Assembly (NCBI GenBank): GCA_021783275.1
Contig: JAJXUA010000002.1
Span: forward strand, 1 to 64,000
Direction: 5' to 3'
DNA: 64,000 nucleotides
DNA from: Pseudomonadota bacterium
Lineage (GTDB): Bacteria; Pseudomonadota; Gammaproteobacteria; Burkholderiales; Thiobacillaceae
This document shows, in pieces, positions 1 through 64,000 of the stretch; the stretch's first letter is position 1, and each line of letters opens with the position of its first letter. The position numbers and the translations under genes are program-made. The notes beneath the pieces were generated by a model. It ran no database searches. It was not told where the DNA came from and saw only the letters and a list, made by a program, of their open reading frames with translations.

Positions 1-1
1 C

Positions 2-970
2 GGTGAAAAAGCGGCGTTCGGCGACAAGCTCAATCTCAACTTCACCCGCGCGCAAACCTGTCGCTACGGCGAAAACCCGCATCAGGCCGGGGCGTTTTAC
101 ATCGAACAAAACGCCCCCGTCGGCACCATCTCGACCGCGCGCCAGTTGCAGGGCAAGGAGCTGTCGTACAACAACATCGCCGACACCGACGCCGCGCTCG
201 AATGCGTGAAACTCTTCGATACAGCTCCGGCCTGCGTCATCGTCAAGCACGCCAACCCCTGCGGCGTCGCCTACGGCACGTCGCTGCTCGACGCCTACGA
301 CCGCGCGTACAAGACCGACCCCGAGTCGGCCTTCGGCGGCATCATCGCGTTCAACGGCGAGCTGGACGCCGCGACCGCGTCGGCCATCGTCGAGCGCCAG
401 TTCGTCGAAGTCATCATCGCGCCCAAAGTCAGCGCAGAGGCCGTGAGCATCGTCGCCGCCAAAAAGAACGTGCGCCTGCTCGAATGCGGGCAGTGGAACG
501 GCGCTGTCGCGCAAATGGACATGAAGCGCGTCGCCGGTGGCCTCTTGATCCAGGACGCCGACGTGCTCCTGAACGCCGAGATCAAAGTCGTCACCGCCCG
601 CGCGCCCTCCGAGACCGAACTGTCCGACCTGATGTTCGCCTGGCGCGTCGCCAAATTTGTGAAATCGAACGCGATTGTGTATGCCAAAGACGGCATGACT
701 GTCGGCGTCGGCGCCGGGCAAATGAGCCGCATCAATTCCGCAAGAATCGCCGCGATCAAGGCCGAACACGCCGGCTTGATCGTCTCTGGTTCGGCGATGG
801 CGAGCGACGCCTTCTTCCCCTTCCGCGACGGCATCGACCAGGCCGCATCCAGTGGCATCCAGGCCGTCATCCAGCCCGGCGGCTCGATGCGCGATGACGA
901 AGTCATCGCCGCAGCGAATGAACACGGCATCGCTATGGTGTTCACCGGGACGCGGCATTTCCGGCATTGA
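2..970 (+). CDS. purH: Bifunctional AICAR transformylase/IMP cyclohydrolase, C-terminal part (5' truncated by window edge)
   Basis: Frame open from base 2: [33 protein letters not shown]...[19 protein letters not shown]...[10 protein letters not shown]...ending [14 protein letters not shown]; typical PurH. Confidence 0.97.
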
Positions 971-1050
971 CATGTAAAAGGTGCCGAAATTCAGGCACAA
1001 CCCCCCAATCGCGACGCCACCCTCAACCCTAACCCAGCCACCCCACACTC

Positions 1051-2328
1051 ATGAAACTTCTCGTCATCGGTTCAGGCGGGCGCGAGCACGCGCTGGCGTG
1101 GAAATTTGCACAATCGCCCAGGGTGTCCCAGGTGTATGTGGCCCCTGGCAATGGCGGGACGGCGACGGAAGACGGGTTGATCAATGTGCCGCTGACGGAG
1201 ATTCCGGCGCTGCTGGAATTTGCGCGACGCGATGCGGATATTGCTTTTACCGTGGTGGGCCCCGAAGCGCCTCTGGCGGCCGGAATCGTTGATGCCTTTC
1301 GCGGCGCGGGACTGAAAATATTCGGCCCGACCCAGGCGGCAGCGCAGCTGGAAAGCTCGAAAGATTTTGCCAAGCACTTCATGGCGCGTCACCGCATCCC
1401 GACTGCCGCCTTCGGCACTTTCACCGATGCGGTGTCGGCCCACGCCTACATCAACGCGCAGGGCGCACCCATCGTGGTCAAGGCTGACGGACTGGCGGCG
1501 GGTAAGGGCGTGGTGGTGGCGGCCACGGTCGAAGAAGCCCACACCGCAGTGGATGCCATGCTGGCCGGCAACAGCATGGGCGAAGCCGGTCATCGCGTGG
1601 TCATCGAGGAATGCCTGCTGGGCGAAGAAGCCAGCTTCATCGTGATGGTCGGTGGCACGCATGTGCTGGCACTGGCGTCCTCACAGGATCACAAGCGGCT
1701 GGGCGACGCCGACACCGGCCCCAATACCGGTGGCATGGGTGCGTATTCCCCCGCGCCGGTGGTGACACCCGAATTGCACGCCCGCATCATGCGCGAGGTA
1801 ATCCATCCCACGATTGAAGGCATGGCCGCGGACGGGATACGCTACACCGGGTTTCTCTATGCCGGCATCATGGTGGGCGAAGACGGCGCGCCCCGGGTGC
1901 TGGAGTTCAACTGTCGCATGGGTGACCCGGAAACCCAGCCCATCCTGCTGCGCCTGAAGTCGGATCTGGTGACCCTGATGGAAGCCGCCATCAACGGCAC
2001 GCTTGACCAGGTCGAGGCCGAATGGGACCGGCGCACGGCGCTGGCGGTGGTGCTGGCCGCCGCAGGCTATCCGGACGCGCCACGCAAGGGCGACGTCATC
2101 GGCGCGCTGCCCGATGCCGCCGACGACCTGCACATTTTTCACGCCGGCACGACCCAAAACGGCGACATATTGAGCGTCAGTGGCGGCCGCGTACTTGCGG
2201 TCACGGCGCTGGGCGACAGCGTGCGCATGGCGCAGCAGCGCGCCTATGCCGCCGTCTCGGCGGTGCATTTCAACGGCATGCAATACCGCCGTGACATTGG
2301 CTGGCGCGCGCTGGATCGAAAGAAGTGA
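1051..2328 (+). CDS. purD: Phosphoribosylamine--glycine ligase
   Basis: MKLLVIGSGGREHALAWKFAQS...FVAPGNGG...GDPETQP; classic PurD; follows purH. Confidence 0.97.
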   Translation: MKLLVIGSGGREHALAWKFAQSPRVSQVYVAPGNGGTATEDGLINVPLTEIPALLEFARRDADIAFTVVGPEAPLAAGIVDAFRGAGLKIFGPTQAAAQLESSKDFAKHFMARHRIPTAAFGTFTDAVSAHAYINAQGAPIVVKADGLAAGKGVVVAATVEEAHTAVDAMLAGNSMGEAGHRVVIEECLLGEEASFIVMVGGTHVLALASSQDHKRLGDADTGPNTGGMGAYSPAPVVTPELHARIMREVIHPTIEGMAADGIRYTGFLYAGIMVGEDGAPRVLEFNCRMGDPETQPILLRLKSDLVTLMEAAINGTLDQVEAEWDRRTALAVVLAAAGYPDAPRKGDVIGALPDAADDLHIFHAGTTQNGDILSVSGGRVLAVTALGDSVRMAQQRAYAAVSAVHFNGMQYRRDIGWRALDRKK

Positions 2329-2331
2329 TGC

Positions 2332-3033
2332 GTGCAAAGGATGAATTATTCCGATTCAAGATCAATCATGGCGCGAAGCCGAGCCGCAGACAGTGCTGTA
2401 GCACGGCAGTGCGTGGTTGTTGCGGCTTCAGCGGCTTTACAACCACGGCCTGCCCCTTGCGGGCAAGGCGAGGGCGACAAAGCCAGTATTGATCTGGAAT
2501 CGAAATTGCGTGCACCGCTGCGGCACGGCAGCGTCATCGCCTACCCCACCGAATCCTGCTACGGCCTGGGCTGCGCACCGCGTGACGTGCCGGCGCTGAA
2601 ACGCCTGCTTGCCGTCAAGGGCCGCAGCGCCGCCAAGGGCCTGCTGCTGATTGCCGCCAACTGGGCACAACTCAAACCCTACGTCGCCGCGCTGCCCCCC
2701 GCGCAACTTGCCCGCATGAAACACCGCTGGCCCGGCCCGGTCACCTGGGTTGTCCCGGCCTCGCGCCGCTGCCCCGCGCTGCTGACGGGCGGCCGGCCCA
2801 CGGTTGCGGTACGGGTCACCGCGCACGCGGCGGCGGCACGACTGTGCCGCACGCTCGGCACAGCACTGGTTTCCACCAGCGCCAACAAAAGCGGACGCAA
2901 ACCTGCCCAAACCGCGGCCGAATGCCGGAGAATATTCGGGTCGCGCGTACGCGTGCTCGATGGCCGCATCGGCACGCGCACCCGTCCTTCGACCCTGATC
3001 GATCTTGCCACCGGAAAAATACTGCGTCCCTGA
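2332..3033 (+). CDS. Sua5/YciO/YrdC family (L-threonylcarbamoyladenylate synthase-like); true start probably near 2500
   Basis: [22 protein letters not shown]...[16 protein letters not shown]...[11 protein letters not shown]...[13 protein letters not shown] motifs; N-terminal ~55 aa lie in the inverted-repeat element and look non-native. Confidence 0.85.
2352..2502. repeat. Structured inverted-repeat element between purD and the yrdC-like gene
   Basis: Outer arms CGATTCAAGATCAAT (2352-2366) and ATTGATCTGGAATCG (2488-2502), one mismatch; inner perfect hairpin GTGGTTGT (2413-2420)/ACAACCAC (2439-2446); further CCTTGCGGGCAAGG hairpin. Confidence 0.6.
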
Positions 3034-3953
3034 TGTCTGCCCCTGCTGCTTTCGACACTCCTGCCGTCAAAACCTGGCTGCTTGATCTGCAGGCGCGCAT
3101 CGTCGCCGCCCTCGAAGCCATCGACGGCGCGCCATTTCGCACCGATCGCTGGGATCGCCCCGAAGGCGGTGGCGGCATCTCGCGGCTGATCGAAGACAGC
3201 CGCGTGCTGGAGCGCGGCGGGGTAAATTTCTCGCACGTGCTCGGCGACAGGCTGCCGCCGTCAGCCAGCGCGCACCGTCCCGAACTGGCAGGCCGCCGCT
3301 GGGAAGCCATGGGGGTGTCGCTGGTGATGCATCCGCGCAACCCCTACGCGCCCACGGTGCACATGAACGTACGCTGCTTCGTTGCGCACAAGGACGGCGA
3401 AGCCACCGTGTGGTGGTTCGGCGGCGGGATGGATCTGACCCCGTATTACGGTTTCGAAGACGACGCGCGACACTTCCACCTCAGCTGCAAAACTGCGCTG
3501 GATCCTTACGGTGCTGATCTCTATCCGCGCTTCAAACAGGGCTGCGACGAATACTTCTTTCTCAAGCATCGCAACGAGCCACGCGGCATCGGCGGCGTGT
3601 TCTTTGACGACTTCTCCGAAGGAGGCTTTGCCCACGCCTTCTCCATGACGCAAAGTGTCGGCGACCATTTCATCGAGGCCTATGTGCCGATACTGAAACG
3701 CCACATTGCCACTGCATACGGCGAACGCGAGCGCGATTTCCAGGCGTACCGGCGCGGGCGCTACGTCGAATTCAATCTGGTGTTTGATCGCGGCACGCTG
3801 TTCGGCCTGCAATCGGGCGGACGCACCGAATCAATCCTGATGTCGATGCCGCCCGTGGTGAAATGGCGCTATGACTGGCATCCCGAGCCCGGCACGCCGG
3901 AGGCCCGGCTGTATACCGATTTCCTGACCGCACGCCACTGGGTTGAAGCATGA
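3033..3953 (+). CDS. hemF: Oxygen-dependent coproporphyrinogen-III oxidase
   Basis: [35 protein letters not shown]...VHMNVRCF...[26 protein letters not shown] overlaps upstream stop. Confidence 0.96.
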
Positions 3954-6900
3954 GCAAAATGTCGCGCCGCATCTTCATCAGCCTGGGCCTCGTGCTGCTG
4001 CTCATCGCCCTGATCGGGCTGATCGCATGGGAGCTGCTGTCGTCGGCGCTGGAAGCGAAATACCTCGCCAAAACCGCGCAGAAAATGACCTGGACACTGC
4101 AGCCCGGACCGTCCGAACGCATCCGTTTCCCCGGCTCCGGGCCCTATGACGTGCGGCTGGGTTACCACAAGATTCCGCAGTATCTCGACCGGCTGGACAA
4201 GGCCGGATGGAAAATCGACGAGCAGGCCAAGATCAGTATCCAGATGACGCGCGCCGCGCAACTGGGCCTGTTTCTGCCGTATCAGGAAAAAGACCAGGCG
4301 GGGCTGAGCCTGCTCGACAGCAACGGGCAAGCGCTGTATCAGGGCGCCCACCCTGGCCGCGTGTACGCGCAGTTTGACGACATCCCTAAGGTGCTGGTCG
4401 ATGCCCTGCTGTATATCGAAAACCGCGAATTGCTAACCGAGGAATTTCCCACCCGCAATCCGGCGGTGGAATGGGATCGACTGGCCCAGGCTCTGCTGGA
4501 AAAAGGCATCAGCATCATCGACTCCAACCGCAATGTGCCGGGCGGCAGCACGCTGCCGACGCAGATCGAAAAATATCGCCACTCGCCCGAGGGGATGACC
4601 GGCAGCATGGGCGAAAAACTGCGGCAGATGGGTACTGCCAGCCTGCGCGCGTATCTGGACGGCCCCAACACGCTGCCGATGCGCAAGAAAACCGTGCTCG
4701 CCTATCTCAACACGGTGCCCCTCGCGGCGGCACCGCGCTTCGGCGAAGTGCATGGCATCGGCGATGGCCTGTGGGCCTGGTACGGGATGGATTTTGCCGA
4801 AATCAACCGCACTCTCGCACGCGCCCCGAAGGCACGCGATCCGGACTATGCCTCGGCGCTCAAACATGCGCTGTCGCTGGTGGTTGCCGAACGCCGCCCG
4901 TCGTATTACCTGGCGGCCAATCGCAAGGCCCTGGATGCGGTCACCGACGACCATCTCGCCCTGCTTGCGTCGGCCGGGATCATTTCGCGCGATCTGGCCG
5001 AACGGGCCAAGCAGGTGAAACTGCGCACATCGCGTCCGCGCGTCGAGACGCCCGCTGTGCGTTTTGTCGACCAGAAAGCCACCAATGCACAGCGCATTCG
5101 CGTCGCGTCGCTGCTCGGTGAACCGCGCCTGTATGACCTCGATCGGCTCGATCTGCAAGTGCAGACCACGATCAACCAGCCGGCGCAAAAAATCGTCAGC
5201 AGCTATCTGCAAACACTGGCCGGACTCGACGCTGCCACCGCTTCGGGGCTGGTGGGGCATCGCCTGCTGCAACCCGATAATCCGCTCGACAAGGTGATCT
5301 ACAGTTTCACCCTGTACGAGCAGTCGCCCAGCGGCAACCTGTTGCGCATCCAGGCGGACAACCTCAACCAGCCGTTCGACATCAACAGCCAGACCCGGCT
5401 CGATCTGGGCTCCACCGCCAAGCTGCGCACACTGGTGACGTATCTCGAAATCATTGCGCGGCTCCATGCCGACTACCGGGCGCTGAATGCCGACACGCTC
5501 AGGCAAAAGGCCCAGCCGCAGCGCGATGTGCTGTCGCAATGGGTGGCGGCACGGCTGCTGGCCAACCGCAACGAATCCCTGGCGGTCACCGTCGATGCCG
5601 CCATGAGCCGTCGCTATTCGGCTGCGCCGGAGACGTTTTTCACGGGCGGTGGCTTGCACAACTTCGCCAACTTCGACCCCAAAGACAACAGCCGGATCAT
5701 GGACGTGTGGGAGGCCACCCGCAATTCGGTCAATCTGGTCTACATCCGCATCATGCGCGACATCGTGCGGCATTACGCCAGCAGCGCCCCCGGCGCGGCG
5801 TCACGCATACTCGACGACGCCAGCAATCCGATGCGCGATACCTATCTGGCGCGCTTTGTCGATCAGGAAGGCCGGGTCTTCATGCGGCGCTTTTACCAGC
5901 GCCACCACAAGACCTCGCCACAGCAAATGGCCGACAACCTGTATGGCCGCGCCGGAACCCAGCCGCGCCGGTTTACGGCGGTGTACCGCTACCTGCAACC
6001 GCAGGCCGATTTTGCAAGTTACGTGGCGGCCCTGAAGCAGCAGATACCCGCCAGCAGCACGCTGAGCCGGTCCACCTTGCAGTCGATGTTCAGGGACCAT
6101 GCCCCCGACGCATATGATCTGACTGATCGCGGCTACCTCACCCAGATTCATCCGCTGGAGCTTTGGGTGGTGCGGGCACTGCGGGCGGCACCGACTACGT
6201 CGCTCGATACGCTGTACGAAAGCGGCGCGGGGGTGCGGCTGGAAGTGTATGACTGGCTGTTCCGCACCAGCCGCAAAAACGCGCAGGACATCCGCATCCA
6301 GTCGCTGCTGGAAGTAGAAGCGTTCGACAGCCTGCTGCGTGACTGGAAACGCCTGGGCTATCCTTTCGACAACCTCACGCCGTCGTACGCCACGTCAATC
6401 GGCAGTTCGGGAGACCGCCCGGCCGCCCTGGCCGAGCTGATGAGCATCCTGGTAAACGATGGCGTCCGGGCACCGATGGTCAGCCTCAGCAGCCTGCGCT
6501 TTGCCGCGAGCACGCCTTACGACACCCGGCTGTCGCGCAAGCCTCCCACCGGCGAACGCCTGATGCCGGCCGAAGTGGCACAGACAGTGCGCCGGGCGCT
6601 GGCGCGCGTGGTGGACGGCGGCACAGCAGGACGCCTGGCGGGTGTGCTCAAAACCGCCGACGGCACGCCGCTGGTGATCGGCGGCAAAACCGGCACCGGC
6701 GATCACCGTTTCGAGCGCTACGGCAAAGGCGGACAGTTGCTCGAATCGCGCGTGGTCAACCGCACGGCCACGTTCGTGTTTTATCTTGGCGACCGTTATT
6801 TCGGCACGCTCACCGCCCTGGTACCCGGCGAACAGGCCGGACAGTTTGGCTTTACCAGTTCACTCACGGCGCAGATCCTGAAAACCCTGCTTCCAAAATT

Positions 6901-7186
6901 GCAGCCTCACCTGTATCAGCAGCCCCCGGTTCAGGCCGCGCCAATCCAGGTCAAGCCTGACGAGCCGCCGCTGCCTGCGGAAGTGCCCGTGCTTACGCCC
7001 GGCCCCGCCCGGGAAAAACCCGATGGCGCCACCAGCCAGGCCGACCCGCCCGCGCGCCAGCCCGCAGCCGAAGGCGGCTTCCCCGAAGACCTGGAGCCCA
7101 GCGTCGTAGTGCCGGTGCCGGTTGCCCCGCCCGCGCCCGCCGTGCCCGAGCCCGGTGCCGCACCCGCGGCGGGCGCGGCACCGTGA
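3950..7186 (+). CDS. Large divergent transglycosylase/transpeptidase (PBP1-like), 1078 aa with Pro-rich C-terminus
   Basis: N-terminal TM; GT51-like block ...YIENRELL...[18 protein letters not shown]; transpeptidase-like STAK ([10 protein letters not shown]) and KTGTG. Confidence 0.75.
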
Positions 7187-7232
7187 ACGCCGACTTGGGA
7201 ACGCTCGTGAACCGGACTATGCTAGTTCACCC

Positions 7233-8429
7233 ATGAAAGACAACATCCAGCCGCTCATCCAGCACAGCCCGCCCGACCCCGGCAATGTCAGCATTCCGGC
7301 GCTGAAGGTGTTGTCGGAAATCACCACCAGCCTGTCGACCGATTCCAATATCGAACAGCTGCTGGGGCGGTTTCTTTCGACCATGATTCGTCTCGCCGGG
7401 GCGCAGGCGGGCGCGGTGCGCGTCATCACCGACGACCGCACGCACCTGCGGCTGATCGGCTCGGTGGGGCTGCCTGCCGAGCTGGTTGAACACGAGGCCA
7501 TGGTCAGTGTGGATTGCGGGGTATGCGGCAAGGCCGCGCGTGAAATCACCGCCAGCAGCTGGACCAATGTGGCGTATTGCCGCAAGCACGCCAACGCCGA
7601 GTATTTCAGCGCGGGCTGCGCCACCGTGGTGGCCGTACCGCTGATGCACAAAAACAAGGTGATGGGGGTGTACAACCTGTTTCTCGACAAAGACCAGACT
7701 GTCCCCGAAGACATCCGCCTACTGTTTCATTCGATCAGCGAACACCTCGGCATTGCGTTGGAAAACGCCCGCCTCACGCGCGAGAACATGCGCATTTCGC
7801 TGATGAACGAACGCCAGATGCTGGCCAACCAGATACACGATTCACTGGCGCAAACGCTGGCCTACGCCAAAATGCGGCTCACCGTATTAAGCGACGCCAT
7901 GCGCCACGAAGACTATCCCAAAGCCAACCGCTATCTGGGCGACGTGGAAGAAGCGGTCGATCTGGCCTACGCCGACCTGCGTGACCTGATCACCCAGTAC
8001 CGCGACCGCATCAACCCGCGCGGCCTGGTGCCCGCGATCCAGGAACTGGCCAAGAATTTCCGCAAGAAAGCCAGTGCCGACGTCGATTTCCTCAACCTGG
8101 TTCAGGATGTCGAGCTGTCACCCGACGAAGAAATCCAGGTCTTTCACATCATCCAGGAATCGCTCTACAACATTGCCAAGCACGCCCGCGCGCGCCACGT
8201 CGTCATCACCTTCGATCTGGAAAACGGCCAGTACATCGTCAACGTCGCCGACGACGGTGTGGGCGTGCAGAAAAAACACGACGAATCCTCGACCATGGGC
8301 AAAAGCTTCGGCCTCACCATCATGCGCGAACGCGCCGCGCGCCTCGGCGGTAAACTTTCGGTCGAATCGCGCCCGGCGGGGGGAACGGTCATTCGTCTCG
8401 TTTTTCCGCAGCGCTCATCGCACAGCTAA
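7233..8429 (+). CDS. GAF-domain sensor histidine kinase, NarX/HisKA_3 type
   Basis: GAF-like region, then NERQMLANQIHDSLAQTLAYAKMRL (H-box) and ATPase motifs ...VNVADDGVGVQ...FGLTIMRERAARLGG. Confidence 0.9.
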   Translation: MKDNIQPLIQHSPPDPGNVSIPALKVLSEITTSLSTDSNIEQLLGRFLSTMIRLAGAQAGAVRVITDDRTHLRLIGSVGLPAELVEHEAMVSVDCGVCGKAAREITASSWTNVAYCRKHANAEYFSAGCATVVAVPLMHKNKVMGVYNLFLDKDQTVPEDIRLLFHSISEHLGIALENARLTRENMRISLMNERQMLANQIHDSLAQTLAYAKMRLTVLSDAMRHEDYPKANRYLGDVEEAVDLAYADLRDLITQYRDRINPRGLVPAIQELAKNFRKKASADVDFLNLVQDVELSPDEEIQVFHIIQESLYNIAKHARARHVVITFDLENGQYIVNVADDGVGVQKKHDESSTMGKSFGLTIMRERAARLGGKLSVESRPAGGTVIRLVFPQRSSHS

Positions 8430-8449
8430 AACCATGCTGATTAATTCGG

Positions 8450-8523
8450 TCATTGCGAGGCATCGCCGAAGCAATCCAGCCTGCGGCCCAAGCTACGGGA
8501 TTGCTTCGCTTCACGCGCAACGA
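8450..8523. repeat. Palindromic intergenic repeat (cattgcgagg...gaagcaatcc...ggattgcttc type)
   Basis: GAAGCAATCC (8468-8477) / GGATTGCTTC (8498-8507) inverted repeat preceded by TCATTGCGAGG; between kinase and regulator genes. Confidence 0.65.
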
Positions 8524-8594
8524 CTGAAAAATGGCATGCAATACTGAAACATCAATAACCTGCAACTGGCACTGACCCCCTACCGAGTTCCCGC

Positions 8595-9251
8595 ATGAGC
8601 CTCATCCGCATCATTCTGGTCGATGACCACACCCTCTTCCGCAAAGGCCTGGCCGAGCTGCTCGAACAAAGTGGCAGCATCGAGGTCACCGCGTTTACCG
8701 GCGTGCCCGGTGAAGTCGCCATGCTGCTGACGGCGCACCGCCCCGACGTGCTGCTGCTCGACCTGAACATGCCCGGCGTGGACGGCATCACCCTGATGCA
8801 GCAACTGCGCGCGGACAATTTCACCCTGCCCGTCCTGATCCTGACCCTGTCGGAAGCCGAGGATGACCTGGCGCGCGCGCTGCGCGCCGGTGCCAACGGC
8901 TACCTGCTCAAAAGCATGGAACCCGACGAAGTCGTCGATGCCATCGTGCGCGCCCAGCGCGGCGAAACCGTCGTCGCGCCCGCCATGACTGCCAAGCTCG
9001 TCAGACTCTATGACCAGAAAGGCCAGGACGCCGGCTCGCTGCTTGACGCCCTCACCCCGCGCGAGCGCGAAATCCTCACCCACCTGTCACGCGGCGAATC
9101 CAACAAGGCCATCGCCCGCACCCTCGACATCAGCCACGACACCGTCAAGCTGCACGTCCGTCACATCCTCGCCAAGCTGAACCTCTCGTCGCGCGTGGAA
9201 GCAGCAGTGTTTGCGGTGGAGCACAAGGTGGCGCCGGGGGGGCGCGGTTAG
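8595..9251 (+). CDS. NarL/LuxR-family response regulator
   Basis: IRIILVDDHTLFRKGLAELLEQ receiver start; C-terminal LTPREREILTHLSRGESNKAIARTLDISHDTVKLHVRHILAKL HTH. Confidence 0.93.
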   Translation: MSLIRIILVDDHTLFRKGLAELLEQSGSIEVTAFTGVPGEVAMLLTAHRPDVLLLDLNMPGVDGITLMQQLRADNFTLPVLILTLSEAEDDLARALRAGANGYLLKSMEPDEVVDAIVRAQRGETVVAPAMTAKLVRLYDQKGQDAGSLLDALTPREREILTHLSRGESNKAIARTLDISHDTVKLHVRHILAKLNLSSRVEAAVFAVEHKVAPGGRG

Positions 9252-9273
9252 GGCGCCTGAGCACGAACTATGG

Positions 9274-9365
9274 GGTCAGGTCTTTGCCATCACATCCTCG
9301 TGTCACTCACCGTATGATGAGCCACCTGAGACTTTCTGGATGATGTGATAATGAATGACCTGACC
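9274..9365. repeat. Inverted repeat GGTCAGGTC...GACCTGACC at left edge of cassette island
   Basis: GGTCAGGTC at 9274-9282 (within TGGGGTCAGGTCTTTGC) and GACCTGACC at 9357-9365. Confidence 0.4.
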
Positions 9366-9513
9366 ACTATATCTCCTTCAGTATTGAAGCGACCAGCTAG
9401 ATATTTTGCCAACATCGCGGCCAAAGTTGACTGCGTAAGCGGGGCAGTTGGTTTTCTCATCTCATCTCGTGCCACAGCCCTTACTTTCAACGTTGAACAT
9501 AGTTCGCGAGGCC

Positions 9514-10038
9514 ATGCTGATGCCACAATGTGATGCCATATCTACGATTGCTGCAGTAGTAAGTGCAGCGGGTGGCGCTTTTGCTGCCATTGCCGCGTTT
9601 CGCTCAGCATCGGCTGCTCGCGAAGCTCAAGTCTCGGTTCTCTCCTTCTCTAGTCGTGCTGCACTTCGTGAAATCGCGTTGACGGCCACTGAGATTGTTG
9701 GGGAAGGAAGTCGACTCAACGACCGTGCTAGACAGCTTAAAGTCGCGTATCGAGCTCTTTTTACCACGGGCGGGCGGTCTGGTAGAGGCGACCAATTTGA
9801 TGCCGCGATAGACGGAAAAATCCAACGCGCCTCGGAGTTGTCCGCTCACGCAAAACTATTTATTGAGCCGGTTAATAAGTTGCGCTGTACGCCTCCCGAA
9901 GAGCACGATCGTGTCATTGTGCTCCTGACTAGTGCAGTCGCAGAGATACGCGCGTTGCGAGCGGATATTGAGCAGTCGCTTACTCACGTTGAGGAACAAA
10001 TCGCGCCCCTGAGAGAGCGAGCATTGAACAACAAATAA
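9514..10038 (+). CDS. Hypothetical protein with N-terminal hydrophobic segment (first putative cassette gene)
   Basis: MLMPQCDAISTIAAVVSAAGGAFAAIAAFRSASAAREAQ...; ORF track start 9448, but ATG at 9514/9520 is more plausible. Confidence 0.55.
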   Translation: MLMPQCDAISTIAAVVSAAGGAFAAIAAFRSASAAREAQVSVLSFSSRAALREIALTATEIVGEGSRLNDRARQLKVAYRALFTTGGRSGRGDQFDAAIDGKIQRASELSAHAKLFIEPVNKLRCTPPEEHDRVIVLLTSAVAEIRALRADIEQSLTHVEEQIAPLRERALNNK

Positions 10039-10048
10039 ATGCAATGAC

Positions 10049-10126
10049 GCCCAACCCTGCATTTCACCCGACCACCTACAGCGGGCTTCGCCCGCTTCCG
10101 CTATCGGGTGAATTTGAACGTTAGCG
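10049..10126 (+). other. attC-like integron recombination site
   Basis: GCCCAAC (10049-10055) ... TTCACCCGA / TCGGGTGAA perfect stem, central AGCGGGC-TTC-GCCCGCT hairpin, TTTGAACGTTAGCG core (GTTAG at 10120); next ATG 11 bp downstream. Confidence 0.75.
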
Positions 10127-10136
10127 TGCAAAATCA

Positions 10137-10610
10137 ATGACACTTCATCGCGTCTCATTTTCTGGAGCGATTCTTGAGAGGGGCTTTTGGCTTTACGTTT
10201 GGCGCATATCTTGTGGCTCAAAGGAGTTTTACTACGTTGGCCGCACCGGGGACAGCTCATCTCAGTTTGCGTCATCCCCGTTCTCGCGCCTTGGCCAACA
10301 CCTCGACATACGACCAAGCGCAAAGGCAAACACTCTGTTGCGGCATGTGAGGTTGCAAGGACTCAACCCGCTTGACTGTACCTTCGAGCTCCAAGCGTAC
10401 GGCCCCCTATTTCCGGAGCAACCGTCGCTTGATCTTCATCGCAATTACCGTGATCAGATCGCTCCGCTCGAGACCGTCCTTGCCGAACTAATTAAGGAAA
10501 TGGGTTTCAATGTCGTCGGTGTGCATGGCAAGCCACGCAGCGCTTCCCCTGAACTGCGGCAGGAAGTTGAGAGAGTTTTTCGAGAGGCTTTCAGTGTGCC
10601 CGCCCGCTAA
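10137..10610 (+). CDS. GIY-YIG-like small protein (cassette gene)
   Basis: FWLYVWRISCGSKEFYYVGRTGDSSSQFASSPFSRLGQHL resembles a GIY-YIG N-terminal motif (Y-V...YVGRT...R...H). Confidence 0.6.
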   Translation: MTLHRVSFSGAILERGFWLYVWRISCGSKEFYYVGRTGDSSSQFASSPFSRLGQHLDIRPSAKANTLLRHVRLQGLNPLDCTFELQAYGPLFPEQPSLDLHRNYRDQIAPLETVLAELIKEMGFNVVGVHGKPRSASPELRQEVERVFREAFSVPAR

Positions 10611-10616
10611 CCCGGC

Positions 10617-10692
10617 GCTCAACCTCGCTCCTTTCAGTCGCTGGACGTTGCGCGATAAAGCCGCGCACTGCCGGTGAATTCAAACGTTATGT
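10617..10692 (+). other. attC-like integron recombination site
   Basis: GCTCAAC (10617-10623), central TGCGCG-ataaagc-CGCGCA hairpin, GGTGAATTCAAACGTTATGT core (10686-10692); next ATG 15 bp downstream. Confidence 0.68.
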
Positions 10693-10707
10693 GTAAAGCT
10701 CTTTGCC

Positions 10708-11046
10708 ATGGCGAATAACTGGAACATACCTTTTTGGCTAGAAACGGAAGTCCGTGCCAGAGACAAAGCGTGCGTCTATTGCGGCACGCCATTTACTTCT
10801 TCCAATGTTTCCTCAAAATCGGCAGCAAGCTGGGAGCACGTCATCAATGATGAAAAAATCATCACAAGAGAAAACATCGTGCTTTGCTGTCGTGGGTGCA
10901 ACTCCAGCAAAGGTCAAAAACTACTCTCGGTGTGGTTGCAGTCGAAATACTGCCGAGAACACGGAATATCAAAAGAGTCTGTGGCCCCAATAATCAAACA
11001 GGCAATCGTCAGTGGCCTCGAATCCAAGGGATCAGGCCCGGATTGA
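10708..11046 (+). CDS. HNH endonuclease family protein (cassette gene)
   Basis: RDKACVYCGTPF...SWEHVINDEKIITRENIVLCCRGCNSSKGQK: CxxC, WEH, CxxCNxxKG typical of HNH. Confidence 0.85.
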   Translation: MANNWNIPFWLETEVRARDKACVYCGTPFTSSNVSSKSAASWEHVINDEKIITRENIVLCCRGCNSSKGQKLLSVWLQSKYCREHGISKESVAPIIKQAIVSGLESKGSGPD

Positions 11047-11190
11047 TTTCACCACCTCAACCCCGCAACGAACGTAGGCTGGTCTAACCCGTATGCCCTA
11101 CGCTTACGCACAGTCGCATGTTGGCTTCGCTGCGCTCAGCACCCCCTGCGAAACCGGTGCAGGCTAAATAGTCGCGCATCCTGATTTACA

Positions 11191-11212
11191 CAGCAGGTTA
11201 CCTGACCTGCTG
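11191..11212. terminator. Perfect hairpin CAGCAGGT-tacctg-ACCTGCTG
   Basis: 8-bp perfect stem downstream of cassette cluster; no clear T-tract. Confidence 0.4.
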
Positions 11213-11297
11213 CCAGACGTGACCCGACGACGCGTCAAGTACACTCTGCGGTATCCCGATTGAATGAATTCCGCCAGCGCGCAAGCTGGCCATCGCC

Positions 11298-13001
11298 ATG
11301 CCACACAATGTTGACCTCATTACCACGATTGCCGCCGCGTTCGGGCTGGCACTGATTTTTGGCTTCGCTGCGGCCAAGTTACGGCTGCCGGCGCTGGTGG
11401 GCTATCTGCTTGCAGGTATTTTTCTGGGCCCGTTTACCCCGGGGTTTGTTGCCGATACGGCGCTGGCCAGCCAGCTCGCGGAGATCGGCGTGATGCTGCT
11501 GATGTTTGGCGTGGGTCTGCATTTTTCGCTGAGCGACCTGATGTCGGTGAAGAAGATTGCGCTGCCCGGTGCGGTGGTGCAGATCGCTGCGGCGACGGCG
11601 ATGGGCTGGGGCCTGGCGACGCTGTGGGGCTGGAATTTCATGGCGGGCATGGTGTTCGGCCTGGCGCTGTCGGTGGCAAGTACGGTGGTGCTGCTGAAGG
11701 CGCTGGAAAGCCGCGGCGCGCTCGACACGCCCAATGGCCGCATCGCGGTGGGCTGGCTGGTGGTGGAAGATCTGGTGATGGTGCTGGTACTGGTGCTGGT
11801 TCCGCCGCTGGCGCACATGTCGACCGGCGACAGCGCGCCGGATCAATCGATCGCCGCGACGCTGGCACTGACGCTGGCGCAGGTGGGGGGCTTTATTGCG
11901 CTGATGCTGGTGGGCGGGCGGCGGCTGTTTCCCTGGCTGCTGTGGCAGGTGGCCCGCACCGGGTCGCGCGAGCTGTTTACGCTGTGCGTGGTGGCGGCTG
12001 CGCTGGGGATTGCGTACGGTTCGTCGGCGCTGTTCGGGGTGTCGTTCGCGCTGGGGGCGTTTTTTGCCGGGATGGTGCTGCGCGAATCGGCGCTGGCTTA
12101 CCGCGCGGCGGAAGAATCCCTGCCGCTGCGCGATGCGTTTGCGGTGCTGTTTTTTGTGTCGGTGGGGATGCTGTTTGATCCGAATATTCTGCTTGAGCAG
12201 CCGCTGCGTGTGCTGGCAGTGGTGGCCATTATCGTGTTTGGCAAATCGCTGGCGGCCACGCTGCTGGTGCTGGCGTTTCGCTATCCGCTGAATTCGGCAC
12301 TGACGGTGTCGGCGAGCCTGGCGCAGATCGGCGAATTTTCGTTCATTCTCGCCGGGCTGGGCGTGGCGCTGAACATTTTGCCGGTGGAAGGCCAGAGTCT
12401 GATTCTGGCCGGTGCACTGATTTCGATTGCGCTGAATCCGCTGCTGTTCTGGGCGGTCAAGCCGCTGCAGGGCTGGCTGCTCGGTCATTCGCAACGCGCG
12501 CGTGCATTGGCGCAGCGCGACGATCCGCTGGCCGAGCTGCCTGCCAGTGTGTCATCCGAAACACTGACCCAGCACGTGGTGGTGGTGGGTTATGGCCGCG
12601 TGGGGCGGCATATTGCCGACGCCCTGACGGCAAGCGGCACGCTCTGTGTGATCGCCGAACAACAGCGCGAAATGGTCGAGCAGCTGCGGGCCGCCGGGAA
12701 ACATGCCGTGGTGGGCGATGCAAGCGATCCTGCCGTATTGATCCAGGCGCATGTTGCGCGCGCGTATCTGCTGGCCATTGCCATTCCCGATGCGTTTCAG
12801 GTTCGCAACATTATTGCCATGGCGCGTACCCTCAATCCGCGTATTCACATTGTGGCCCGCAGCCATAGCGAGGATGAGGCGAACTTGTTGCGCAGCGAGC
12901 ATGGCGTAACGGTACTGGAAGGTGAGCGCGAACTCGCCGTGAGCATGACGCATCACATTGCACACACACTCGGCAAAAAACACGCGCACCCCGGACAGTG
13001 A
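11298..13001 (+). CDS. CPA2-type monovalent cation:proton antiporter with TrkA-N domain (KefB/YbaL-like)
   Basis: LRLPALVGYLLAGIFLGPFTPGF...EIGVMLLMFGVGLHFS...; C-terminal QHVVVVGYGRVGRHIADAL TrkA-N motif. Confidence 0.93.
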   Translation: MPHNVDLITTIAAAFGLALIFGFAAAKLRLPALVGYLLAGIFLGPFTPGFVADTALASQLAEIGVMLLMFGVGLHFSLSDLMSVKKIALPGAVVQIAAATAMGWGLATLWGWNFMAGMVFGLALSVASTVVLLKALESRGALDTPNGRIAVGWLVVEDLVMVLVLVLVPPLAHMSTGDSAPDQSIAATLALTLAQVGGFIALMLVGGRRLFPWLLWQVARTGSRELFTLCVVAAALGIAYGSSALFGVSFALGAFFAGMVLRESALAYRAAEESLPLRDAFAVLFFVSVGMLFDPNILLEQPLRVLAVVAIIVFGKSLAATLLVLAFRYPLNSALTVSASLAQIGEFSFILAGLGVALNILPVEGQSLILAGALISIALNPLLFWAVKPLQGWLLGHSQRARALAQRDDPLAELPASVSSETLTQHVVVVGYGRVGRHIADALTASGTLCVIAEQQREMVEQLRAAGKHAVVGDASDPAVLIQAHVARAYLLAIAIPDAFQVRNIIAMARTLNPRIHIVARSHSEDEANLLRSEHGVTVLEGERELAVSMTHHIAHTLGKKHAHPGQ

Positions 13002-13033
13002 AGGCGATGGAAACCCGCTCGCTGTGGCAAGCC

Positions 13034-13849
13034 TTAATCGCTGCGTGCAGCCAGCCGGGCAAATTCGCCGAAGCATCGGGTTTTGATGACATCGGTGCGC
13101 TGCATGGCCTGCGGCAGATAGCGCAAAGCGCTTAACCAGGCCGTACGCGCATACGCCTGGCGCACACCGGCACGTACCGCGGCGGATTCTTGCATCAGCG
13201 TCGCAGCCAGACGCTCAGACAATTCCGGCAGGCAATCGGCAAAATAAAATGCAGTTGAAAAACTGTACGGCAACCAGTCCCGAATCTGCGCATCCAGCAG
13301 CGGCATGGCCGTCAGGGCATCGTCTTCGAAATCGATAGCACCAGGCTCGCCCCGTTCCGAGCAGACAAAATTGCGGGCAAATGTCTGGCTGAGATATTGC
13401 CCGGACTGATGCGCCTGCACGATGTAGTCTGCACCGCGCTGCCACCATTCAAAACGCGCCGGCAAGTCGGCACGGCGTATCAGTGATTCCAGCGTGGTGG
13501 GGCCCAGGTCGGACAGCAGCAGCCAGTGTTCGGCTTCGTCCAGCACCTCGGGCGCGCGCAGGCCGCAGGCGCGCAGGGCGCGTAGACGCCGGGCTTCGAC
13601 CCGCAGGCCGATGCTGCCCCCCTGCGGGCGCAGCGGGCGCATGGCGGCTTGTCCCAGCAAGCGGGCAGCGCCGCCGAGCAACTGATAACGCCATGCCGGG
13701 GGTTGCGTCATCGACAGCTTGAGCCAGGCATCCTGCGTCTGCCAGCGCACCGCCCCGATATGCCGCCCTGCCGCACGCAGGGTGCCAACATGCGCCTGGA
13801 GCGCTGCGTGGGTGTCGAGTTGCGGGCGGGCAGCCGGATCCTGCGCCAT
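13034..13849 (-). CDS. Lipopolysaccharide kinase/InaA-like small kinase
   Basis: GLRVEARRLRALRACGLRAPEVLDEAEHWLLLSDLG...; ...NFVCSERGEPGAIDFEDD kinase-like. Confidence 0.65.
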   Translation of the reverse strand: MAQDPAARPQLDTHAALQAHVGTLRAAGRHIGAVRWQTQDAWLKLSMTQPPAWRYQLLGGAARLLGQAAMRPLRPQGGSIGLRVEARRLRALRACGLRAPEVLDEAEHWLLLSDLGPTTLESLIRRADLPARFEWWQRGADYIVQAHQSGQYLSQTFARNFVCSERGEPGAIDFEDDALTAMPLLDAQIRDWLPYSFSTAFYFADCLPELSERLAATLMQESAAVRAGVRQAYARTAWLSALRYLPQAMQRTDVIKTRCFGEFARLAARSD

Positions 13850-13851
13850 GG

Positions 13852-15291
13852 TCAGCGCAGGTGGGCTGGCGTTTCCAGTGGGGTGCGATGGGCCTGTTCA
13901 CTGTGCAGTTCGGGCTGAAACCAGCCGAGTTTTTCGCGCAGCTTGACCACATTGCCGACGATGATGAGGGTCGGTGCCTTCAGACCCGCCGCGTCGGCCA
14001 GTGCGGGCAGGGTGGTCAGCGTGCCGGTCACCACGCGCTGCGTCGGCAGCGTGCCCTGCTGGATGATCGCGGCAGGGGTGGTGGCATCAAGCCCGTGCTT
14101 GATCAGCGCTTCGCACAGCAGCGGCAAACCTTTCAAACCCATGTAGATGACGATGGTCTGGTCGTGGCGGGCAATGCCTTCCCAGTTGAGGTTGAAGGTG
14201 TTGTCCTTGAGATGGCCGGTGACGAAGGCGACCGACTGCGCGTAGTCGCGATGCGTGAGCGGTATGCCCGCATACGACGCGACACCTGCGGCAGCGGTGA
14301 TGCCGGGCACCACCTGGAACGAGACGCCGTGCTCGACCAGGGTTTCGATTTCCTCGCCGCCACGGCCGAAGATGAAGGGGTCGCCACCTTTCAGGCGCAG
14401 CGTACGTTTGCCCTCTTTGGCCAGCCGCACCAGCATGAGGTTGATTTCTTCCTGCGGCACGGCGTGGTCGTCGCGTTCTTTGCCGACATAAATGCGCTCG
14501 GCATCACGCCGGCACATGTCGAGGATCGGCTGCGACACGAGGCGGTCGTAGACGATGACGTCGGCCTGCTGCATTAACCGCAACGCACGGAAGGTGAGCA
14601 GGTCGGGATTGCCGGGACCGGCTCCGACCAGATACACCTCGCCGCGTGGCAAGGCTTGCAAGGCTCCATCCGCGATCATGGCATCGAGCTGTTTTTCCGC
14701 TTCGGCATCACGCCCGGAAAAAACCATTTCGGCGACGGGCGAGAGAAAGACTTTTTCCCAGAATGCGCGCCGCTGCGCCGGGGCAATGGCCGCCTTGACC
14801 TTGTCCTTGTAGCGCGAGGCGAGTGAAGACAAATGGCCATAGGCGGCCGGTACCAGGGTTTCCAGTCTGGCACGCAACATCCGCGCAAGTACGGGCGATT
14901 CACCGCCCGACGACACGGCAACGACGATGGGCGTGCGATCGATGATCGACGGCAGGATGAAGCTGCATAGCGCGGGTTTGTCCGCCACATTGACCGGCAG
15001 GTTGCGCGCACGGGCGGCATCGGCAATGACCCGGGCGGCGTTGAAATCCTCTTCCACGATGATGACTGCTGCCTTGCCGTCGAGCAGACGGGGTTCGAAC
15101 GTGGCGGCCACCACTGTGACGCGCTCACGACCTTCCAGCCGCGACCAGCCATCGTGCAGGTCGGTTGCCACCACATCGAGCCATGCGCCGCAGCGCAGCA
15201 GCAGTTCGGCTTTGCGTGCGGCAGTTTCGGAACCGCCCACGACCAGACAATGCCGGTCGCGAACGTCCATGAATATTGGAAGATAATTCAT
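13852..15291 (-). CDS. cysG: Siroheme synthase (precorrin-2 dehydrogenase/ferrochelatase + uroporphyrinogen-III methyltransferase)
   Basis: MNYLPIFMDVRDRHCLVVGGSETAARKAELLL...VYLVGAGPGNPDLLTFRALRLMQQADVIVYDRLV. Confidence 0.96.
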   Translation of the reverse strand: MNYLPIFMDVRDRHCLVVGGSETAARKAELLLRCGAWLDVVATDLHDGWSRLEGRERVTVVAATFEPRLLDGKAAVIIVEEDFNAARVIADAARARNLPVNVADKPALCSFILPSIIDRTPIVVAVSSGGESPVLARMLRARLETLVPAAYGHLSSLASRYKDKVKAAIAPAQRRAFWEKVFLSPVAEMVFSGRDAEAEKQLDAMIADGALQALPRGEVYLVGAGPGNPDLLTFRALRLMQQADVIVYDRLVSQPILDMCRRDAERIYVGKERDDHAVPQEEINLMLVRLAKEGKRTLRLKGGDPFIFGRGGEEIETLVEHGVSFQVVPGITAAAGVASYAGIPLTHRDYAQSVAFVTGHLKDNTFNLNWEGIARHDQTIVIYMGLKGLPLLCEALIKHGLDATTPAAIIQQGTLPTQRVVTGTLTTLPALADAAGLKAPTLIIVGNVVKLREKLGWFQPELHSEQAHRTPLETPAHLR

Positions 15292-15294
15292 CGC

Positions 15295-15627
15295 TCAGGT
15301 CTGCGGTGCTGCTTCGCCATTGTCGTCTGCGGATTCGTCCGCCGAATACGGCGGAATGAAAATGAAGCGCAGGTCATTCGGCGCCATTTCAACGTAATCC
15401 AGGGTCACACCCTGCAGGTAAGGCGTGCTCGATGCGGCGATCAATATTTCGATGCGGTTGATTACCAGTTGCTCGTCGGCTTCGCGTTCAATATCGAAGC
15501 CCATGCCGTAATTCACGCTGCCATCGTCTTCCTGATACGCCGCCACCCGCAGGGCCATGCCAAACACGTCTGGGTTATTGGAGACAGCACGAATCTGTTC
15601 GGCAGCGGCGTCGGTAATTTTGATCAT
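15295..15627 (-). CDS. dsrR: DsrR, IscA/HesB-like protein
   Basis: MIKITDAAAEQIRAVSNNPDVFGMALRVAAYQEDDGSVNYGMGFD; A-type-carrier fold at the end of the dsr operon. Confidence 0.85.
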   Translation of the reverse strand: MIKITDAAAEQIRAVSNNPDVFGMALRVAAYQEDDGSVNYGMGFDIEREADEQLVINRIEILIAASSTPYLQGVTLDYVEMAPNDLRFIFIPPYSADESADDNGEAAPQT

Positions 15628-15649
15628 GAAACTTTCCTTGCAAAAAAAA

Positions 15650-17026
15650 TTAAGCAGCAGCGCGAGCCTTGCGGGCACGCACCTGATTCAGAAATGGCGT
15701 AATCCAGCCCTGTGCGCCGGTTCCACGCCGGTGCACATAGCTCGCCAGCAGATTGTGTACCTGCAAGCCGTCATGGGTGCCGTCGATGCCATGTCCACGC
15801 GTGACACGGTAAGCATAGCAAGCATTGTCGGGCAGGTTTTCCAGGCTGGAATAGTGGAACTCATGCGCGGGAATGCTGGCGGACTCCTGCCAGCGATTGT
15901 TCGCCACCGGTTCCAGCCGCGCATAGCCGCGTCCAACCGGCCGTTCATGCATCACCGTATCGCCCGGCACGATGCCCACCATCTGGCGTTGTTGCCCCTG
16001 CCAGCTCAACGTGCGTGACAGATACATGAGGCCGCCGCATTCGGCATACACCGGCAGGCCGGATTCGATTGCGCGGTGCAGGTGCTGGCGCAGGGAGACA
16101 TTGGCTTCGAGTGCCTGCATAAACATTTCCGGAAAACCGCCGCCGATTATCAGCCCGTCCAGTTCCGGCAGACGGGCGTCGTTCAACGTATCCACCGGCA
16201 CCAGCTCAACCTGGGCTGCACGCAGGGTATCGAGGTCTTCGCTGTAATAAAACCCGAACGCCTGATCCTGCGCCAGACCAATGCGCACCCGCCCTGCTGT
16301 GGATGGGATCGCAGGCGGCTGGGCTGCGGTCAGCTCCGGCGCAGTGTCGGCAATCTCCAGCAGACGCTGCAAGTTCACTTGCGCGGCGACCCGTTCCCCC
16401 ACATGCCGGATACTCGCGTGCGCACGCGCCTGTTCGTTGGCAGGCACCAGCCCGAGATGGCGTTCGGCTATCTGCATTCCGGCTTCGTGCTGGACCGCGC
16501 CGATGACTTCAACATCGGTGTAATGCTCGATCACGGCGCGCAGCTTGGATTCATGACGGCTGCCGCCGAGGTTGTTGAGGATGACCCCGGCGATACGGAT
16601 GTCGGCATCAAACGCCTGATAGCCGAGGATCAGCGGGGCGACACCGCGCGTCATGCCGCGCGCATCCAGCACCAGCACCACCGGTGCCCCCAGCAGCTTG
16701 GCCAGTGCCGCGTTGCTGTTGCTGCCATCCAGGTCCAGCCCGTCGTACAGGCCCTTGTTGCCTTCGATCAGGCTGATGCGTGCGCCTGTCGAAGCTGCAC
16801 TGAAGCGGGAGTCGATTTCAGCATGCGTCATCATGTGGAAATCGAGGTTGTAGCAGGCGCGCTGTGCGGCCATGCCCAGCCACAGCGGGTCGATGTAATC
16901 CGGGCCCTTTTTGAACGGCTGCACGCCATGACCGCGCGCATACAGGGCAGCCGCCAGACCCAGGGTGAGCGTGGTTTTGCCTGATGACTTGTGGGCTGCA
17001 GAAATGAAAACGCGAGGCCGGTTCAT
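15650..17026 (-). CDS. dsrN: DsrN, cobyrinic acid a,c-diamide synthase-like (CobB family)
   Basis: MNRPRVFISAAHKSSGKTTLTLGLAAAL...FKKGPDYIDPLW...GGGFPEMF...PVYAECGGLMYLS; dsr synteny. Confidence 0.92.
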   Translation of the reverse strand: MNRPRVFISAAHKSSGKTTLTLGLAAALYARGHGVQPFKKGPDYIDPLWLGMAAQRACYNLDFHMMTHAEIDSRFSAASTGARISLIEGNKGLYDGLDLDGSNSNAALAKLLGAPVVLVLDARGMTRGVAPLILGYQAFDADIRIAGVILNNLGGSRHESKLRAVIEHYTDVEVIGAVQHEAGMQIAERHLGLVPANEQARAHASIRHVGERVAAQVNLQRLLEIADTAPELTAAQPPAIPSTAGRVRIGLAQDQAFGFYYSEDLDTLRAAQVELVPVDTLNDARLPELDGLIIGGGFPEMFMQALEANVSLRQHLHRAIESGLPVYAECGGLMYLSRTLSWQGQQRQMVGIVPGDTVMHERPVGRGYARLEPVANNRWQESASIPAHEFHYSSLENLPDNACYAYRVTRGHGIDGTHDGLQVHNLLASYVHRRGTGAQGWITPFLNQVRARKARAAA

Positions 17027-17119
17027 GGGACCTCGCGTGTCATGCAAGCCGGTACGGGGGAAGCGGTGTGCGCGTTCATGTCGTTCCAGCCTGTCCGGTT
17101 CGACACCGGACAGCAGATT

Positions 17120-18322
17120 TCAGTGTTCCAGCTTGGCGACGGTCGCGTCGTCCAGACTCGCCGGCAGCAAACGCAAGACCTTGATCGCGAATGTGGTGAC
17201 GAGCAGGGCTATCGCCACGCCGCCCAAACCGAGGAAGACTTCCGGCAGGCTGGGCGTATAGCTGTGTACGACGCCGTCGTAAAAGCTGCTTCTTTCGATC
17301 AGTCCGGGAAACATGTCGAGCGGATAGGCTTGCGCACCGATGATGGTGACGTACATTTGCGCGATCCCGCCCACGACGATCAGCGCACAGGCGATCATGA
17401 TCCAGTTGCGCTTCTGCCCCAGTTTGCTGAGCAGGATTACCAGTGGCACAACGCAGCCGATGAGGATTTGCACCCACCAGAACAGCTGGGTAAAGATACC
17501 GCCGTCGCGCAGGATGAAGGCTTCCACCGCATGGAATTTGGTGAAGTACAGGCTCGTCATGTGCTGCACCACGACGAAATACAGCACCGCCGCTACAAAC
17601 ACCGCCAGCAGCTGGCGCAGACGCTGTACGACCACATCGCCCAGCGGACGGCCGGTCCAGCCATACGCTGCCGCCAGCACCATCAGGTAAATGGCAAGGC
17701 CGTAGGCAAACGACATGATGATGAACATCGGCGCCAGCATGGCCGTTCCGTAGAGTTCGCGCGCCACCAGAAAGCCGAACAGCGAACCGGTACCGGTCGT
17801 CAGTGTCAGCCGCCACAGGAAGGCTGCCGTACCCGCGGCTTTCGAATAGGTTTTCACGCTCTTGTCGAGCATCGTCCACAGGTAGATGCCGACCAGGCCG
17901 AAGAAACCCGAGTACAGGAACACGTTCCAGGTGAACATCGATTTGAAATTGAAGTGCGTCATCGCCACGATCAGGCGATCCGAACGACCGAGATCGAGTA
18001 CCAGCACCAGCAGCCCGCCCAGCATCAGGGCCAGCGCCAGAATCGCCGATAGCGGAGCGAGCGGCTTGTACATGGGCTTGTTGAACACTGAGGCGATTGA
18101 TGCCACGTTGAGCGCACCCGACGCCGCCACAATCAGGAATACCGCAAACACATGCGGCAGGCCCCAGACGATCTGGTTGTCCATGCCTGTGATGACATGG
18201 CCGTGGTGGTGCATGGTGTTCCAGGCCAACGCGCCGAACAGCACAAATAATCCAAAACCGGCCAGCAACAGCCAGTATTTGAGACTGCTGCCCTCAACTT
18301 CGCGGAATGTAATGCTTGCCAT
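17120..18322 (-). CDS. dsrP: DsrP, NrfD-type integral membrane subunit
   Basis: Multi-TM NrfD-like protein between dsrO and dsrN. Confidence 0.93.
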   Translation of the reverse strand: MASITFREVEGSSLKYWLLLAGFGLFVLFGALAWNTMHHHGHVITGMDNQIVWGLPHVFAVFLIVAASGALNVASIASVFNKPMYKPLAPLSAILALALMLGGLLVLVLDLGRSDRLIVAMTHFNFKSMFTWNVFLYSGFFGLVGIYLWTMLDKSVKTYSKAAGTAAFLWRLTLTTGTGSLFGFLVARELYGTAMLAPMFIIMSFAYGLAIYLMVLAAAYGWTGRPLGDVVVQRLRQLLAVFVAAVLYFVVVQHMTSLYFTKFHAVEAFILRDGGIFTQLFWWVQILIGCVVPLVILLSKLGQKRNWIMIACALIVVGGIAQMYVTIIGAQAYPLDMFPGLIERSSFYDGVVHSYTPSLPEVFLGLGGVAIALLVTTFAIKVLRLLPASLDDATVAKLEH

Positions 18323-18327
18323 AATGT

Positions 18328-19113
18328 TCAGATTCCGTGGTAGCGCACGCCGAGATTGAGATTCAGGTCAGCCCGCACCTGCTTGGTCGGCAGTTCGCGC
18401 AGACGCTTCGAGATTTCGCTTTCCGGGTCGTTCATGTCGCCAAACAGCAGGGCGTTATGGCCCGCGGCGGTACAGGCTTCTGCACAGGCGGTGTTGCCAT
18501 CGCCCCGATCAATTTTCTGGACGCACAGCGTGCACGATTCTACACAGCCAATTCCACGCGGCACATCCGCCTTCTGGGTGTCGTTGAGCTGTTCGTGCAC
18601 CAGAGAACGCGCCTTGTAGGGACACGCCATCATGCAGTAACGGCAGCCGATACAGGTGTGGCGATTGACCAGCACCAGACCATCCGCGCGTTTGAACGAA
18701 GCGCCAGTGGGACATACATCCACGCAGGGCGGCTCGGCGCAATGCTGGCACATCATTGGCAGATTGGTCTGCATCTGTGTCAGCGGGTCTTCAAGCTCCA
18801 GCTTGCGTATCCACTGCGGTGCCTGTTTTTTATGCTGGCTTTCGGCAACGGGCGTCCAGCCGTTTTCGGTGCTGCACGCGGTGACGCAATCATTGCAGCC
18901 ACTGGCGCACTTCGTCGCATCAACCAGCATGCCCCAGCGTACCGCGCTGCTGGCCGCCTGCTCTTCCGGACGGCCATGCGCCACTTCGTACAGCATGACG
19001 CCGGGAACAATCGCAACACCCGCTGCCGCTACCGTTGCGGTGCTGATGAAACGACGCCGCTCGGCCGACTCGGGCCCGCCTGCTGTCTTCTGTTCGGATT
19101 GTTGTTCGTTCAT
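18328..19113 (-). CDS. dsrO: DsrO, Tat-exported ferredoxin-type Fe-S subunit
   Basis: ERRRFISTATVAAAGVAIVPG Tat signal; CQHCAEPPCVDVCPTGA...CIGCRYCMMACPYKA clusters. Confidence 0.95.
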   Translation of the reverse strand: MNEQQSEQKTAGGPESAERRRFISTATVAAAGVAIVPGVMLYEVAHGRPEEQAASSAVRWGMLVDATKCASGCNDCVTACSTENGWTPVAESQHKKQAPQWIRKLELEDPLTQMQTNLPMMCQHCAEPPCVDVCPTGASFKRADGLVLVNRHTCIGCRYCMMACPYKARSLVHEQLNDTQKADVPRGIGCVESCTLCVQKIDRGDGNTACAEACTAAGHNALLFGDMNDPESEISKRLRELPTKQVRADLNLNLGVRYHGI

Positions 19114-19598
19114 CGAGCCACCCCGGCCATGTCTTCTACGCTTACCGGACGCTTGGCCTGCGCCGCCAGCTTGTGCTTGTAATGCGCGGTGTCAGCATTC
19201 AGCGGATGCATGGCCATGGATCCCTGCGGTTTGGTGGAGTGGCACTCAAAACAGTCGATTTTCACTGCCGCAAAGCTGTGGCAACTGACGCAAAAATCAT
19301 CTTTGGCCTTGGCCACACTGCCCGATTTTTCGCTGGCGTGACAATTGATGCATTCCTTGAGGCTGTATTTCTTGGTCCGGATGCCCTCAATCACCGTCTT
19401 GTCGCGATGATGATCGAGTACCTTCATGTGGTTTTTCCGCATGTAGTCGGTATCTTCGACGCACTGCTCGCCCTTGACGGCTTTTTGAATGACGGGTTTG
19501 GGAGCTTCGGCCTGGGCACTGCCCAGGCCTGCAAAGATCAGCCATCCCGTCATACAGGCCACACGCAACGCGCGCGGGCGTCGCAAAAAACTTGCCAT
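19110..19598 (-). CDS. dsrJ: DsrJ, periplasmic triheme cytochrome c
   Basis: Start at MASFLRRPR; three CxxCH motifs CINCH, CVSCH, CFECH. Confidence 0.93.
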   Translation of the reverse strand: MASFLRRPRALRVACMTGWLIFAGLGSAQAEAPKPVIQKAVKGEQCVEDTDYMRKNHMKVLDHHRDKTVIEGIRTKKYSLKECINCHASEKSGSVAKAKDDFCVSCHSFAAVKIDCFECHSTKPQGSMAMHPLNADTAHYKHKLAAQAKRPVSVEDMAGVAR

Positions 19599-19603
19599 CA
19601 CGA

Positions 19604-21574
19604 TCAGTCGCCCATGCCCATAACGATATAGCCGGTCGGGCACACGTCTGCACAGATATGGCAGCCGATACACTTGCCGTAGTCGGTGTCCACATAACGG
19701 CCCACCGTCGGGTTGTCTTTCTTCTTGACCTTGAACACGGCGGTCTGCGGGCAGTACACCACGCAGTTGTCGCATTCGAAACACTGGCCGCAGGACATGC
19801 AGCGCTTGGCTTCTTCAATGGTCTTCTTGTCCGACAGGGCATGCAGACGCTCTTCGAAGTTACCCAGTGCGCCTTCCTTGTCGAGCACGGTCACGTCACG
19901 GATGTTGCGTTCTACCGCCGGGAAATGGCCGAGGAACAGTTCGTTGTGCGGAATGATATGACGCGACGAACGGTCTTCGAAGTTGTGCAGCAGATCTTTA
20001 CGCTCGGACGTACCCATGTCCTGGCCCTTGATCTCGTTGTACTCGTGACCCGATTCCAGCCATTTGCGAATCTGGTCAAAGTGATGCACGTCGACTTTCG
20101 GACGCTTCTCGAGTTCTTTCTTGCCCGACAGGAAGGCATCGATGCCATCCACCGCAATTGAAGCATGGCCAATGGCCGTGGTCAGCAAATGCGGCTTGAT
20201 CACGTCGCCGCCGACGAAGATGTGCTCTTTGCCAGGGTAGCGGTAGTTCTTGTCGGCCTTGATCAGACCGTTGTTGTTGTTGAAGCCTTCGATGCCGGTG
20301 AAGTCCACACCCTGACCAATCGCCGAAACGATGAGGTCGGCCGGCAGATCACGCTCGGTACCGGCAGTGATCTTGGTTTCTTTGCCTTCCATCGTGAAGT
20401 CGGCAACGCGCAGCGCAATGGCACGGCCTCTTTCGTCGAGCACACAGGCAATCGGGGTCACGCCGCCGAGGATTTCGATGCCTTCCTGCTGCGCATGTTC
20501 GATTTCGTGCTTGGAGGCGTTCATCTTGTCGATGGTGGCACGCGACACCAGGGTCACGTCCGCACCGTCACGCGCCGAGATCGACGCCACGTCGTGCGCC
20601 ATGTGGCCGGCAATGACGTTTTCTGCCGCTGGACGCTCGTCAGCCGTACCACTCTTGGTGACGTTACCCAGACGACGCGCAACGGTCACGACGTCAATCG
20701 AGGTATCGCCACCGCCGATCACGACGACGCGCGAGCCGACGTGCTGCAGTCGGCCTTCGTTGAACGCACGGAGGAAGGCGACAGCGGTCACGACGTTCGG
20801 CGCTTCGGCACCGGGCACCGGCAGCGGACGGCCCGCCTGTGCACCCATTGCCATGAAGATGGCGTCGAATTCCTTTTCGATGTCATCAAACGCGACATCG
20901 GTGCCCACGCGGGTCTTGAGACGGGTTTCGACGCCCATTTCAATGATGCGGCCGATTTCCGAATCAAGCATTTCACGCGGGGTACGGAAGCCGGGAATGC
21001 CGTAGCGCATCATGCCGCCGAGCTCTTCGTGCTCGTCGAAAATGGTGACGCCGTGGCCTTTGAGTCGCAGCTGATACGCCGCAGCCAGACCGGCCGGGCC
21101 CGCGCCGATGATGGCCACTTTCTTCCCGGTTTCAGCCGCCGCAGCGGTGAATTTCATGTTGTTTTCGATACCCCAGTCGCCGACGAAATGCTCAACCGAG
21201 TTGATGCCGACGTGGTCTTCCACCATGTTGCGGTTACAGCCCGATTCACACGGTGCCGGGCAGACACGCCCCATCACTGCGGGGAAAGGATTGGCCGAGG
21301 TGATGCGCTCGAACGCATATTGTTGCCAGGTCACACCTGCGGGCGGCTTCTCGATGCCACGCACGATATTGAGGTAGCCGCGAATGTCTTCACCCGCCGG
21401 GCAGGAGCCCTGGCAAGGCGGCGTGGACAACATGTATTCCGGGCACTTGTGCGTCCAGCTGGCCTGAAAAATCAGGTCCTGGGCCGAGCGCACATTCGCC
21501 GGGGTCTCGCCGTCCTTGTAACGACGCCACGTAACGCCTTCGGTTTTCGTCCCTTTATTCGTCGTAACAGCCAT
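19604..21574 (-). CDS. dsrL: DsrL, FAD/Fe-S NAD(P)H:acceptor oxidoreductase
   Basis: GltD-like: CPAPCESGCNRN...VAIIGAGPAGLAAAYQLRLKGH...; C-terminal CMSCGQCFECDNCVVYCP...CIGCHICADVCPTG; dsr synteny. Confidence 0.95.
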   Translation of the reverse strand: MAVTTNKGTKTEGVTWRRYKDGETPANVRSAQDLIFQASWTHKCPEYMLSTPPCQGSCPAGEDIRGYLNIVRGIEKPPAGVTWQQYAFERITSANPFPAVMGRVCPAPCESGCNRNMVEDHVGINSVEHFVGDWGIENNMKFTAAAAETGKKVAIIGAGPAGLAAAYQLRLKGHGVTIFDEHEELGGMMRYGIPGFRTPREMLDSEIGRIIEMGVETRLKTRVGTDVAFDDIEKEFDAIFMAMGAQAGRPLPVPGAEAPNVVTAVAFLRAFNEGRLQHVGSRVVVIGGGDTSIDVVTVARRLGNVTKSGTADERPAAENVIAGHMAHDVASISARDGADVTLVSRATIDKMNASKHEIEHAQQEGIEILGGVTPIACVLDERGRAIALRVADFTMEGKETKITAGTERDLPADLIVSAIGQGVDFTGIEGFNNNNGLIKADKNYRYPGKEHIFVGGDVIKPHLLTTAIGHASIAVDGIDAFLSGKKELEKRPKVDVHHFDQIRKWLESGHEYNEIKGQDMGTSERKDLLHNFEDRSSRHIIPHNELFLGHFPAVERNIRDVTVLDKEGALGNFEERLHALSDKKTIEEAKRCMSCGQCFECDNCVVYCPQTAVFKVKKKDNPTVGRYVDTDYGKCIGCHICADVCPTGYIVMGMGD

Positions 21575-21620
21575 GTTGGTTCTCCTAACGCCTGAGTAAC
21601 TTGAAGTAGATAAATTGCAA

Positions 21621-23162
21621 TCAGTCAGCCTGTGCGGGCACGTCCAGAATGATTGCTTTTGCGACGAGTTGGTGGACGCCGCCCACCATGCTCATGTCGA
21701 AACCGTATTTGGGCAGCACTTTGGTGAACTGCGCCTTGCAGATCGCGCAAATCGTTGCCATGAAATTGACCTGGTATTCCTGCACCACGGCATTCAGCGC
21801 GGTGGCACGCGGCAATGCGCCCTTGACCCGGACTTCCATCAGGTCATCGGTGAGCAGGCCGCCGCCGCCACCGCAGCAGAACGTCGATTCGTAAATCGTG
21901 TCGTCCGCCATGTTGTGAAAATTGTTGACGACCGAATTGATCAGTTCGCGTGGAATGGCAAATTGCCCACCAGGCTCGGTGCCCATGCGCGAAGCACGCG
22001 CCACGTTGCACGAGTCGTGATAGGTCACGATCAGATCGTCGTTCTTCGACGGATCAACCTTGATCTTGCCCGACTTGATGAGATCGTTGGTCAGCTCACA
22101 AATGTGTTGCGGCTGAGGGTAATCGTGATTCAGCTGTTTTTGCAGCTCGACCGAGAACGGATCGTCCGCGCCGTAACCAATACCGGTCAGCGTGTTCCAG
22201 AAGCTGTAGGCCACGCGCCAGGCGTGCCCACATTCGCCGACGACGATACGCTTGACGCCGAGTTCCAGCGCGGCGTCGCGGATCCGCATCGCCACCTTGC
22301 GCATGGTTTCGTAGTTGCCGTTGAACAAGCCGAAATTGCCCGCCTCGGAAGCTTTCGAAGACAGCGTCCAGCTGGTTCCGGCGGCATGGAACACCTTGGC
22401 ATAGCCAATCAGCGATTCGACATGGGGCTCGGAGAAGAAGTCGGCAGAAGGGGTGACGAGCAGCACTTCTGCGCCCACTACGTCGAGTGGCAGTTTCACT
22501 GGCGCGCCAGTGTCGGCCTCGATGTCTTCTTCCAGACCTTCCAGCGTATCGGCCAGCGCAGGCCCGGGCAAACCGAGGTTGTTACCGATCTTCTGGACTT
22601 TGCCGAGAATCTCGTTGGAATACTTTTGCCCCATCCCGACATGGTTGAGGATTTCGCGACCCGCCATGGTGATTTCAGCGGTATCGATGCCATACGGGCA
22701 GAACACCGAGCAGCGGCGACATTCGGAACACTGGTGGTAATAGTTGTACCAGTCGTCGAGCACTTCCTTGGTCAGATCCTTGGCGCCCACCAGCTTGGGG
22801 AACAGCTTGCCCGGCAGCGTGAAATAGCGACGATAAACCTGGCGCATCAGATCCTGGCGCGCAACCGGCATGTTTTTCGGGTCGGACGTGCCCAGATAAT
22901 AGTGACACTTGTCAGTACACGCGCCGCAATGCACACAGGCATCCAGGAACACCTTCATCGAGCGGTACTTGCCCAGCAGGTCGCCCATTTTTTCGATGGC
23001 GCGCTCTTTCCAGTCTTCCCCGAGTTCGTGGGGATAGCCCATGAAATCCTGCACCGGCTGGCCCGCAATAAAGCTCTTGGAATGCGCCATCACGCCTTCA
23101 CGCAGCTTCGGAACCTCGATCGTGTCCTTGATTTCCGGAATATCAAATTCAGCAGCAGCCAA
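21621..23162 (-). CDS. dsrK: DsrK, HdrD-like catalytic subunit
   Basis: CVHCGACTDKCHYYLGTSDPKNMPVARQ...CSECRRCSVFCPYGIDTAE...; CCG domain ...CCGGGGGL. Confidence 0.96.
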   Translation of the reverse strand: MAAAEFDIPEIKDTIEVPKLREGVMAHSKSFIAGQPVQDFMGYPHELGEDWKERAIEKMGDLLGKYRSMKVFLDACVHCGACTDKCHYYLGTSDPKNMPVARQDLMRQVYRRYFTLPGKLFPKLVGAKDLTKEVLDDWYNYYHQCSECRRCSVFCPYGIDTAEITMAGREILNHVGMGQKYSNEILGKVQKIGNNLGLPGPALADTLEGLEEDIEADTGAPVKLPLDVVGAEVLLVTPSADFFSEPHVESLIGYAKVFHAAGTSWTLSSKASEAGNFGLFNGNYETMRKVAMRIRDAALELGVKRIVVGECGHAWRVAYSFWNTLTGIGYGADDPFSVELQKQLNHDYPQPQHICELTNDLIKSGKIKVDPSKNDDLIVTYHDSCNVARASRMGTEPGGQFAIPRELINSVVNNFHNMADDTIYESTFCCGGGGGLLTDDLMEVRVKGALPRATALNAVVQEYQVNFMATICAICKAQFTKVLPKYGFDMSMVGGVHQLVAKAIILDVPAQAD

Positions 23163-23215
23163 TGGGGTGTCCTTTATCCGTTTTCAGGTGTTTGTCTGTC
23201 GCGCAGGCAAACCCG

Positions 23216-23932
23216 TTATTTTTGGTCCAGCCGCGCCGCCCACGCCGCGATGTGACGACGCTCGCGCGGGTTGTCCACCTGATTGCGGGTGGGGCTGAAA
23301 AACAGGCCGGGCGCATGAAGCAGCTTGCTGATGGGGAAAATCGCCATCAGCAGCGCCACCATGACCAGATGCGCCAGGATAATCGGCTCTTGCGGGACGG
23401 GCTGCACGTCCAGATAAATCAAACCCATGAAAAACGTTTTCAGCGCAACGATATCGGTATGGGCAACGAAGGTCGTCAGCATGCCGGTTATGCCGATGCC
23501 CAGTATCAAGACCAGCATCAGGAAATCGGACGGAGTCGAAATATAGCGGACGCGATCCACCAGAAAACGCCGCGCCAGCAAGCCGGCCAGACCGATCACC
23601 ATCATGAAGCTGGCGTATTTACCAAAAGGCTGAATGAACACCAGCCATTCGGGAATCGGATTGATGAAATAGCGCAGGTGACGCACCAGCACCAGCAACA
23701 TGCCAAAGTGAAACAGCCAGCCAAACACCCAGATCCACTTGTTCGCCTTGAACAGCGATTCAAACACCACGACTTCTTTGGCCATGCGATACACCACGCC
23801 AGCCTGGGTGGTCGGCGCAGGCGTAGTCGGGATCACGAGCGGCGCAGGGGTGCGGCTGTAATCATAAATCTTGAACGCCAGACCCACGACGAGCAGGAGC
23901 GTCGCAAGGTAGAACATCCCGGCAAAAACCAT
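23216..23932 (-). CDS. dsrM: DsrM, membrane cytochrome b subunit
   Basis: MVFAGMFYLATLLLVVGLAFKIYDYSRTPAPLVIPTTPAPTT...; NarI-like; next to dsrK. Start inferred within the 23992 ORF. Confidence 0.92.
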   Translation of the reverse strand: MVFAGMFYLATLLLVVGLAFKIYDYSRTPAPLVIPTTPAPTTQAGVVYRMAKEVVVFESLFKANKWIWVFGWLFHFGMLLVLVRHLRYFINPIPEWLVFIQPFGKYASFMMVIGLAGLLARRFLVDRVRYISTPSDFLMLVLILGIGITGMLTTFVAHTDIVALKTFFMGLIYLDVQPVPQEPIILAHLVMVALLMAIFPISKLLHAPGLFFSPTRNQVDNPRERRHIAAWAARLDQK

Positions 23933-24069
23933 CGTCAAGGTAGACAAATCCCAACTCCTGCTTGTTTTATGATCCGCTTCGATAGCACACACGATGCGCT
24001 ATCGAAGCGTGGCTTATTCAAGCCAACGCATCGCAATCACCCGGCCAGCCGGGCGATTGACATGCAGCT

Positions 24070-24405
24070 TTAGATACAGCCTGTAGGCTTCGGCAGGCCG
24101 GCAATCTTACAAGCCTGCTTGGCGGGGCCGTAGGGGAACAACTCGTACAGGTACTTGTTGTTGCCTTTATCGGGACCGAGCTTCTTGCCGATCGCCTTGG
24201 TCAGAACGCGGACAGCCGGTGCGATCTGGTATTCGGCGTAGTACTCACGCAGGAAGTTGACAACTTCCCAGTGCGAATCGGTCAGGTCGACTTTTTCTTC
24301 GACAGCCATGTACTTGGCCACGTCTTCGTTCCACTGCGACAGATCGACCAGATAGCCTTCTTCGTCGACTTCGTACTCTTTACCAGCGATATCTACCATG
24401 GGCAT
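24070..24405 (-). CDS. dsrC: DsrC, sulfur carrier with two C-terminal Cys
   Basis: MPMVDIAGKEYEVDEEGYLVDLSQWNEDVAKYMAVEE...QACKIAGLPKPTGCI. Confidence 0.97.
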   Translation of the reverse strand: MPMVDIAGKEYEVDEEGYLVDLSQWNEDVAKYMAVEEKVDLTDSHWEVVNFLREYYAEYQIAPAVRVLTKAIGKKLGPDKGNNKYLYELFPYGPAKQACKIAGLPKPTGCI

Positions 24406-24427
24406 AGCAATACTCCTTTATTTAAAG

Positions 24428-24727
24428 TTACAGCCAAGACTGGCAGGTGTTGTGTTCTGCGACGAGATCCACGAAACCGCCGAAATCCACGACATTGACG
24501 CCGTCCAGCACGCGCCCGGCCATGCCGCGCGCTGCCAGATCGGGACCGAGCGCGTAAACCTTGAGGCCAGCCGCCGCTGCCTGGATTTTCGCCGCCGCTG
24601 CGCTGCCCTTCGTCGCCGCGTACACCGCGTCTTCAATCAGCAATACAGCAGAACCCTGAGTGGCCATGGCGAGGCAGCTTTCCAGCGAACCGCGTTCCGT
24701 GGCCGATTTATTCACAATATGCAACAT
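24428..24727 (-). CDS. dsrH: DsrH, sulfurtransferase complex subunit (TusB-like)
   Basis: MLHIVNKSATERGSLESCLAMATQGSAVLLIEDAVYAA. Confidence 0.94.
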   Translation of the reverse strand: MLHIVNKSATERGSLESCLAMATQGSAVLLIEDAVYAATKGSAAAAKIQAAAAGLKVYALGPDLAARGMAGRVLDGVNVVDFGGFVDLVAEHNTCQSWL

Positions 24728-24737
24728 ATCCGTTCCC

Positions 24738-25133
24738 TTAGAAGCTGATGACGACGTCTTGCTCGGCCATGAGATTGGCCATCTCCGGCACGGACAATAC
24801 GGTCACGTCAACAATCAGGTCGTCCTCGGACAAACCACGCGCATCCATCGAAGCCTGGTCAACATAGAGTTTCTCGATGTCGTAGCCTTCCAGCGCACGG
24901 TAGGTCTTGGAAAAATCCTTGACCTCGATCCCCTTGCTGTCGATGCCCTTGATCAGCTGATACACGCCGTCGCCGGTGAATACCATGCTCACATCCTGAT
25001 CGAACGCTGCCGTAATCAGCACCACTTCCAGACCTTCGAGCGCATACACAGTACCGTGTGGCGCTTTGCGGTTCAGGAACATGAATTTCTTGACGACGCC
25101 CGAGCCGTCATCCATATCATCCATATCACTCAT
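24738..25133 (-). CDS. dsrF: DsrF, sulfurtransferase complex subunit (TusC-like)
   Basis: KFMFLNRKAPHGTVYALEGLEVVLITAAFDQDVSMVFTGDGVYQL; synteny. Confidence 0.94.
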   Translation of the reverse strand: MSDMDDMDDGSGVVKKFMFLNRKAPHGTVYALEGLEVVLITAAFDQDVSMVFTGDGVYQLIKGIDSKGIEVKDFSKTYRALEGYDIEKLYVDQASMDARGLSEDDLIVDVTVLSVPEMANLMAEQDVVISF

Positions 25134-25145
25134 TTTCTTCTACCC

Positions 25146-25505
25146 TTAATCGCCGAACGTAACGAGACGATCGTATTGAATGCCCATTTCCACCAGCTGA
25201 CCCAGACCCGAAATACGAAAGCCGGGGGCCAGCACGTCGTCGTTGATGCCGCGGCGCTGCGCGGCGGCCACACACACCACCAGATCAACACCGTGATCGG
25301 CAGCGAGCTTGGACCAGCGTGCAGAGACGTTGCGGTCGTCCTGCGGCGGGGTCGCCAGACGCGTGGAGTTGTTCACACCATCGTGATAGAAGAAAACGCG
25401 CGGAACGCTATGACCTTTCTCGATCGCCGTGCGGGCGAAGAGGAAAGCCGAATCACTGGCCTGATGGGTATAAGGCCCTTCGTTTACAAGAATGCCGAAT
25501 TGCAT
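25146..25505 (-). CDS. dsrE: DsrE, sulfurtransferase (TusD-like)
   Basis: MQFGILVNEGPYTHQASDSAFLFARTAIEKGHSVPRVFFYHDGV...VVCVAAAQRRGI (conserved Cys). Confidence 0.95.
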   Translation of the reverse strand: MQFGILVNEGPYTHQASDSAFLFARTAIEKGHSVPRVFFYHDGVNNSTRLATPPQDDRNVSARWSKLAADHGVDLVVCVAAAQRRGINDDVLAPGFRISGLGQLVEMGIQYDRLVTFGD

Positions 25506-25543
25506 GGCTCACTCAAACTCCGAAAATACTGTCTTATTGATCG

Positions 25544-25576
25544 AACACCCGCCGCAGACTGGCTGCGGCGGGTGTT
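25544..25576 (-). other. Perfect 14-bp intercistronic hairpin between dsrB and dsrE
   Basis: AACACCCGCCGCAG-actgg-CTGCGGCGGGTGTT. Confidence 0.85.
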
Positions 25577-25595
25577 GACGGCTTGCTGAACGCGC

Positions 25596-26666
25596 TTAGA
25601 AGCGGATGTGCGCCGAAGCGTTCAGGTTGGCACGGCCACCACGCCAGTTATCGATGTGATATTTGGTGAAGGGCAGGCCGGTTTTTTCGAAGAATGCCGG
25701 CCAGCCAATGCGCTCGATCCAGTCGATCATGCGCTCCCACGGCTTGCCATCTTCCTTGTAGGTTGCGAGGATTTTTTTCACAACTTCGCTAACTTCCGGC
25801 CAGCGCGGTGCGTTGTTCGGCAGACCCGAGGCCACCAGCTTGTGGAAAGTGGGCTTGGAACGCGCGTTGGAGTTCTTGCCGCCGACCCAGATCGCGATCT
25901 TCGAATGCTCGGGATCGTTGATCTGCATCGGGGGACACGGGGGGAAGCACGCGCCACAGCAGATGCACTTCTTCTCGTCCACTTCCAGCGAGGGCTTGCC
26001 GTTCACCAGAGCGGGACGAATTGCCGCGACCGGGCAACGCGCGACGACCGAAGGACGTTCGCACACGTTAGCCACCAGATCGTGGTTGATTTTCGGCGGC
26101 TTGGTGTGCTGAACGATGATCGCGATGTCGGCCTGGCCGCCACAGTTGATTTCGCAGCACGAGGTCGAGAGCTTGACGCGGTTAGGCATCTCGCACTTGA
26201 CGAAGTCGTCGTACAGCTCGTCCATCAGCGCCTTCACCACGCCGGAAGCGTCGGTGCCGGGAATGTCGCAATGCAGCCAACCCTGGGTGTGGGCGATCAT
26301 CGAGACCGAGTTCGCGGTCCCACCGATGGGGTATCCCTTGTCGTTCAGCGCCTTGATCAGCGGCTCGACTTTGGAACCGTCGGCAACCATGTATTCAATG
26401 TTCGAACGTGCGGTGAAACGGACAAAACCGTCGCCGTACTGGTCAGCGATATCAGCCAGTTCGCGGATGGTGTAGTGATCCATCTGGCGCGCGGTACCCG
26501 CTTTGACGGTCCAGACTTCGTCGCCAGATTCAGCGCGGTGATACAGGACACCCGGTTTCGGATGGCTATGGAAAGTCCACTTGCCATAGTTTTTGACCAT
26601 GACAGGATGCATGTAGGGCATCGGGTCCGGTGCGCCAGACTCGATAGGGGGGCGTAAATCAGCCAT
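25596..26666 (-). CDS. dsrB: Reverse-type dissimilatory sulfite reductase subunit beta
   Basis: MADLRPPIESGAPDPMPYMHPVMVKNYGKWTFHSHPKPGVLYHRAESGDEVWTVKAG; siroheme/Fe-S Cys motifs. Confidence 0.97.
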   Translation of the reverse strand: MADLRPPIESGAPDPMPYMHPVMVKNYGKWTFHSHPKPGVLYHRAESGDEVWTVKAGTARQMDHYTIRELADIADQYGDGFVRFTARSNIEYMVADGSKVEPLIKALNDKGYPIGGTANSVSMIAHTQGWLHCDIPGTDASGVVKALMDELYDDFVKCEMPNRVKLSTSCCEINCGGQADIAIIVQHTKPPKINHDLVANVCERPSVVARCPVAAIRPALVNGKPSLEVDEKKCICCGACFPPCPPMQINDPEHSKIAIWVGGKNSNARSKPTFHKLVASGLPNNAPRWPEVSEVVKKILATYKEDGKPWERMIDWIERIGWPAFFEKTGLPFTKYHIDNWRGGRANLNASAHIRF

Positions 26667-26692
26667 GTTTGTTCTCCAACAGATTTGATACG

Positions 26693-26718
26693 CGGGTTTT
26701 GGTGATTACCAAAACCCG
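26693..26718 (-). other. Perfect 11-bp intercistronic hairpin between dsrA and dsrB
   Basis: CGGGTTTTGGT-gatt-ACCAAAACCCG. Confidence 0.85.
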
Positions 26719-26732
26719 GGGATAAGCAGCGA

Positions 26733-28034
26733 TCAGGCAGCGGACTGCTTGTACTCGTTCCATTTTTCGACTTGCTCGTCCCAGTCGTCGGAACGGAAGT
26801 ATGGGTTGGAACGCGGCTCTTTGATCATGTTGGGGTCAACCGGAATATCCAGACCTTCGAGGAAGTTGGTCAGGCCGATACGCTCGATCATTTCGCCGGT
26901 ACGCTCATGCTCCAGCGCGTTTTCAGCGAAGAAGTCGAGAATGTTGCGTGCCAGTTCGTTCAGTTTTTCGAAGTCTTCGTCCGATTCGAGCTTCATGAAC
27001 GGGATCACCACGGTGCCCATGGAGGCGCCGATTTTCAGCACGCCCTTGCCGCCCACCAGGATCGACACACCTTTGTCAACGCCGGGCAGCAGGCCGCCGG
27101 GGATGACGTTCAGGCAATGCATGCAGCGCACGCAGTTTTTGTTGTCGATGCACATCGTCTGACCGTTGCCGAGGTCGGCGGTCGAGACAGTGTTAGCGAC
27201 AGCCACTTTACCGGTTTCAACCAGGGTGATCGCCTTGGTCGGGCACTTGCTGATGACGTCGTTGACGAGGTCATTCATGCCGTGGGCTTTGAAGTAGTCC
27301 TGAACTTGCGCTTCGTTGACGCGGATGTTGTCGCGCCAAGTACCGATGGTCGCCATGTCCGAACGCTGGATAGCGTTGACACAGTCGTTCGGGCAGCCCG
27401 AGAACTTGAACTTGAATTTGTACGGCAGCGACGGACGGTGCATGTCGTCGAGGTTGTTGTTGATGACGGTACGCAGCGCTTTGGCTTCGTCGTAGCACGA
27501 CATTTCGCAACGCGCAGCGCCGACACACGACATCGAGGTACGCAGCGCGGGGCCTGCACCACCCAGGTCGAAGCCCATTTCGTTGAAGGCGTCGAAGGCG
27601 CCCTGCACGTCAGCGGTCTTGATGCCTTGGAACATGATGTCGCCGGACTGGCCGTGGAACGCGATCAGGCCCGAACCACCTTTGTCAGACCACACGTCGC
27701 ACATTTTGCGCAGCAGATCCGAACTGTAATGCATGCCTGCCGGGGGCTGAACACGCAGGGTGTGGAATTCAGCGGCTTCCGGGAAAATCGGGTTGTGGTT
27801 TTCGTCTTTCAGTTCGGTGAAACGCGGAATCACGCCGCCGCCGTAACCGAACACACCCACGGTACCGCCCTTCCAGTAACCGAATTTGGTTTTGTAAGAG
27901 GTTTCCAGCTGACCCATCAGGTCAACCATCATGTCGTTGTCTTTAGCCAGACGCTTGAGGCCAGTCACGAAACTGGGCCACGGGCCGCTTTCGAGCTGAT
28001 CCAGATTGGGCGTATCAATCATTTGCTTTGCCAT
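26733..28034 (-). CDS. dsrA: Reverse-type dissimilatory sulfite reductase subunit alpha
   Basis: TPNLDQLESGPWPSFVTGLKRLA...YGGGVIPRF...SGCPNDCVNAIQRSD; DsrA. Confidence 0.97.
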   Translation of the reverse strand: MAKQMIDTPNLDQLESGPWPSFVTGLKRLAKDNDMMVDLMGQLETSYKTKFGYWKGGTVGVFGYGGGVIPRFTELKDENHNPIFPEAAEFHTLRVQPPAGMHYSSDLLRKMCDVWSDKGGSGLIAFHGQSGDIMFQGIKTADVQGAFDAFNEMGFDLGGAGPALRTSMSCVGAARCEMSCYDEAKALRTVINNNLDDMHRPSLPYKFKFKFSGCPNDCVNAIQRSDMATIGTWRDNIRVNEAQVQDYFKAHGMNDLVNDVISKCPTKAITLVETGKVAVANTVSTADLGNGQTMCIDNKNCVRCMHCLNVIPGGLLPGVDKGVSILVGGKGVLKIGASMGTVVIPFMKLESDEDFEKLNELARNILDFFAENALEHERTGEMIERIGLTNFLEGLDIPVDPNMIKEPRSNPYFRSDDWDEQVEKWNEYKQSAA

Positions 28035-28143
28035 TATTTATCTCCTAGAAATTTCGAAATGCCCGCCTAGCCGACTGCCAACGGTATTCCAGTATCGTAT
28101 TGGCTTGTTAGCCAGCTCACCATCATTCTCATGGGTAAATCGA

Positions 28144-28184
28144 CTACTCCATATGGGTAGGTGCTGCCTACCCATATGGAGTAG
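28144..28184. promoter_or_regulatory. 18-bp perfect inverted repeat in the dsrA / cas6-like divergent intergenic region
   Basis: CTACTCCATATGGGTAGG-tgctg-CCTACCCATATGGAGTAG. Confidence 0.75.
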
Positions 28185-28322
28185 TTTGCTTTCCCCAACA
28201 CGGGAATGCCCCTGCGGCTTCGTTAGTGCGACAGTGTGTCTGTGCCACAGGAGCCGATAAGAGTATTAAAATATCGGGCTCAACGCAAGCCCTGTCCGTG
28301 CAGGGATCATGTTGGGTACCTG

Positions 28323-28346
28323 CCGGGCCGCAATTGATCGGCCCGG
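28323..28346. other. GC-rich inverted repeat CCGGGCCG-n8-CGGCCCGG upstream of the plus-strand cluster
   Basis: Perfect 8-bp arms; no T-tract. Confidence 0.5.
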
Positions 28347-28455
28347 TGCTGTCGCCAGTCGGGTTGATTCGGCCTGACGAAAACAATTAAATGAGCACCG
28401 CCGGTTGAATCTTGCATCTGCAACCACAATTTGGCGTTTTACGGATCGAGATGCA

Positions 28456-28701
28456 ATGCCTGAAATTACCCCGATAGACAAAATGCGGCTCGCCTTTGGC
28501 GGCCAGGAAATTGAATTCCAGCACCTGATCCATGAAGCGGGGGGCGTGCCCTTCCTGCGCATACGCATACGCGAGAGCAAGCGTTTCACCATTTTCGATG
28601 TGGATCCGGCCAGTGCGGCCAAGTGGATCGACATCATGCAGACCTGGGTGGCAGATCACCCCAATCCCGGTGACACGCCGCAGGCCGGAGAGGCCGCGTG
28701 A
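28456..28701 (+). CDS. Small conserved-looking hypothetical protein upstream of the Cas6-like gene
   Basis: MPEITPIDKMRLAFGGQEIEFQHLIHEAGGVPFLRIRIRESKRFTIFDVDPASAAKWIDIMQTW; stop overlaps the next ATG (28698). Confidence 0.75.
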   Translation: MPEITPIDKMRLAFGGQEIEFQHLIHEAGGVPFLRIRIRESKRFTIFDVDPASAAKWIDIMQTWVADHPNPGDTPQAGEAA

Positions 28702-29354
28702 GCTGGGACTGGCCGGAGCACAAGCCCGAGGAATACACCCCGAGGTTGATCGACCTGCAATTTGACCTGATCGGAACCACTATTCCGGCGGACAACGCAG
28801 GTTTGCTGAGCGCGTCCGTCTGCGCGGTGCTGCCTTGGCTGGGCGAAGATGGCGGATGCGGGATACAGCATCTTAAAGGGGCGGCCACCAATGCCGGAGA
28901 TGCGATTCTGAACATCAATCGCCGCACCAAAATGTATATGCGCATCCCCAAAACACGGATTGCAGATGTTGAAATTCTGATCGGTCAGACGTTCAACCTG
29001 GACGGCCACACACTTGAAATCGGGCCATTCAAATCACGCCAGTTCTCCCCGTTTGGCAATATCTACGCGCACTTCGTTGACACGGGCAGCCCGGGCGAAG
29101 AACAATTCGTCCAGGATGTCATGCGCGAACTTGATGGACACTTCCAGTTGCGCTGCGGTTTCATTTGCGGCAAACAGCAGACCCTGGCGGGCACAGACGG
29201 CCCGATTTACGGTTACAGCCTGATGCTGCATGGTGTGCCCCCTCACAAATCGCTGCAATTGCAGGATGAGGGGCTGGGTCGCAACCGGCTGCTGGGCTGT
29301 GGATTGTTCATTCCGCACAAGTCAATTTCACCGGTCGTTCCGGATATTTTCTAA
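28698..29354 (+). CDS. Cas6/Cmx6-like (I-MYXAN-type) RNA-endonuclease-family protein, no CRISPR in window
   Basis: Pattern ...VLPWLGEDGGCGIQHL...RRTKMYMRIPKTRI...YGYSLMLHGVPPHKSLQLQDEGLGRNRLLGCGLFIPHKSI, with a C-terminal Gly-rich loop G-x-G-R-x-x-x-G-C-G-x-F-x-P-H-K as in Cas6 proteins. Confidence 0.72.
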   Translation: MSWDWPEHKPEEYTPRLIDLQFDLIGTTIPADNAGLLSASVCAVLPWLGEDGGCGIQHLKGAATNAGDAILNINRRTKMYMRIPKTRIADVEILIGQTFNLDGHTLEIGPFKSRQFSPFGNIYAHFVDTGSPGEEQFVQDVMRELDGHFQLRCGFICGKQQTLAGTDGPIYGYSLMLHGVPPHKSLQLQDEGLGRNRLLGCGLFIPHKSISPVVPDIF

Positions 29355-29416
29355 CCCCGCCGGTTGATTCAATCCAGTCACCCGGCGCTTTTTAACCCAC
29401 CCCGAAAGGAGCAACC

Positions 29417-29749
29417 ATGTCTTACATAGTGAACGGCGAAGAACTCGAAACCGGCGAAGAAGAATTCCTGCTGGAAGCCAATTTCAGCGACGATGTGCCG
29501 CCGGTCATCGCCGCCGCCGAAAAAATCACGCTGACCGATGATCACTGGATCGTCATCAACTGGCTGCGTGAAAAGTACAAGGAAGACGGCCAGACCCCGA
29601 ACTTCCGCAACATGGTCATCCAGATGGACGACGAGCACCCCGGCCACGACTGGAAGAAAAAGCTCTACGAATTGTTCCCCAACATGCCGGCGCGTCAGGG
29701 TTGCCGCGTTGCCGGTCTGCCCAAGCCGTTCGGCAAAGGCGGCTACTAA
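29417..29749 (+). CDS. DsrC/TusE-family paralogue lacking the penultimate Cys
   Basis: ITLTDDHWIVINWLREKYKEDGQTPNFRNMV...LYELFPNMPARQGCRVAGLPKPFGKGGY. Confidence 0.93.
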   Translation: MSYIVNGEELETGEEEFLLEANFSDDVPPVIAAAEKITLTDDHWIVINWLREKYKEDGQTPNFRNMVIQMDDEHPGHDWKKKLYELFPNMPARQGCRVAGLPKPFGKGGY

Positions 29750-29757
29750 GCCTATCG

Positions 29758-29835
29758 GGTGAGGCGTAAGGGGCGAGGCGTGAGGCGGCAATCGCCGACA
29801 CGACCCGCCGCCCCTCACCCCTTCCGCCTCACACC
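29758..29835. repeat. Imperfect inverted repeat (GGTGAGGCGTAAGGGGCGAGG... / ...CCCCTCACCCCTTCCGCCTCACACC)
   Basis: Arms 29758-29788 and 29805-29835 largely complementary; between the dsrC paralogue and the rhodanese gene. Confidence 0.6.
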
Positions 29836-29841
29836 TCCCCC

Positions 29842-30684
29842 ATGCCCAGCACCCTCATCACCCCCGAACAACTCGCCGCCCAGCTCGATACCTGCGTCGT
29901 CATCGACTGCCGTTTCTCGCTGGCCGACACCGGCTATGGCCGGCGCGTCTACGCCGTCGGGCATATCCCCGGCGCGCGCTACGCTCATCTCGACGACGAC
30001 CTTTCGTCGCCGAAATCCGCAAGCACCGGTCGCCACCCTTTGCCCGAGCTCGCCCGCTTATGCCGCCAGCTCGGTGACTGGGGCATTACTCCCGCCACCC
30101 AGGTCGTCGTCTACGACGACAGCTTCGGCTCGATGGCGGTACGCCTGTGGTGGCTGCTGCGCGGACTCGGCCATCAAAAGGTCGCGCTGCTCGACGGCAA
30201 CTTCCCCAGGTGGGCGCGCGAAAAGCATCCGGTCACAGCCGATTTGCCGGTCGTCACGCCGGTGACTTACCCCATCCCAGCAAGCGTGGACTGGGGCGTG
30301 GACGCCAACGCCGTGGAGGCTATCCGTACCTCTCCTGCACACAAGCTCATCGACGCGCGTCCGGAAATGCGTTTCAGCGGCGAAGTCGAAAAAATCGACC
30401 CTGTCGCCGGACACATCCCCGGCGCGATCAACTGGGTGTATGAAGAAAACCTCGACCTCGACGGCACCTATCTGCCCGCCGACGAATTGCGCGCCGCCTA
30501 TACGCAGCTGCTCGGCGAAGTCGCGCCGCAAAACGTCGTTCACACGTGTGGCTCGGGTGTCACTGCCTGCCACAACGTGCTCGCGATGGAAATCGCCGGC
30601 CTGCCCGGCTCGCGCCTCTACCCCGGCTCGTGGAGCGAATGGATCACCGATCCGTCGCGTCCCGTCGCCACTGGTGACGCCTGA
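29842..30684 (+). CDS. Two-domain rhodanese (thiosulfate/mercaptopyruvate sulfurtransferase family)
   Basis: CVVIDCRFSLADTGYGRRVYAVGHIPGARYAHLDDDLS...; C-terminal loop HTCGSGVTACHNVLAM. Confidence 0.93.
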   Translation: MPSTLITPEQLAAQLDTCVVIDCRFSLADTGYGRRVYAVGHIPGARYAHLDDDLSSPKSASTGRHPLPELARLCRQLGDWGITPATQVVVYDDSFGSMAVRLWWLLRGLGHQKVALLDGNFPRWAREKHPVTADLPVVTPVTYPIPASVDWGVDANAVEAIRTSPAHKLIDARPEMRFSGEVEKIDPVAGHIPGAINWVYEENLDLDGTYLPADELRAAYTQLLGEVAPQNVVHTCGSGVTACHNVLAMEIAGLPGSRLYPGSWSEWITDPSRPVATGDA

Positions 30685-30728
30685 GTTTCATCCGTTTCAG
30701 TTCCACCCGATTTACTGGAGTCGCACCC

Positions 30729-31349
30729 ATGGTCAAACCCGTCAAAGTCCGCACCATCTGGTTCAAGAAAGACGGCGAACGCACGCCCGAAGAAATCGCT
30801 TCGGCGGTCGCCACGACGACCTGGCGGCTCGCCGACAAGGCGGTCGATAACCTCGGCCGCGAGAACTACGACATCATCACCCCGGGGCGCGGCTTCAAGC
30901 TCATCGCCGAATTCGTTGCTTTCCTCGCGCACTACTGTGACCGCATGGCCTACGCCACGCTCACCCCCGAGCGTCGCATCGCCGTGCTGCAAGCCGTGTC
31001 GAACCGGCTCGGCGAAGTGATGGAAGAGAACGTCCGCGAAGTCGTCGGCAAAAACGACCCGCGCAACTACAAGCAGGAATTCATCGATTTCTTGAACAAG
31101 CGCTTCGAGGAATACGCCGAGTTCGACTTCCCCAACGAAGAGAAAGCCAGCTTCCCCGCGCTGCGTTTCCTCTCGCTGCAAATCCGCGAAGAAATGGGCG
31201 ACAACGACAAGACCTGGATCATGGATCAGATCATGGACATCGAAATGCCCGAGATGATGGGCACGGTGCGGAAAAGCTTTATGGGGCTGTTGTCCGACGC
31301 GCCGGTTAAACGCGGCTTCGGTTCGCCCGACATGCTGCCACCGGAGTAA
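30729..31349 (+). CDS. Hypothetical protein, 206 aa, in the dsr-linked plus-strand cluster
   Basis: [46 protein letters not shown]...; good RBS spacing and synteny. Confidence 0.75.
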   Translation: MVKPVKVRTIWFKKDGERTPEEIASAVATTTWRLADKAVDNLGRENYDIITPGRGFKLIAEFVAFLAHYCDRMAYATLTPERRIAVLQAVSNRLGEVMEENVREVVGKNDPRNYKQEFIDFLNKRFEEYAEFDFPNEEKASFPALRFLSLQIREEMGDNDKTWIMDQIMDIEMPEMMGTVRKSFMGLLSDAPVKRGFGSPDMLPPE

Positions 31350-31355
31350 GCACTT

Positions 31356-32261
31356 TTGGCTTCGCCATTCGATCTGGCTGACACCACTGCCTACCGTGTC
31401 TGGCGTGATGCCAGGCTCGCTGCCTACCCGCGCAGCGTCGAAGATCTCTTCGTCCCGGTCGCCGACCCGCGCGCGCTGAGTCCGGCCGAAAGGCAGGCAC
31501 TCGCGGCCGCTGTCGCGCGCGCCAACATGGTGTTTTATGCCGCGCCACACCTGCCTGCTGCGGACAAATCCTTGCCCAAAAAACTCGGCGAACAGCTGGG
31601 ATTGTTCCGGCTCGAAGGCAACTACCTCGCCGACGAAGACGGGCTCTCCAGCATTACGCCCAGCGCAGACGAAACCAGCGCGCGCGGCGATTACATCCCG
31701 TACACCCACAAGCCGATCAACTGGCATACCGACGGCTATTACAACGCGCTCGACAAACGCATCCTCGGCATGTCCCTGCACTGCGCGCAGGACGCGGAAG
31801 ACGGGGGCGAAAACGCCCTGCTCGACCATGAAATCGCCTACATCCAGCTGCGTGACACCCATCCCGACTACGTCGCCGCGCTGATGCAGCCCGATGCGAT
31901 GACCATCCCTGCGCGCATGGACGATGACAACATCGCCCGCGCCGAGCAGTCCGGCCCGGTTTTCTCGATTGATCCTGCAGCAGGCTTCCTGCACATGCGT
32001 TACACCGCGCGCACCCGTTCCATCGTCTGGAAAGCCGACACCACCACGCAGGCCGCGGTAAAAACCCTGACTGAGATCCTCGCCGATTCGGAATACACCC
32101 TCAGCGCGCGCATGACCCCGGGTGTCGGCCTCATCTGCAACAATGTGCTGCACACCCGCAGCGCGTTTTCCGATTCGCCCGGCAAGCGGAGACTGCTGTA
32201 TCGCGGGCGCTACTATGATCGCCTGCGTTTTGATTTAGCCTCCTCCGCACACCCTGCCTAG
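31356..32261 (+). CDS. TauD/TfdA-like Fe(II)/2-oxoglutarate dioxygenase family protein
   Basis: INWHTDGYYN (HxD), ...NNVLHTRSAFSDSPGKRRLLYRGRYYDR distal His/Arg region. Confidence 0.82.
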   Translation: MASPFDLADTTAYRVWRDARLAAYPRSVEDLFVPVADPRALSPAERQALAAAVARANMVFYAAPHLPAADKSLPKKLGEQLGLFRLEGNYLADEDGLSSITPSADETSARGDYIPYTHKPINWHTDGYYNALDKRILGMSLHCAQDAEDGGENALLDHEIAYIQLRDTHPDYVAALMQPDAMTIPARMDDDNIARAEQSGPVFSIDPAAGFLHMRYTARTRSIVWKADTTTQAAVKTLTEILADSEYTLSARMTPGVGLICNNVLHTRSAFSDSPGKRRLLYRGRYYDRLRFDLASSAHPA

Positions 32262-32307
32262 CGGGAGCAGGTAAAATAGCGGCCTTTGTTTTCGGCCACT
32301 TGCCGTC

Positions 32308-33558
32308 ATGCAGCTTCTTGCCCTTGGGGTTAACCACCATACCGCACCGCTCGCGATACGCGAGCAGGTGGCGTTCGGCCCCGAAAAGCTGCTGGAGGCA
32401 CTGCGCGAACTGACCCAAAGCCAGCGCGCCAGTGAAGCGGCCATCCTGTCTACCTGCAACCGTACCGAGCTGTACTGCAACACCGCCGATGTGGACACGG
32501 TGACGCAGTGGCTGGCCGATTTTCACCACCTGCCACGGCGCGAACTTGCCCCCTATCTCTATGCGCTGCCGCGCGAGCAGGCCGCGCAACATGCTTTTCG
32601 CGTGGCGGCCGGGCTGGATTCGATGGTACTGGGCGAAACCCAGATTCTGGGTCAGATGAAACAGGCGGTGCAGACCGCCGAAGAAGCCGGCACGCTGGGA
32701 CTGCTGCTCCACAAACTGTTCCAGCGGTCTTTTTCCGTCGCCAAGGAAGTGCGTACCAGCACGGAGATTGGTGCGAACTCCGTCTCCATGGCGGCCGCAG
32801 CGGTGCGCCTGGCTGAACGCATTTTTCCGGGCCTGAAGGAACAATCCTGCCTGTTCATCGGCGCGGGCGAAATGATCGAGTTGTGCATGACGCACTTTGC
32901 GGCGCAGCATCCGCGCCAGATCACCGTGGCCAACCGAACCGCCGAGCGTGCCCGGCCCCTGGCCGAACGCTTCGGCGGCGAGGTGATTGCGCTGACCGCG
33001 CTGCCCGAGGCCGTTGCGGCGCATGACATTATTGTCACCTCGACCGCCAGCCCGCTGCCGATCCTGGGCAAGGGCATGCTGGAGCGTGCCATCAAGCAGC
33101 GCCGCCACCGGCCGATTTTCATCGTCGATCTGGCGGTGCCGCGCGACGTGGAAGCCGAAGTCGCCGACATGGACGATGTGTTTCTGTACACGGTGGACGA
33201 TCTGGGACTGGTGGTGCGCGAAGGCATGGACAACCGCGTGGCCCAGGTGGCGCAGGCCGAGGCGATTATCGAAACCAGCGTGGAACACTTCGTCCACTGG
33301 ATGGAAGGCCGCGAACTCGTTCCGGTGATACGCGCCCTGCGCGACACGGCCGAGCGCCACCGCCGCCACGAAATCGACAAGGCCGAAAAAGCCCTGGCAC
33401 GCGGCGACGATCCGGCTGGCGTGCTCGACAGCATGAGTCAGGCGCTCGCCAACAAGCTCCTGCATGCACCCACCCATGCGCTCAACCACGCCACCCGCAC
33501 TGAGCGCGACGCATTTGTGAGGCTGATTCGCCAGCTATATGGTTTACGCGACGAATGA
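32308..33558 (+). CDS. hemA: Glutamyl-tRNA reductase
   Basis: [23 protein letters not shown]...[11 protein letters not shown]...[11 protein letters not shown]. Confidence 0.97.
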
Positions 33559-34637
33559 AAGCCTCGCTGGCCGATAAACTCGCCCGTGCCAACGAGCGGC
33601 TGGAAGAACTCGACGCCCTGTTATCGCAGCCCGAAATCGCGGGGGATATGGACACCTGGCGTAAGTTCACCCGCGAGCGCGCCGACCTCGACCCGGTCGT
33701 CACCCTCTATCGCCAGTTCAAACAGGTCGAAGCGGACGAGATCACGGCACGGGGGCTGCTCGCCGACCCCGACCTGCGTCAGTTCGCCGAAGCCGAGCTG
33801 GCGGATGCCGCCGCCCGAACGCTGCAACTGGAATCGGCACTGCAAACCGCACTCCTGCCGAAAGATCCCAACGACGAACGCAACCTGTTTCTGGAAATCC
33901 GTGCTGGCACCGGCGGGGATGAGTCGGCACTGTTTGCGGGCAACCTGCTGCGCATGTACACGCGCTATGCCGAGCGCTGTGGCTGGAAAGTCGAAGTTGT
34001 ATCCGACAACCCCGGCGAAATGGGCGGTTACAAGGAAGCCATTGTGCGCATCGTCGGCCAGGGCGCGTATTCGCGGCTGAAATTCGAGTCCGGCGGCCAC
34101 CGGGTGCAGCGTGTGCCGGAAACCGAATCGCAGGGTCGTATCCACACCTCGGCCTGCACCGTAGCGGTGATGCCGGAAGCCGACGAAGTCGGTGAAATCA
34201 CGATCAACCCGGCCGACCTGCGCATCGACACCTTTCGCGCCTCGGGGGCGGGTGGCCAGCACATCAACAAAACCGACTCCGCGATCCGCATCACCCACCT
34301 GCCGACCGGGCTGGTGGTCGAATGCCAGGACGACCGCTCCCAGCACAAGAACAAGGCGCAAGCCCTGTCGGTACTGGCCGCCCGCCTGAAAGACCGCGAA
34401 CTCAGGGCGCAGCACGCGCTGGAAGCCAGCACCCGCAAAAGCCTGATCGGCAGTGGCGACCGCTCCGACCGCATTCGTACCTACAATTTTCCGCAAGGCC
34501 GCATCACCGACCATCGCATCAACCTCACCCTGCACAAGATCGACGCGATGCTGGACGGCGACCTCACCGAATTGTTTGACGCACTAGCCGCCGAACACCA
34601 GGCTGAACTGCTGGCCACCCTGTCTGGCGAAGCCTGA
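33555..34637 (+). CDS. prfA: Peptide chain release factor 1
   Basis: ...[22 protein letters not shown]...[40 protein letters not shown]. Confidence 0.98.
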
Positions 34638-34640
34638 GTC

Positions 34641-35501
34641 ATGGGCACTGCAACGACCGTTGCCGGCCTGCTGGACGACGCCACCCGGCGACTGTCGTCC
34701 ACACTCGATCTCACTCAGCGTGACGCGCGGCTGGAAGCGCGCGTGCTGGCCGCCCATGCCTTGCAGGTCGATCCTGCCTGGCTGATTGCGCACGACACCG
34801 ACACGCTCAAACCCGCTCAAGTGGCCGGTTTTGATGCGCTGCTCATGCAGCGGCTGGCCGGCATACCCGTGGCGTATGTGGTGGGAGCGCGCGAATTTTA
34901 TGGTCGCCGTTTTCAGGTCACGCCCGACGTGCTCATCCCCCGCCCCGACACCGAATTGCTGGTTGAATGCGCGCTGCAGGCGATGCCGCCCCGGCGCAGC
35001 CTGGAGGTACTCGACCTGGGTACCGGCAGCGGATGCATTGCCATTACTCTGGCGCTGGAGCGCCCCGATGCGCGCGTCACCGCCATTGACCAGTCCGCCG
35101 CCGCGCTGGAGGTGGCCCGGCGCAATGCCCGACACCTTGGCGCATCCGTCGTGTTTCAGGCGGGAGACTGGTTCAGCCCGCTGGGTGGACAACAATTCGA
35201 CCTGATTGTCAGCAATCCGCCGTATATCGCCGCGCACGATCCCCACCTGTCGCGGGGCGACCTGCGCTTCGAGCCTGTCGGCGCACTGGCATCGGGGGCA
35301 GACGGGCTGGACGACCTGCGCGCCATCGTTGCGGCGTCCCGCAGCCACCTCAAGCCCGGCGGGGTCTGCCTGCTGGAGCACGGCTGGGATCAGGTCGGGG
35401 CCGTGTGTTCGCTATTCAGGCAACAGGGCTGGCACGCGCCTACCAGTTGGCCCGATCTGGCGGGCATCCTGCGCGTCAGTGGCGGAAAACTGTCGGAATA
35501 A
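34641..35501 (+). CDS. prmC: Release factor glutamine methyltransferase
   Basis: ...VLIPRPDTELLVECAL...VLDLGTGSGCIAITLALERP...IVSNPPYIAAHDPHL. Confidence 0.96.
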   Translation: MGTATTVAGLLDDATRRLSSTLDLTQRDARLEARVLAAHALQVDPAWLIAHDTDTLKPAQVAGFDALLMQRLAGIPVAYVVGAREFYGRRFQVTPDVLIPRPDTELLVECALQAMPPRRSLEVLDLGTGSGCIAITLALERPDARVTAIDQSAAALEVARRNARHLGASVVFQAGDWFSPLGGQQFDLIVSNPPYIAAHDPHLSRGDLRFEPVGALASGADGLDDLRAIVAASRSHLKPGGVCLLEHGWDQVGAVCSLFRQQGWHAPTSWPDLAGILRVSGGKLSE

Positions 35502-35581
35502 TTTACACTCTGCGTGCGTGGCGTGTATTACAACAGCCCGAGTTGCTCATTCTAAGCCGGTTTCGGGACACTTCGTATATG

Positions 35582-35598
35582 TTGGTGTGATTCTTGCT
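35582..35598 (+). promoter_or_regulatory. Putative sigma-54 (-24/-12) promoter
   Basis: TTGGTGTGATTCTTGCT: GG-N10-GC spacing, 41 bp before the ATG at 35640. Confidence 0.6.
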
Positions 35599-35639
35599 GT
35601 GTAGTCCTGCATAACTTAACTGCTTTTTCGAGGCCCGCC

Positions 35640-36296
35640 ATGTCTGACCAGAAACCTGAAAACCAGGACATTTCCACCCCGGTATCCGAGGACGCCCCGG
35701 TTAATGCGTCGCGTCGTCGACTGACGGGAGGTGCCCTGGGCGTCGCCGCCGTCTTCACCCTGGCCAGCCGCCCGGTCTGGGCCAATCAATGCAGCATCTC
35801 GGGCATGATGTCGGGCAATCTGTCCAAGCCCAAAGAGCCAGCTTGCGCAGGCTGCACCCCGGGCTACTGGAAAGTGTGCAACCATCTGGATTCATGGCTC
35901 GCAACAGGCTTCAAGCCAACCGACACCTTCAATAGCGTATTTGGCGTTACCCAGTACGTGGATTGCCAGGGTACGCCTTATACCCTCCTCGACGTGATGT
36001 ATCTAAGTGGCGGCACTTATTCCTGCGGTCCTGGAGGCAACAAGAACGCCAACCCGGCCGGCGCGCCCAGTAGTTGCACTAACGGCAATGCCTTCGGCAG
36101 ACTGGGCGGCGACCCCATATCCGAGAACCTGGGCTTCCATGCGGTCGCGGCCCTGCTCAATTCGGCGCATCCCAACGTCAACTATGGCTATACCTCTGGC
36201 GAGTTGATCAATCTGTTCAAGAATAATCTTGCAACACCCCAAGCGCTCAAGGACTCACTTGCCATGTTGAACGAGCGGGGCTGCCCGCTGAACTGA
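35640..36296 (+). CDS. Exported (Tat-like signal) Cys-rich protein with CTPGYWK motif
   Basis: NASRRRLTGGALGVAAVFTLASRPVWANQ signal; KEPACAGCTPGYWKVCNHLDSW; ...GCPLN end. Confidence 0.75.
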   Translation: MSDQKPENQDISTPVSEDAPVNASRRRLTGGALGVAAVFTLASRPVWANQCSISGMMSGNLSKPKEPACAGCTPGYWKVCNHLDSWLATGFKPTDTFNSVFGVTQYVDCQGTPYTLLDVMYLSGGTYSCGPGGNKNANPAGAPSSCTNGNAFGRLGGDPISENLGFHAVAALLNSAHPNVNYGYTSGELINLFKNNLATPQALKDSLAMLNERGCPLN

Positions 36297-36299
36297 CCC

Positions 36300-36569
36300 A
36301 TGTCGTCTCATTCCACCCCGGCCCGTCTGCTGAAATGCTGGGGTGACGAGGCGATTGTCTATGACACGGGCTCCGGCGACACGCATTACCTCAAGCCACT
36401 GACGCTGGCGCTGTATCAAACCTGCCGCGAACATCCCCAGCAAACGGCTCCCGAAATTGCAGCGCTCCTGGCCCAGCGACTCAACGTCGCCGACACGCCG
36501 CAATTTCGTGAACTGGCCGAAGACGTGCTGACCGATTTGCGCAACATCGGTTTGCTGGCCTCCCCATGA
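36300..36569 (+). CDS. PqqD-like protein (HPr-rel-A system type)
   Basis: RLLKCWGDEAIVYDTGSGDTHYLKPLTLALYQTCREH...; follows exported protein by 3 bp and overlaps the kinase start. Confidence 0.78.
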   Translation: MSSHSTPARLLKCWGDEAIVYDTGSGDTHYLKPLTLALYQTCREHPQQTAPEIAALLAQRLNVADTPQFRELAEDVLTDLRNIGLLASP

Positions 36570-37480
36570 AACTGCTGCAACTGTCCCCCGCCGATTTGCG
36601 CCGCCAGCTGGCCGGTGCCGGGGTGTGGATGCGCACCGGGCCGTTTTCGCTGCGGATTCAATCTCGCCTGCCCGATATTGCGGACGGTCTGGCTCAGTTG
36701 TATGGCCAGTTTGAAGTACGCAGCGCGCAGGAATCGTTCGCTGATTTTCACGTTGCGCTGAATGCGCCGGCAGGGCTGCGCCGCTGGGTTAAACCGCAAG
36801 CCCGGTTTTTTTTCGACGGCCAGCAGCCTTTCCGTCCCCTGCCGCGCGCCCAGGCACTGCCGCTACTGGAATGGGGACTCAACTGGTGTGTATCGATGCA
36901 CGCCCACCAATACCTCATCATCCATGCGGCGGTGGTCGAAAAAAACGGGCGCGCGGCGATACTGCCTGCCCCGTCCGGTTCAGGCAAAAGCACGCTGACT
37001 GCTGGACTGGTGCTGTCGGGCTGGCGTTTGCTGTCGGATGAACTCACGCTGATCGACCGTAAAACCGGCCTGATACAGCCATTGGCGCGGCCCGTCAGCC
37101 TCAAGAACCAGGCGATAGACGTGATCCGGCAATTTGATGCCGACGCGGTCATCAGCCGATCCACGCATGACACGATGAAAGGGACGGTCGCGCTGATGCG
37201 CCCGCCGCGCGACAGCGTGATGCGGCAGCACGAACCCGCACAGCCCGCCTGGGTGATTTTCCCCAAATGGGAAGCTGGGGCCAGCACGCGACTCAGCCCG
37301 CGCTCGCAGGCGCAGACCTTCATGTTCCTGGCCCAGAACGCCTTCAACTACAGTCATCTGGGGGTGGATGGCTTCCGCGTGGGCAGTGCCCTGATCGACC
37401 GGGTCACCTGCTATGATTTCCGCTATAGCCAACTCGACGAAGCCATCGCGCAGTTCGACCGTCTGGCCGACGCGCACTGA
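36566..37480 (+). CDS. HprK-related kinase (HPr-rel-A system type)
   Basis: HAAVVEKNGRAAILPAPSGSGKSTLTAGLVLSGWRLLSDELTLID P-loop and downstream motif as in HprK-like kinases. Confidence 0.85.
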   Translation: MKLLQLSPADLRRQLAGAGVWMRTGPFSLRIQSRLPDIADGLAQLYGQFEVRSAQESFADFHVALNAPAGLRRWVKPQARFFFDGQQPFRPLPRAQALPLLEWGLNWCVSMHAHQYLIIHAAVVEKNGRAAILPAPSGSGKSTLTAGLVLSGWRLLSDELTLIDRKTGLIQPLARPVSLKNQAIDVIRQFDADAVISRSTHDTMKGTVALMRPPRDSVMRQHEPAQPAWVIFPKWEAGASTRLSPRSQAQTFMFLAQNAFNYSHLGVDGFRVGSALIDRVTCYDFRYSQLDEAIAQFDRLADAH

Positions 37481-37484
37481 AGTC

Positions 37485-38579
37485 ATGTCACGCGATTTAC
37501 TGATCCGCATCTTGCGGGCACCTGATGCTGTCTCCCGCTTGTCGATGAGCGAATGGGACACGCTGGTGCGCCAGGCGCGCGCAGCCGGCTTGCTGGCACG
37601 TCTGGCCTATCGGCTGCGCAAGCACGGACAGATTGAAGTCATCCCCGCTACGGTTCGCTGGCATTTCGAAGCTGCTGAAACCCTGGCCGACAAGCAGCGT
37701 CTGGCCGTGACCTGGGAACTCCAGCAGATACGCGACGCGCTGGACGACCTGAACATCCCCCTGATCGTGCTAAAGGGCGCAGCGTACGTCGCGGCCAATC
37801 TGCCCGCTGCGGAAGGACGGATGTTTAACGACATCGATATTCTGGTGCCGCGCGACCGGCTTGAGCAGGCAGAATCATCACTCATGCTGTCGGGCTGGCA
37901 CCCCACCCACCTGTCTGAATACGACAAACGCTATTACCGCCGCTGGATGCACGAACTGCCGCCCTTGCAGCATGTGCAACGCGATACGGTGATTGATGTG
38001 CACCATGCCATTTTGCCGATTACCGCACGCTATCACCCCGACTCAGGCAAGCTGCACAGCCGCGCGGTGGCGGTTGATCTGCTGCCGGGCATACAGGTAC
38101 TGTCGAGTGAAGACCGCATCCTGCATTCGGCCACGCATTTGTTCCATGATGGCGAACTGCCCCATGGCCTGCGCGACCTGACCGATCTCGACCTGCTGCT
38201 GCGTGACGTCTCCGATGAGGCTGAATTCTGGCCCCGCCTGATTGCACGCGCCGAAGAGCTCCAGCTCGGGCGTTCGCTGTATTACGCCGTGCGCTATGTG
38301 CGTCATTTCATGGATACGCCGGTACCCGACAGCGCCCTGAGGGCACTGTCTCCCCTGGGTCCCAACCCCTACACGCGCGCCCTGATGGATGCCATCTTCA
38401 AGCGCGTGCTGATGCCCGCCCACGCCAGCTGTAACGATGCGTTCACCTCCAGCGCGCGGCTGGCGGCTTTCATCCGCGCGCACTGGCTGCGGATGCCGGC
38501 CCATTTGCTGATTCCGCATCTGGTTCACAAAGCCTGGCTCAGCGTCACGCCTGGCGACAGCGCGCCAAAAGCTGCTTGA
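37485..38579 (+). CDS. Nucleotidyltransferase-family protein (NTP_transf_5-like)
   Basis: ...DDLNIPLIVLKGAAYVAANLPAAEGRMFNDIDILVPRDRLEQAE... Confidence 0.83.
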   Translation: MSRDLLIRILRAPDAVSRLSMSEWDTLVRQARAAGLLARLAYRLRKHGQIEVIPATVRWHFEAAETLADKQRLAVTWELQQIRDALDDLNIPLIVLKGAAYVAANLPAAEGRMFNDIDILVPRDRLEQAESSLMLSGWHPTHLSEYDKRYYRRWMHELPPLQHVQRDTVIDVHHAILPITARYHPDSGKLHSRAVAVDLLPGIQVLSSEDRILHSATHLFHDGELPHGLRDLTDLDLLLRDVSDEAEFWPRLIARAEELQLGRSLYYAVRYVRHFMDTPVPDSALRALSPLGPNPYTRALMDAIFKRVLMPAHASCNDAFTSSARLAAFIRAHWLRMPAHLLIPHLVHKAWLSVTPGDSAPKAA

Positions 38580-38640
38580 CGCTGACGCGTTCAGACGTAT
38601 AATTCCCGACTATTCCACTCAAGTATTAGCAGGAGCTTCC

Positions 38641-38961
38641 ATGACCCCTCTCGACCGTATCCGCGACCAAGTCACCGGCAACAACATCGTTCTGTACATG
38701 AAGGGCACGCCCCAGTTTCCGCAATGCGGTTTTTCGTCACGCGCGGCGCAGGTGCTGCAAGCCTGCGGCGTCAATGATTTTCTGGCAGTGAATGTGCTGG
38801 CTGACCCGGAGATTTTCGAAAACCTGAAGTACTACGCCAACTGGCCGACCTTCCCCCAGCTGTATGTGAAGGGCGAGCTGGTCGGCGGTTGCGACATCAT
38901 GATCGAGATGTATCAGAAGGGCGAAATCCAGAAACTGCTGGAAGAAGCCCAAACCGCCTGA
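38641..38961 (+). CDS. grxD: Monothiol glutaredoxin, Grx4 family
   Basis: IVLYMKGTPQFPQCGFSSRAAQVLQACGV...NWPTFPQLYVKGELVGGCDI. Confidence 0.97.
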   Translation: MTPLDRIRDQVTGNNIVLYMKGTPQFPQCGFSSRAAQVLQACGVNDFLAVNVLADPEIFENLKYYANWPTFPQLYVKGELVGGCDIMIEMYQKGEIQKLLEEAQTA

Positions 38962-38972
38962 GCGCCTCCATC

Positions 38973-39009
38973 GCACAAAAAAGCCGACTGCGTGTCGGCT
39001 TTTTTGTGC
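38973..39009. terminator. Bidirectional rho-independent terminator between grxD and ntrC
   Basis: GCACAAAAAAGCCGAC-tgcgt-GTCGGCTTTTTTGTGC. Confidence 0.9.
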
Positions 39010-39048
39010 GCAGCGCCTGTCAGCAGCGTGTATCACGCTGACGGCCGA

Positions 39049-40467
39049 TCACTTGACCTCCGCGCCACCGGATTCCCCATTCATCCCCAGTTCATGGATT
39101 TTTCGCGTCAGGGTATTGCGCCCCCATCCCAGCAAATGCGCCGCTTCGATGCGGCGTCCCCCGGTATGGCGCAACGCCACTTCAATCAGGGTTTTTTCAT
39201 ACGATTGGGTCAGTTCGTCGAGTATGGCCGCTTCGCCGCGTGCCAGGCGCGCGCCCGCTTCTGCCGCCAGCCCCTGTAACCAGTCACCCCCGGTCGGTTC
39301 GACATTACCCTGCATCAAGTCGGAAGGCAGGTCGCCCACCTGCACCACCTGACCCGGAGCCATGACGGTGAGGTAATGACTGACGTTTTCAAGCTGGCGC
39401 ACGTTGCCGCTCCAAGGCAGGCTCACCAGGGTTTTCAGCGCGTTATCCGATACGCCTTTGGCTTCCATGCCCAGTTCGCGTGCGCTTTTTTGCATGAAGT
39501 GCCGCACCAGCAGCGGTATGTCTTCACGCCTTTCGCGCAGGCTGGGCAGGCGCAGGCGGATGACGTTGAGGCGGTGAAACAGGTCTTCACGAAACAGCCC
39601 CTCGCGTACCCGCACTTCCAGATCCTGATGGGTTGCAGCGATCACCCGTACGTTGACCTTGAGCGGGGTATGTCCGCCCACGCGATAGAACTGACCATCG
39701 GCCAGTACGCGCAGCAAGCGGGTTTGCAGTTCGGCGGGCATGTCGCCGATTTCATCGAGAAACAGGGTTCCGCCGTCGGCCTGCTCGAAACGCCCTCGCC
39801 GCTGTGCGGCAGCACCCGTAAAGGCCCCCCGCTCGTGGCCGAACAATTCGGATTCCAGCAAATCGCGTGGAATGGCGGCGGTATTCAATGCGATGAAGGG
39901 GCCACTCGCGCGTGGACTGTGGCGATGCAGGGCGCGCGCGACCAGCTCCTTGCCGCTGCCGGATTCGCCGGTAATCAGCACCGTGGCATGCGACTGCGCG
40001 AGCCGGCCGATGGCGCGAAACACTTCCTGCATCGCAGGGGCCTGGCCAAGAATTTCGGGCACCGGCGCATCACTCGTCATCGGCACATCCCGGCTGGCGT
40101 TTTCTGCCAGGGCACGACGCACCAGTTCCAGCGCCTGATCGACATCAAACGGCTTGGGCAGATATTCGAACGCGCCGCCCTGAAAAGCTGCGACCGCGCT
40201 GTCGAGATCGGAATACGCGGTCATGATGATGACCGGCACTTTGGGCAGACGCTCTTTCAGCGATTGCAACAACTCCAGGCCTGACACGCCGGGCATGCGG
40301 ATGTCGGACAGCACCGCAGTGGGCGTGCTGCGGTCGAGTTCGCGCAGGGCATCGCTGCCCGCGCTGAAGACCATGCAGGGGATATCTTCGCGCAACAGCG
40401 CTTTTTCGAGCACCCAGCGGATGGAACGGTCGTCGTCGATGATCCAGACACAAATTGATTTAGACAT
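39049..40467 (-). CDS. ntrC: Nitrogen regulation response regulator NtrC
   Basis: ICVWIIDDDRSIRWVLEKAL; AAA+ GESGSGKELVARALH, GAFTGA; Fis-type HTH. Confidence 0.96.
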   Translation of the reverse strand: MSKSICVWIIDDDRSIRWVLEKALLREDIPCMVFSAGSDALRELDRSTPTAVLSDIRMPGVSGLELLQSLKERLPKVPVIIMTAYSDLDSAVAAFQGGAFEYLPKPFDVDQALELVRRALAENASRDVPMTSDAPVPEILGQAPAMQEVFRAIGRLAQSHATVLITGESGSGKELVARALHRHSPRASGPFIALNTAAIPRDLLESELFGHERGAFTGAAAQRRGRFEQADGGTLFLDEIGDMPAELQTRLLRVLADGQFYRVGGHTPLKVNVRVIAATHQDLEVRVREGLFREDLFHRLNVIRLRLPSLRERREDIPLLVRHFMQKSARELGMEAKGVSDNALKTLVSLPWSGNVRQLENVSHYLTVMAPGQVVQVGDLPSDLMQGNVEPTGGDWLQGLAAEAGARLARGEAAILDELTQSYEKTLIEVALRHTGGRRIEAAHLLGWGRNTLTRKIHELGMNGESGGAEVK

Positions 40468-40472
40468 GATGT

Positions 40473-41540
40473 TCAGCCGGGTAAAGGTAGAAAAATCGAG
40501 AATACGGTATGGCCGGGACGGCTTTCACAGTCGATAGTGCCGTGGTTCTGCGCAATCAGGGTCTGGGCGACTGCCAACCCCAAACCGCTGCCGCCTTCGC
40601 GTCCAGACACCAGCGGGAAAAAAATCTGCTCGCGGATTTCATCCGGGATACCCGGGCCATCATCGATGATTTCAACGCGCATTCCCAATTGATAGCGTCG
40701 GCTTTCCAGTGTGATCTGGCGCGCCACCCGCGTCCGGAAAATGATCTGCCCCTGACCATGCATGGCCTGCACGGCGTTGCGCGCAATGTTGAGGGTAGAC
40801 TGGATCAGCTGTTCCGCGTCGGCGCGGATATCCGGCAGGCTGGTGTCGTAGTCACGCCGCAGTTTGACACTGGGGGTTTCGGCCAGCGTCAGGCTGCGTA
40901 CGCGCTCCAGCACTTCATGAATATTGACCGCCCCAAATTGAGGCATACGATGCGGCGTCAGCAAACGCTCCATCAGCGATTGCAAACGATCTGATTCCTT
41001 GATGATGACCTGGGTGTATTCACGCAGGGATTCACGCGGCAGTTCGTGCTCCAGCAGCTGCGCGGCGCCCCGGATACCTCCCAGCGGATTCTTGATTTCA
41101 TGCGCCAGATTGCGCAGCAACTCGCGGCTGGCTTCCTGCTGCAAACGCGCCTGCTCCAGCCGGGCAATCCGCATGTGCGGGTCAATGGCACGCATTTCGA
41201 TCAGCACGCCTTCGGGCGGATTGTCCAGGGGAGACACACTGCACCCCAGGCGTATCGCAAGGTGGCCGTTAACGGCCACTTCCAGCTCATACTCGATAAC
41301 GGTTTCCAGTGAAGAACGCGCCGCGTGGATAGCCCCGAGCAATTCCGGGCTGCGGGCAAACGCGTGGCCGACCGTATCGCCCACCAGTAGTACACCGGAA
41401 ATCCCGAGCAGCGATTCTGTCGCCGGATTGACGTAGCGGATGACATCATCCGCACCCAGCACCACCACACTGGTCGCCAGATTATCCAGTCCGGAAAACT
41501 CACGGGAGGGGAATGCCATACTGCTCATGCGTACAGGCAA
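40473..41540 (-). CDS. ntrB: Nitrogen regulation sensor kinase NtrB
   Basis: PAS; LRNLAHEIKNPLGGIRGAAQLLEHEL; DDGPGIP. Confidence 0.95.
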   Translation of the reverse strand: MPVRMSSMAFPSREFSGLDNLATSVVVLGADDVIRYVNPATESLLGISGVLLVGDTVGHAFARSPELLGAIHAARSSLETVIEYELEVAVNGHLAIRLGCSVSPLDNPPEGVLIEMRAIDPHMRIARLEQARLQQEASRELLRNLAHEIKNPLGGIRGAAQLLEHELPRESLREYTQVIIKESDRLQSLMERLLTPHRMPQFGAVNIHEVLERVRSLTLAETPSVKLRRDYDTSLPDIRADAEQLIQSTLNIARNAVQAMHGQGQIIFRTRVARQITLESRRYQLGMRVEIIDDGPGIPDEIREQIFFPLVSGREGGSGLGLAVAQTLIAQNHGTIDCESRPGHTVFSIFLPLPG

Positions 41541-41711
41541 AGCACTGATTGTGCCAAGCCCGGAATGATGCGATTCGACACGAGCCCCTGTTTCATCAGG
41601 ACGCGCGGTTTCGATTCCGGATCAGCCCGTGGCACCAAGCCAGGCTCATGACGGTGCAGAATCACATCGAGGCGCAGGCACAAAAGCCGTATTGATGGGG
41701 AATCGGACTGG

Positions 41712-42182
41712 CTATTTCAGATTCGCCAGTTCACGCTGGATGGAGGCAACGTTTTGTTCATGCTGCTGCACCGTTGCGCGCAATTTTTTAACCCGGTTGA
41801 GATAGCTCACATCGGTGGCGCGCTCTCCCGGCTGGAGTCGCTGACCCAGCGCCAGCTGGCGCTTGGCTTCATCCGCATTGGCACGCTCGCCGTTGATCTC
41901 GTCCTGCAGAACCTGGCGGCGGATATCGTCGCGGCGTTTCTGCGTGCCCGCATCGATGCGCGGAAAATCGGTCGGGCTGGGCGAATAGGAAGCCCGCCGG
42001 GTGGGCTTGCCACCAGAATTTACCGCGCTTGGCGAATCCGGCAGATCAATGCGGCGCGCGCCTTTTTTATAGACATCGGTAAACGTGACCTGGCCGCTTT
42101 CATCGACGTATTTGTAGATTTCCGCCTGCGTGGGCGCAGCCAGAAACAGGCACAGCAAGAGAGTAAAGCGCAGTCTGAACAT
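41712..42182 (-). CDS. DUF4124-type secreted protein
   Basis: Signal peptide, then EIYKYVDESGQVTFTDVYKKGARRIDLP. Confidence 0.82.
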   Translation of the reverse strand: MFRLRFTLLLCLFLAAPTQAEIYKYVDESGQVTFTDVYKKGARRIDLPDSPSAVNSGGKPTRRASYSPSPTDFPRIDAGTQKRRDDIRRQVLQDEINGERANADEAKRQLALGQRLQPGERATDVSYLNRVKKLRATVQQHEQNVASIQRELANLK

Positions 42183-42242
42183 AGGCGGGAATGTTGTGTA
42201 CCCCCATGATTACGGTCAAAAACGGGCCAGCTTAAACCCATG

Positions 42243-42267
42243 AAAAAGGGCGGCTTGCGCCGCCCTT
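42243..42267 (-). terminator. Terminator of glnA
   Basis: Minus strand AAGGGCGGCgcaaGCCGCCCTTTTTCA. Confidence 0.85.
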
Positions 42268-42288
42268 CCGTGCCCTGCTTTTTCGCGC

Positions 42289-43698
42289 TTACAGCGAGTA
42301 GTACATCGCGAACTCGACCGGGTGGGTCGTCATGCGGAACTTGGTCACTTCCTGCATTTTCAGCTCGATGTAGGCGTCGATCATGTCGTTGGTGAACACA
42401 CCACCACGGGTCAGGAACTCGTGATCTTTCTTCAGTTCGTCGAGTGCCATTTCCAGGCTGTGGCAAACCTTCGGAATCTTCGCGTCCTCTTCCGGCGGCA
42501 GGTCGTACAAGTCCTTGTCGGCGGGGTCGCCGGGGTGAATCTTGTTCTGGATGCCGTCCAGGCCCGCCATCATCAGCGCGGCGAAACACAGGTAGGGGTT
42601 GGCCGTGGGATCGGGGAAGCGGGTTTCGATGCGGCGGGCTTTCACCGACGCAGCAATCGGGATGCGGATCGACGCCGAACGGTTACGCGCCGAGTAGGCG
42701 AGCATGACCGGCGCTTCGAAGCCCGGCACCAGACGCTTGTAGGAGTTGGTCGACGGGTTGGTGATCGCGTTCAACGCCTTGGCGTGCTTGATGATGCCGC
42801 CGATGTAGTACAGGCACATTTCCGACAGGCCGGCGTAGCCGTCGCCGGCGAACAGGTTCTTGCCGTCCTTCCACAGCGACTGGTGGACGTGCATACCCGA
42901 GCCGTTGTCGCCGACGATGGGCTTGGGCATGAAGGTCGCGGTCTTGCCGTAGGCGTGGGCGACGTTCTGCACGATGTATTTCAGCGTCTGGGTCCAGTCG
43001 GCGCGCTTGGTCAGCGTCGAGAACATGGTGCCGATTTCGCACTGGCCGGCGGTCGCGACTTCGTGGTGGAAGACTTCGACCGGGATGCCAGCTTCTTCCA
43101 GTGCCATCACCATGGCAGCACGAATGTCCTGCAGCGAATCGACTGGCGGGACGGGGAAATAGCCGCCCTTGATGCCGGGACGGTGGCCGGTGTTGCCGTT
43201 TTCGAATTTCTCGGCTGACGACCAGGCCGCTTCTTCCGAATTGATCTGCACGCCGCAGCCCGACATGTTGTCGTGCCAGGTGATCGAATCAAAAATGAAG
43301 AACTCGGGCTCGGGGCCGAAGTAAGCAGTGTCGGCGATGCCGGTCGACTTGAGGTAAGCCTCGGCGCGCTTGGCGACCGAACGCGGGTCGCGCTCGTAGC
43401 CTTTGCCGTCGGACGGCTCGATCACGTCGCAGGTCAGGATCAGCGTGGTTTCATCGAAGAAGGGGTCGATAAAGGCCGAATCCGGGTCGGCTTTCAGCAG
43501 CATGTCGGAGGCTTGAATACCTTTCCAGCCGGCGATCGATGAGCCGTCGAACGGGTGGCCGTCTTCAAACCACTCTTCGGTGACGATGCGCGCCGGAATC
43601 GAAACGTGCTGCTCTTTGCCACGGGTATCGGTGAAGCGCAAATCAACGAATTTGACTTCGCTGTCAGCGATTTTTTTAAGCACATCGGCCACGACCAT
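42289..43698 (-). CDS. glnA: Glutamine synthetase type I
   Basis: [22 protein letters not shown]...[30 protein letters not shown]. Confidence 0.98.
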
Positions 43699-43790
43699 GC
43701 TGAATCTCCTGGAATCTGAAATGGATAAATTAAAAACGACGTTGCAGGCCGCACGTACAGGCTAACGGCCAGACTACAACCCTGATGGGT

Positions 43791-43806
43791 AGCAGCAACC
43801 ATGCCA
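43791..43806 (-). promoter_or_regulatory. Putative sigma-54 promoter of glnA
   Basis: Minus strand TGGCATGGTTGCTGCT (GG-N10-GC). Confidence 0.5.
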
Positions 43807-43913
43807 TGCGAAAAAACCAGCCGCCGGGCATTGTGCCATAAGGCCATCCGTCCCTGTTGGCCACCCCACCCTGGCTAACTATGCTTTATCTTAGTGCATT
43901 GTGTATCACAAAC

Positions 43914-43928
43914 GCACTTTATTGGTGC
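43914..43928. promoter_or_regulatory. NtrC upstream activator site for glnA
   Basis: GCACTTTATTGGTGC matches the NtrC GCAC-N6-GGTGC pattern, ~110 bp upstream of the putative -24/-12. Confidence 0.7.
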
Positions 43929-43973
43929 CTTGTTGTGGCCACCCACGAGCTGCCTATACTGGAGCAAGCATAA

Positions 43974-44441
43974 ATGGAGCAAGACATGGGCCGGATTACC
44001 GAACTTCTCGACGCAGCGCACGCGCGCAGTCCACAACTGAACTTGGGATATGCCGGTGCCCTGCTCCCTCACGAAGCCTATGAACTGCTGCAACGGGCAC
44101 CCGGCGCACGCCTCGTCGATGTGCGCTCACGCGCTGAGATCGATCTGGTCGGCGCGATACCTGAAACGATCAATATCGAATGGCAATCCTGGCCGGGCTG
44201 GGTTGCCAATCCGCATTTCCTGGTTCAACTCGCTCATGCGACCGATCCGGAATCGTTGCTTCTATTTATTTGCCGCAGCGGCGTGCGTTCGCACCATGCT
44301 GCGCTGGCTTGTACCCAGGCAGGGCGCGGCAGTTGCTACAACGTACTGGAAGGATTCGAAGGCGATCTCGACAAATCGACCGGGCACCGCAGTAGCTTGA
44401 ATGGCTGGAAACAGCGCGGCCTGCCCTGGCTGCAAAGCTGA
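43974..44441 (+). CDS. Rhodanese-domain protein
   Basis: RAPGARLVDVRSRAEIDLVGAIPETINIEW...LLLFICRSGVRSHHAA. Confidence 0.9.
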   Translation: MEQDMGRITELLDAAHARSPQLNLGYAGALLPHEAYELLQRAPGARLVDVRSRAEIDLVGAIPETINIEWQSWPGWVANPHFLVQLAHATDPESLLLFICRSGVRSHHAALACTQAGRGSCYNVLEGFEGDLDKSTGHRSSLNGWKQRGLPWLQS

Positions 44442-44479
44442 TTCCTCGCTGACTCCGCGCGCAGTTAGAATAGCGCGCC

Positions 44480-45277
44480 ATGACCGACCGCTACGCCGTA
44501 TTCGGGCATCCTGTTGCCCATTCCCGCTCGCCTTACATTCACGCCGCGTTTGCTCGACAGACGGGGCAGGATATGGCCTATGAAGCGATACTTGCACCCT
44601 GGGATGGCTTTGCGGCCGCGCTTGCCGCGTTTGTGGCCGCCGGGGGATGCGGCGCGAATGTCACGGTTCCGTTCAAGGAAGAAGCACACCAGATCGCCAG
44701 CCGCTTGACCGGGCGCGCCGAACGCGCGGGTGCGGTCAATACCCTGCGCATGGAAGCCGACGGCCTGTTGGGCGACAACACGGATGGCGCAGGACTGGTC
44801 GCGGATCTGACCCACAATCTGGACTATCCACTGGATGGCAAACGCATCCTGCTACTGGGTGCCGGTGGCGCAGCGCGCGGGGTGATGGCCCCTCTGCTCG
44901 ATCAGCATCCCGCTGCGCTGGTGATTGCCAATCGCACAGTCGATCGCGCGCAGGCACTGGCTGACGCGTTTGGCGGCTGCGTTGTGGCGTGTGCGTATAC
45001 CGAAGCAGACGACAGCTTTGACCTGATCATCAATGCCACGTCGGCCAGTCTGGCCGGGGAACTCCCGCCAATCTCTCCGCGCTGCTTCGGTTCCCATACG
45101 CTGGCGTACGACATGATGTACGGGCAGTTCACCCCCTTCATGCACCTTGCCCGCGAACACGGCGCTGTAACAGCGGACGGACTTGGCATGCTGGTCGAGC
45201 AGGCAGCCGAAGCCTTCTTCGTCTGGCGCGGCATCCGCCCGGATACCGCGCCCGTCATCGCCGCGTTGCGCGCATGA
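44480..45277 (+). CDS. aroE: Shikimate dehydrogenase
   Basis: [24 protein letters not shown]...[12 protein letters not shown]...[10 protein letters not shown]. Confidence 0.97.
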
Positions 45278-45975
45278 TCCGCACCACCCTGCGCTGGGTG
45301 CGCAATGGCCTGCTCACGGCCCTCACCCTGGTGTTGCTGTATCAGGTCTGGATATTTGCCCACGTACTGTGGTGGATTGATCACAATCCCGCCTCGACGG
45401 CCTTTATGGCCGCCGGGCTGGCGCGCCAGCAAAGTCAGAATCCCGATGCCGAACTGCGTCACAAGTGGGTGGCGTATGAGCAGATTTCGAATCAGCTGAA
45501 ACGCGCCGTGATCGCGGCGGAGGATGCGAAATTTCTCGATCACGAAGGCTTCGACGTTAAGGGGATTGAAGCTGCGGTAAAAAAGAACCTGAAAAAAGGC
45601 CGACTGGTGGCGGGCGGTTCGACGATCAGCCAGCAACTGGCCAAGAATCTTTTTCTGTCCGGTGAGCGCAGTTTTCTGCGCAAGGGGCAGGAAGCAGTCA
45701 TTACCCTGATGATCGAGTCCACCTGGAGCAAACGCCGCATTCTTGAGGTGTACCTCAATGTCATCGAATGGGGTAACGGCATTTATGGGGCCGAAGCGGC
45801 GGCACGGCGCTATTACAAAAAATCCGCAGCCCGCCTGAGCCGCGACCAGGCGGCACGCATGGCCGCGATGGTGCCGAATCCCCGCTGGTATGAAAACCAC
45901 CGGAACTCGCGCAGCTATCAACGGCGGGTCAGTCTGATCAAACGCTACATGCAGTATTCACGCGTGCCGCTGTAA
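45274..45975 (+). CDS. mtgA: Monofunctional peptidoglycan transglycosylase
   Basis: [21 protein letters not shown]...[16 protein letters not shown]. Confidence 0.96.
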
Positions 45976-46035
45976 ACCCCGCCAGCGCGGGCGGCATCGC
46001 GCGTTACAATCGCGGGGTTTTCACCCCTGCCGCCC

Positions 46036-47475
46036 ATGACCGACACTTTCGAAAATCACTCGCAGGAAACGCTCGAAGCGCATCTTGTGCAGGTGCAGAC
46101 GCTGCTCGCCAAAATGCGTCTGGTGGAGGAGCTCGTCCACCGGCAGGGTGGGCCACGTCAGACCCTGGTCGAAAATCTGGTGCACAAGCAGCATCTGGCC
46201 GAGTTGCACCGCCAGATTGAAATTCTGCACCCGGCGGATATCGCCTACATCCTGGAAGCGCTGCCGCTGCAGGAACGCAGGCTGGTGTGGGAGATGGTCG
46301 GCGCGGAAAACGACGGCGAAATCCTGCTGGAAGTTTCCGACTCGGTACGCGAATCGCTGATCCAGACCATGGACAAGGCCGAGTTGCTGGCCGCTGCCGA
46401 ATCACTCGACACCGACGAAATCGCAGATATTGCGGCCGATCTGCCGCAGGACGTGATCCAGGAACTGCTCACTTCGCTGGACGTGCAGAAACGCGCCCGC
46501 CTGCAGTCAGCGCTGTCCTTTCCCGAAGACAGTGTCGGCGCGCTGATGGACTATGAAATGGTCACGATCCGTGTGGACGTGACGCTGGAAGTGGCCTTGC
46601 GCTATCTGCGGCGGCTGGGCGAGCTCCCCGACCAGCTCGACAAACTCTTCGTGGTGGACCACGACAAGCTGATCGGCGTGCTGCCGCTCAAACGCCTGCT
46701 GACCACGGATCCCGAAGCATCCGTGGCTGCCGTGATGGTCGAGGACTTCGTCAAGTTTCATCCCGAAGATGAAGCCCACGAAGCGGCCCAGGCATTCGAA
46801 CGCTACGACCTGGTGATGGCTCCGGTGGTGGATGCGCAGGGACGCCTGATCGGCCGCCTCACCGTCGATGCCGTGGTGGACTACATCCGAGAATCGGCCG
46901 ATTCGGACATGCTGTCGATGGCCGGCCTGAAAGAAGAAGAAGACCTGTTTTCCACTGTGTGGAACGCCGCGAAAAACCGCTGGATGTGGCTGGCCATCAA
47001 CCTGTGTACGGCCTTTGTTGCCTCGCGGGTGATCGGCGCGTTTGAGGGCAGCATCGAAAAACTCGCTGCGCTGGCGGCATTAATGCCCATCATCGCCGGC
47101 ATCGGCGGCAATTCGGGCAACCAGACGATCACCCTCATCATTCGCGGTCTTGCGCTCGGGCATATCACACCGGCCAACGCGAAGCGGCTGGTGCTGAAAG
47201 AACTCGGCGTCGCCATATTGAACGGTCTGGTGTGGGGTTCGGTCGTCGGCGTATTTGCCTGGCTGCTGTATGACAATCCGGCGCTCGGCGGGGTGATGGC
47301 GCTGGCGATGCTGCTCAATCTGCTGGTAGCCGCGCTGGCCGGGATTTTCATTCCCATGACGCTGGAACGCGTGAAGCGCGACCCGGCGATCGGCTCGTCG
47401 GTACTGCTCACGTTTGTGACCGACAGCATGGGATTTTTCATTTTCCTCGGCCTGGCCACGCTGCTGTTGTTATGA
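46036..47475 (+). CDS. mgtE: Magnesium transporter MgtE
   Basis: MgtE N-domain, CBS domains, PIIAGIGGNSGNQTITLIIRGLALG. Confidence 0.96.
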   Translation: MTDTFENHSQETLEAHLVQVQTLLAKMRLVEELVHRQGGPRQTLVENLVHKQHLAELHRQIEILHPADIAYILEALPLQERRLVWEMVGAENDGEILLEVSDSVRESLIQTMDKAELLAAAESLDTDEIADIAADLPQDVIQELLTSLDVQKRARLQSALSFPEDSVGALMDYEMVTIRVDVTLEVALRYLRRLGELPDQLDKLFVVDHDKLIGVLPLKRLLTTDPEASVAAVMVEDFVKFHPEDEAHEAAQAFERYDLVMAPVVDAQGRLIGRLTVDAVVDYIRESADSDMLSMAGLKEEEDLFSTVWNAAKNRWMWLAINLCTAFVASRVIGAFEGSIEKLAALAALMPIIAGIGGNSGNQTITLIIRGLALGHITPANAKRLVLKELGVAILNGLVWGSVVGVFAWLLYDNPALGGVMALAMLLNLLVAALAGIFIPMTLERVKRDPAIGSSVLLTFVTDSMGFFIFLGLATLLLL

Positions 47476-47489
47476 GATCGAACCCTGCG

Positions 47490-47574
47490 CCACAGAGACA
47501 CGGAGACACGAAGATTTCCATACAGCGGAAGCCCGGCTTATCGTTTTTTTCTCTCTGCCTCTGTGCCTCTGTGG
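47490..47574. repeat. Palindromic intergenic repeat (CCACAGAGACACGGAGACACGAAGA ... TCTCTGCCTCTGTGCCTCTGTGG)
   Basis: Imperfect long inverted repeat at 47490-47513 / 47551-47574. Confidence 0.75.
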
Positions 47575-47593
47575 TGAGAGGGTCTAGTCCTGA

Positions 47594-49336
47594 ATGAGCG
47601 CCGTCGTCAACAACCGCGCGCTTTACCGCCGCCTGCTCGGCTATGTGAAACCGTACTGGCGCATGTTTGCGCTGGCGATTGTTGCGCTGATTCTTACCGC
47701 CGCGACCGAACCAGTCTTGCCCGCGCTGTTCAAGCCCCTGCTCGATGAGGGCTTTGTTGCCAAGGATCAGGCCTTCATCCGCTGGATACCGCTGCTGTTG
47801 CTGGCGCTGTTTCTGGTGCGGGGTCTCACCAGTTTTATCAGCGCCTATTGCATGGCCTGGGTCGGCAGCCGGTTGGTGATGGATCTGCGCGCCGCGATGT
47901 TCGACAAGCTGATGACGCTGCCCACCCGCTATTTCGATCAGAATCCGAGTGGCCAGCTGATCGCACAACTGGCTTTCAACGTCACCCAGGTGACGCAATC
48001 GGCCACCACATCACTGACCACACTGGTACGGGACAGCGTCACCGTGCTGGGGTTGCTGGGGTATTTGCTGTGGCTGAACTGGCAGCTCACGCTGGTGGTC
48101 TTTGCCATGGCCCCACTGGCGCTGCTGGTGGTGCGGCTTGCCAGTACACGTTTGCGCGGCCTTTCGCGCAAGGCACAGCGCAATATCGGTGACCTGACCC
48201 AGGTGGTGGACGAAGCGGTGGGCGGGCATCGCGTGGTCAAACTGTTCGGCGGGGAACGCTACGAGCAGGCGCGCTTTCTGAATGCGGCCAACCTGGCGCG
48301 CGTGTATGAAATGAAACGGGTGTCGGCCAACGCCGTGTACGAACCGCTGATTCAGTTCATCGCCGCGATTGCCCTGGCCATCATCGTCTTCATCGCCGCC
48401 GGACAAGCCTCCAGCAACGTCACCACTGTCGGCGGGTTTGTTGCGTTTTTCATGTCGATGCTGCTGTTGTTTGCCCCGCTCAAGCGCCTGACCGCCGTGA
48501 ACGACCAGATGCAGCGCGGGCTGGCCGCCGCCGAAACCATATTTTCGTTGCTGGATGAAGCCGCAGAACGCGACAACGGCACCCAGACATTGACTCAGCC
48601 CCGGGGACAGCTGTCGCTCCACGCGGTGGGGCTCACCTATCCGGGCAAAACCGTACCCGCACTGGCCGATATCAGCCTCGACATCGCCCCCGGCGAAACC
48701 GTGGCACTGGTCGGCGCGTCGGGGTCGGGCAAGACCACGCTGGCCAATCTGGTGCCGCGCTTTTATGACCCCGACTGTGGCACGCTCACACTGGACGGCC
48801 ATGACATACGCGACCTGCGGCTACAAAACCTGCGCAGCCATATCGCCCTGGTTTCCCAAGATGTCGTGCTGTTCAACGACACGCTCGCCCACAACATTGC
48901 CTATGGCAACAAACGTGACGCAAGCACCGACGACATTCAAGCCGCCTGCGTCGCAGCGCACGCCTGGGATTTCATCCAGGCCCTGCCCGACGGGCTCAAT
49001 ACCCTGATCGGTGAAAACGGCATGCGGCTGTCCGGTGGCCAGCGCCAGCGCATTGCCATCGCCCGTGCCATCCTGAAAAACGCGCCACTGCTGATTCTGG
49101 ACGAGGCCACTTCTGCCCTCGACAACGAGTCCGAGCGCCACGTGCAGGCGGCGCTGGAAACCCTGATGCAGGATCGCACCACCCTGGTGATCGCACATCG
49201 CCTCTCCACCATCGAGCGCGCCGACCGAATTGTGGTGCTGGAAGCTGGCCGCATCGTCGAAATCGGCAGCCATGCCGAGCTCATCGGCCGGTCTGGTCGC
49301 TACGCGCAACTGCACGCCCTGCAATTTTCCGTGTGA
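47594..49336 (+). CDS. msbA: Lipid A export ABC transporter ATP-binding/permease (MsbA)
   Basis: ABC TM region plus Walker A GASGSGKTTLANLVPRFYDP, LSGGQRQRIAIARAILK. Confidence 0.93.
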   Translation: MSAVVNNRALYRRLLGYVKPYWRMFALAIVALILTAATEPVLPALFKPLLDEGFVAKDQAFIRWIPLLLLALFLVRGLTSFISAYCMAWVGSRLVMDLRAAMFDKLMTLPTRYFDQNPSGQLIAQLAFNVTQVTQSATTSLTTLVRDSVTVLGLLGYLLWLNWQLTLVVFAMAPLALLVVRLASTRLRGLSRKAQRNIGDLTQVVDEAVGGHRVVKLFGGERYEQARFLNAANLARVYEMKRVSANAVYEPLIQFIAAIALAIIVFIAAGQASSNVTTVGGFVAFFMSMLLLFAPLKRLTAVNDQMQRGLAAAETIFSLLDEAAERDNGTQTLTQPRGQLSLHAVGLTYPGKTVPALADISLDIAPGETVALVGASGSGKTTLANLVPRFYDPDCGTLTLDGHDIRDLRLQNLRSHIALVSQDVVLFNDTLAHNIAYGNKRDASTDDIQAACVAAHAWDFIQALPDGLNTLIGENGMRLSGGQRQRIAIARAILKNAPLLILDEATSALDNESERHVQAALETLMQDRTTLVIAHRLSTIERADRIVVLEAGRIVEIGSHAELIGRSGRYAQLHALQFSV

Positions 49337-49349
49337 GCCACGCTGCACC

Positions 49350-50105
49350 ATGAACCACGACCGCCCTGCCGGCTGGGTCAAGCCGTCCCGTTCGCTCCTC
49401 ACCGCCGCCGGCCGCGCCATCGGCGACTGGCGCATGATCCGCGATGGCGACCGCATCCTGCTCGGCCTGTCCGGCGGCAAGGATTCGCTCGCGCTGCTGC
49501 ATACGCTGCATCACCTGCAGCAAAAGGCGCCGGTGAAATTCGAACTGCTGGCGTGTACCGTCGATCCGCAAACCGACGATTACAACCCCAAATCGATGGT
49601 GCCGTATCTGGCCGCGCTGGGCGTACCGTATTTTCTGAAATCGCAGCCGATCATGCGCGACGCGCTCCGAACGCTGACCAAAGACTCGGATTCCTTCTGT
49701 GCGTATGGTTCACGCATGCGGCGCGGCATTCTGTATCGCATTGCCCGCGAACAGCACTGCAACGTCGTCGCCCTGGCGCAGCACCTCGACGACCTGGCCG
49801 AAACGCTGATGATGTCGATGCTGTTCGGCGGCAAGCTCAGAACCATGTCGCCGCACTATCTCAACGATGCGGGCGACTTGCGACTGATCCGCCCATTTGC
49901 TTACGCACGCGAACGCCAGACGCGCGCATTTGCCCTCGACGCCGGGCTGCCGGTCATTTCCGACAACTGCCCCTGCTGCTTCGCCAAGCCGCAGCAGCGC
50001 CAAGCGATGAAGCAGATGCTGGCGGAACAGGAAAAAGTGCATCCGCGCATTTTCAACAGCCTGCTGACAGCGATGCGCCCGCTGATGGGCGAGCCACCGG
50101 CCTGA
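49350..50105 (+). CDS. ttcA: tRNA 2-thiocytidine(32) synthetase
   Basis: GDRILLGLSGGKDSLALLHTL (PP-loop); CxxC ...NCPCCFAKPQQRQAMKQML. Confidence 0.95.
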   Translation: MNHDRPAGWVKPSRSLLTAAGRAIGDWRMIRDGDRILLGLSGGKDSLALLHTLHHLQQKAPVKFELLACTVDPQTDDYNPKSMVPYLAALGVPYFLKSQPIMRDALRTLTKDSDSFCAYGSRMRRGILYRIAREQHCNVVALAQHLDDLAETLMMSMLFGGKLRTMSPHYLNDAGDLRLIRPFAYARERQTRAFALDAGLPVISDNCPCCFAKPQQRQAMKQMLAEQEKVHPRIFNSLLTAMRPLMGEPPA

Positions 50106-50368
50106 ATCCCGTCGACGCCGCTGCTTGCAGCAAGCAGGGCGGAATGTTTGCAGGCCGGTGTGTGGTGGGTGCCGATTCATCGGCATAGCAACCACGGTAC
50201 CCCCCGCGGGTGCTATCCATCGAATGCAATGCCCGGATAGGCGTAGTCCATTGCATTGTCCCGCGCACTGTGCGGTGCGCAGTTTTACGGACGTGCAAAA
50301 AAAGCGCAGGGGGCTTACGCCCCCTTGCACCCCGCCCTGTAAAGGCTCAAATCACCCGAATCACCGAA

Positions 50369-51082
50369 TCACCCACGCCGCCCGACGCGCCATCCGATCA
50401 GCCCCAACCCGGCTAGCATCAGCGCATACGTCTCTGCCTCCGGGACGGCGGCGACATCGCCGGGGCTCACAGCCAACGCATAGAAGCTATAGGCCTTACC
50501 GAAGATGGTCTGGAAGCCGTCGCCGGTGCCGAAGACCCACGCGCTGGAGGGACTCGGCGCGTACTCCGCACCGGACCAATAGAGGTTGGACTGGAAATTG
50601 GTGAAGGGACCGGTGTTGTCGAGGGTGCTGCCGGGGTTGACACCACCTCCATGCGCGCCGCTGTCTGCGCCGGTGGTCGTTAAGACGCTCTGGTTGCCCA
50701 GCGTGACATGGTACAGGTGCGCCATTTCGCTGCTGGCAGGATCGACGTTGTAGCCGCAGTCGGTGCCGCTGTTGGCGAAATCGCAGCCCGCTGGGCCGGT
50801 GTCGGTGGTGGTGGGTAGGCGCCAGTTGTCGTAGACGTTCACGCCATCGGTGAAGCTGAGGTTGGCAGCCCAGGTGGTGGCGTCGTCCCAGGTCATGAGG
50901 TTATTCATGTTGGCGTTGCCCAGCCAGGTGATGTCGAGGTCGGTGTCGTAGTAGGCCTCGAAGGTGGCAAGGTTGCCATCGAGGTCGCGGCCGTCGAGGG
51001 CGGCTTGGGCACTGCCGGAGGCCAGGGCAGCGGCGACAAGGCTGGATGCGATCAGGGTGCTGCGAATGTTACGGGCGGTCAT
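50369..51082 (-). CDS. PEP-CTERM-sorted exported protein with DUF1566-like region
   Basis: Signal peptide; WDDATTWAANLSFTDGVNVYDNWRLPTTTD; C-term VPEAETYALMLAGLGLIGWRVGRRG. Confidence 0.85.
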   Translation of the reverse strand: MTARNIRSTLIASSLVAAALASGSAQAALDGRDLDGNLATFEAYYDTDLDITWLGNANMNNLMTWDDATTWAANLSFTDGVNVYDNWRLPTTTDTGPAGCDFANSGTDCGYNVDPASSEMAHLYHVTLGNQSVLTTTGADSGAHGGGVNPGSTLDNTGPFTNFQSNLYWSGAEYAPSPSSAWVFGTGDGFQTIFGKAYSFYALAVSPGDVAAVPEAETYALMLAGLGLIGWRVGRRG

Positions 51083-51256
51083 GATGCCGTGCTCCTTGGG
51101 TTAGGCTTGCTTACGGTTTACGGTCGAACGTTCACGCTGGGCTGCCTAAGATGGGTTCCCTTGGGCTTGGTTGTGCGGGTTTTTGAAGCAAACCACAGGC
51201 CAGATTCAGGTCAGTTGTGGCTAACCGATGATTCAAATAGGAAAATAATCGCAAGA

Positions 51257-51292
<36 letters not shown>

Positions 51293-51386
51293 AAGTGTAA
51301 ATTTTACCGACACGCCGATCCGCAAAACTTGCCACATCCATGCGCATCAACCATACTAACCATTACGATCATATCGGTTTAAAAAC

Positions 51387-51659
51387 ATGATTAACGAAAC
51401 CAGCGCAGTCGCCTTCCGCCAGAATCTCGGCGAGATGCTCAATCAGGTGCAATACCGGCACGACAGTATTCTGATCAACAAGGATGGCAAGCCGGTGGCG
51501 GCGCTGGTGGATGCACAATTATTTGCGCGTATCCGCCGGATGCAGGCGCGTTTTGACAGCCTCGCCCAGCGGGTCGAAGCGGGGTTTGCCGCCACGCCGG
51601 AAGCTGGAGGTCTGGCGGAAATCGACACCGCTGTGGCCGACGCGCGCGCCGGGCGCTGA
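51387..51659 (+). CDS. Type II antitoxin, Phd/YefM-like
   Basis: MINETSAVAFRQNLGEMLNQVQYRHDSILINKDGKPVAALVDAQLFARI. Confidence 0.87.
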   Translation: MINETSAVAFRQNLGEMLNQVQYRHDSILINKDGKPVAALVDAQLFARIRRMQARFDSLAQRVEAGFAATPEAGGLAEIDTAVADARAGR

Positions 51660-52091
51660 ATGCCCACGCTGCGCGTGGTGCTGGACACGAATGTCCTGCT
51701 GTCGGGCATTGCCTATCCGGCCAGCATACCGGGCAAGCTGATCGGTGCGTGGAAACATGGCGCGCTGGAGGTGGTGTTGTCCCCATTCATTCTGGACGAG
51801 TTACGCCGGGTGTTGCCCCGACTGGCGAACCGCCATGGCTTGAGCGCCACCGAGATAGACGAGTTGGTGGATATTCTGTCCATTCAGGCCGAGGTGATCG
51901 AACCCGCGCCTGGGCATGACCCTGCGTTAACGGACTTCAACGACCAGCCCGTGCTGGGCACACTGATTGCCGCGCTACAACAAGCGAACGCCGATGCGCT
52001 GATTACCGGCGACAAGGCCTTGCTTGCGCTGGGAGACCGCTACCCGATTCGTACCCCCGCAGATTTCTGGGCAGCGCATGGCAGCTTGTAA
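51660..52091 (+). CDS. PIN-domain toxin
   Basis: LRVVLDTNVLLSGIAYPASIPGKLIGAWKHG...DFNDQPVLGTLIAALQQANADALITGDKALLAL. Confidence 0.9.
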   Translation: MPTLRVVLDTNVLLSGIAYPASIPGKLIGAWKHGALEVVLSPFILDELRRVLPRLANRHGLSATEIDELVDILSIQAEVIEPAPGHDPALTDFNDQPVLGTLIAALQQANADALITGDKALLALGDRYPIRTPADFWAAHGSL

Positions 52092-52136
52092 ACCTGGGGC
52101 TGAGCCGAATAAGACACCGAGCGACATCAACTAGGC

Positions 52137-52703
52137 TCAACGCGGCGGCTTGCAGCGTTTGCCCTCGTACTCGAACCGGTTCAGCTCATACGCCTTGCCG
52201 TTCCAGCGCTCCACCGGAAAACAGAATCCCGGGCCGCCAACCGAAATATCCGGCCAGCCATTCTTGCCTTTGGTTTTCAGGAATTCGGGGATGCCGTTAT
52301 TCCCGGTGATGACTTTCCAGCTGCCGTTCGCCTGTTTGCTCAGCAGCTGGTAGCCCATGCCCGCATGGCCATAGCAATAGCTTCCGCTATCGCTGACGAC
52401 GGCTTCGGGACGACCGTCGCCGTTGAGGTCTCGCACTTCGTCAATCGTTACCCCCGACGACACGGGCGCACCCGAGTCCGCCGGTGGCTCGCACAGCAGC
52501 CAGATGCCTTTCTTATGTACCGCGCCTGCGGCCTTGTAGACTGCCGCAGCCTCGGCCGGGCTGAGCGTGATCGGGCTGTTGTCCGCATGGACAGGCGTGA
52601 ATCCCGCCACCAGCACCATGGCTGCCCACGCTGCCTGTCCTTTATTCATTTGCTGCTCCCGGAATGCAAACTGAAGTTCACCATAGCCTATTTTCAGTCG
52701 CAC
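52137..52703 (-). CDS. Hypothetical secreted protein
   Basis: Signal-like N-terminus; TIDEVRDLNGDGRPEAVVSDSGSYCYGHAGMGYQLLSKQANGSW. Confidence 0.65.
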   Translation of the reverse strand: MRLKIGYGELQFAFREQQMNKGQAAWAAMVLVAGFTPVHADNSPITLSPAEAAAVYKAAGAVHKKGIWLLCEPPADSGAPVSSGVTIDEVRDLNGDGRPEAVVSDSGSYCYGHAGMGYQLLSKQANGSWKVITGNNGIPEFLKTKGKNGWPDISVGGPGFCFPVERWNGKAYELNRFEYEGKRCKPPR

Positions 52704-52783
52704 CCCGGGTTTCCCGGCACCCCGTTTGCCCGTAAAATCAAACCTTTGTTTTTATTGCTTTTTTCCATACTCAAAACAAGGTT

Positions 52784-53899
52784 ATGACGACTCCCTTCCT
52801 CCCCCCCAAACGTACCCTTATGGGCCCCGGCCCGTCCGACGTATCGCCGCGCATCCTCGAAGCCATGTCGCGCCCGACCATCGGCCACCTCGATCCGGCC
52901 TTCGTCACGCTGATGGAAGAGATCAAGTCCATGCTGCGCATGGCGTTCAAGACGGAGAATGCGCTGACCTTCCCGGTCTCCGCGCCGGGTTCGGCGGGGA
53001 TGGAAATGTGCTTCGTCAACCTGATCGAGCCGGGTGACAAGGTCATCGTCTGCCGCAACGGCGTGTTCGGCGGACGGATGCTGGAAAACGTCAAACGCTG
53101 CGGCGGTGTCGCCGTCATGGTCGAAGACGCGTGGGGCGCGCCGGTCTCGCCGGAGAAGGTGCGCGAAGCTTTCAAGGCCAACCCGGACGCGAAAGTGCTC
53201 GCCTTCGTTCATGCCGAAACCTCGACCGGCGCGCAATCGGACGCCGAAACGCTCGCCAAAATCGCGCAGGAACACGGCGCGCTCACCATCATGGACTGCG
53301 TCACCAGCCTCGGTGGCACGCCGATTCATCTCGACGCGTGGGGCATCGACGCCGCGTATTCCGGCAGCCAGAAATGCCTGTCGTGCACGCCGGGTCTGTC
53401 GCCCGTGTCGTTCTCCGATAAAGCGATCGCGCGGATCAAAGCGCGCACGACGCCGGTGCAGAGCTGGTTTCTGGATTTGAACCTCGTGCTCGGCTATTGG
53501 CAGAGCGCGGGCAAGCGCACCTACCACCACACCGCGCCGATCAACCCGATGTACGGCCTGCACGAAGCGCTGGTGATTCTGGAAGAAGAAGGCCTGGAAA
53601 ACGCCTGGGCACGGCACCGCGCGATGCACGAGAAACTCAAAGCCGGGCTCGAAGGCCTGGGGCTCCAATACGTCGTCGAAGAATCCGCCCGCCTGCCGCA
53701 GTTGAACAGTGTCTACGTGCCCGAAGGGGTGGACGACGCCGCGGTGCGCGCACGCCTGCTTGCCGACTTCAATCTGGAGATCGGCGCGGGGCTGGGCGAC
53801 ATGGCCGGCAAGATCTGGCGCATCGGCCTGATGGGCTATTCGGCCAAGCAGCAAAACGTGGATTACTGTGTCGATGCCCTGAAAGCCTGCCTGAAATGA
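52784..53899 (+). CDS. PLP-dependent aminotransferase (serine--glyoxylate/alanine--glyoxylate family)
   Basis: RTLMGPGPSDVSPRILEAMSRPTIGHLDPAFVTLMEEIKSMLR...GSQKCLSCTPGLSPVSF. Confidence 0.93.
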   Translation: MTTPFLPPKRTLMGPGPSDVSPRILEAMSRPTIGHLDPAFVTLMEEIKSMLRMAFKTENALTFPVSAPGSAGMEMCFVNLIEPGDKVIVCRNGVFGGRMLENVKRCGGVAVMVEDAWGAPVSPEKVREAFKANPDAKVLAFVHAETSTGAQSDAETLAKIAQEHGALTIMDCVTSLGGTPIHLDAWGIDAAYSGSQKCLSCTPGLSPVSFSDKAIARIKARTTPVQSWFLDLNLVLGYWQSAGKRTYHHTAPINPMYGLHEALVILEEEGLENAWARHRAMHEKLKAGLEGLGLQYVVEESARLPQLNSVYVPEGVDDAAVRARLLADFNLEIGAGLGDMAGKIWRIGLMGYSAKQQNVDYCVDALKACLK

Positions 53900-54207
53900 A
53901 GGCTTACCTGATCAACGCGAACGAGAAAACCATCGAAGCCGTGAACATCGACGGCCTTCCGGATATCAAGGCCCTGATCGGCTATGAAACGGTCGATTCT
54001 GACGAAGTGGACGCCAGCGGCGACCGGCTGTTCTTTGACGAAAGCTGCTTTCTTCGCGACCAGAGCGGCAAAGGTCGCTTCAAGCTGGACAATCTGGCTC
54101 CGGTTGCCGACAGGGCGGTCGTGATCGGTGCCCGTGGTGATGGCACACCGCTACAGGATGCTGCGGTCTCTCTGGAGCAATTGACCAGCCGCATTCGATG
54201 GCTTTAG
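53896..54207 (+). CDS. Hypothetical protein
   Basis: MKAYLINANEKTIEAVNIDGLPDIKALIGYETVDSDEVDASGDRLFFDE; 4-bp overlap with upstream gene. Confidence 0.7.
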   Translation: MKAYLINANEKTIEAVNIDGLPDIKALIGYETVDSDEVDASGDRLFFDESCFLRDQSGKGRFKLDNLAPVADRAVVIGARGDGTPLQDAAVSLEQLTSRIRWL

Positions 54208-54224
54208 GCTGATCGATGACTAAT

Positions 54225-54252
54225 AAAAAAGGGCGCCTGAAGCGCCCTTTTT
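54225..54252. terminator. Bidirectional terminator
   Basis: AAAAAAGGGCGCctgaaGCGCCCTTTTT. Confidence 0.9.
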
Positions 54253-54276
54253 AACGAGTGTCCTTGTCTACGAAAC

Positions 54277-54843
54277 TCAGAAAGTGTAGACCAGGCCCGC
54301 AGAAATAAAGTCCAGTTCGGTATCGCCCGTGGTAGCGCGGTCACCTACATTCATGTAGCGCTCCCACTCCAGACGCATCCCCACCGCTTTGGTGAAGTTG
54401 TACTGCATTCCCAATCCCACGCCGAATTCAAGATCGGTTTCTTCTGTAGAAAGTCCGACGCTGGGTTTGACATCGGTATGCAAAATACCGAATCCAGCAC
54501 GAAGATACAGTTTGAAATCATCATTAACAGGGTAAGTACCCAAGGCATGGAAGGTCATTCCATTGAATTCAACTTCACCCCCACCCGTCAAATCGAACGA
54601 ACCCAGATCTGCGTAACCGACTTCCATCGAGATATAGTCATTGACCACCATACCGACCGCGCCTTTAAAGCCCATGTCGTTGTCATCGCACGAAAAACCG
54701 GTAGGGCAGGACTCTATGGAACTCACGCCCGCACTGGCCGTTACGTAGGGATCCAGATGCAGATCAAAAAACCCCGCAGAAGCTGGTGCGGCAAAGCCAA
54801 GGGCAGCCGCTGCGGTCAGCGCGCTAATCAGTTTCTTATTCAT
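54277..54843 (-). CDS. Outer-membrane beta-barrel protein (OmpA/OmpW-like small porin)
   Basis: Signal peptide LISALTAAAALGFAAPASAG; alternating beta pattern; C-terminal ...DFISAGLVYTF with terminal Phe. Confidence 0.82.
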   Translation of the reverse strand: MNKKLISALTAAAALGFAAPASAGFFDLHLDPYVTASAGVSSIESCPTGFSCDDNDMGFKGAVGMVVNDYISMEVGYADLGSFDLTGGGEVEFNGMTFHALGTYPVNDDFKLYLRAGFGILHTDVKPSVGLSTEETDLEFGVGLGMQYNFTKAVGMRLEWERYMNVGDRATTGDTELDFISAGLVYTF

Positions 54844-55052
54844 TACTCAATCTCCTCAGGTCAATAGCTTCAGGCTTGCAGCCCAAACAATGTATTTGGT
54901 ACGTTTGTAACGGCGTCAGTACTGCCGGGAGGATACCGATACACGGGCCTTATGGCAATGGCCGCGCGGATGCGACTCAGGAAAGCGTGGATCGGCCTGC
55001 ACCCTGTTGTTTTTATATGACATTCAGGGAGGTTCCAGGCGAAAGCAAGTGC

Positions 55053-55877
55053 TTACGAAAGCCCCAGACGCTGCCAGATTGTGGTGCTGGGGCCCGCCTG
55101 ATTCATCGTATAAAAATGCAGCCCCGGCGCGCCACCGGCGAGCAGGCGTTCACACAGGTCGGTGATGACGTCGAGCCCGTAGGCCTTGATTGACGGCACA
55201 TCGTCGCCGTAGGCCTCCAGCTTTTTGCGCAGCCAGCGCGGGATTTCCGCGCCGCACGCGTCGGAAAAGCGCGCGAGCTGCGTGTAGTTGCCGATGGGCA
55301 TGATGCCGGGCACGACCGGGATCGCGACCTGCACTTCGTCGACGAAACGGAAATACGCGTCGGCGTTGAAAAAATACTGCGTGATCGCGGCGTTCGCGCC
55401 GGCGTCGACCTTGCGCTTGAAGTTGGCGAGGTCTGCGTCCCACGAACGCGCCTGCGGATGGATTTCCGGGTAGGCGGCGACTTCAATTTCGAACCAGTCG
55501 CCGGTCTCACTGCGGATGAATTCGACCAGTTCATTCGCGTAGTTGAATTCACCCGCGTCCATGGTGCCGGACGGCAGATCGCCGCGCAGCGCGACCAGAT
55601 GGCGGATGCCCTGGCCTTTGTAGTCGCCGAGAATCTCGCGGATGTTCTCGCGCGTCGAGCCGATGCACGAGAGGTGCGGCGCGGCGTCATTGCCGGACGC
55701 CTGAATCTCGCGCACGGTGTCGAAGGTGCGGTCGCGGGTCGAGCCGCCCGCGCCGAAGGTGACGGAAAAAAACTTGGGATGGAGCGCTGCAAGCTGCTCG
55801 CGCACGGCGCGTAGTTTGTCGGCACCTTCCGTCGTTTTTGGGGGGAAAAATTCAAAACTGAAGGTACGTGTCGTCAT
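55053..55877 (-). CDS. metF: 5,10-methylenetetrahydrofolate reductase
   Basis: FSFEFFPPKTTEGADKLRAV...FSVTFGAGGSTRDRT. Confidence 0.97.
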   Translation of the reverse strand: MTTRTFSFEFFPPKTTEGADKLRAVREQLAALHPKFFSVTFGAGGSTRDRTFDTVREIQASGNDAAPHLSCIGSTRENIREILGDYKGQGIRHLVALRGDLPSGTMDAGEFNYANELVEFIRSETGDWFEIEVAAYPEIHPQARSWDADLANFKRKVDAGANAAITQYFFNADAYFRFVDEVQVAIPVVPGIMPIGNYTQLARFSDACGAEIPRWLRKKLEAYGDDVPSIKAYGLDVITDLCERLLAGGAPGLHFYTMNQAGPSTTIWQRLGLS

Positions 55878-55879
55878 GA

Positions 55880-56227
55880 TCAGTCTTTGGAATTAGGAAC
55901 GAGCGCGGAGAGCGCCCAGGTGATGACGCCGTATAACAACGAGCCGAGCAGCGCCGAGACGAAGCCACCGACGGCAAAGCCGGGAAGCACGGCGCTCGCG
56001 AGCCAGAACAGGAAGGCGTTCAACACCAGATAAAAAACACCCAGCGTGAGCACGGTGATCGGCAGCGTGAGCAGCGCGAGCACCGGGCGCACGAGGGTGT
56101 TGATGAAGCCGAGCACCAGCGCCGCGACCAGCGCCGAGCCGAAGCCCGACAGCTGGATCGACGGCAATAGCCAAGTGACCGCAAGCAGGGCGACGGCGTT
56201 GAGAACCCACAACAAGATCAAGCGCAT
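55880..56227 (-). CDS. Phage-holin-family (DUF360-like) membrane protein
   Basis: Four-TM small protein LLSFGSALVAALVLGFINTLVRPVLALLTLPITVLTLGVFYLVLNA-like pattern. Confidence 0.85.
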   Translation of the reverse strand: MRLILLWVLNAVALLAVTWLLPSIQLSGFGSALVAALVLGFINTLVRPVLALLTLPITVLTLGVFYLVLNAFLFWLASAVLPGFAVGGFVSALLGSLLYGVITWALSALVPNSKD

Positions 56228-56256
56228 GTCACCCTCCCTGGGTTGGCTGGTTCAAA

Positions 56257-57681
56257 TCAATAGCGGTAGTGGTCGGCCTTGTACGGGCCGTTCTTATCGA
56301 CGCTGATGTAATTCGCCTGATAGTCGGAAAGCTCGGTCAGTTGCGCGTTGAGCTTGCGCAATTGCAGACGCGCGACTTTCTCGTCGAGGTGCTTCGGCAG
56401 CACGTACACGCCGACCGGGTATTTGCCCGAATCGCGCTCTTGCCACAGCTCGATCTGGGCGATGGTCTGGTTGGCGAAGCTGGAACTCATCACGTACGAA
56501 GGATGCCCGGTGGCACAGCCGAGGTTCACCAAACGGCCTTTGGCCAGCATGATGATGCGTTTTCCGTCAGGGAAAATGATGTGATCGACCTGCGGCTTGA
56601 TCTCTTCCCACTGGTATTTTTCAACGCCGGCAACGTCGATTTCGTTATCGAAGTGGCCGATGTTGCAGACGATGGCCTGGTCTTTCATCTTCGCCATGTG
56701 ATCGTGGGTGATGACGTGGAAGTTGCCGGTGGCGGTGACGAAGATGTCGGCGTGCTCGCACGCGTAATCCATGGTCACGACGCGGTAGCCTTCCATCGCC
56801 GCTTGCAACGCGCAGATCGGGTCGATTTCGGTGACCCAGACTTGCGCCGACAAAGCACGCAGCGCCTGCGCGCTGCCCTTGCCGACGTCGCCGTAGCCCG
56901 CGACGACGGCAACCTTGCCGGCGATCATCACGTCGGTCGCGCGCTTGATGCCATCGACCAATGACTCGCGGCAGCCGTAGAGGTTGTCGAACTTGGATTT
57001 CGTCACCGAGTCGTTGACGTTGATCGCGGGGAATTTGAGTTCGCCGCGCTGGTGCATTTGATACAAGCGGTGCACGCCGGTGGTGGTTTCTTCGGTCACA
57101 CCGCGAATCGCCAGCAGACGACTCGAATACCAGCCCGGTTCGGCGGCGAGTTTGGCCTTGATCGCCGCATAGAGCACCTGCTCTTCTTCACTGGTCGGAT
57201 TGGCGATAACCGAAATGTCCTGCTCGGCGCGCGCGCCGAGGTGCAGCAACAGCGTCGCGTCGCCACCGTCGTCGAGGATCATGTTCGAATGGACGCCATC
57301 CGCCCACTCGAAAATCCGGTGGGTGTAATCCCAGTAATCGACCAGCGATTCGCCCTTGACCGCGAACACCGGCACACCGGTGGCCACAATCGCCGCCGCA
57401 GCGTGATCCTGGGTCGAAAAGATATTGCATGACGCCCAGCGCACTTCAGCGCCGAGCGCGGTCAGCGTCTCGATCAGCACGGCGGTCTGGATGGTCATGT
57501 GCAGCGAGCCGGTGATGCGCGCGCCTTTCAAGGGCTGGGCGGCGGCAAACTCGTCGCGAATCGCGATGAGGCCCGGCATTTCAGTCTCGGCGATACGTAT
57601 TTCCTTGCGGCCCCAGTCGGCAAGCGACATATCGGCAACAACGAAATCGGTGAAATTGGCGGGGGTCGATACTGCATTCAT
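56257..57681 (-). CDS. ahcY: Adenosylhomocysteinase
   Basis: [54 protein letters not shown]...; start at MNAVSTPAN. Confidence 0.98.
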
Positions 57682-57740
57682 GGTGAAACTCCTTGAATGG
57701 CAGTGAGGCGGGGCACTCGTCCACCTGCAACACTGCAAGT

Positions 57741-57815
57741 CAACGAGCGCGGTTGAAGCGTCGCCTGGGTTGAGCCTGGCCATATACATACATGGTCGCA
57801 GCGCTCCTCAACCCA
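57741..57815 (-). ncRNA. S-adenosylhomocysteine (SAH) riboswitch upstream of ahcY
   Basis: Minus strand TGGGTTGAGGAGCGCTGCGACCATGTATGTATATGGCCAGGCTCAACCCAGGCGACGCTTCAACCGCGCTCGTTG: GAGGAGCGCUGCGACC + GCCAGGCUC + GCGCUC signature. Confidence 0.88.
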
Positions 57816-57874
57816 AGGGGGCATGTAGCCCATATCCGGTGGCGAATTATGCCACGTTTGTTTTCGGGTTTTGT

Positions 57875-59041
<1,167 letters not shown>

Positions 59042-59057
59042 GACGACTCCATTAGTC

Positions 59058-59080
59058 CCGGTTACTGACTGCGTAACCGG
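59058..59080 (-). promoter_or_regulatory. Perfect 8-bp hairpin in the metK 5' leader
   Basis: CCGGTTAC-tgactgc-GTAACCGG, 17 bp upstream of the metK ATG. Confidence 0.5.
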
Positions 59081-59199
59081 CTCGGGGGACCAACGGAGCG
59101 GCGACGCTTTAGCAGTATTTGTATCCCGCCCGCAAGTTGTCATGGTTAACGCGGCGGCTGATGCCCGGCCATTGTGCCGTGGCATGGTCCCTGCCGTCA

Positions 59200-60084
59200 A
59201 TGCATGACGGCATGCTGATCCTGTTCAAGCTGCTGGCACGCATACCCCTGCCCGTGCTGCACGCCCTGGGGATTCCGCTGGGATGGCTGATCTATGTATT
59301 GCCCGGACGCCACTCGCAGCGCATGCGCAACAATCTGCGTGACAGCGGCCTGTGCGCCACGCCATCGCAATATCGCAAGCTGTTGCGGCAGGCCATTGCC
59401 GAAAACGGCAAGGCCGTGATCGAACTGATTCCGATCTGGCTGAAGCCCTACGCCAAGGTTCAGCAACTGGTGCGCGCCACCACTGGCTGGCAGCATATTG
59501 ATGCCGCACGTGAGGCGGGCAAGGGCGTGATCGTGATTGCGCCCCACATAGGCTGCTTTGAAATCATCAACCTGTATTACGCCGCCCGGCATCCGTTTAC
59601 TGCGCTCTACAAGCCCCCCCGGCAACCTCTGCTGAACGCACTGATGCTCGCCGGTCGCCAGCGTGGTCACGCCCGCCTGGCCGCGACTGATTTGTCCGGC
59701 GTACGTGCCCTGCTGGCCGCACTCAAACGGCATGAAGGCGTCGGCATCCTGCCCGATCAGGTGGCCAGCAGTGGCGATGGCGTATGGGCACCGTTTCTGG
59801 GCCGGCCGGCCTACACGCCCACCCTGCTGGCCAATCTGCAAAACCGCACCGGTGCCGCCGCCTTCTTTGTCGCGGCAGAACGCCTGAGCTGGGGGCGTGG
59901 CTACCACCTGCATGTTTTTCCCCTGGATCAACCGCTGCCCCGTGACAAAGTTGCGGCAGCCACCCTCATCAACCAAGGCGTGGAAGCCGTGGTGAAACAC
60001 TTTCCCGCGCAGTACATGTGGAGCTACAACCGGCACAAGCGCCCGGGCAATGTCGCGCCACCCGACACCTCACCCAGCGCATGA
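59200..60084 (+). CDS. LpxL/HtrB-family lysophospholipid acyltransferase
   Basis: [40 protein letters not shown]...GVGILPDQV. Confidence 0.9.
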
Positions 60085-60983
60085 AACCTCTGCCAGCCGT
60101 GCGGCCGCATCGCGCCACTTCGCTCAACATCCGGTTTTTGTGGCTGCTGCACTGGCTGCCTTTGCCACTGCTGGCCGCATTGGGCAACCTGGCCGGGTGG
60201 CTGATGGTGCTGCGGCCGTCACGCCGCCGCGGCATTGTTGCGACCAATCTGGCGCTGTGTTTTCCCGAGGCGACCCCCGCCCTGCGGCGACGCTGGCTGC
60301 GCCAGACCTATCAGGCGTCGCTGCGCGCGGTTATCGAACACGGCGTGTTGTGGTGGGGCTCCGCTGTACGCCTGCGCCGCCTCATCCGCATCGACAACCC
60401 CGAAGCCGCACTCGGGGATGGCACCCGCCCGGTGATCTGGCTGGCGCCGCATTTTGTCGGTCTCGACATGGGCGGCGTGCGGCTGACGATGGACTACGAA
60501 ATTGCTTCCATCTATGCACCCGCCAAGGATCCGGTGATCGACCGGCTGATGCTGCATGGCCGCACCCGTTTCCGCGACATCGTGCTGATTGCGCGCCACG
60601 ACGGCATCAAGGCTACGCTCAACGCCATTAAATCCGGGCGACCGTTTTATTACTTGCCGGATCAGGATCATGGCCGTCTCAATGCCGTGTTCGTGCCTTT
60701 TTTCGGGGTACCAGCGGCCACCGTATCGGCCCTGCCGCGTCTGGCCAAACTCACGGATGCGCAGATCATCCCGGTGGTTACGCGGCAGTTATCGTGGGGG
60801 CGTGGTTACGCCTTGCGGTTTTACCCGGCCTGGGACAACTATCCCAGCGGCGACCTCGAAGCCGACGTCACGCGCATGAATACCTTTATCGAAGCACGTA
60901 TCCGCGAAATGCCTGCGCAGTATCTGTGGCTGCACCGCCGCTTCAAGACCCGTCCAAGAGGCCAGCCACACCTGTATGACTGA
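60081..60983 (+). CDS. Second LpxL/HtrB-family acyltransferase
   Basis: RPVIWLAPHFVGLDMGGVRLTMDYEIASIYAPAKDPVIDRLMLHGR...YYLPDQDHG; 4-bp overlap with the upstream gene. Confidence 0.9.
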   Translation: MKPLPAVRPHRATSLNIRFLWLLHWLPLPLLAALGNLAGWLMVLRPSRRRGIVATNLALCFPEATPALRRRWLRQTYQASLRAVIEHGVLWWGSAVRLRRLIRIDNPEAALGDGTRPVIWLAPHFVGLDMGGVRLTMDYEIASIYAPAKDPVIDRLMLHGRTRFRDIVLIARHDGIKATLNAIKSGRPFYYLPDQDHGRLNAVFVPFFGVPAATVSALPRLAKLTDAQIIPVVTRQLSWGRGYALRFYPAWDNYPSGDLEADVTRMNTFIEARIREMPAQYLWLHRRFKTRPRGQPHLYD

Positions 60984-61473
60984 AACGCCACGCCGTCTGG
61001 CGCATGACGAAATCGAGGCCGTCGCCCAGCTGGCGCGCCGGGTCTGGCAAGCCACGTATCCCGCGCTGATCACGCAGGCGCAGATTGATTTCATGCTGGC
61101 GGATCGCTATGCCGCAAGCCGCATCCGCCAGCAGCTCGACGACCCACGCCACGCCTGGTGGATCACAGGCATGGCAGGCGCTCCCAACGGATTCGCCCAC
61201 GCCCTGCTCGGCGACCATCACGACTGCAAGCTCGACAAGCTCTATGTGGATCCCGGTTTGCAGCGACAGGGTCTCGGCCGGGCCCTGCTGGGAGCCGTCC
61301 GTGTCTGGGCGCAACACCATCACGCCCGCTGTGTGCGGCTACAGGTCAATCGCGGCAACGTGGGCGCGCTTAAAGCCTACGAACACTATGGTTTCCGCAT
61401 CATCGAATCGCGCGTGTTCGACATCGGTCAGGGCTTCGTGATGGATGACCACGTGATGGAAATGCCGCTGTGA
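60976..61473 (+). CDS. GNAT-family N-acetyltransferase
   Basis: CKLDKLYVDPGLQRQGLGRALLGAV...LQVNRGNVGALKAYEHYGF. Confidence 0.92.
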   Translation: MTETPRRLAHDEIEAVAQLARRVWQATYPALITQAQIDFMLADRYAASRIRQQLDDPRHAWWITGMAGAPNGFAHALLGDHHDCKLDKLYVDPGLQRQGLGRALLGAVRVWAQHHHARCVRLQVNRGNVGALKAYEHYGFRIIESRVFDIGQGFVMDDHVMEMPL

Positions 61474-61886
61474 CTTTTCATAACCCCGATGACGCCAGCC
61501 TTCGGGCCCTGTTTTCCCAACTCAAAACTATAGCCGTTGTGGGTTTGTCGCCCCAGCCCGCACGCCCCAGTTACCGCGTGGCGCGCGCCATGCAGGGGTA
61601 TGGATTTCGCATCGTACCGGTGCGTCCCCTGATCGACCGGGTGCTGGACGAACCGGCGTATGGCAGCCTTGCGGCCATCCCGTTCGCGGTCGATATGGTC
61701 AACGTCTTTCGTGCCGCCGAACATGTTCCCGCTATCGTCGAGCAATGCCTGGCGCTACACTTGCCTGCCATCTGGATCCAGGAAGGCATCGTGGATCAGG
61801 CCGCTGCGCTGCATGCGCAGAACCAGGGCATGACGGTGGTGATGGATCGCTGCCTGCTCAAGGACTATGTGAGACTGCATACGTGA
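61470..61886 (+). CDS. CoA-binding (YccU-like) protein
   Basis: [35 protein letters not shown]...[14 protein letters not shown]. Confidence 0.9.
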
Positions 61887-61906
61887 ACACAGGAATATCC
61901 CCGGCA

Positions 61907-62737
61907 ATGACACTCCGCTTTACCAAAATGCACGGTCTGGGTAACGATTTCGTGGTGATTGATGGCATCCGCCAGACGGTTGCGCTCAGCCCCGAACAAT
62001 GTCGCCGGATTGCCGACCGCCATCTGGGGGTGGGCTGTGACCAGATATTGCTGGTGGAAGTCCCCACCCGCGCCGATGTGGACTTTCGTTACCGGATATT
62101 CAATGCCGATGGCGGCGAAGTGGAACAATGCGGCAACGGCGCACGCTGTTTTGTGCGGTTTGTGCGGGACCAGGGTCTCACTGACAAGACCGTCATCCGG
62201 GTAGAAACCGCGTCGGGCGTGATTGAGCCCCGCCTGCTGGATAACGGACAGGTCATCGTGGACATGGGCACACCCAGATTCAGTCCGGCCGATATTCCTT
62301 TCGTGGCCGACAGCGAAGCGCTAAGCTATCCCCTCAAGGTGGGCCAGCACCTGATTGATGTGGCCGCGCTGTCGATGGGTAACCCGCATGCGGTGCTGCG
62401 GGTGAATGATCTGGATAGCGCGCCGGTCGATATACTCGGTCCGGCCATCGAGTCGCACGCGCGCTTTCCGCAACGTGTCAACGCGGGATTCATGCAGGTG
62501 CTGACGCCACACGACATCCGCCTGCGCGTATTTGAACGCGGCGCAGGCGAAACCCTGGCATGTGGCACCGGCGCCTGTGCCGCTGCCGTGGCGGGAATCC
62601 GCCAGGGCTGGCTGGCGAGCCCGGTGAGCGTACACACACGAGGCGGTGACCTGATCATCGCCTGGGCAGGCGGCACCGAGCCCGTCACCATGACCGGCCC
62701 GGCCGAAACCGTATTTGAAGGAGTACTCGAACTTTGA
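61907..62737 (+). CDS. dapF: Diaminopimelate epimerase
   Basis: [21 protein letters not shown]...[16 protein letters not shown]...[19 protein letters not shown]. Confidence 0.98.
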
Positions 62738-63387
62738 TGGACACCCCCCTCACCACGCTGGATGAACAGGCGATTGCCGACTTCCTGACCCAGCATCCGA
62801 ATTTCTTCAACGAATTTCCCACCTTGCTGGCGGAACTGAACATCCCGCATCCGCATGGCACACATGCCGTGTCGATGAGCGAACGCCAGCTGATCGCGAT
62901 GCGCGACAAGGTGCGGATGCTGGAAAACAAACTGGCCGAGCTGATCCAGTTTGGTGAAGAAAACGACGGTATTTCCGACAAGCTGCACGCGCTGATTCTG
63001 GCCTTGCTGGCGACGCACACACCCGAGGAAATCGCCAGCGCCCTGGCGCTGCATCTGCGCGAAGGCTTTGCCGTGCCGCACCATGCCTGGCGCCTGCTCG
63101 CCACCGACACACTCGACGAGGCCACCTGCACCGCCATGACCACCCTGCTGCAACCGGTATGTGGCGCGCTTGCCGTGCCGCAGGCCAGCGAGTGGTTTGG
63201 TGAAGTGTCACCGCATCTCAAAAGCTTTGCCTGCATTCCCCTGCGCCTGTCTGCCAGCAGTCCGTCGCTGGGCTTGCTGGTGCTGGCATCAGAAGAAGCC
63301 AAACGTTTTTACGCCGGCATGGGTACGCTGTACCTGCAACGGCTGGGACAAGTCATCGCTGCGGCCCTAAGCCGCATGCAAACGTGA
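62734..63387 (+). CDS. DUF484 family protein
   Basis: [59 protein letters not shown]; between dapF and xerC. Confidence 0.92.
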
Positions 63388-64000
63388 CGCCGGTCGAAAC
63401 CTGGCTGCAACACCTGGCCGCCGAACGGCGGTTATCGCCCCACACTGTGTCCGCTTACCGGAGTGATCTGGCCGTGCTGTTGCAACAGGCCGGCGACACC
63501 CCGCTGGAGGCACTGACCCTGACGGACATACGGGGCACACTGGTCAAGCTGCGCGGCAGAGGCCTGTCGGCCGCCAGTGTGGCGCGCCATGTATCGAGCT
63601 GGCGCGGCTTTTACGCCTTTGCCTGCCGTCGCCTGGCGTATCCACGCAATCCCTGTGTGGGCGTACGCCCTCCCAAGTCGGCCAAAGCCCTGCCGCAAGT
63701 CCTCTCGCCCGATGCCTGCACCCAGTTGCTCGACTCCCGGGATGCAGCGGCAGACGACTGGCTGGCTGCGCGCGACCGCGCGATGTTCGAACTGTTTTAT
63801 TCGTCAGGCCTGCGCCTGGCCGAACTGGTGGGGCTGGATGTGCTGGCCATCGACCTGTCCACCGGCGAAGCCCAGGTCACCGGCAAAGGCCGCAAAACCC
63901 GCATTGTGCCGGTGGGCCAGGCGGCACGCACAGCATTGGCGGCCTGGCTGCCGTTGCGCCTGTCCGTCGCACGGCCTGACCATGCCGCGCTGTTCATCAG
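63384..64000 (+). CDS. xerC: Tyrosine recombinase XerC (3' truncated by window edge; GTG start)
   Basis: [36 protein letters not shown]...LFYSSGLRLAELVGLDVLAIDLSTGEAQVTGKGRKTRIVPVG; absent from ORF track because open at the end. Confidence 0.95.
   Translation, partial: MTPVETWLQHLAAERRLSPHTVSAYRSDLAVLLQQAGDTPLEALTLTDIRGTLVKLRGRGLSAASVARHVSSWRGFYAFACRRLAYPRNPCVGVRPPKSAKALPQVLSPDACTQLLDSRDAAADDWLAARDRAMFELFYSSGLRLAELVGLDVLAIDLSTGEAQVTGKGRKTRIVPVGQAARTALAAWLPLRLSVARPDHAALFI

Follow-up and report, generated by a model that had tools for sequence, protein, structure and literature searches.

A Cas6-family gene opposite dsrA

The window (the whole stretch of 64,000 nucleotides analysed here) carries a dsr locus in which dsrA, B, E, F, H, C, M and K lie to the left of a Cas6-like gene and are divergent from it, with dsrA, its divergent partner, at 26733..28034 and dsrB at 25596..26666, both on the minus strand. 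Rightward, on the plus strand, the order is DUF6967 (PF22295; 81 aa; 28456..28701, taking the ATG at 28456 as start, the mechanical ORF start being 28405), the Cas6-like gene (28698..29354; 218 aa), a DsrC-like paralogue that ends in GLPKPFGKGGY and keeps one of the two C-terminal cysteines (29417..29749), a rhodanese/3-mercaptopyruvate sulfurtransferase-like gene (29842..30684), a conserved protein of 206 aa (30729..31349) that matched no family with confidence and that Thiobacillus and three other families keep in the cluster, and a TauD-like Fe(II)/2-oxoglutarate dioxygenase (31356..32261). The first-pass annotation had named dsr genes, a dsrC paralogue and a rhodanese as the neighbours, and all three are present. 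In gammaproteobacteria the Cas6 side usually opens with a homologue of the TauD-like gene, and in several of these loci this homologue is followed by a protein of approximately 236 aa without a Pfam match.

The 218-aa ORF begins with GTG and shares 4 bp with the end of the gene upstream. It is a real ORF and, by sequence and predicted fold, a true member of the Cas6 family. It matched TIGR02807 (cas6_cmx6) with an E value of 1.4e-59 and 201 bits (cut-off 98.85), PF09559 (Cas6) with 8e-55 and 186 bits (cut-off 26.7) and the PADLOC Cas6 models with 4e-60, while its sole sequence match in the PDB was the Cas6 of a type I-B CAST (E value 4e-12, strengthened to 4e-31 with a family profile). An AlphaFold model built with 63 aligned members as input reached a pLDDT of 90.8 and a pTM of 0.85, and a Foldseek search of the PDB with this model returned 8fcu_B and 8fcj_B (type I-B CAST Cas6) at a TM of approximately 0.80, followed by Pyrococcus Cas6 and others, with Cas6-type proteins through rank 32. 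The first-pass recognition of a 218-aa Cas6/Cmx6-like protein was therefore right, in the family models as well as in the structural comparison that it had proposed, and the C-terminal Gly-rich loop and the RR block that it described are both there as written. Across the dsr-linked family, G192, G194, G200, G202 and F204 of this loop are near-invariant.

Compared to known proteins, the closest relative is the Cas6 (Cmx6) of type I-MYXAN and I-B CAST systems (TIGR02807; PDB 8fcj/8fcu), with which the dsr-linked protein shares the family model, the fold and the loop GxGxxRxxGCGxF; in contrast to it, the dsr-linked protein has no cas operon, no His at position 49 and an acidic composition, and carries an invariant E134 where seven cyanobacterial Cas6 have Pro. 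Pyrococcus furiosus Cas6 (3i4h, 3pkm) has the fold in common at a TM of approximately 0.6, whereas the dsr-linked protein lacks the His46 equivalent and has no CRISPR role.

Linkage to dsr and independence from CRISPR

All 36 other Thiobacillus genomes searched carry the Cas6-like gene in one copy each, although one retains only a 48-residue C-terminal stretch (G027) and another a partial copy (G022). Gene order was identical in 17 Thiobacillus loci and differed slightly in three other families. The median dN/dS was 0.14 over 1097 Thiobacillus pairs, which are non-independent, and the gene is thus under purifying selection.

Co-occurrence was evaluated in 369 sampled genomes of the GTDB class Gammaproteobacteria, with Cas6 called by PF09559 and dsrA by an E value below 1e-30, a cut of our own choice. 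PF09559 was found in 119 genomes and a strong dsrA in 121, of which 113 had both, six Cas6 only and eight dsrA only, leaving 242 with neither (Fisher p value 1e-76, which overstates the count of independent events because the sampled species are related). In most of the six genomes with Cas6 only, a TauD-like or DsrC-like gene lies next to Cas6 and the contig is short or ends nearby; one of the six (L194) contains part of dsrA. For five of the eight dsrA-only genomes, relatives of the same family in the sample have Cas6, so that some absences may be assembly gaps; a family profile search of three dsrA-only genomes (G130, G139 and G267) still found no Cas6. Both genes lie on one contig in 83 genomes, and in 81 of these they are divergent and 0.66-4.5 kb apart; distances between Cas6 proteins followed those between DsrA proteins with a Spearman coefficient of 0.85 overall and 0.35 within the gamma group. 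The family is retained in genomes as small as 1.0-1.1 Mb (G099, G202, G315, G347 and G410).

Outside this sample the link narrows. Among 249 Pseudomonadota the family was found in three members only, all from the GTDB class Gammaproteobacteria and all with dsrA, and it was absent from all 46 genomes of other classes above the dsrA cut-off (oxidative and other dsr types undistinguished). Dsr therefore does not universally need the Cas6-like protein, and in this survey the link is confined to the beta/gamma lineage.

A search of the window for CRISPR-like arrays returned none, in agreement with the first-pass annotation. The same genome does contain CRISPR loci elsewhere, namely a type I-C operon (Cas3c/Cas5c/Cas8c/Cas7c) on contig C16 and a type II Cas9/Cas1 locus on contig C37, with no array on the stretches read of these two contigs (L215 and L216). 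One alternative is that the protein is an ordinary CRISPR Cas6 for arrays located elsewhere in the genome, given that several relatives have CRISPR loci too and that most type III systems apparently use Cas6 supplied in trans (PMC12669027). However, type I-C works without cas6 (PMC5944118, PMC3150331) and type II relies on RNase III (PMC3575380), so the genome-wide CRISPR search that had been proposed turned up no system that would explain an ordinary Cas6. Cas1 was missing from 66 of the 119 carriers of the Cas6-like gene; the other 53 have it, as do 84 of 250 non-carriers (p value 0.05), an association that is not appreciable next to that with dsrA, which the proposed neighbourhood comparison extended far beyond the window genome. 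In Thiobacillus, 16 of 37 genomes have Cas1; G011, a closed genome, lacks it but retains the Cas6-like gene. The window copy has dsr neighbours and is accompanied neither by a cas operon or array nearby nor by a Cas6-needing type in its genome. Together with its single copy, its dsr synteny and its place on the opposite side of the tree from CRISPR-linked Cas6, the I-C and II systems that need no Cas6 and the carriers without cas1 lead us to reject an ordinary CRISPR role as the main explanation and to regard it as extremely unlikely. In that tree, whose bootstrap had not settled, support was 100/99 for the split of the cyanobacterial relatives from the rest and 100/97 for a group of the gamma proteins.

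Residue signature, charge and partner proteins

We compared 133 dsr-linked proteins with seven relatives from cyanobacterial plasmids, of which six lie in cas operons; these relatives are few and all cyanobacterial, and the 133 include a few proteins of the same family that are not beside dsrA. Among the latter are those of two genomes of 1.4-1.5 Mb (L187 and L188), in which the family is kept away from dsrA and without a DsrC-like neighbour.

R82, Q189 and the Gly-rich loop are common to both sets. In contrast, position 49, which we take, by eye, to be the equivalent of His46 in P. furiosus Cas6, is His in five of the seven relatives and in none of the 131 dsr-linked proteins with a residue there. 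The usual catalytic-His position was placed in 8fcj by alignment and is His there too, the motif in 8fcj and these relatives being LHE/LHD. GIQHLKG had been considered as the site of the lost catalytic His, a reading that was dropped, as His is missing there in the CRISPR-linked relatives too and most of them have it in LH[DEN], eight residues nearer the N-terminus. All 133 dsr-linked proteins have R76 and E134, while all seven relatives have Pro at 134; R82 is invariant as well, K208 is found in 131 of 133 and H207 in 125 of 133. At 130 and 196 the relatives always have a basic residue, which the dsr-linked set has lost; this set has gained basic positions at 75, 76, 87, 114 and 208. Overall, the charge is reversed, with a predicted pI of 5.7 for the window copy (group medians 5.9-6.4) against 9.3-9.6 for CRISPR-linked Cas6, and a net charge of roughly -6 against +6 to +10.

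These results bear on whether the protein is still an endoribonuclease, cutting a hairpin of some transcript from the dsr locus or otherwise related to sulfur with the His57/His60 region, R76, H207 and K208. The Gly-rich loop is kept and the His, Arg and Lys positions are strongly conserved, two of the seven CRISPR-linked relatives are without His at position 49 themselves, and the loss of this His is no proof of inactivity because Sulfolobus solfataricus Cas6 (Sso1437) cleaves without the canonical catalytic His, which is thus not essential in every Cas6 (PMC3652601). However, the Sulfolobus enzyme cuts CRISPR RNA by a network of basic residues (PMC3652601), whereas the window-type protein is acidic and dsr-linked; in addition, His57 is Gln in most Thiobacillus copies and the sole candidate hairpin in the leader is weak. 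The other conserved residues leave room for cleavage, but with a usual His position that is never His and an acidic protein we consider this explanation unlikely. The first-pass proposal of an exapted RNA-processing or RNA-binding protein thus stands in its Cas6 family, its independence from CRISPR and its tie to the oxidative dsr locus, while for the same two reasons the plain retention of a Cas6 endonuclease has become the less likely part of it.

In 66 of 96 loci the stop of DUF6967 and the start of the Cas6-like gene have 4 bp in common, and in one genome (G056; L039 9231-10115, minus strand) the two form a single ORF of 295 aa that matches both Pfam models. The AlphaFold model of DUF6967 (pLDDT 87) has a bbbb-alpha topology with a predicted PUR/Whirly-like fold, and its best PDB matches were mostly PUR-domain proteins that bind single-stranded nucleic acids (probability approximately 1, with weak E values of 0.03-0.5). 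Among the gammaproteobacterial loci examined, DUF6967 was recognised in only one.

Directly 3' of the Cas6-like gene, a DsrC-like gene was found in 124 of 129 loci. It belongs to the DsrC family by models and differs from DsrC, TusE and RspA in its invariant KGGY end, found in all inspected copies, and in missing one or both redox cysteines: both are absent in nearly all inspected loci, the window copy and that of L039 keep one, and the penultimate, sulfur-carrying cysteine is missing in all. This paralogue may be comparable to the RspA type, which is DsrC-like without the two C-terminal cysteines. As its KGGY tail is invariant, the tail may serve in binding.

DsrEFH and DsrC are homologous to TusBCD and TusE, respectively. 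A protein with an RNA-binding fold, encoded next to a DsrC-like gene, could accordingly be an adaptor between a DsrEFH/DsrC-type sulfur relay and tRNA, acting in tRNA thiolation. The adjacent DsrC-like protein, however, is without the sulfur-carrying cysteine in all inspected loci, and the Cas6-like gene tracks dsrA and is not general, which makes this role improbable. Because the dsr-linked protein is acidic, RNA binding may be lost altogether and a purely protein-protein role is conceivable, as a scaffold or inhibitor that partners the DsrC paralogue and DsrAB. The charge reversal, the loss of basic residues 130 and 196 that are conserved in CRISPR-linked proteins, and the constant pairing with the DsrC paralogue fit such a role, but the Gly-rich loop, the invariant R76 and R82 and the fusion to a PUR-like domain do not, and we regard it as somewhat unlikely.

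Upstream elements and the proposed role

Two elements lie in the dsrA/DUF6967 intergenic region. The first consists of two 17-bp near-palindromes, CTACTCCATATGGGTAG and CTACCCATATGGAGTAG (28144..28184, no strand assigned). This strong inverted repeat was considered as a Cas6 hairpin and rejected: both beta- and gammaproteobacteria have conserved tandem palindromes of the type CTAYYCC-N4-GGRRTAG ahead of dsrA, and since other loci share them the pair is better read as a DNA element, likely a dsr operator bound by a protein. The second is a leader motif, CAAGCCC...GGG, with a weak predicted hairpin (28286..28305, plus strand) upstream of DUF6967. In Thiobacillus it is conserved at this place as CAAGCCC...GGGTTGAAA, its 3' part having diverged in the window, and it slightly resembles a CRISPR repeat; as a CRISPR-repeat-like RNA it folded inconsistently, and column-shuffle z-scores flagged other windows too. 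An Rfam search of 20000-38000 returned no family, and no RNA target of the Cas6-like protein was identified.

Our preferred reading, to which we assign a probability of roughly 0.45, is that a Cas6-family protein was taken out of CRISPR and fixed in the oxidative dsr locus of beta- and gammaproteobacteria, where it would serve as a nucleic-acid-binding regulator of dsr in a module with its partners. We infer a non-canonical binder, most likely of RNA, that would regulate dsr rather than cut crRNA. In betaproteobacteria it would work as a module with DUF6967 and its PUR-like single-strand-binding fold, and it may also partner the downstream DsrC paralogue without the redox cysteine pair, which could signal the sulfur-oxidation status or bind DsrAB, while the Cas6 part would act on a dsr transcript or its leader. 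A role on RNA or single strands is plausible from sequence features, namely the Gly-rich loop, the newly conserved basic set and the fused PUR-like DUF6967. A more far-reaching version, which we offer tentatively, is that an ex-CRISPR processing enzyme now regulates dissimilatory sulfur oxidation at the RNA level throughout the lineage, possibly forming a sulfur-responsive riboregulatory complex with the PUR-like protein and the cysteine-poor DsrC.

A search of the openly accessible literature found no description of a dsr-linked Cas6 or of DUF6967, and nothing relevant on stand-alone Cas6. As regulator, the protein would clearly illustrate how one Cas protein can be exapted for metabolism and not for defence, and would add a missing part to the dsr system, tied to a major sulfur-oxidation pathway even in genomes of approximately 1.0-1.1 Mb. 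Family members exceed the cut-off by which annotation pipelines call a CRISPR gene and are likely systematically mis-annotated as defence genes.

Apart from the dsr loci, another gene annotated as Cas6/Cmx6 without cas neighbours was seen on the Gloeobacter morelensis plasmid pGMOR1 (L203, 5977-9844), where it is lined up with genes for a PAPS-reductase-domain protein, a cupin and hypothetical proteins.
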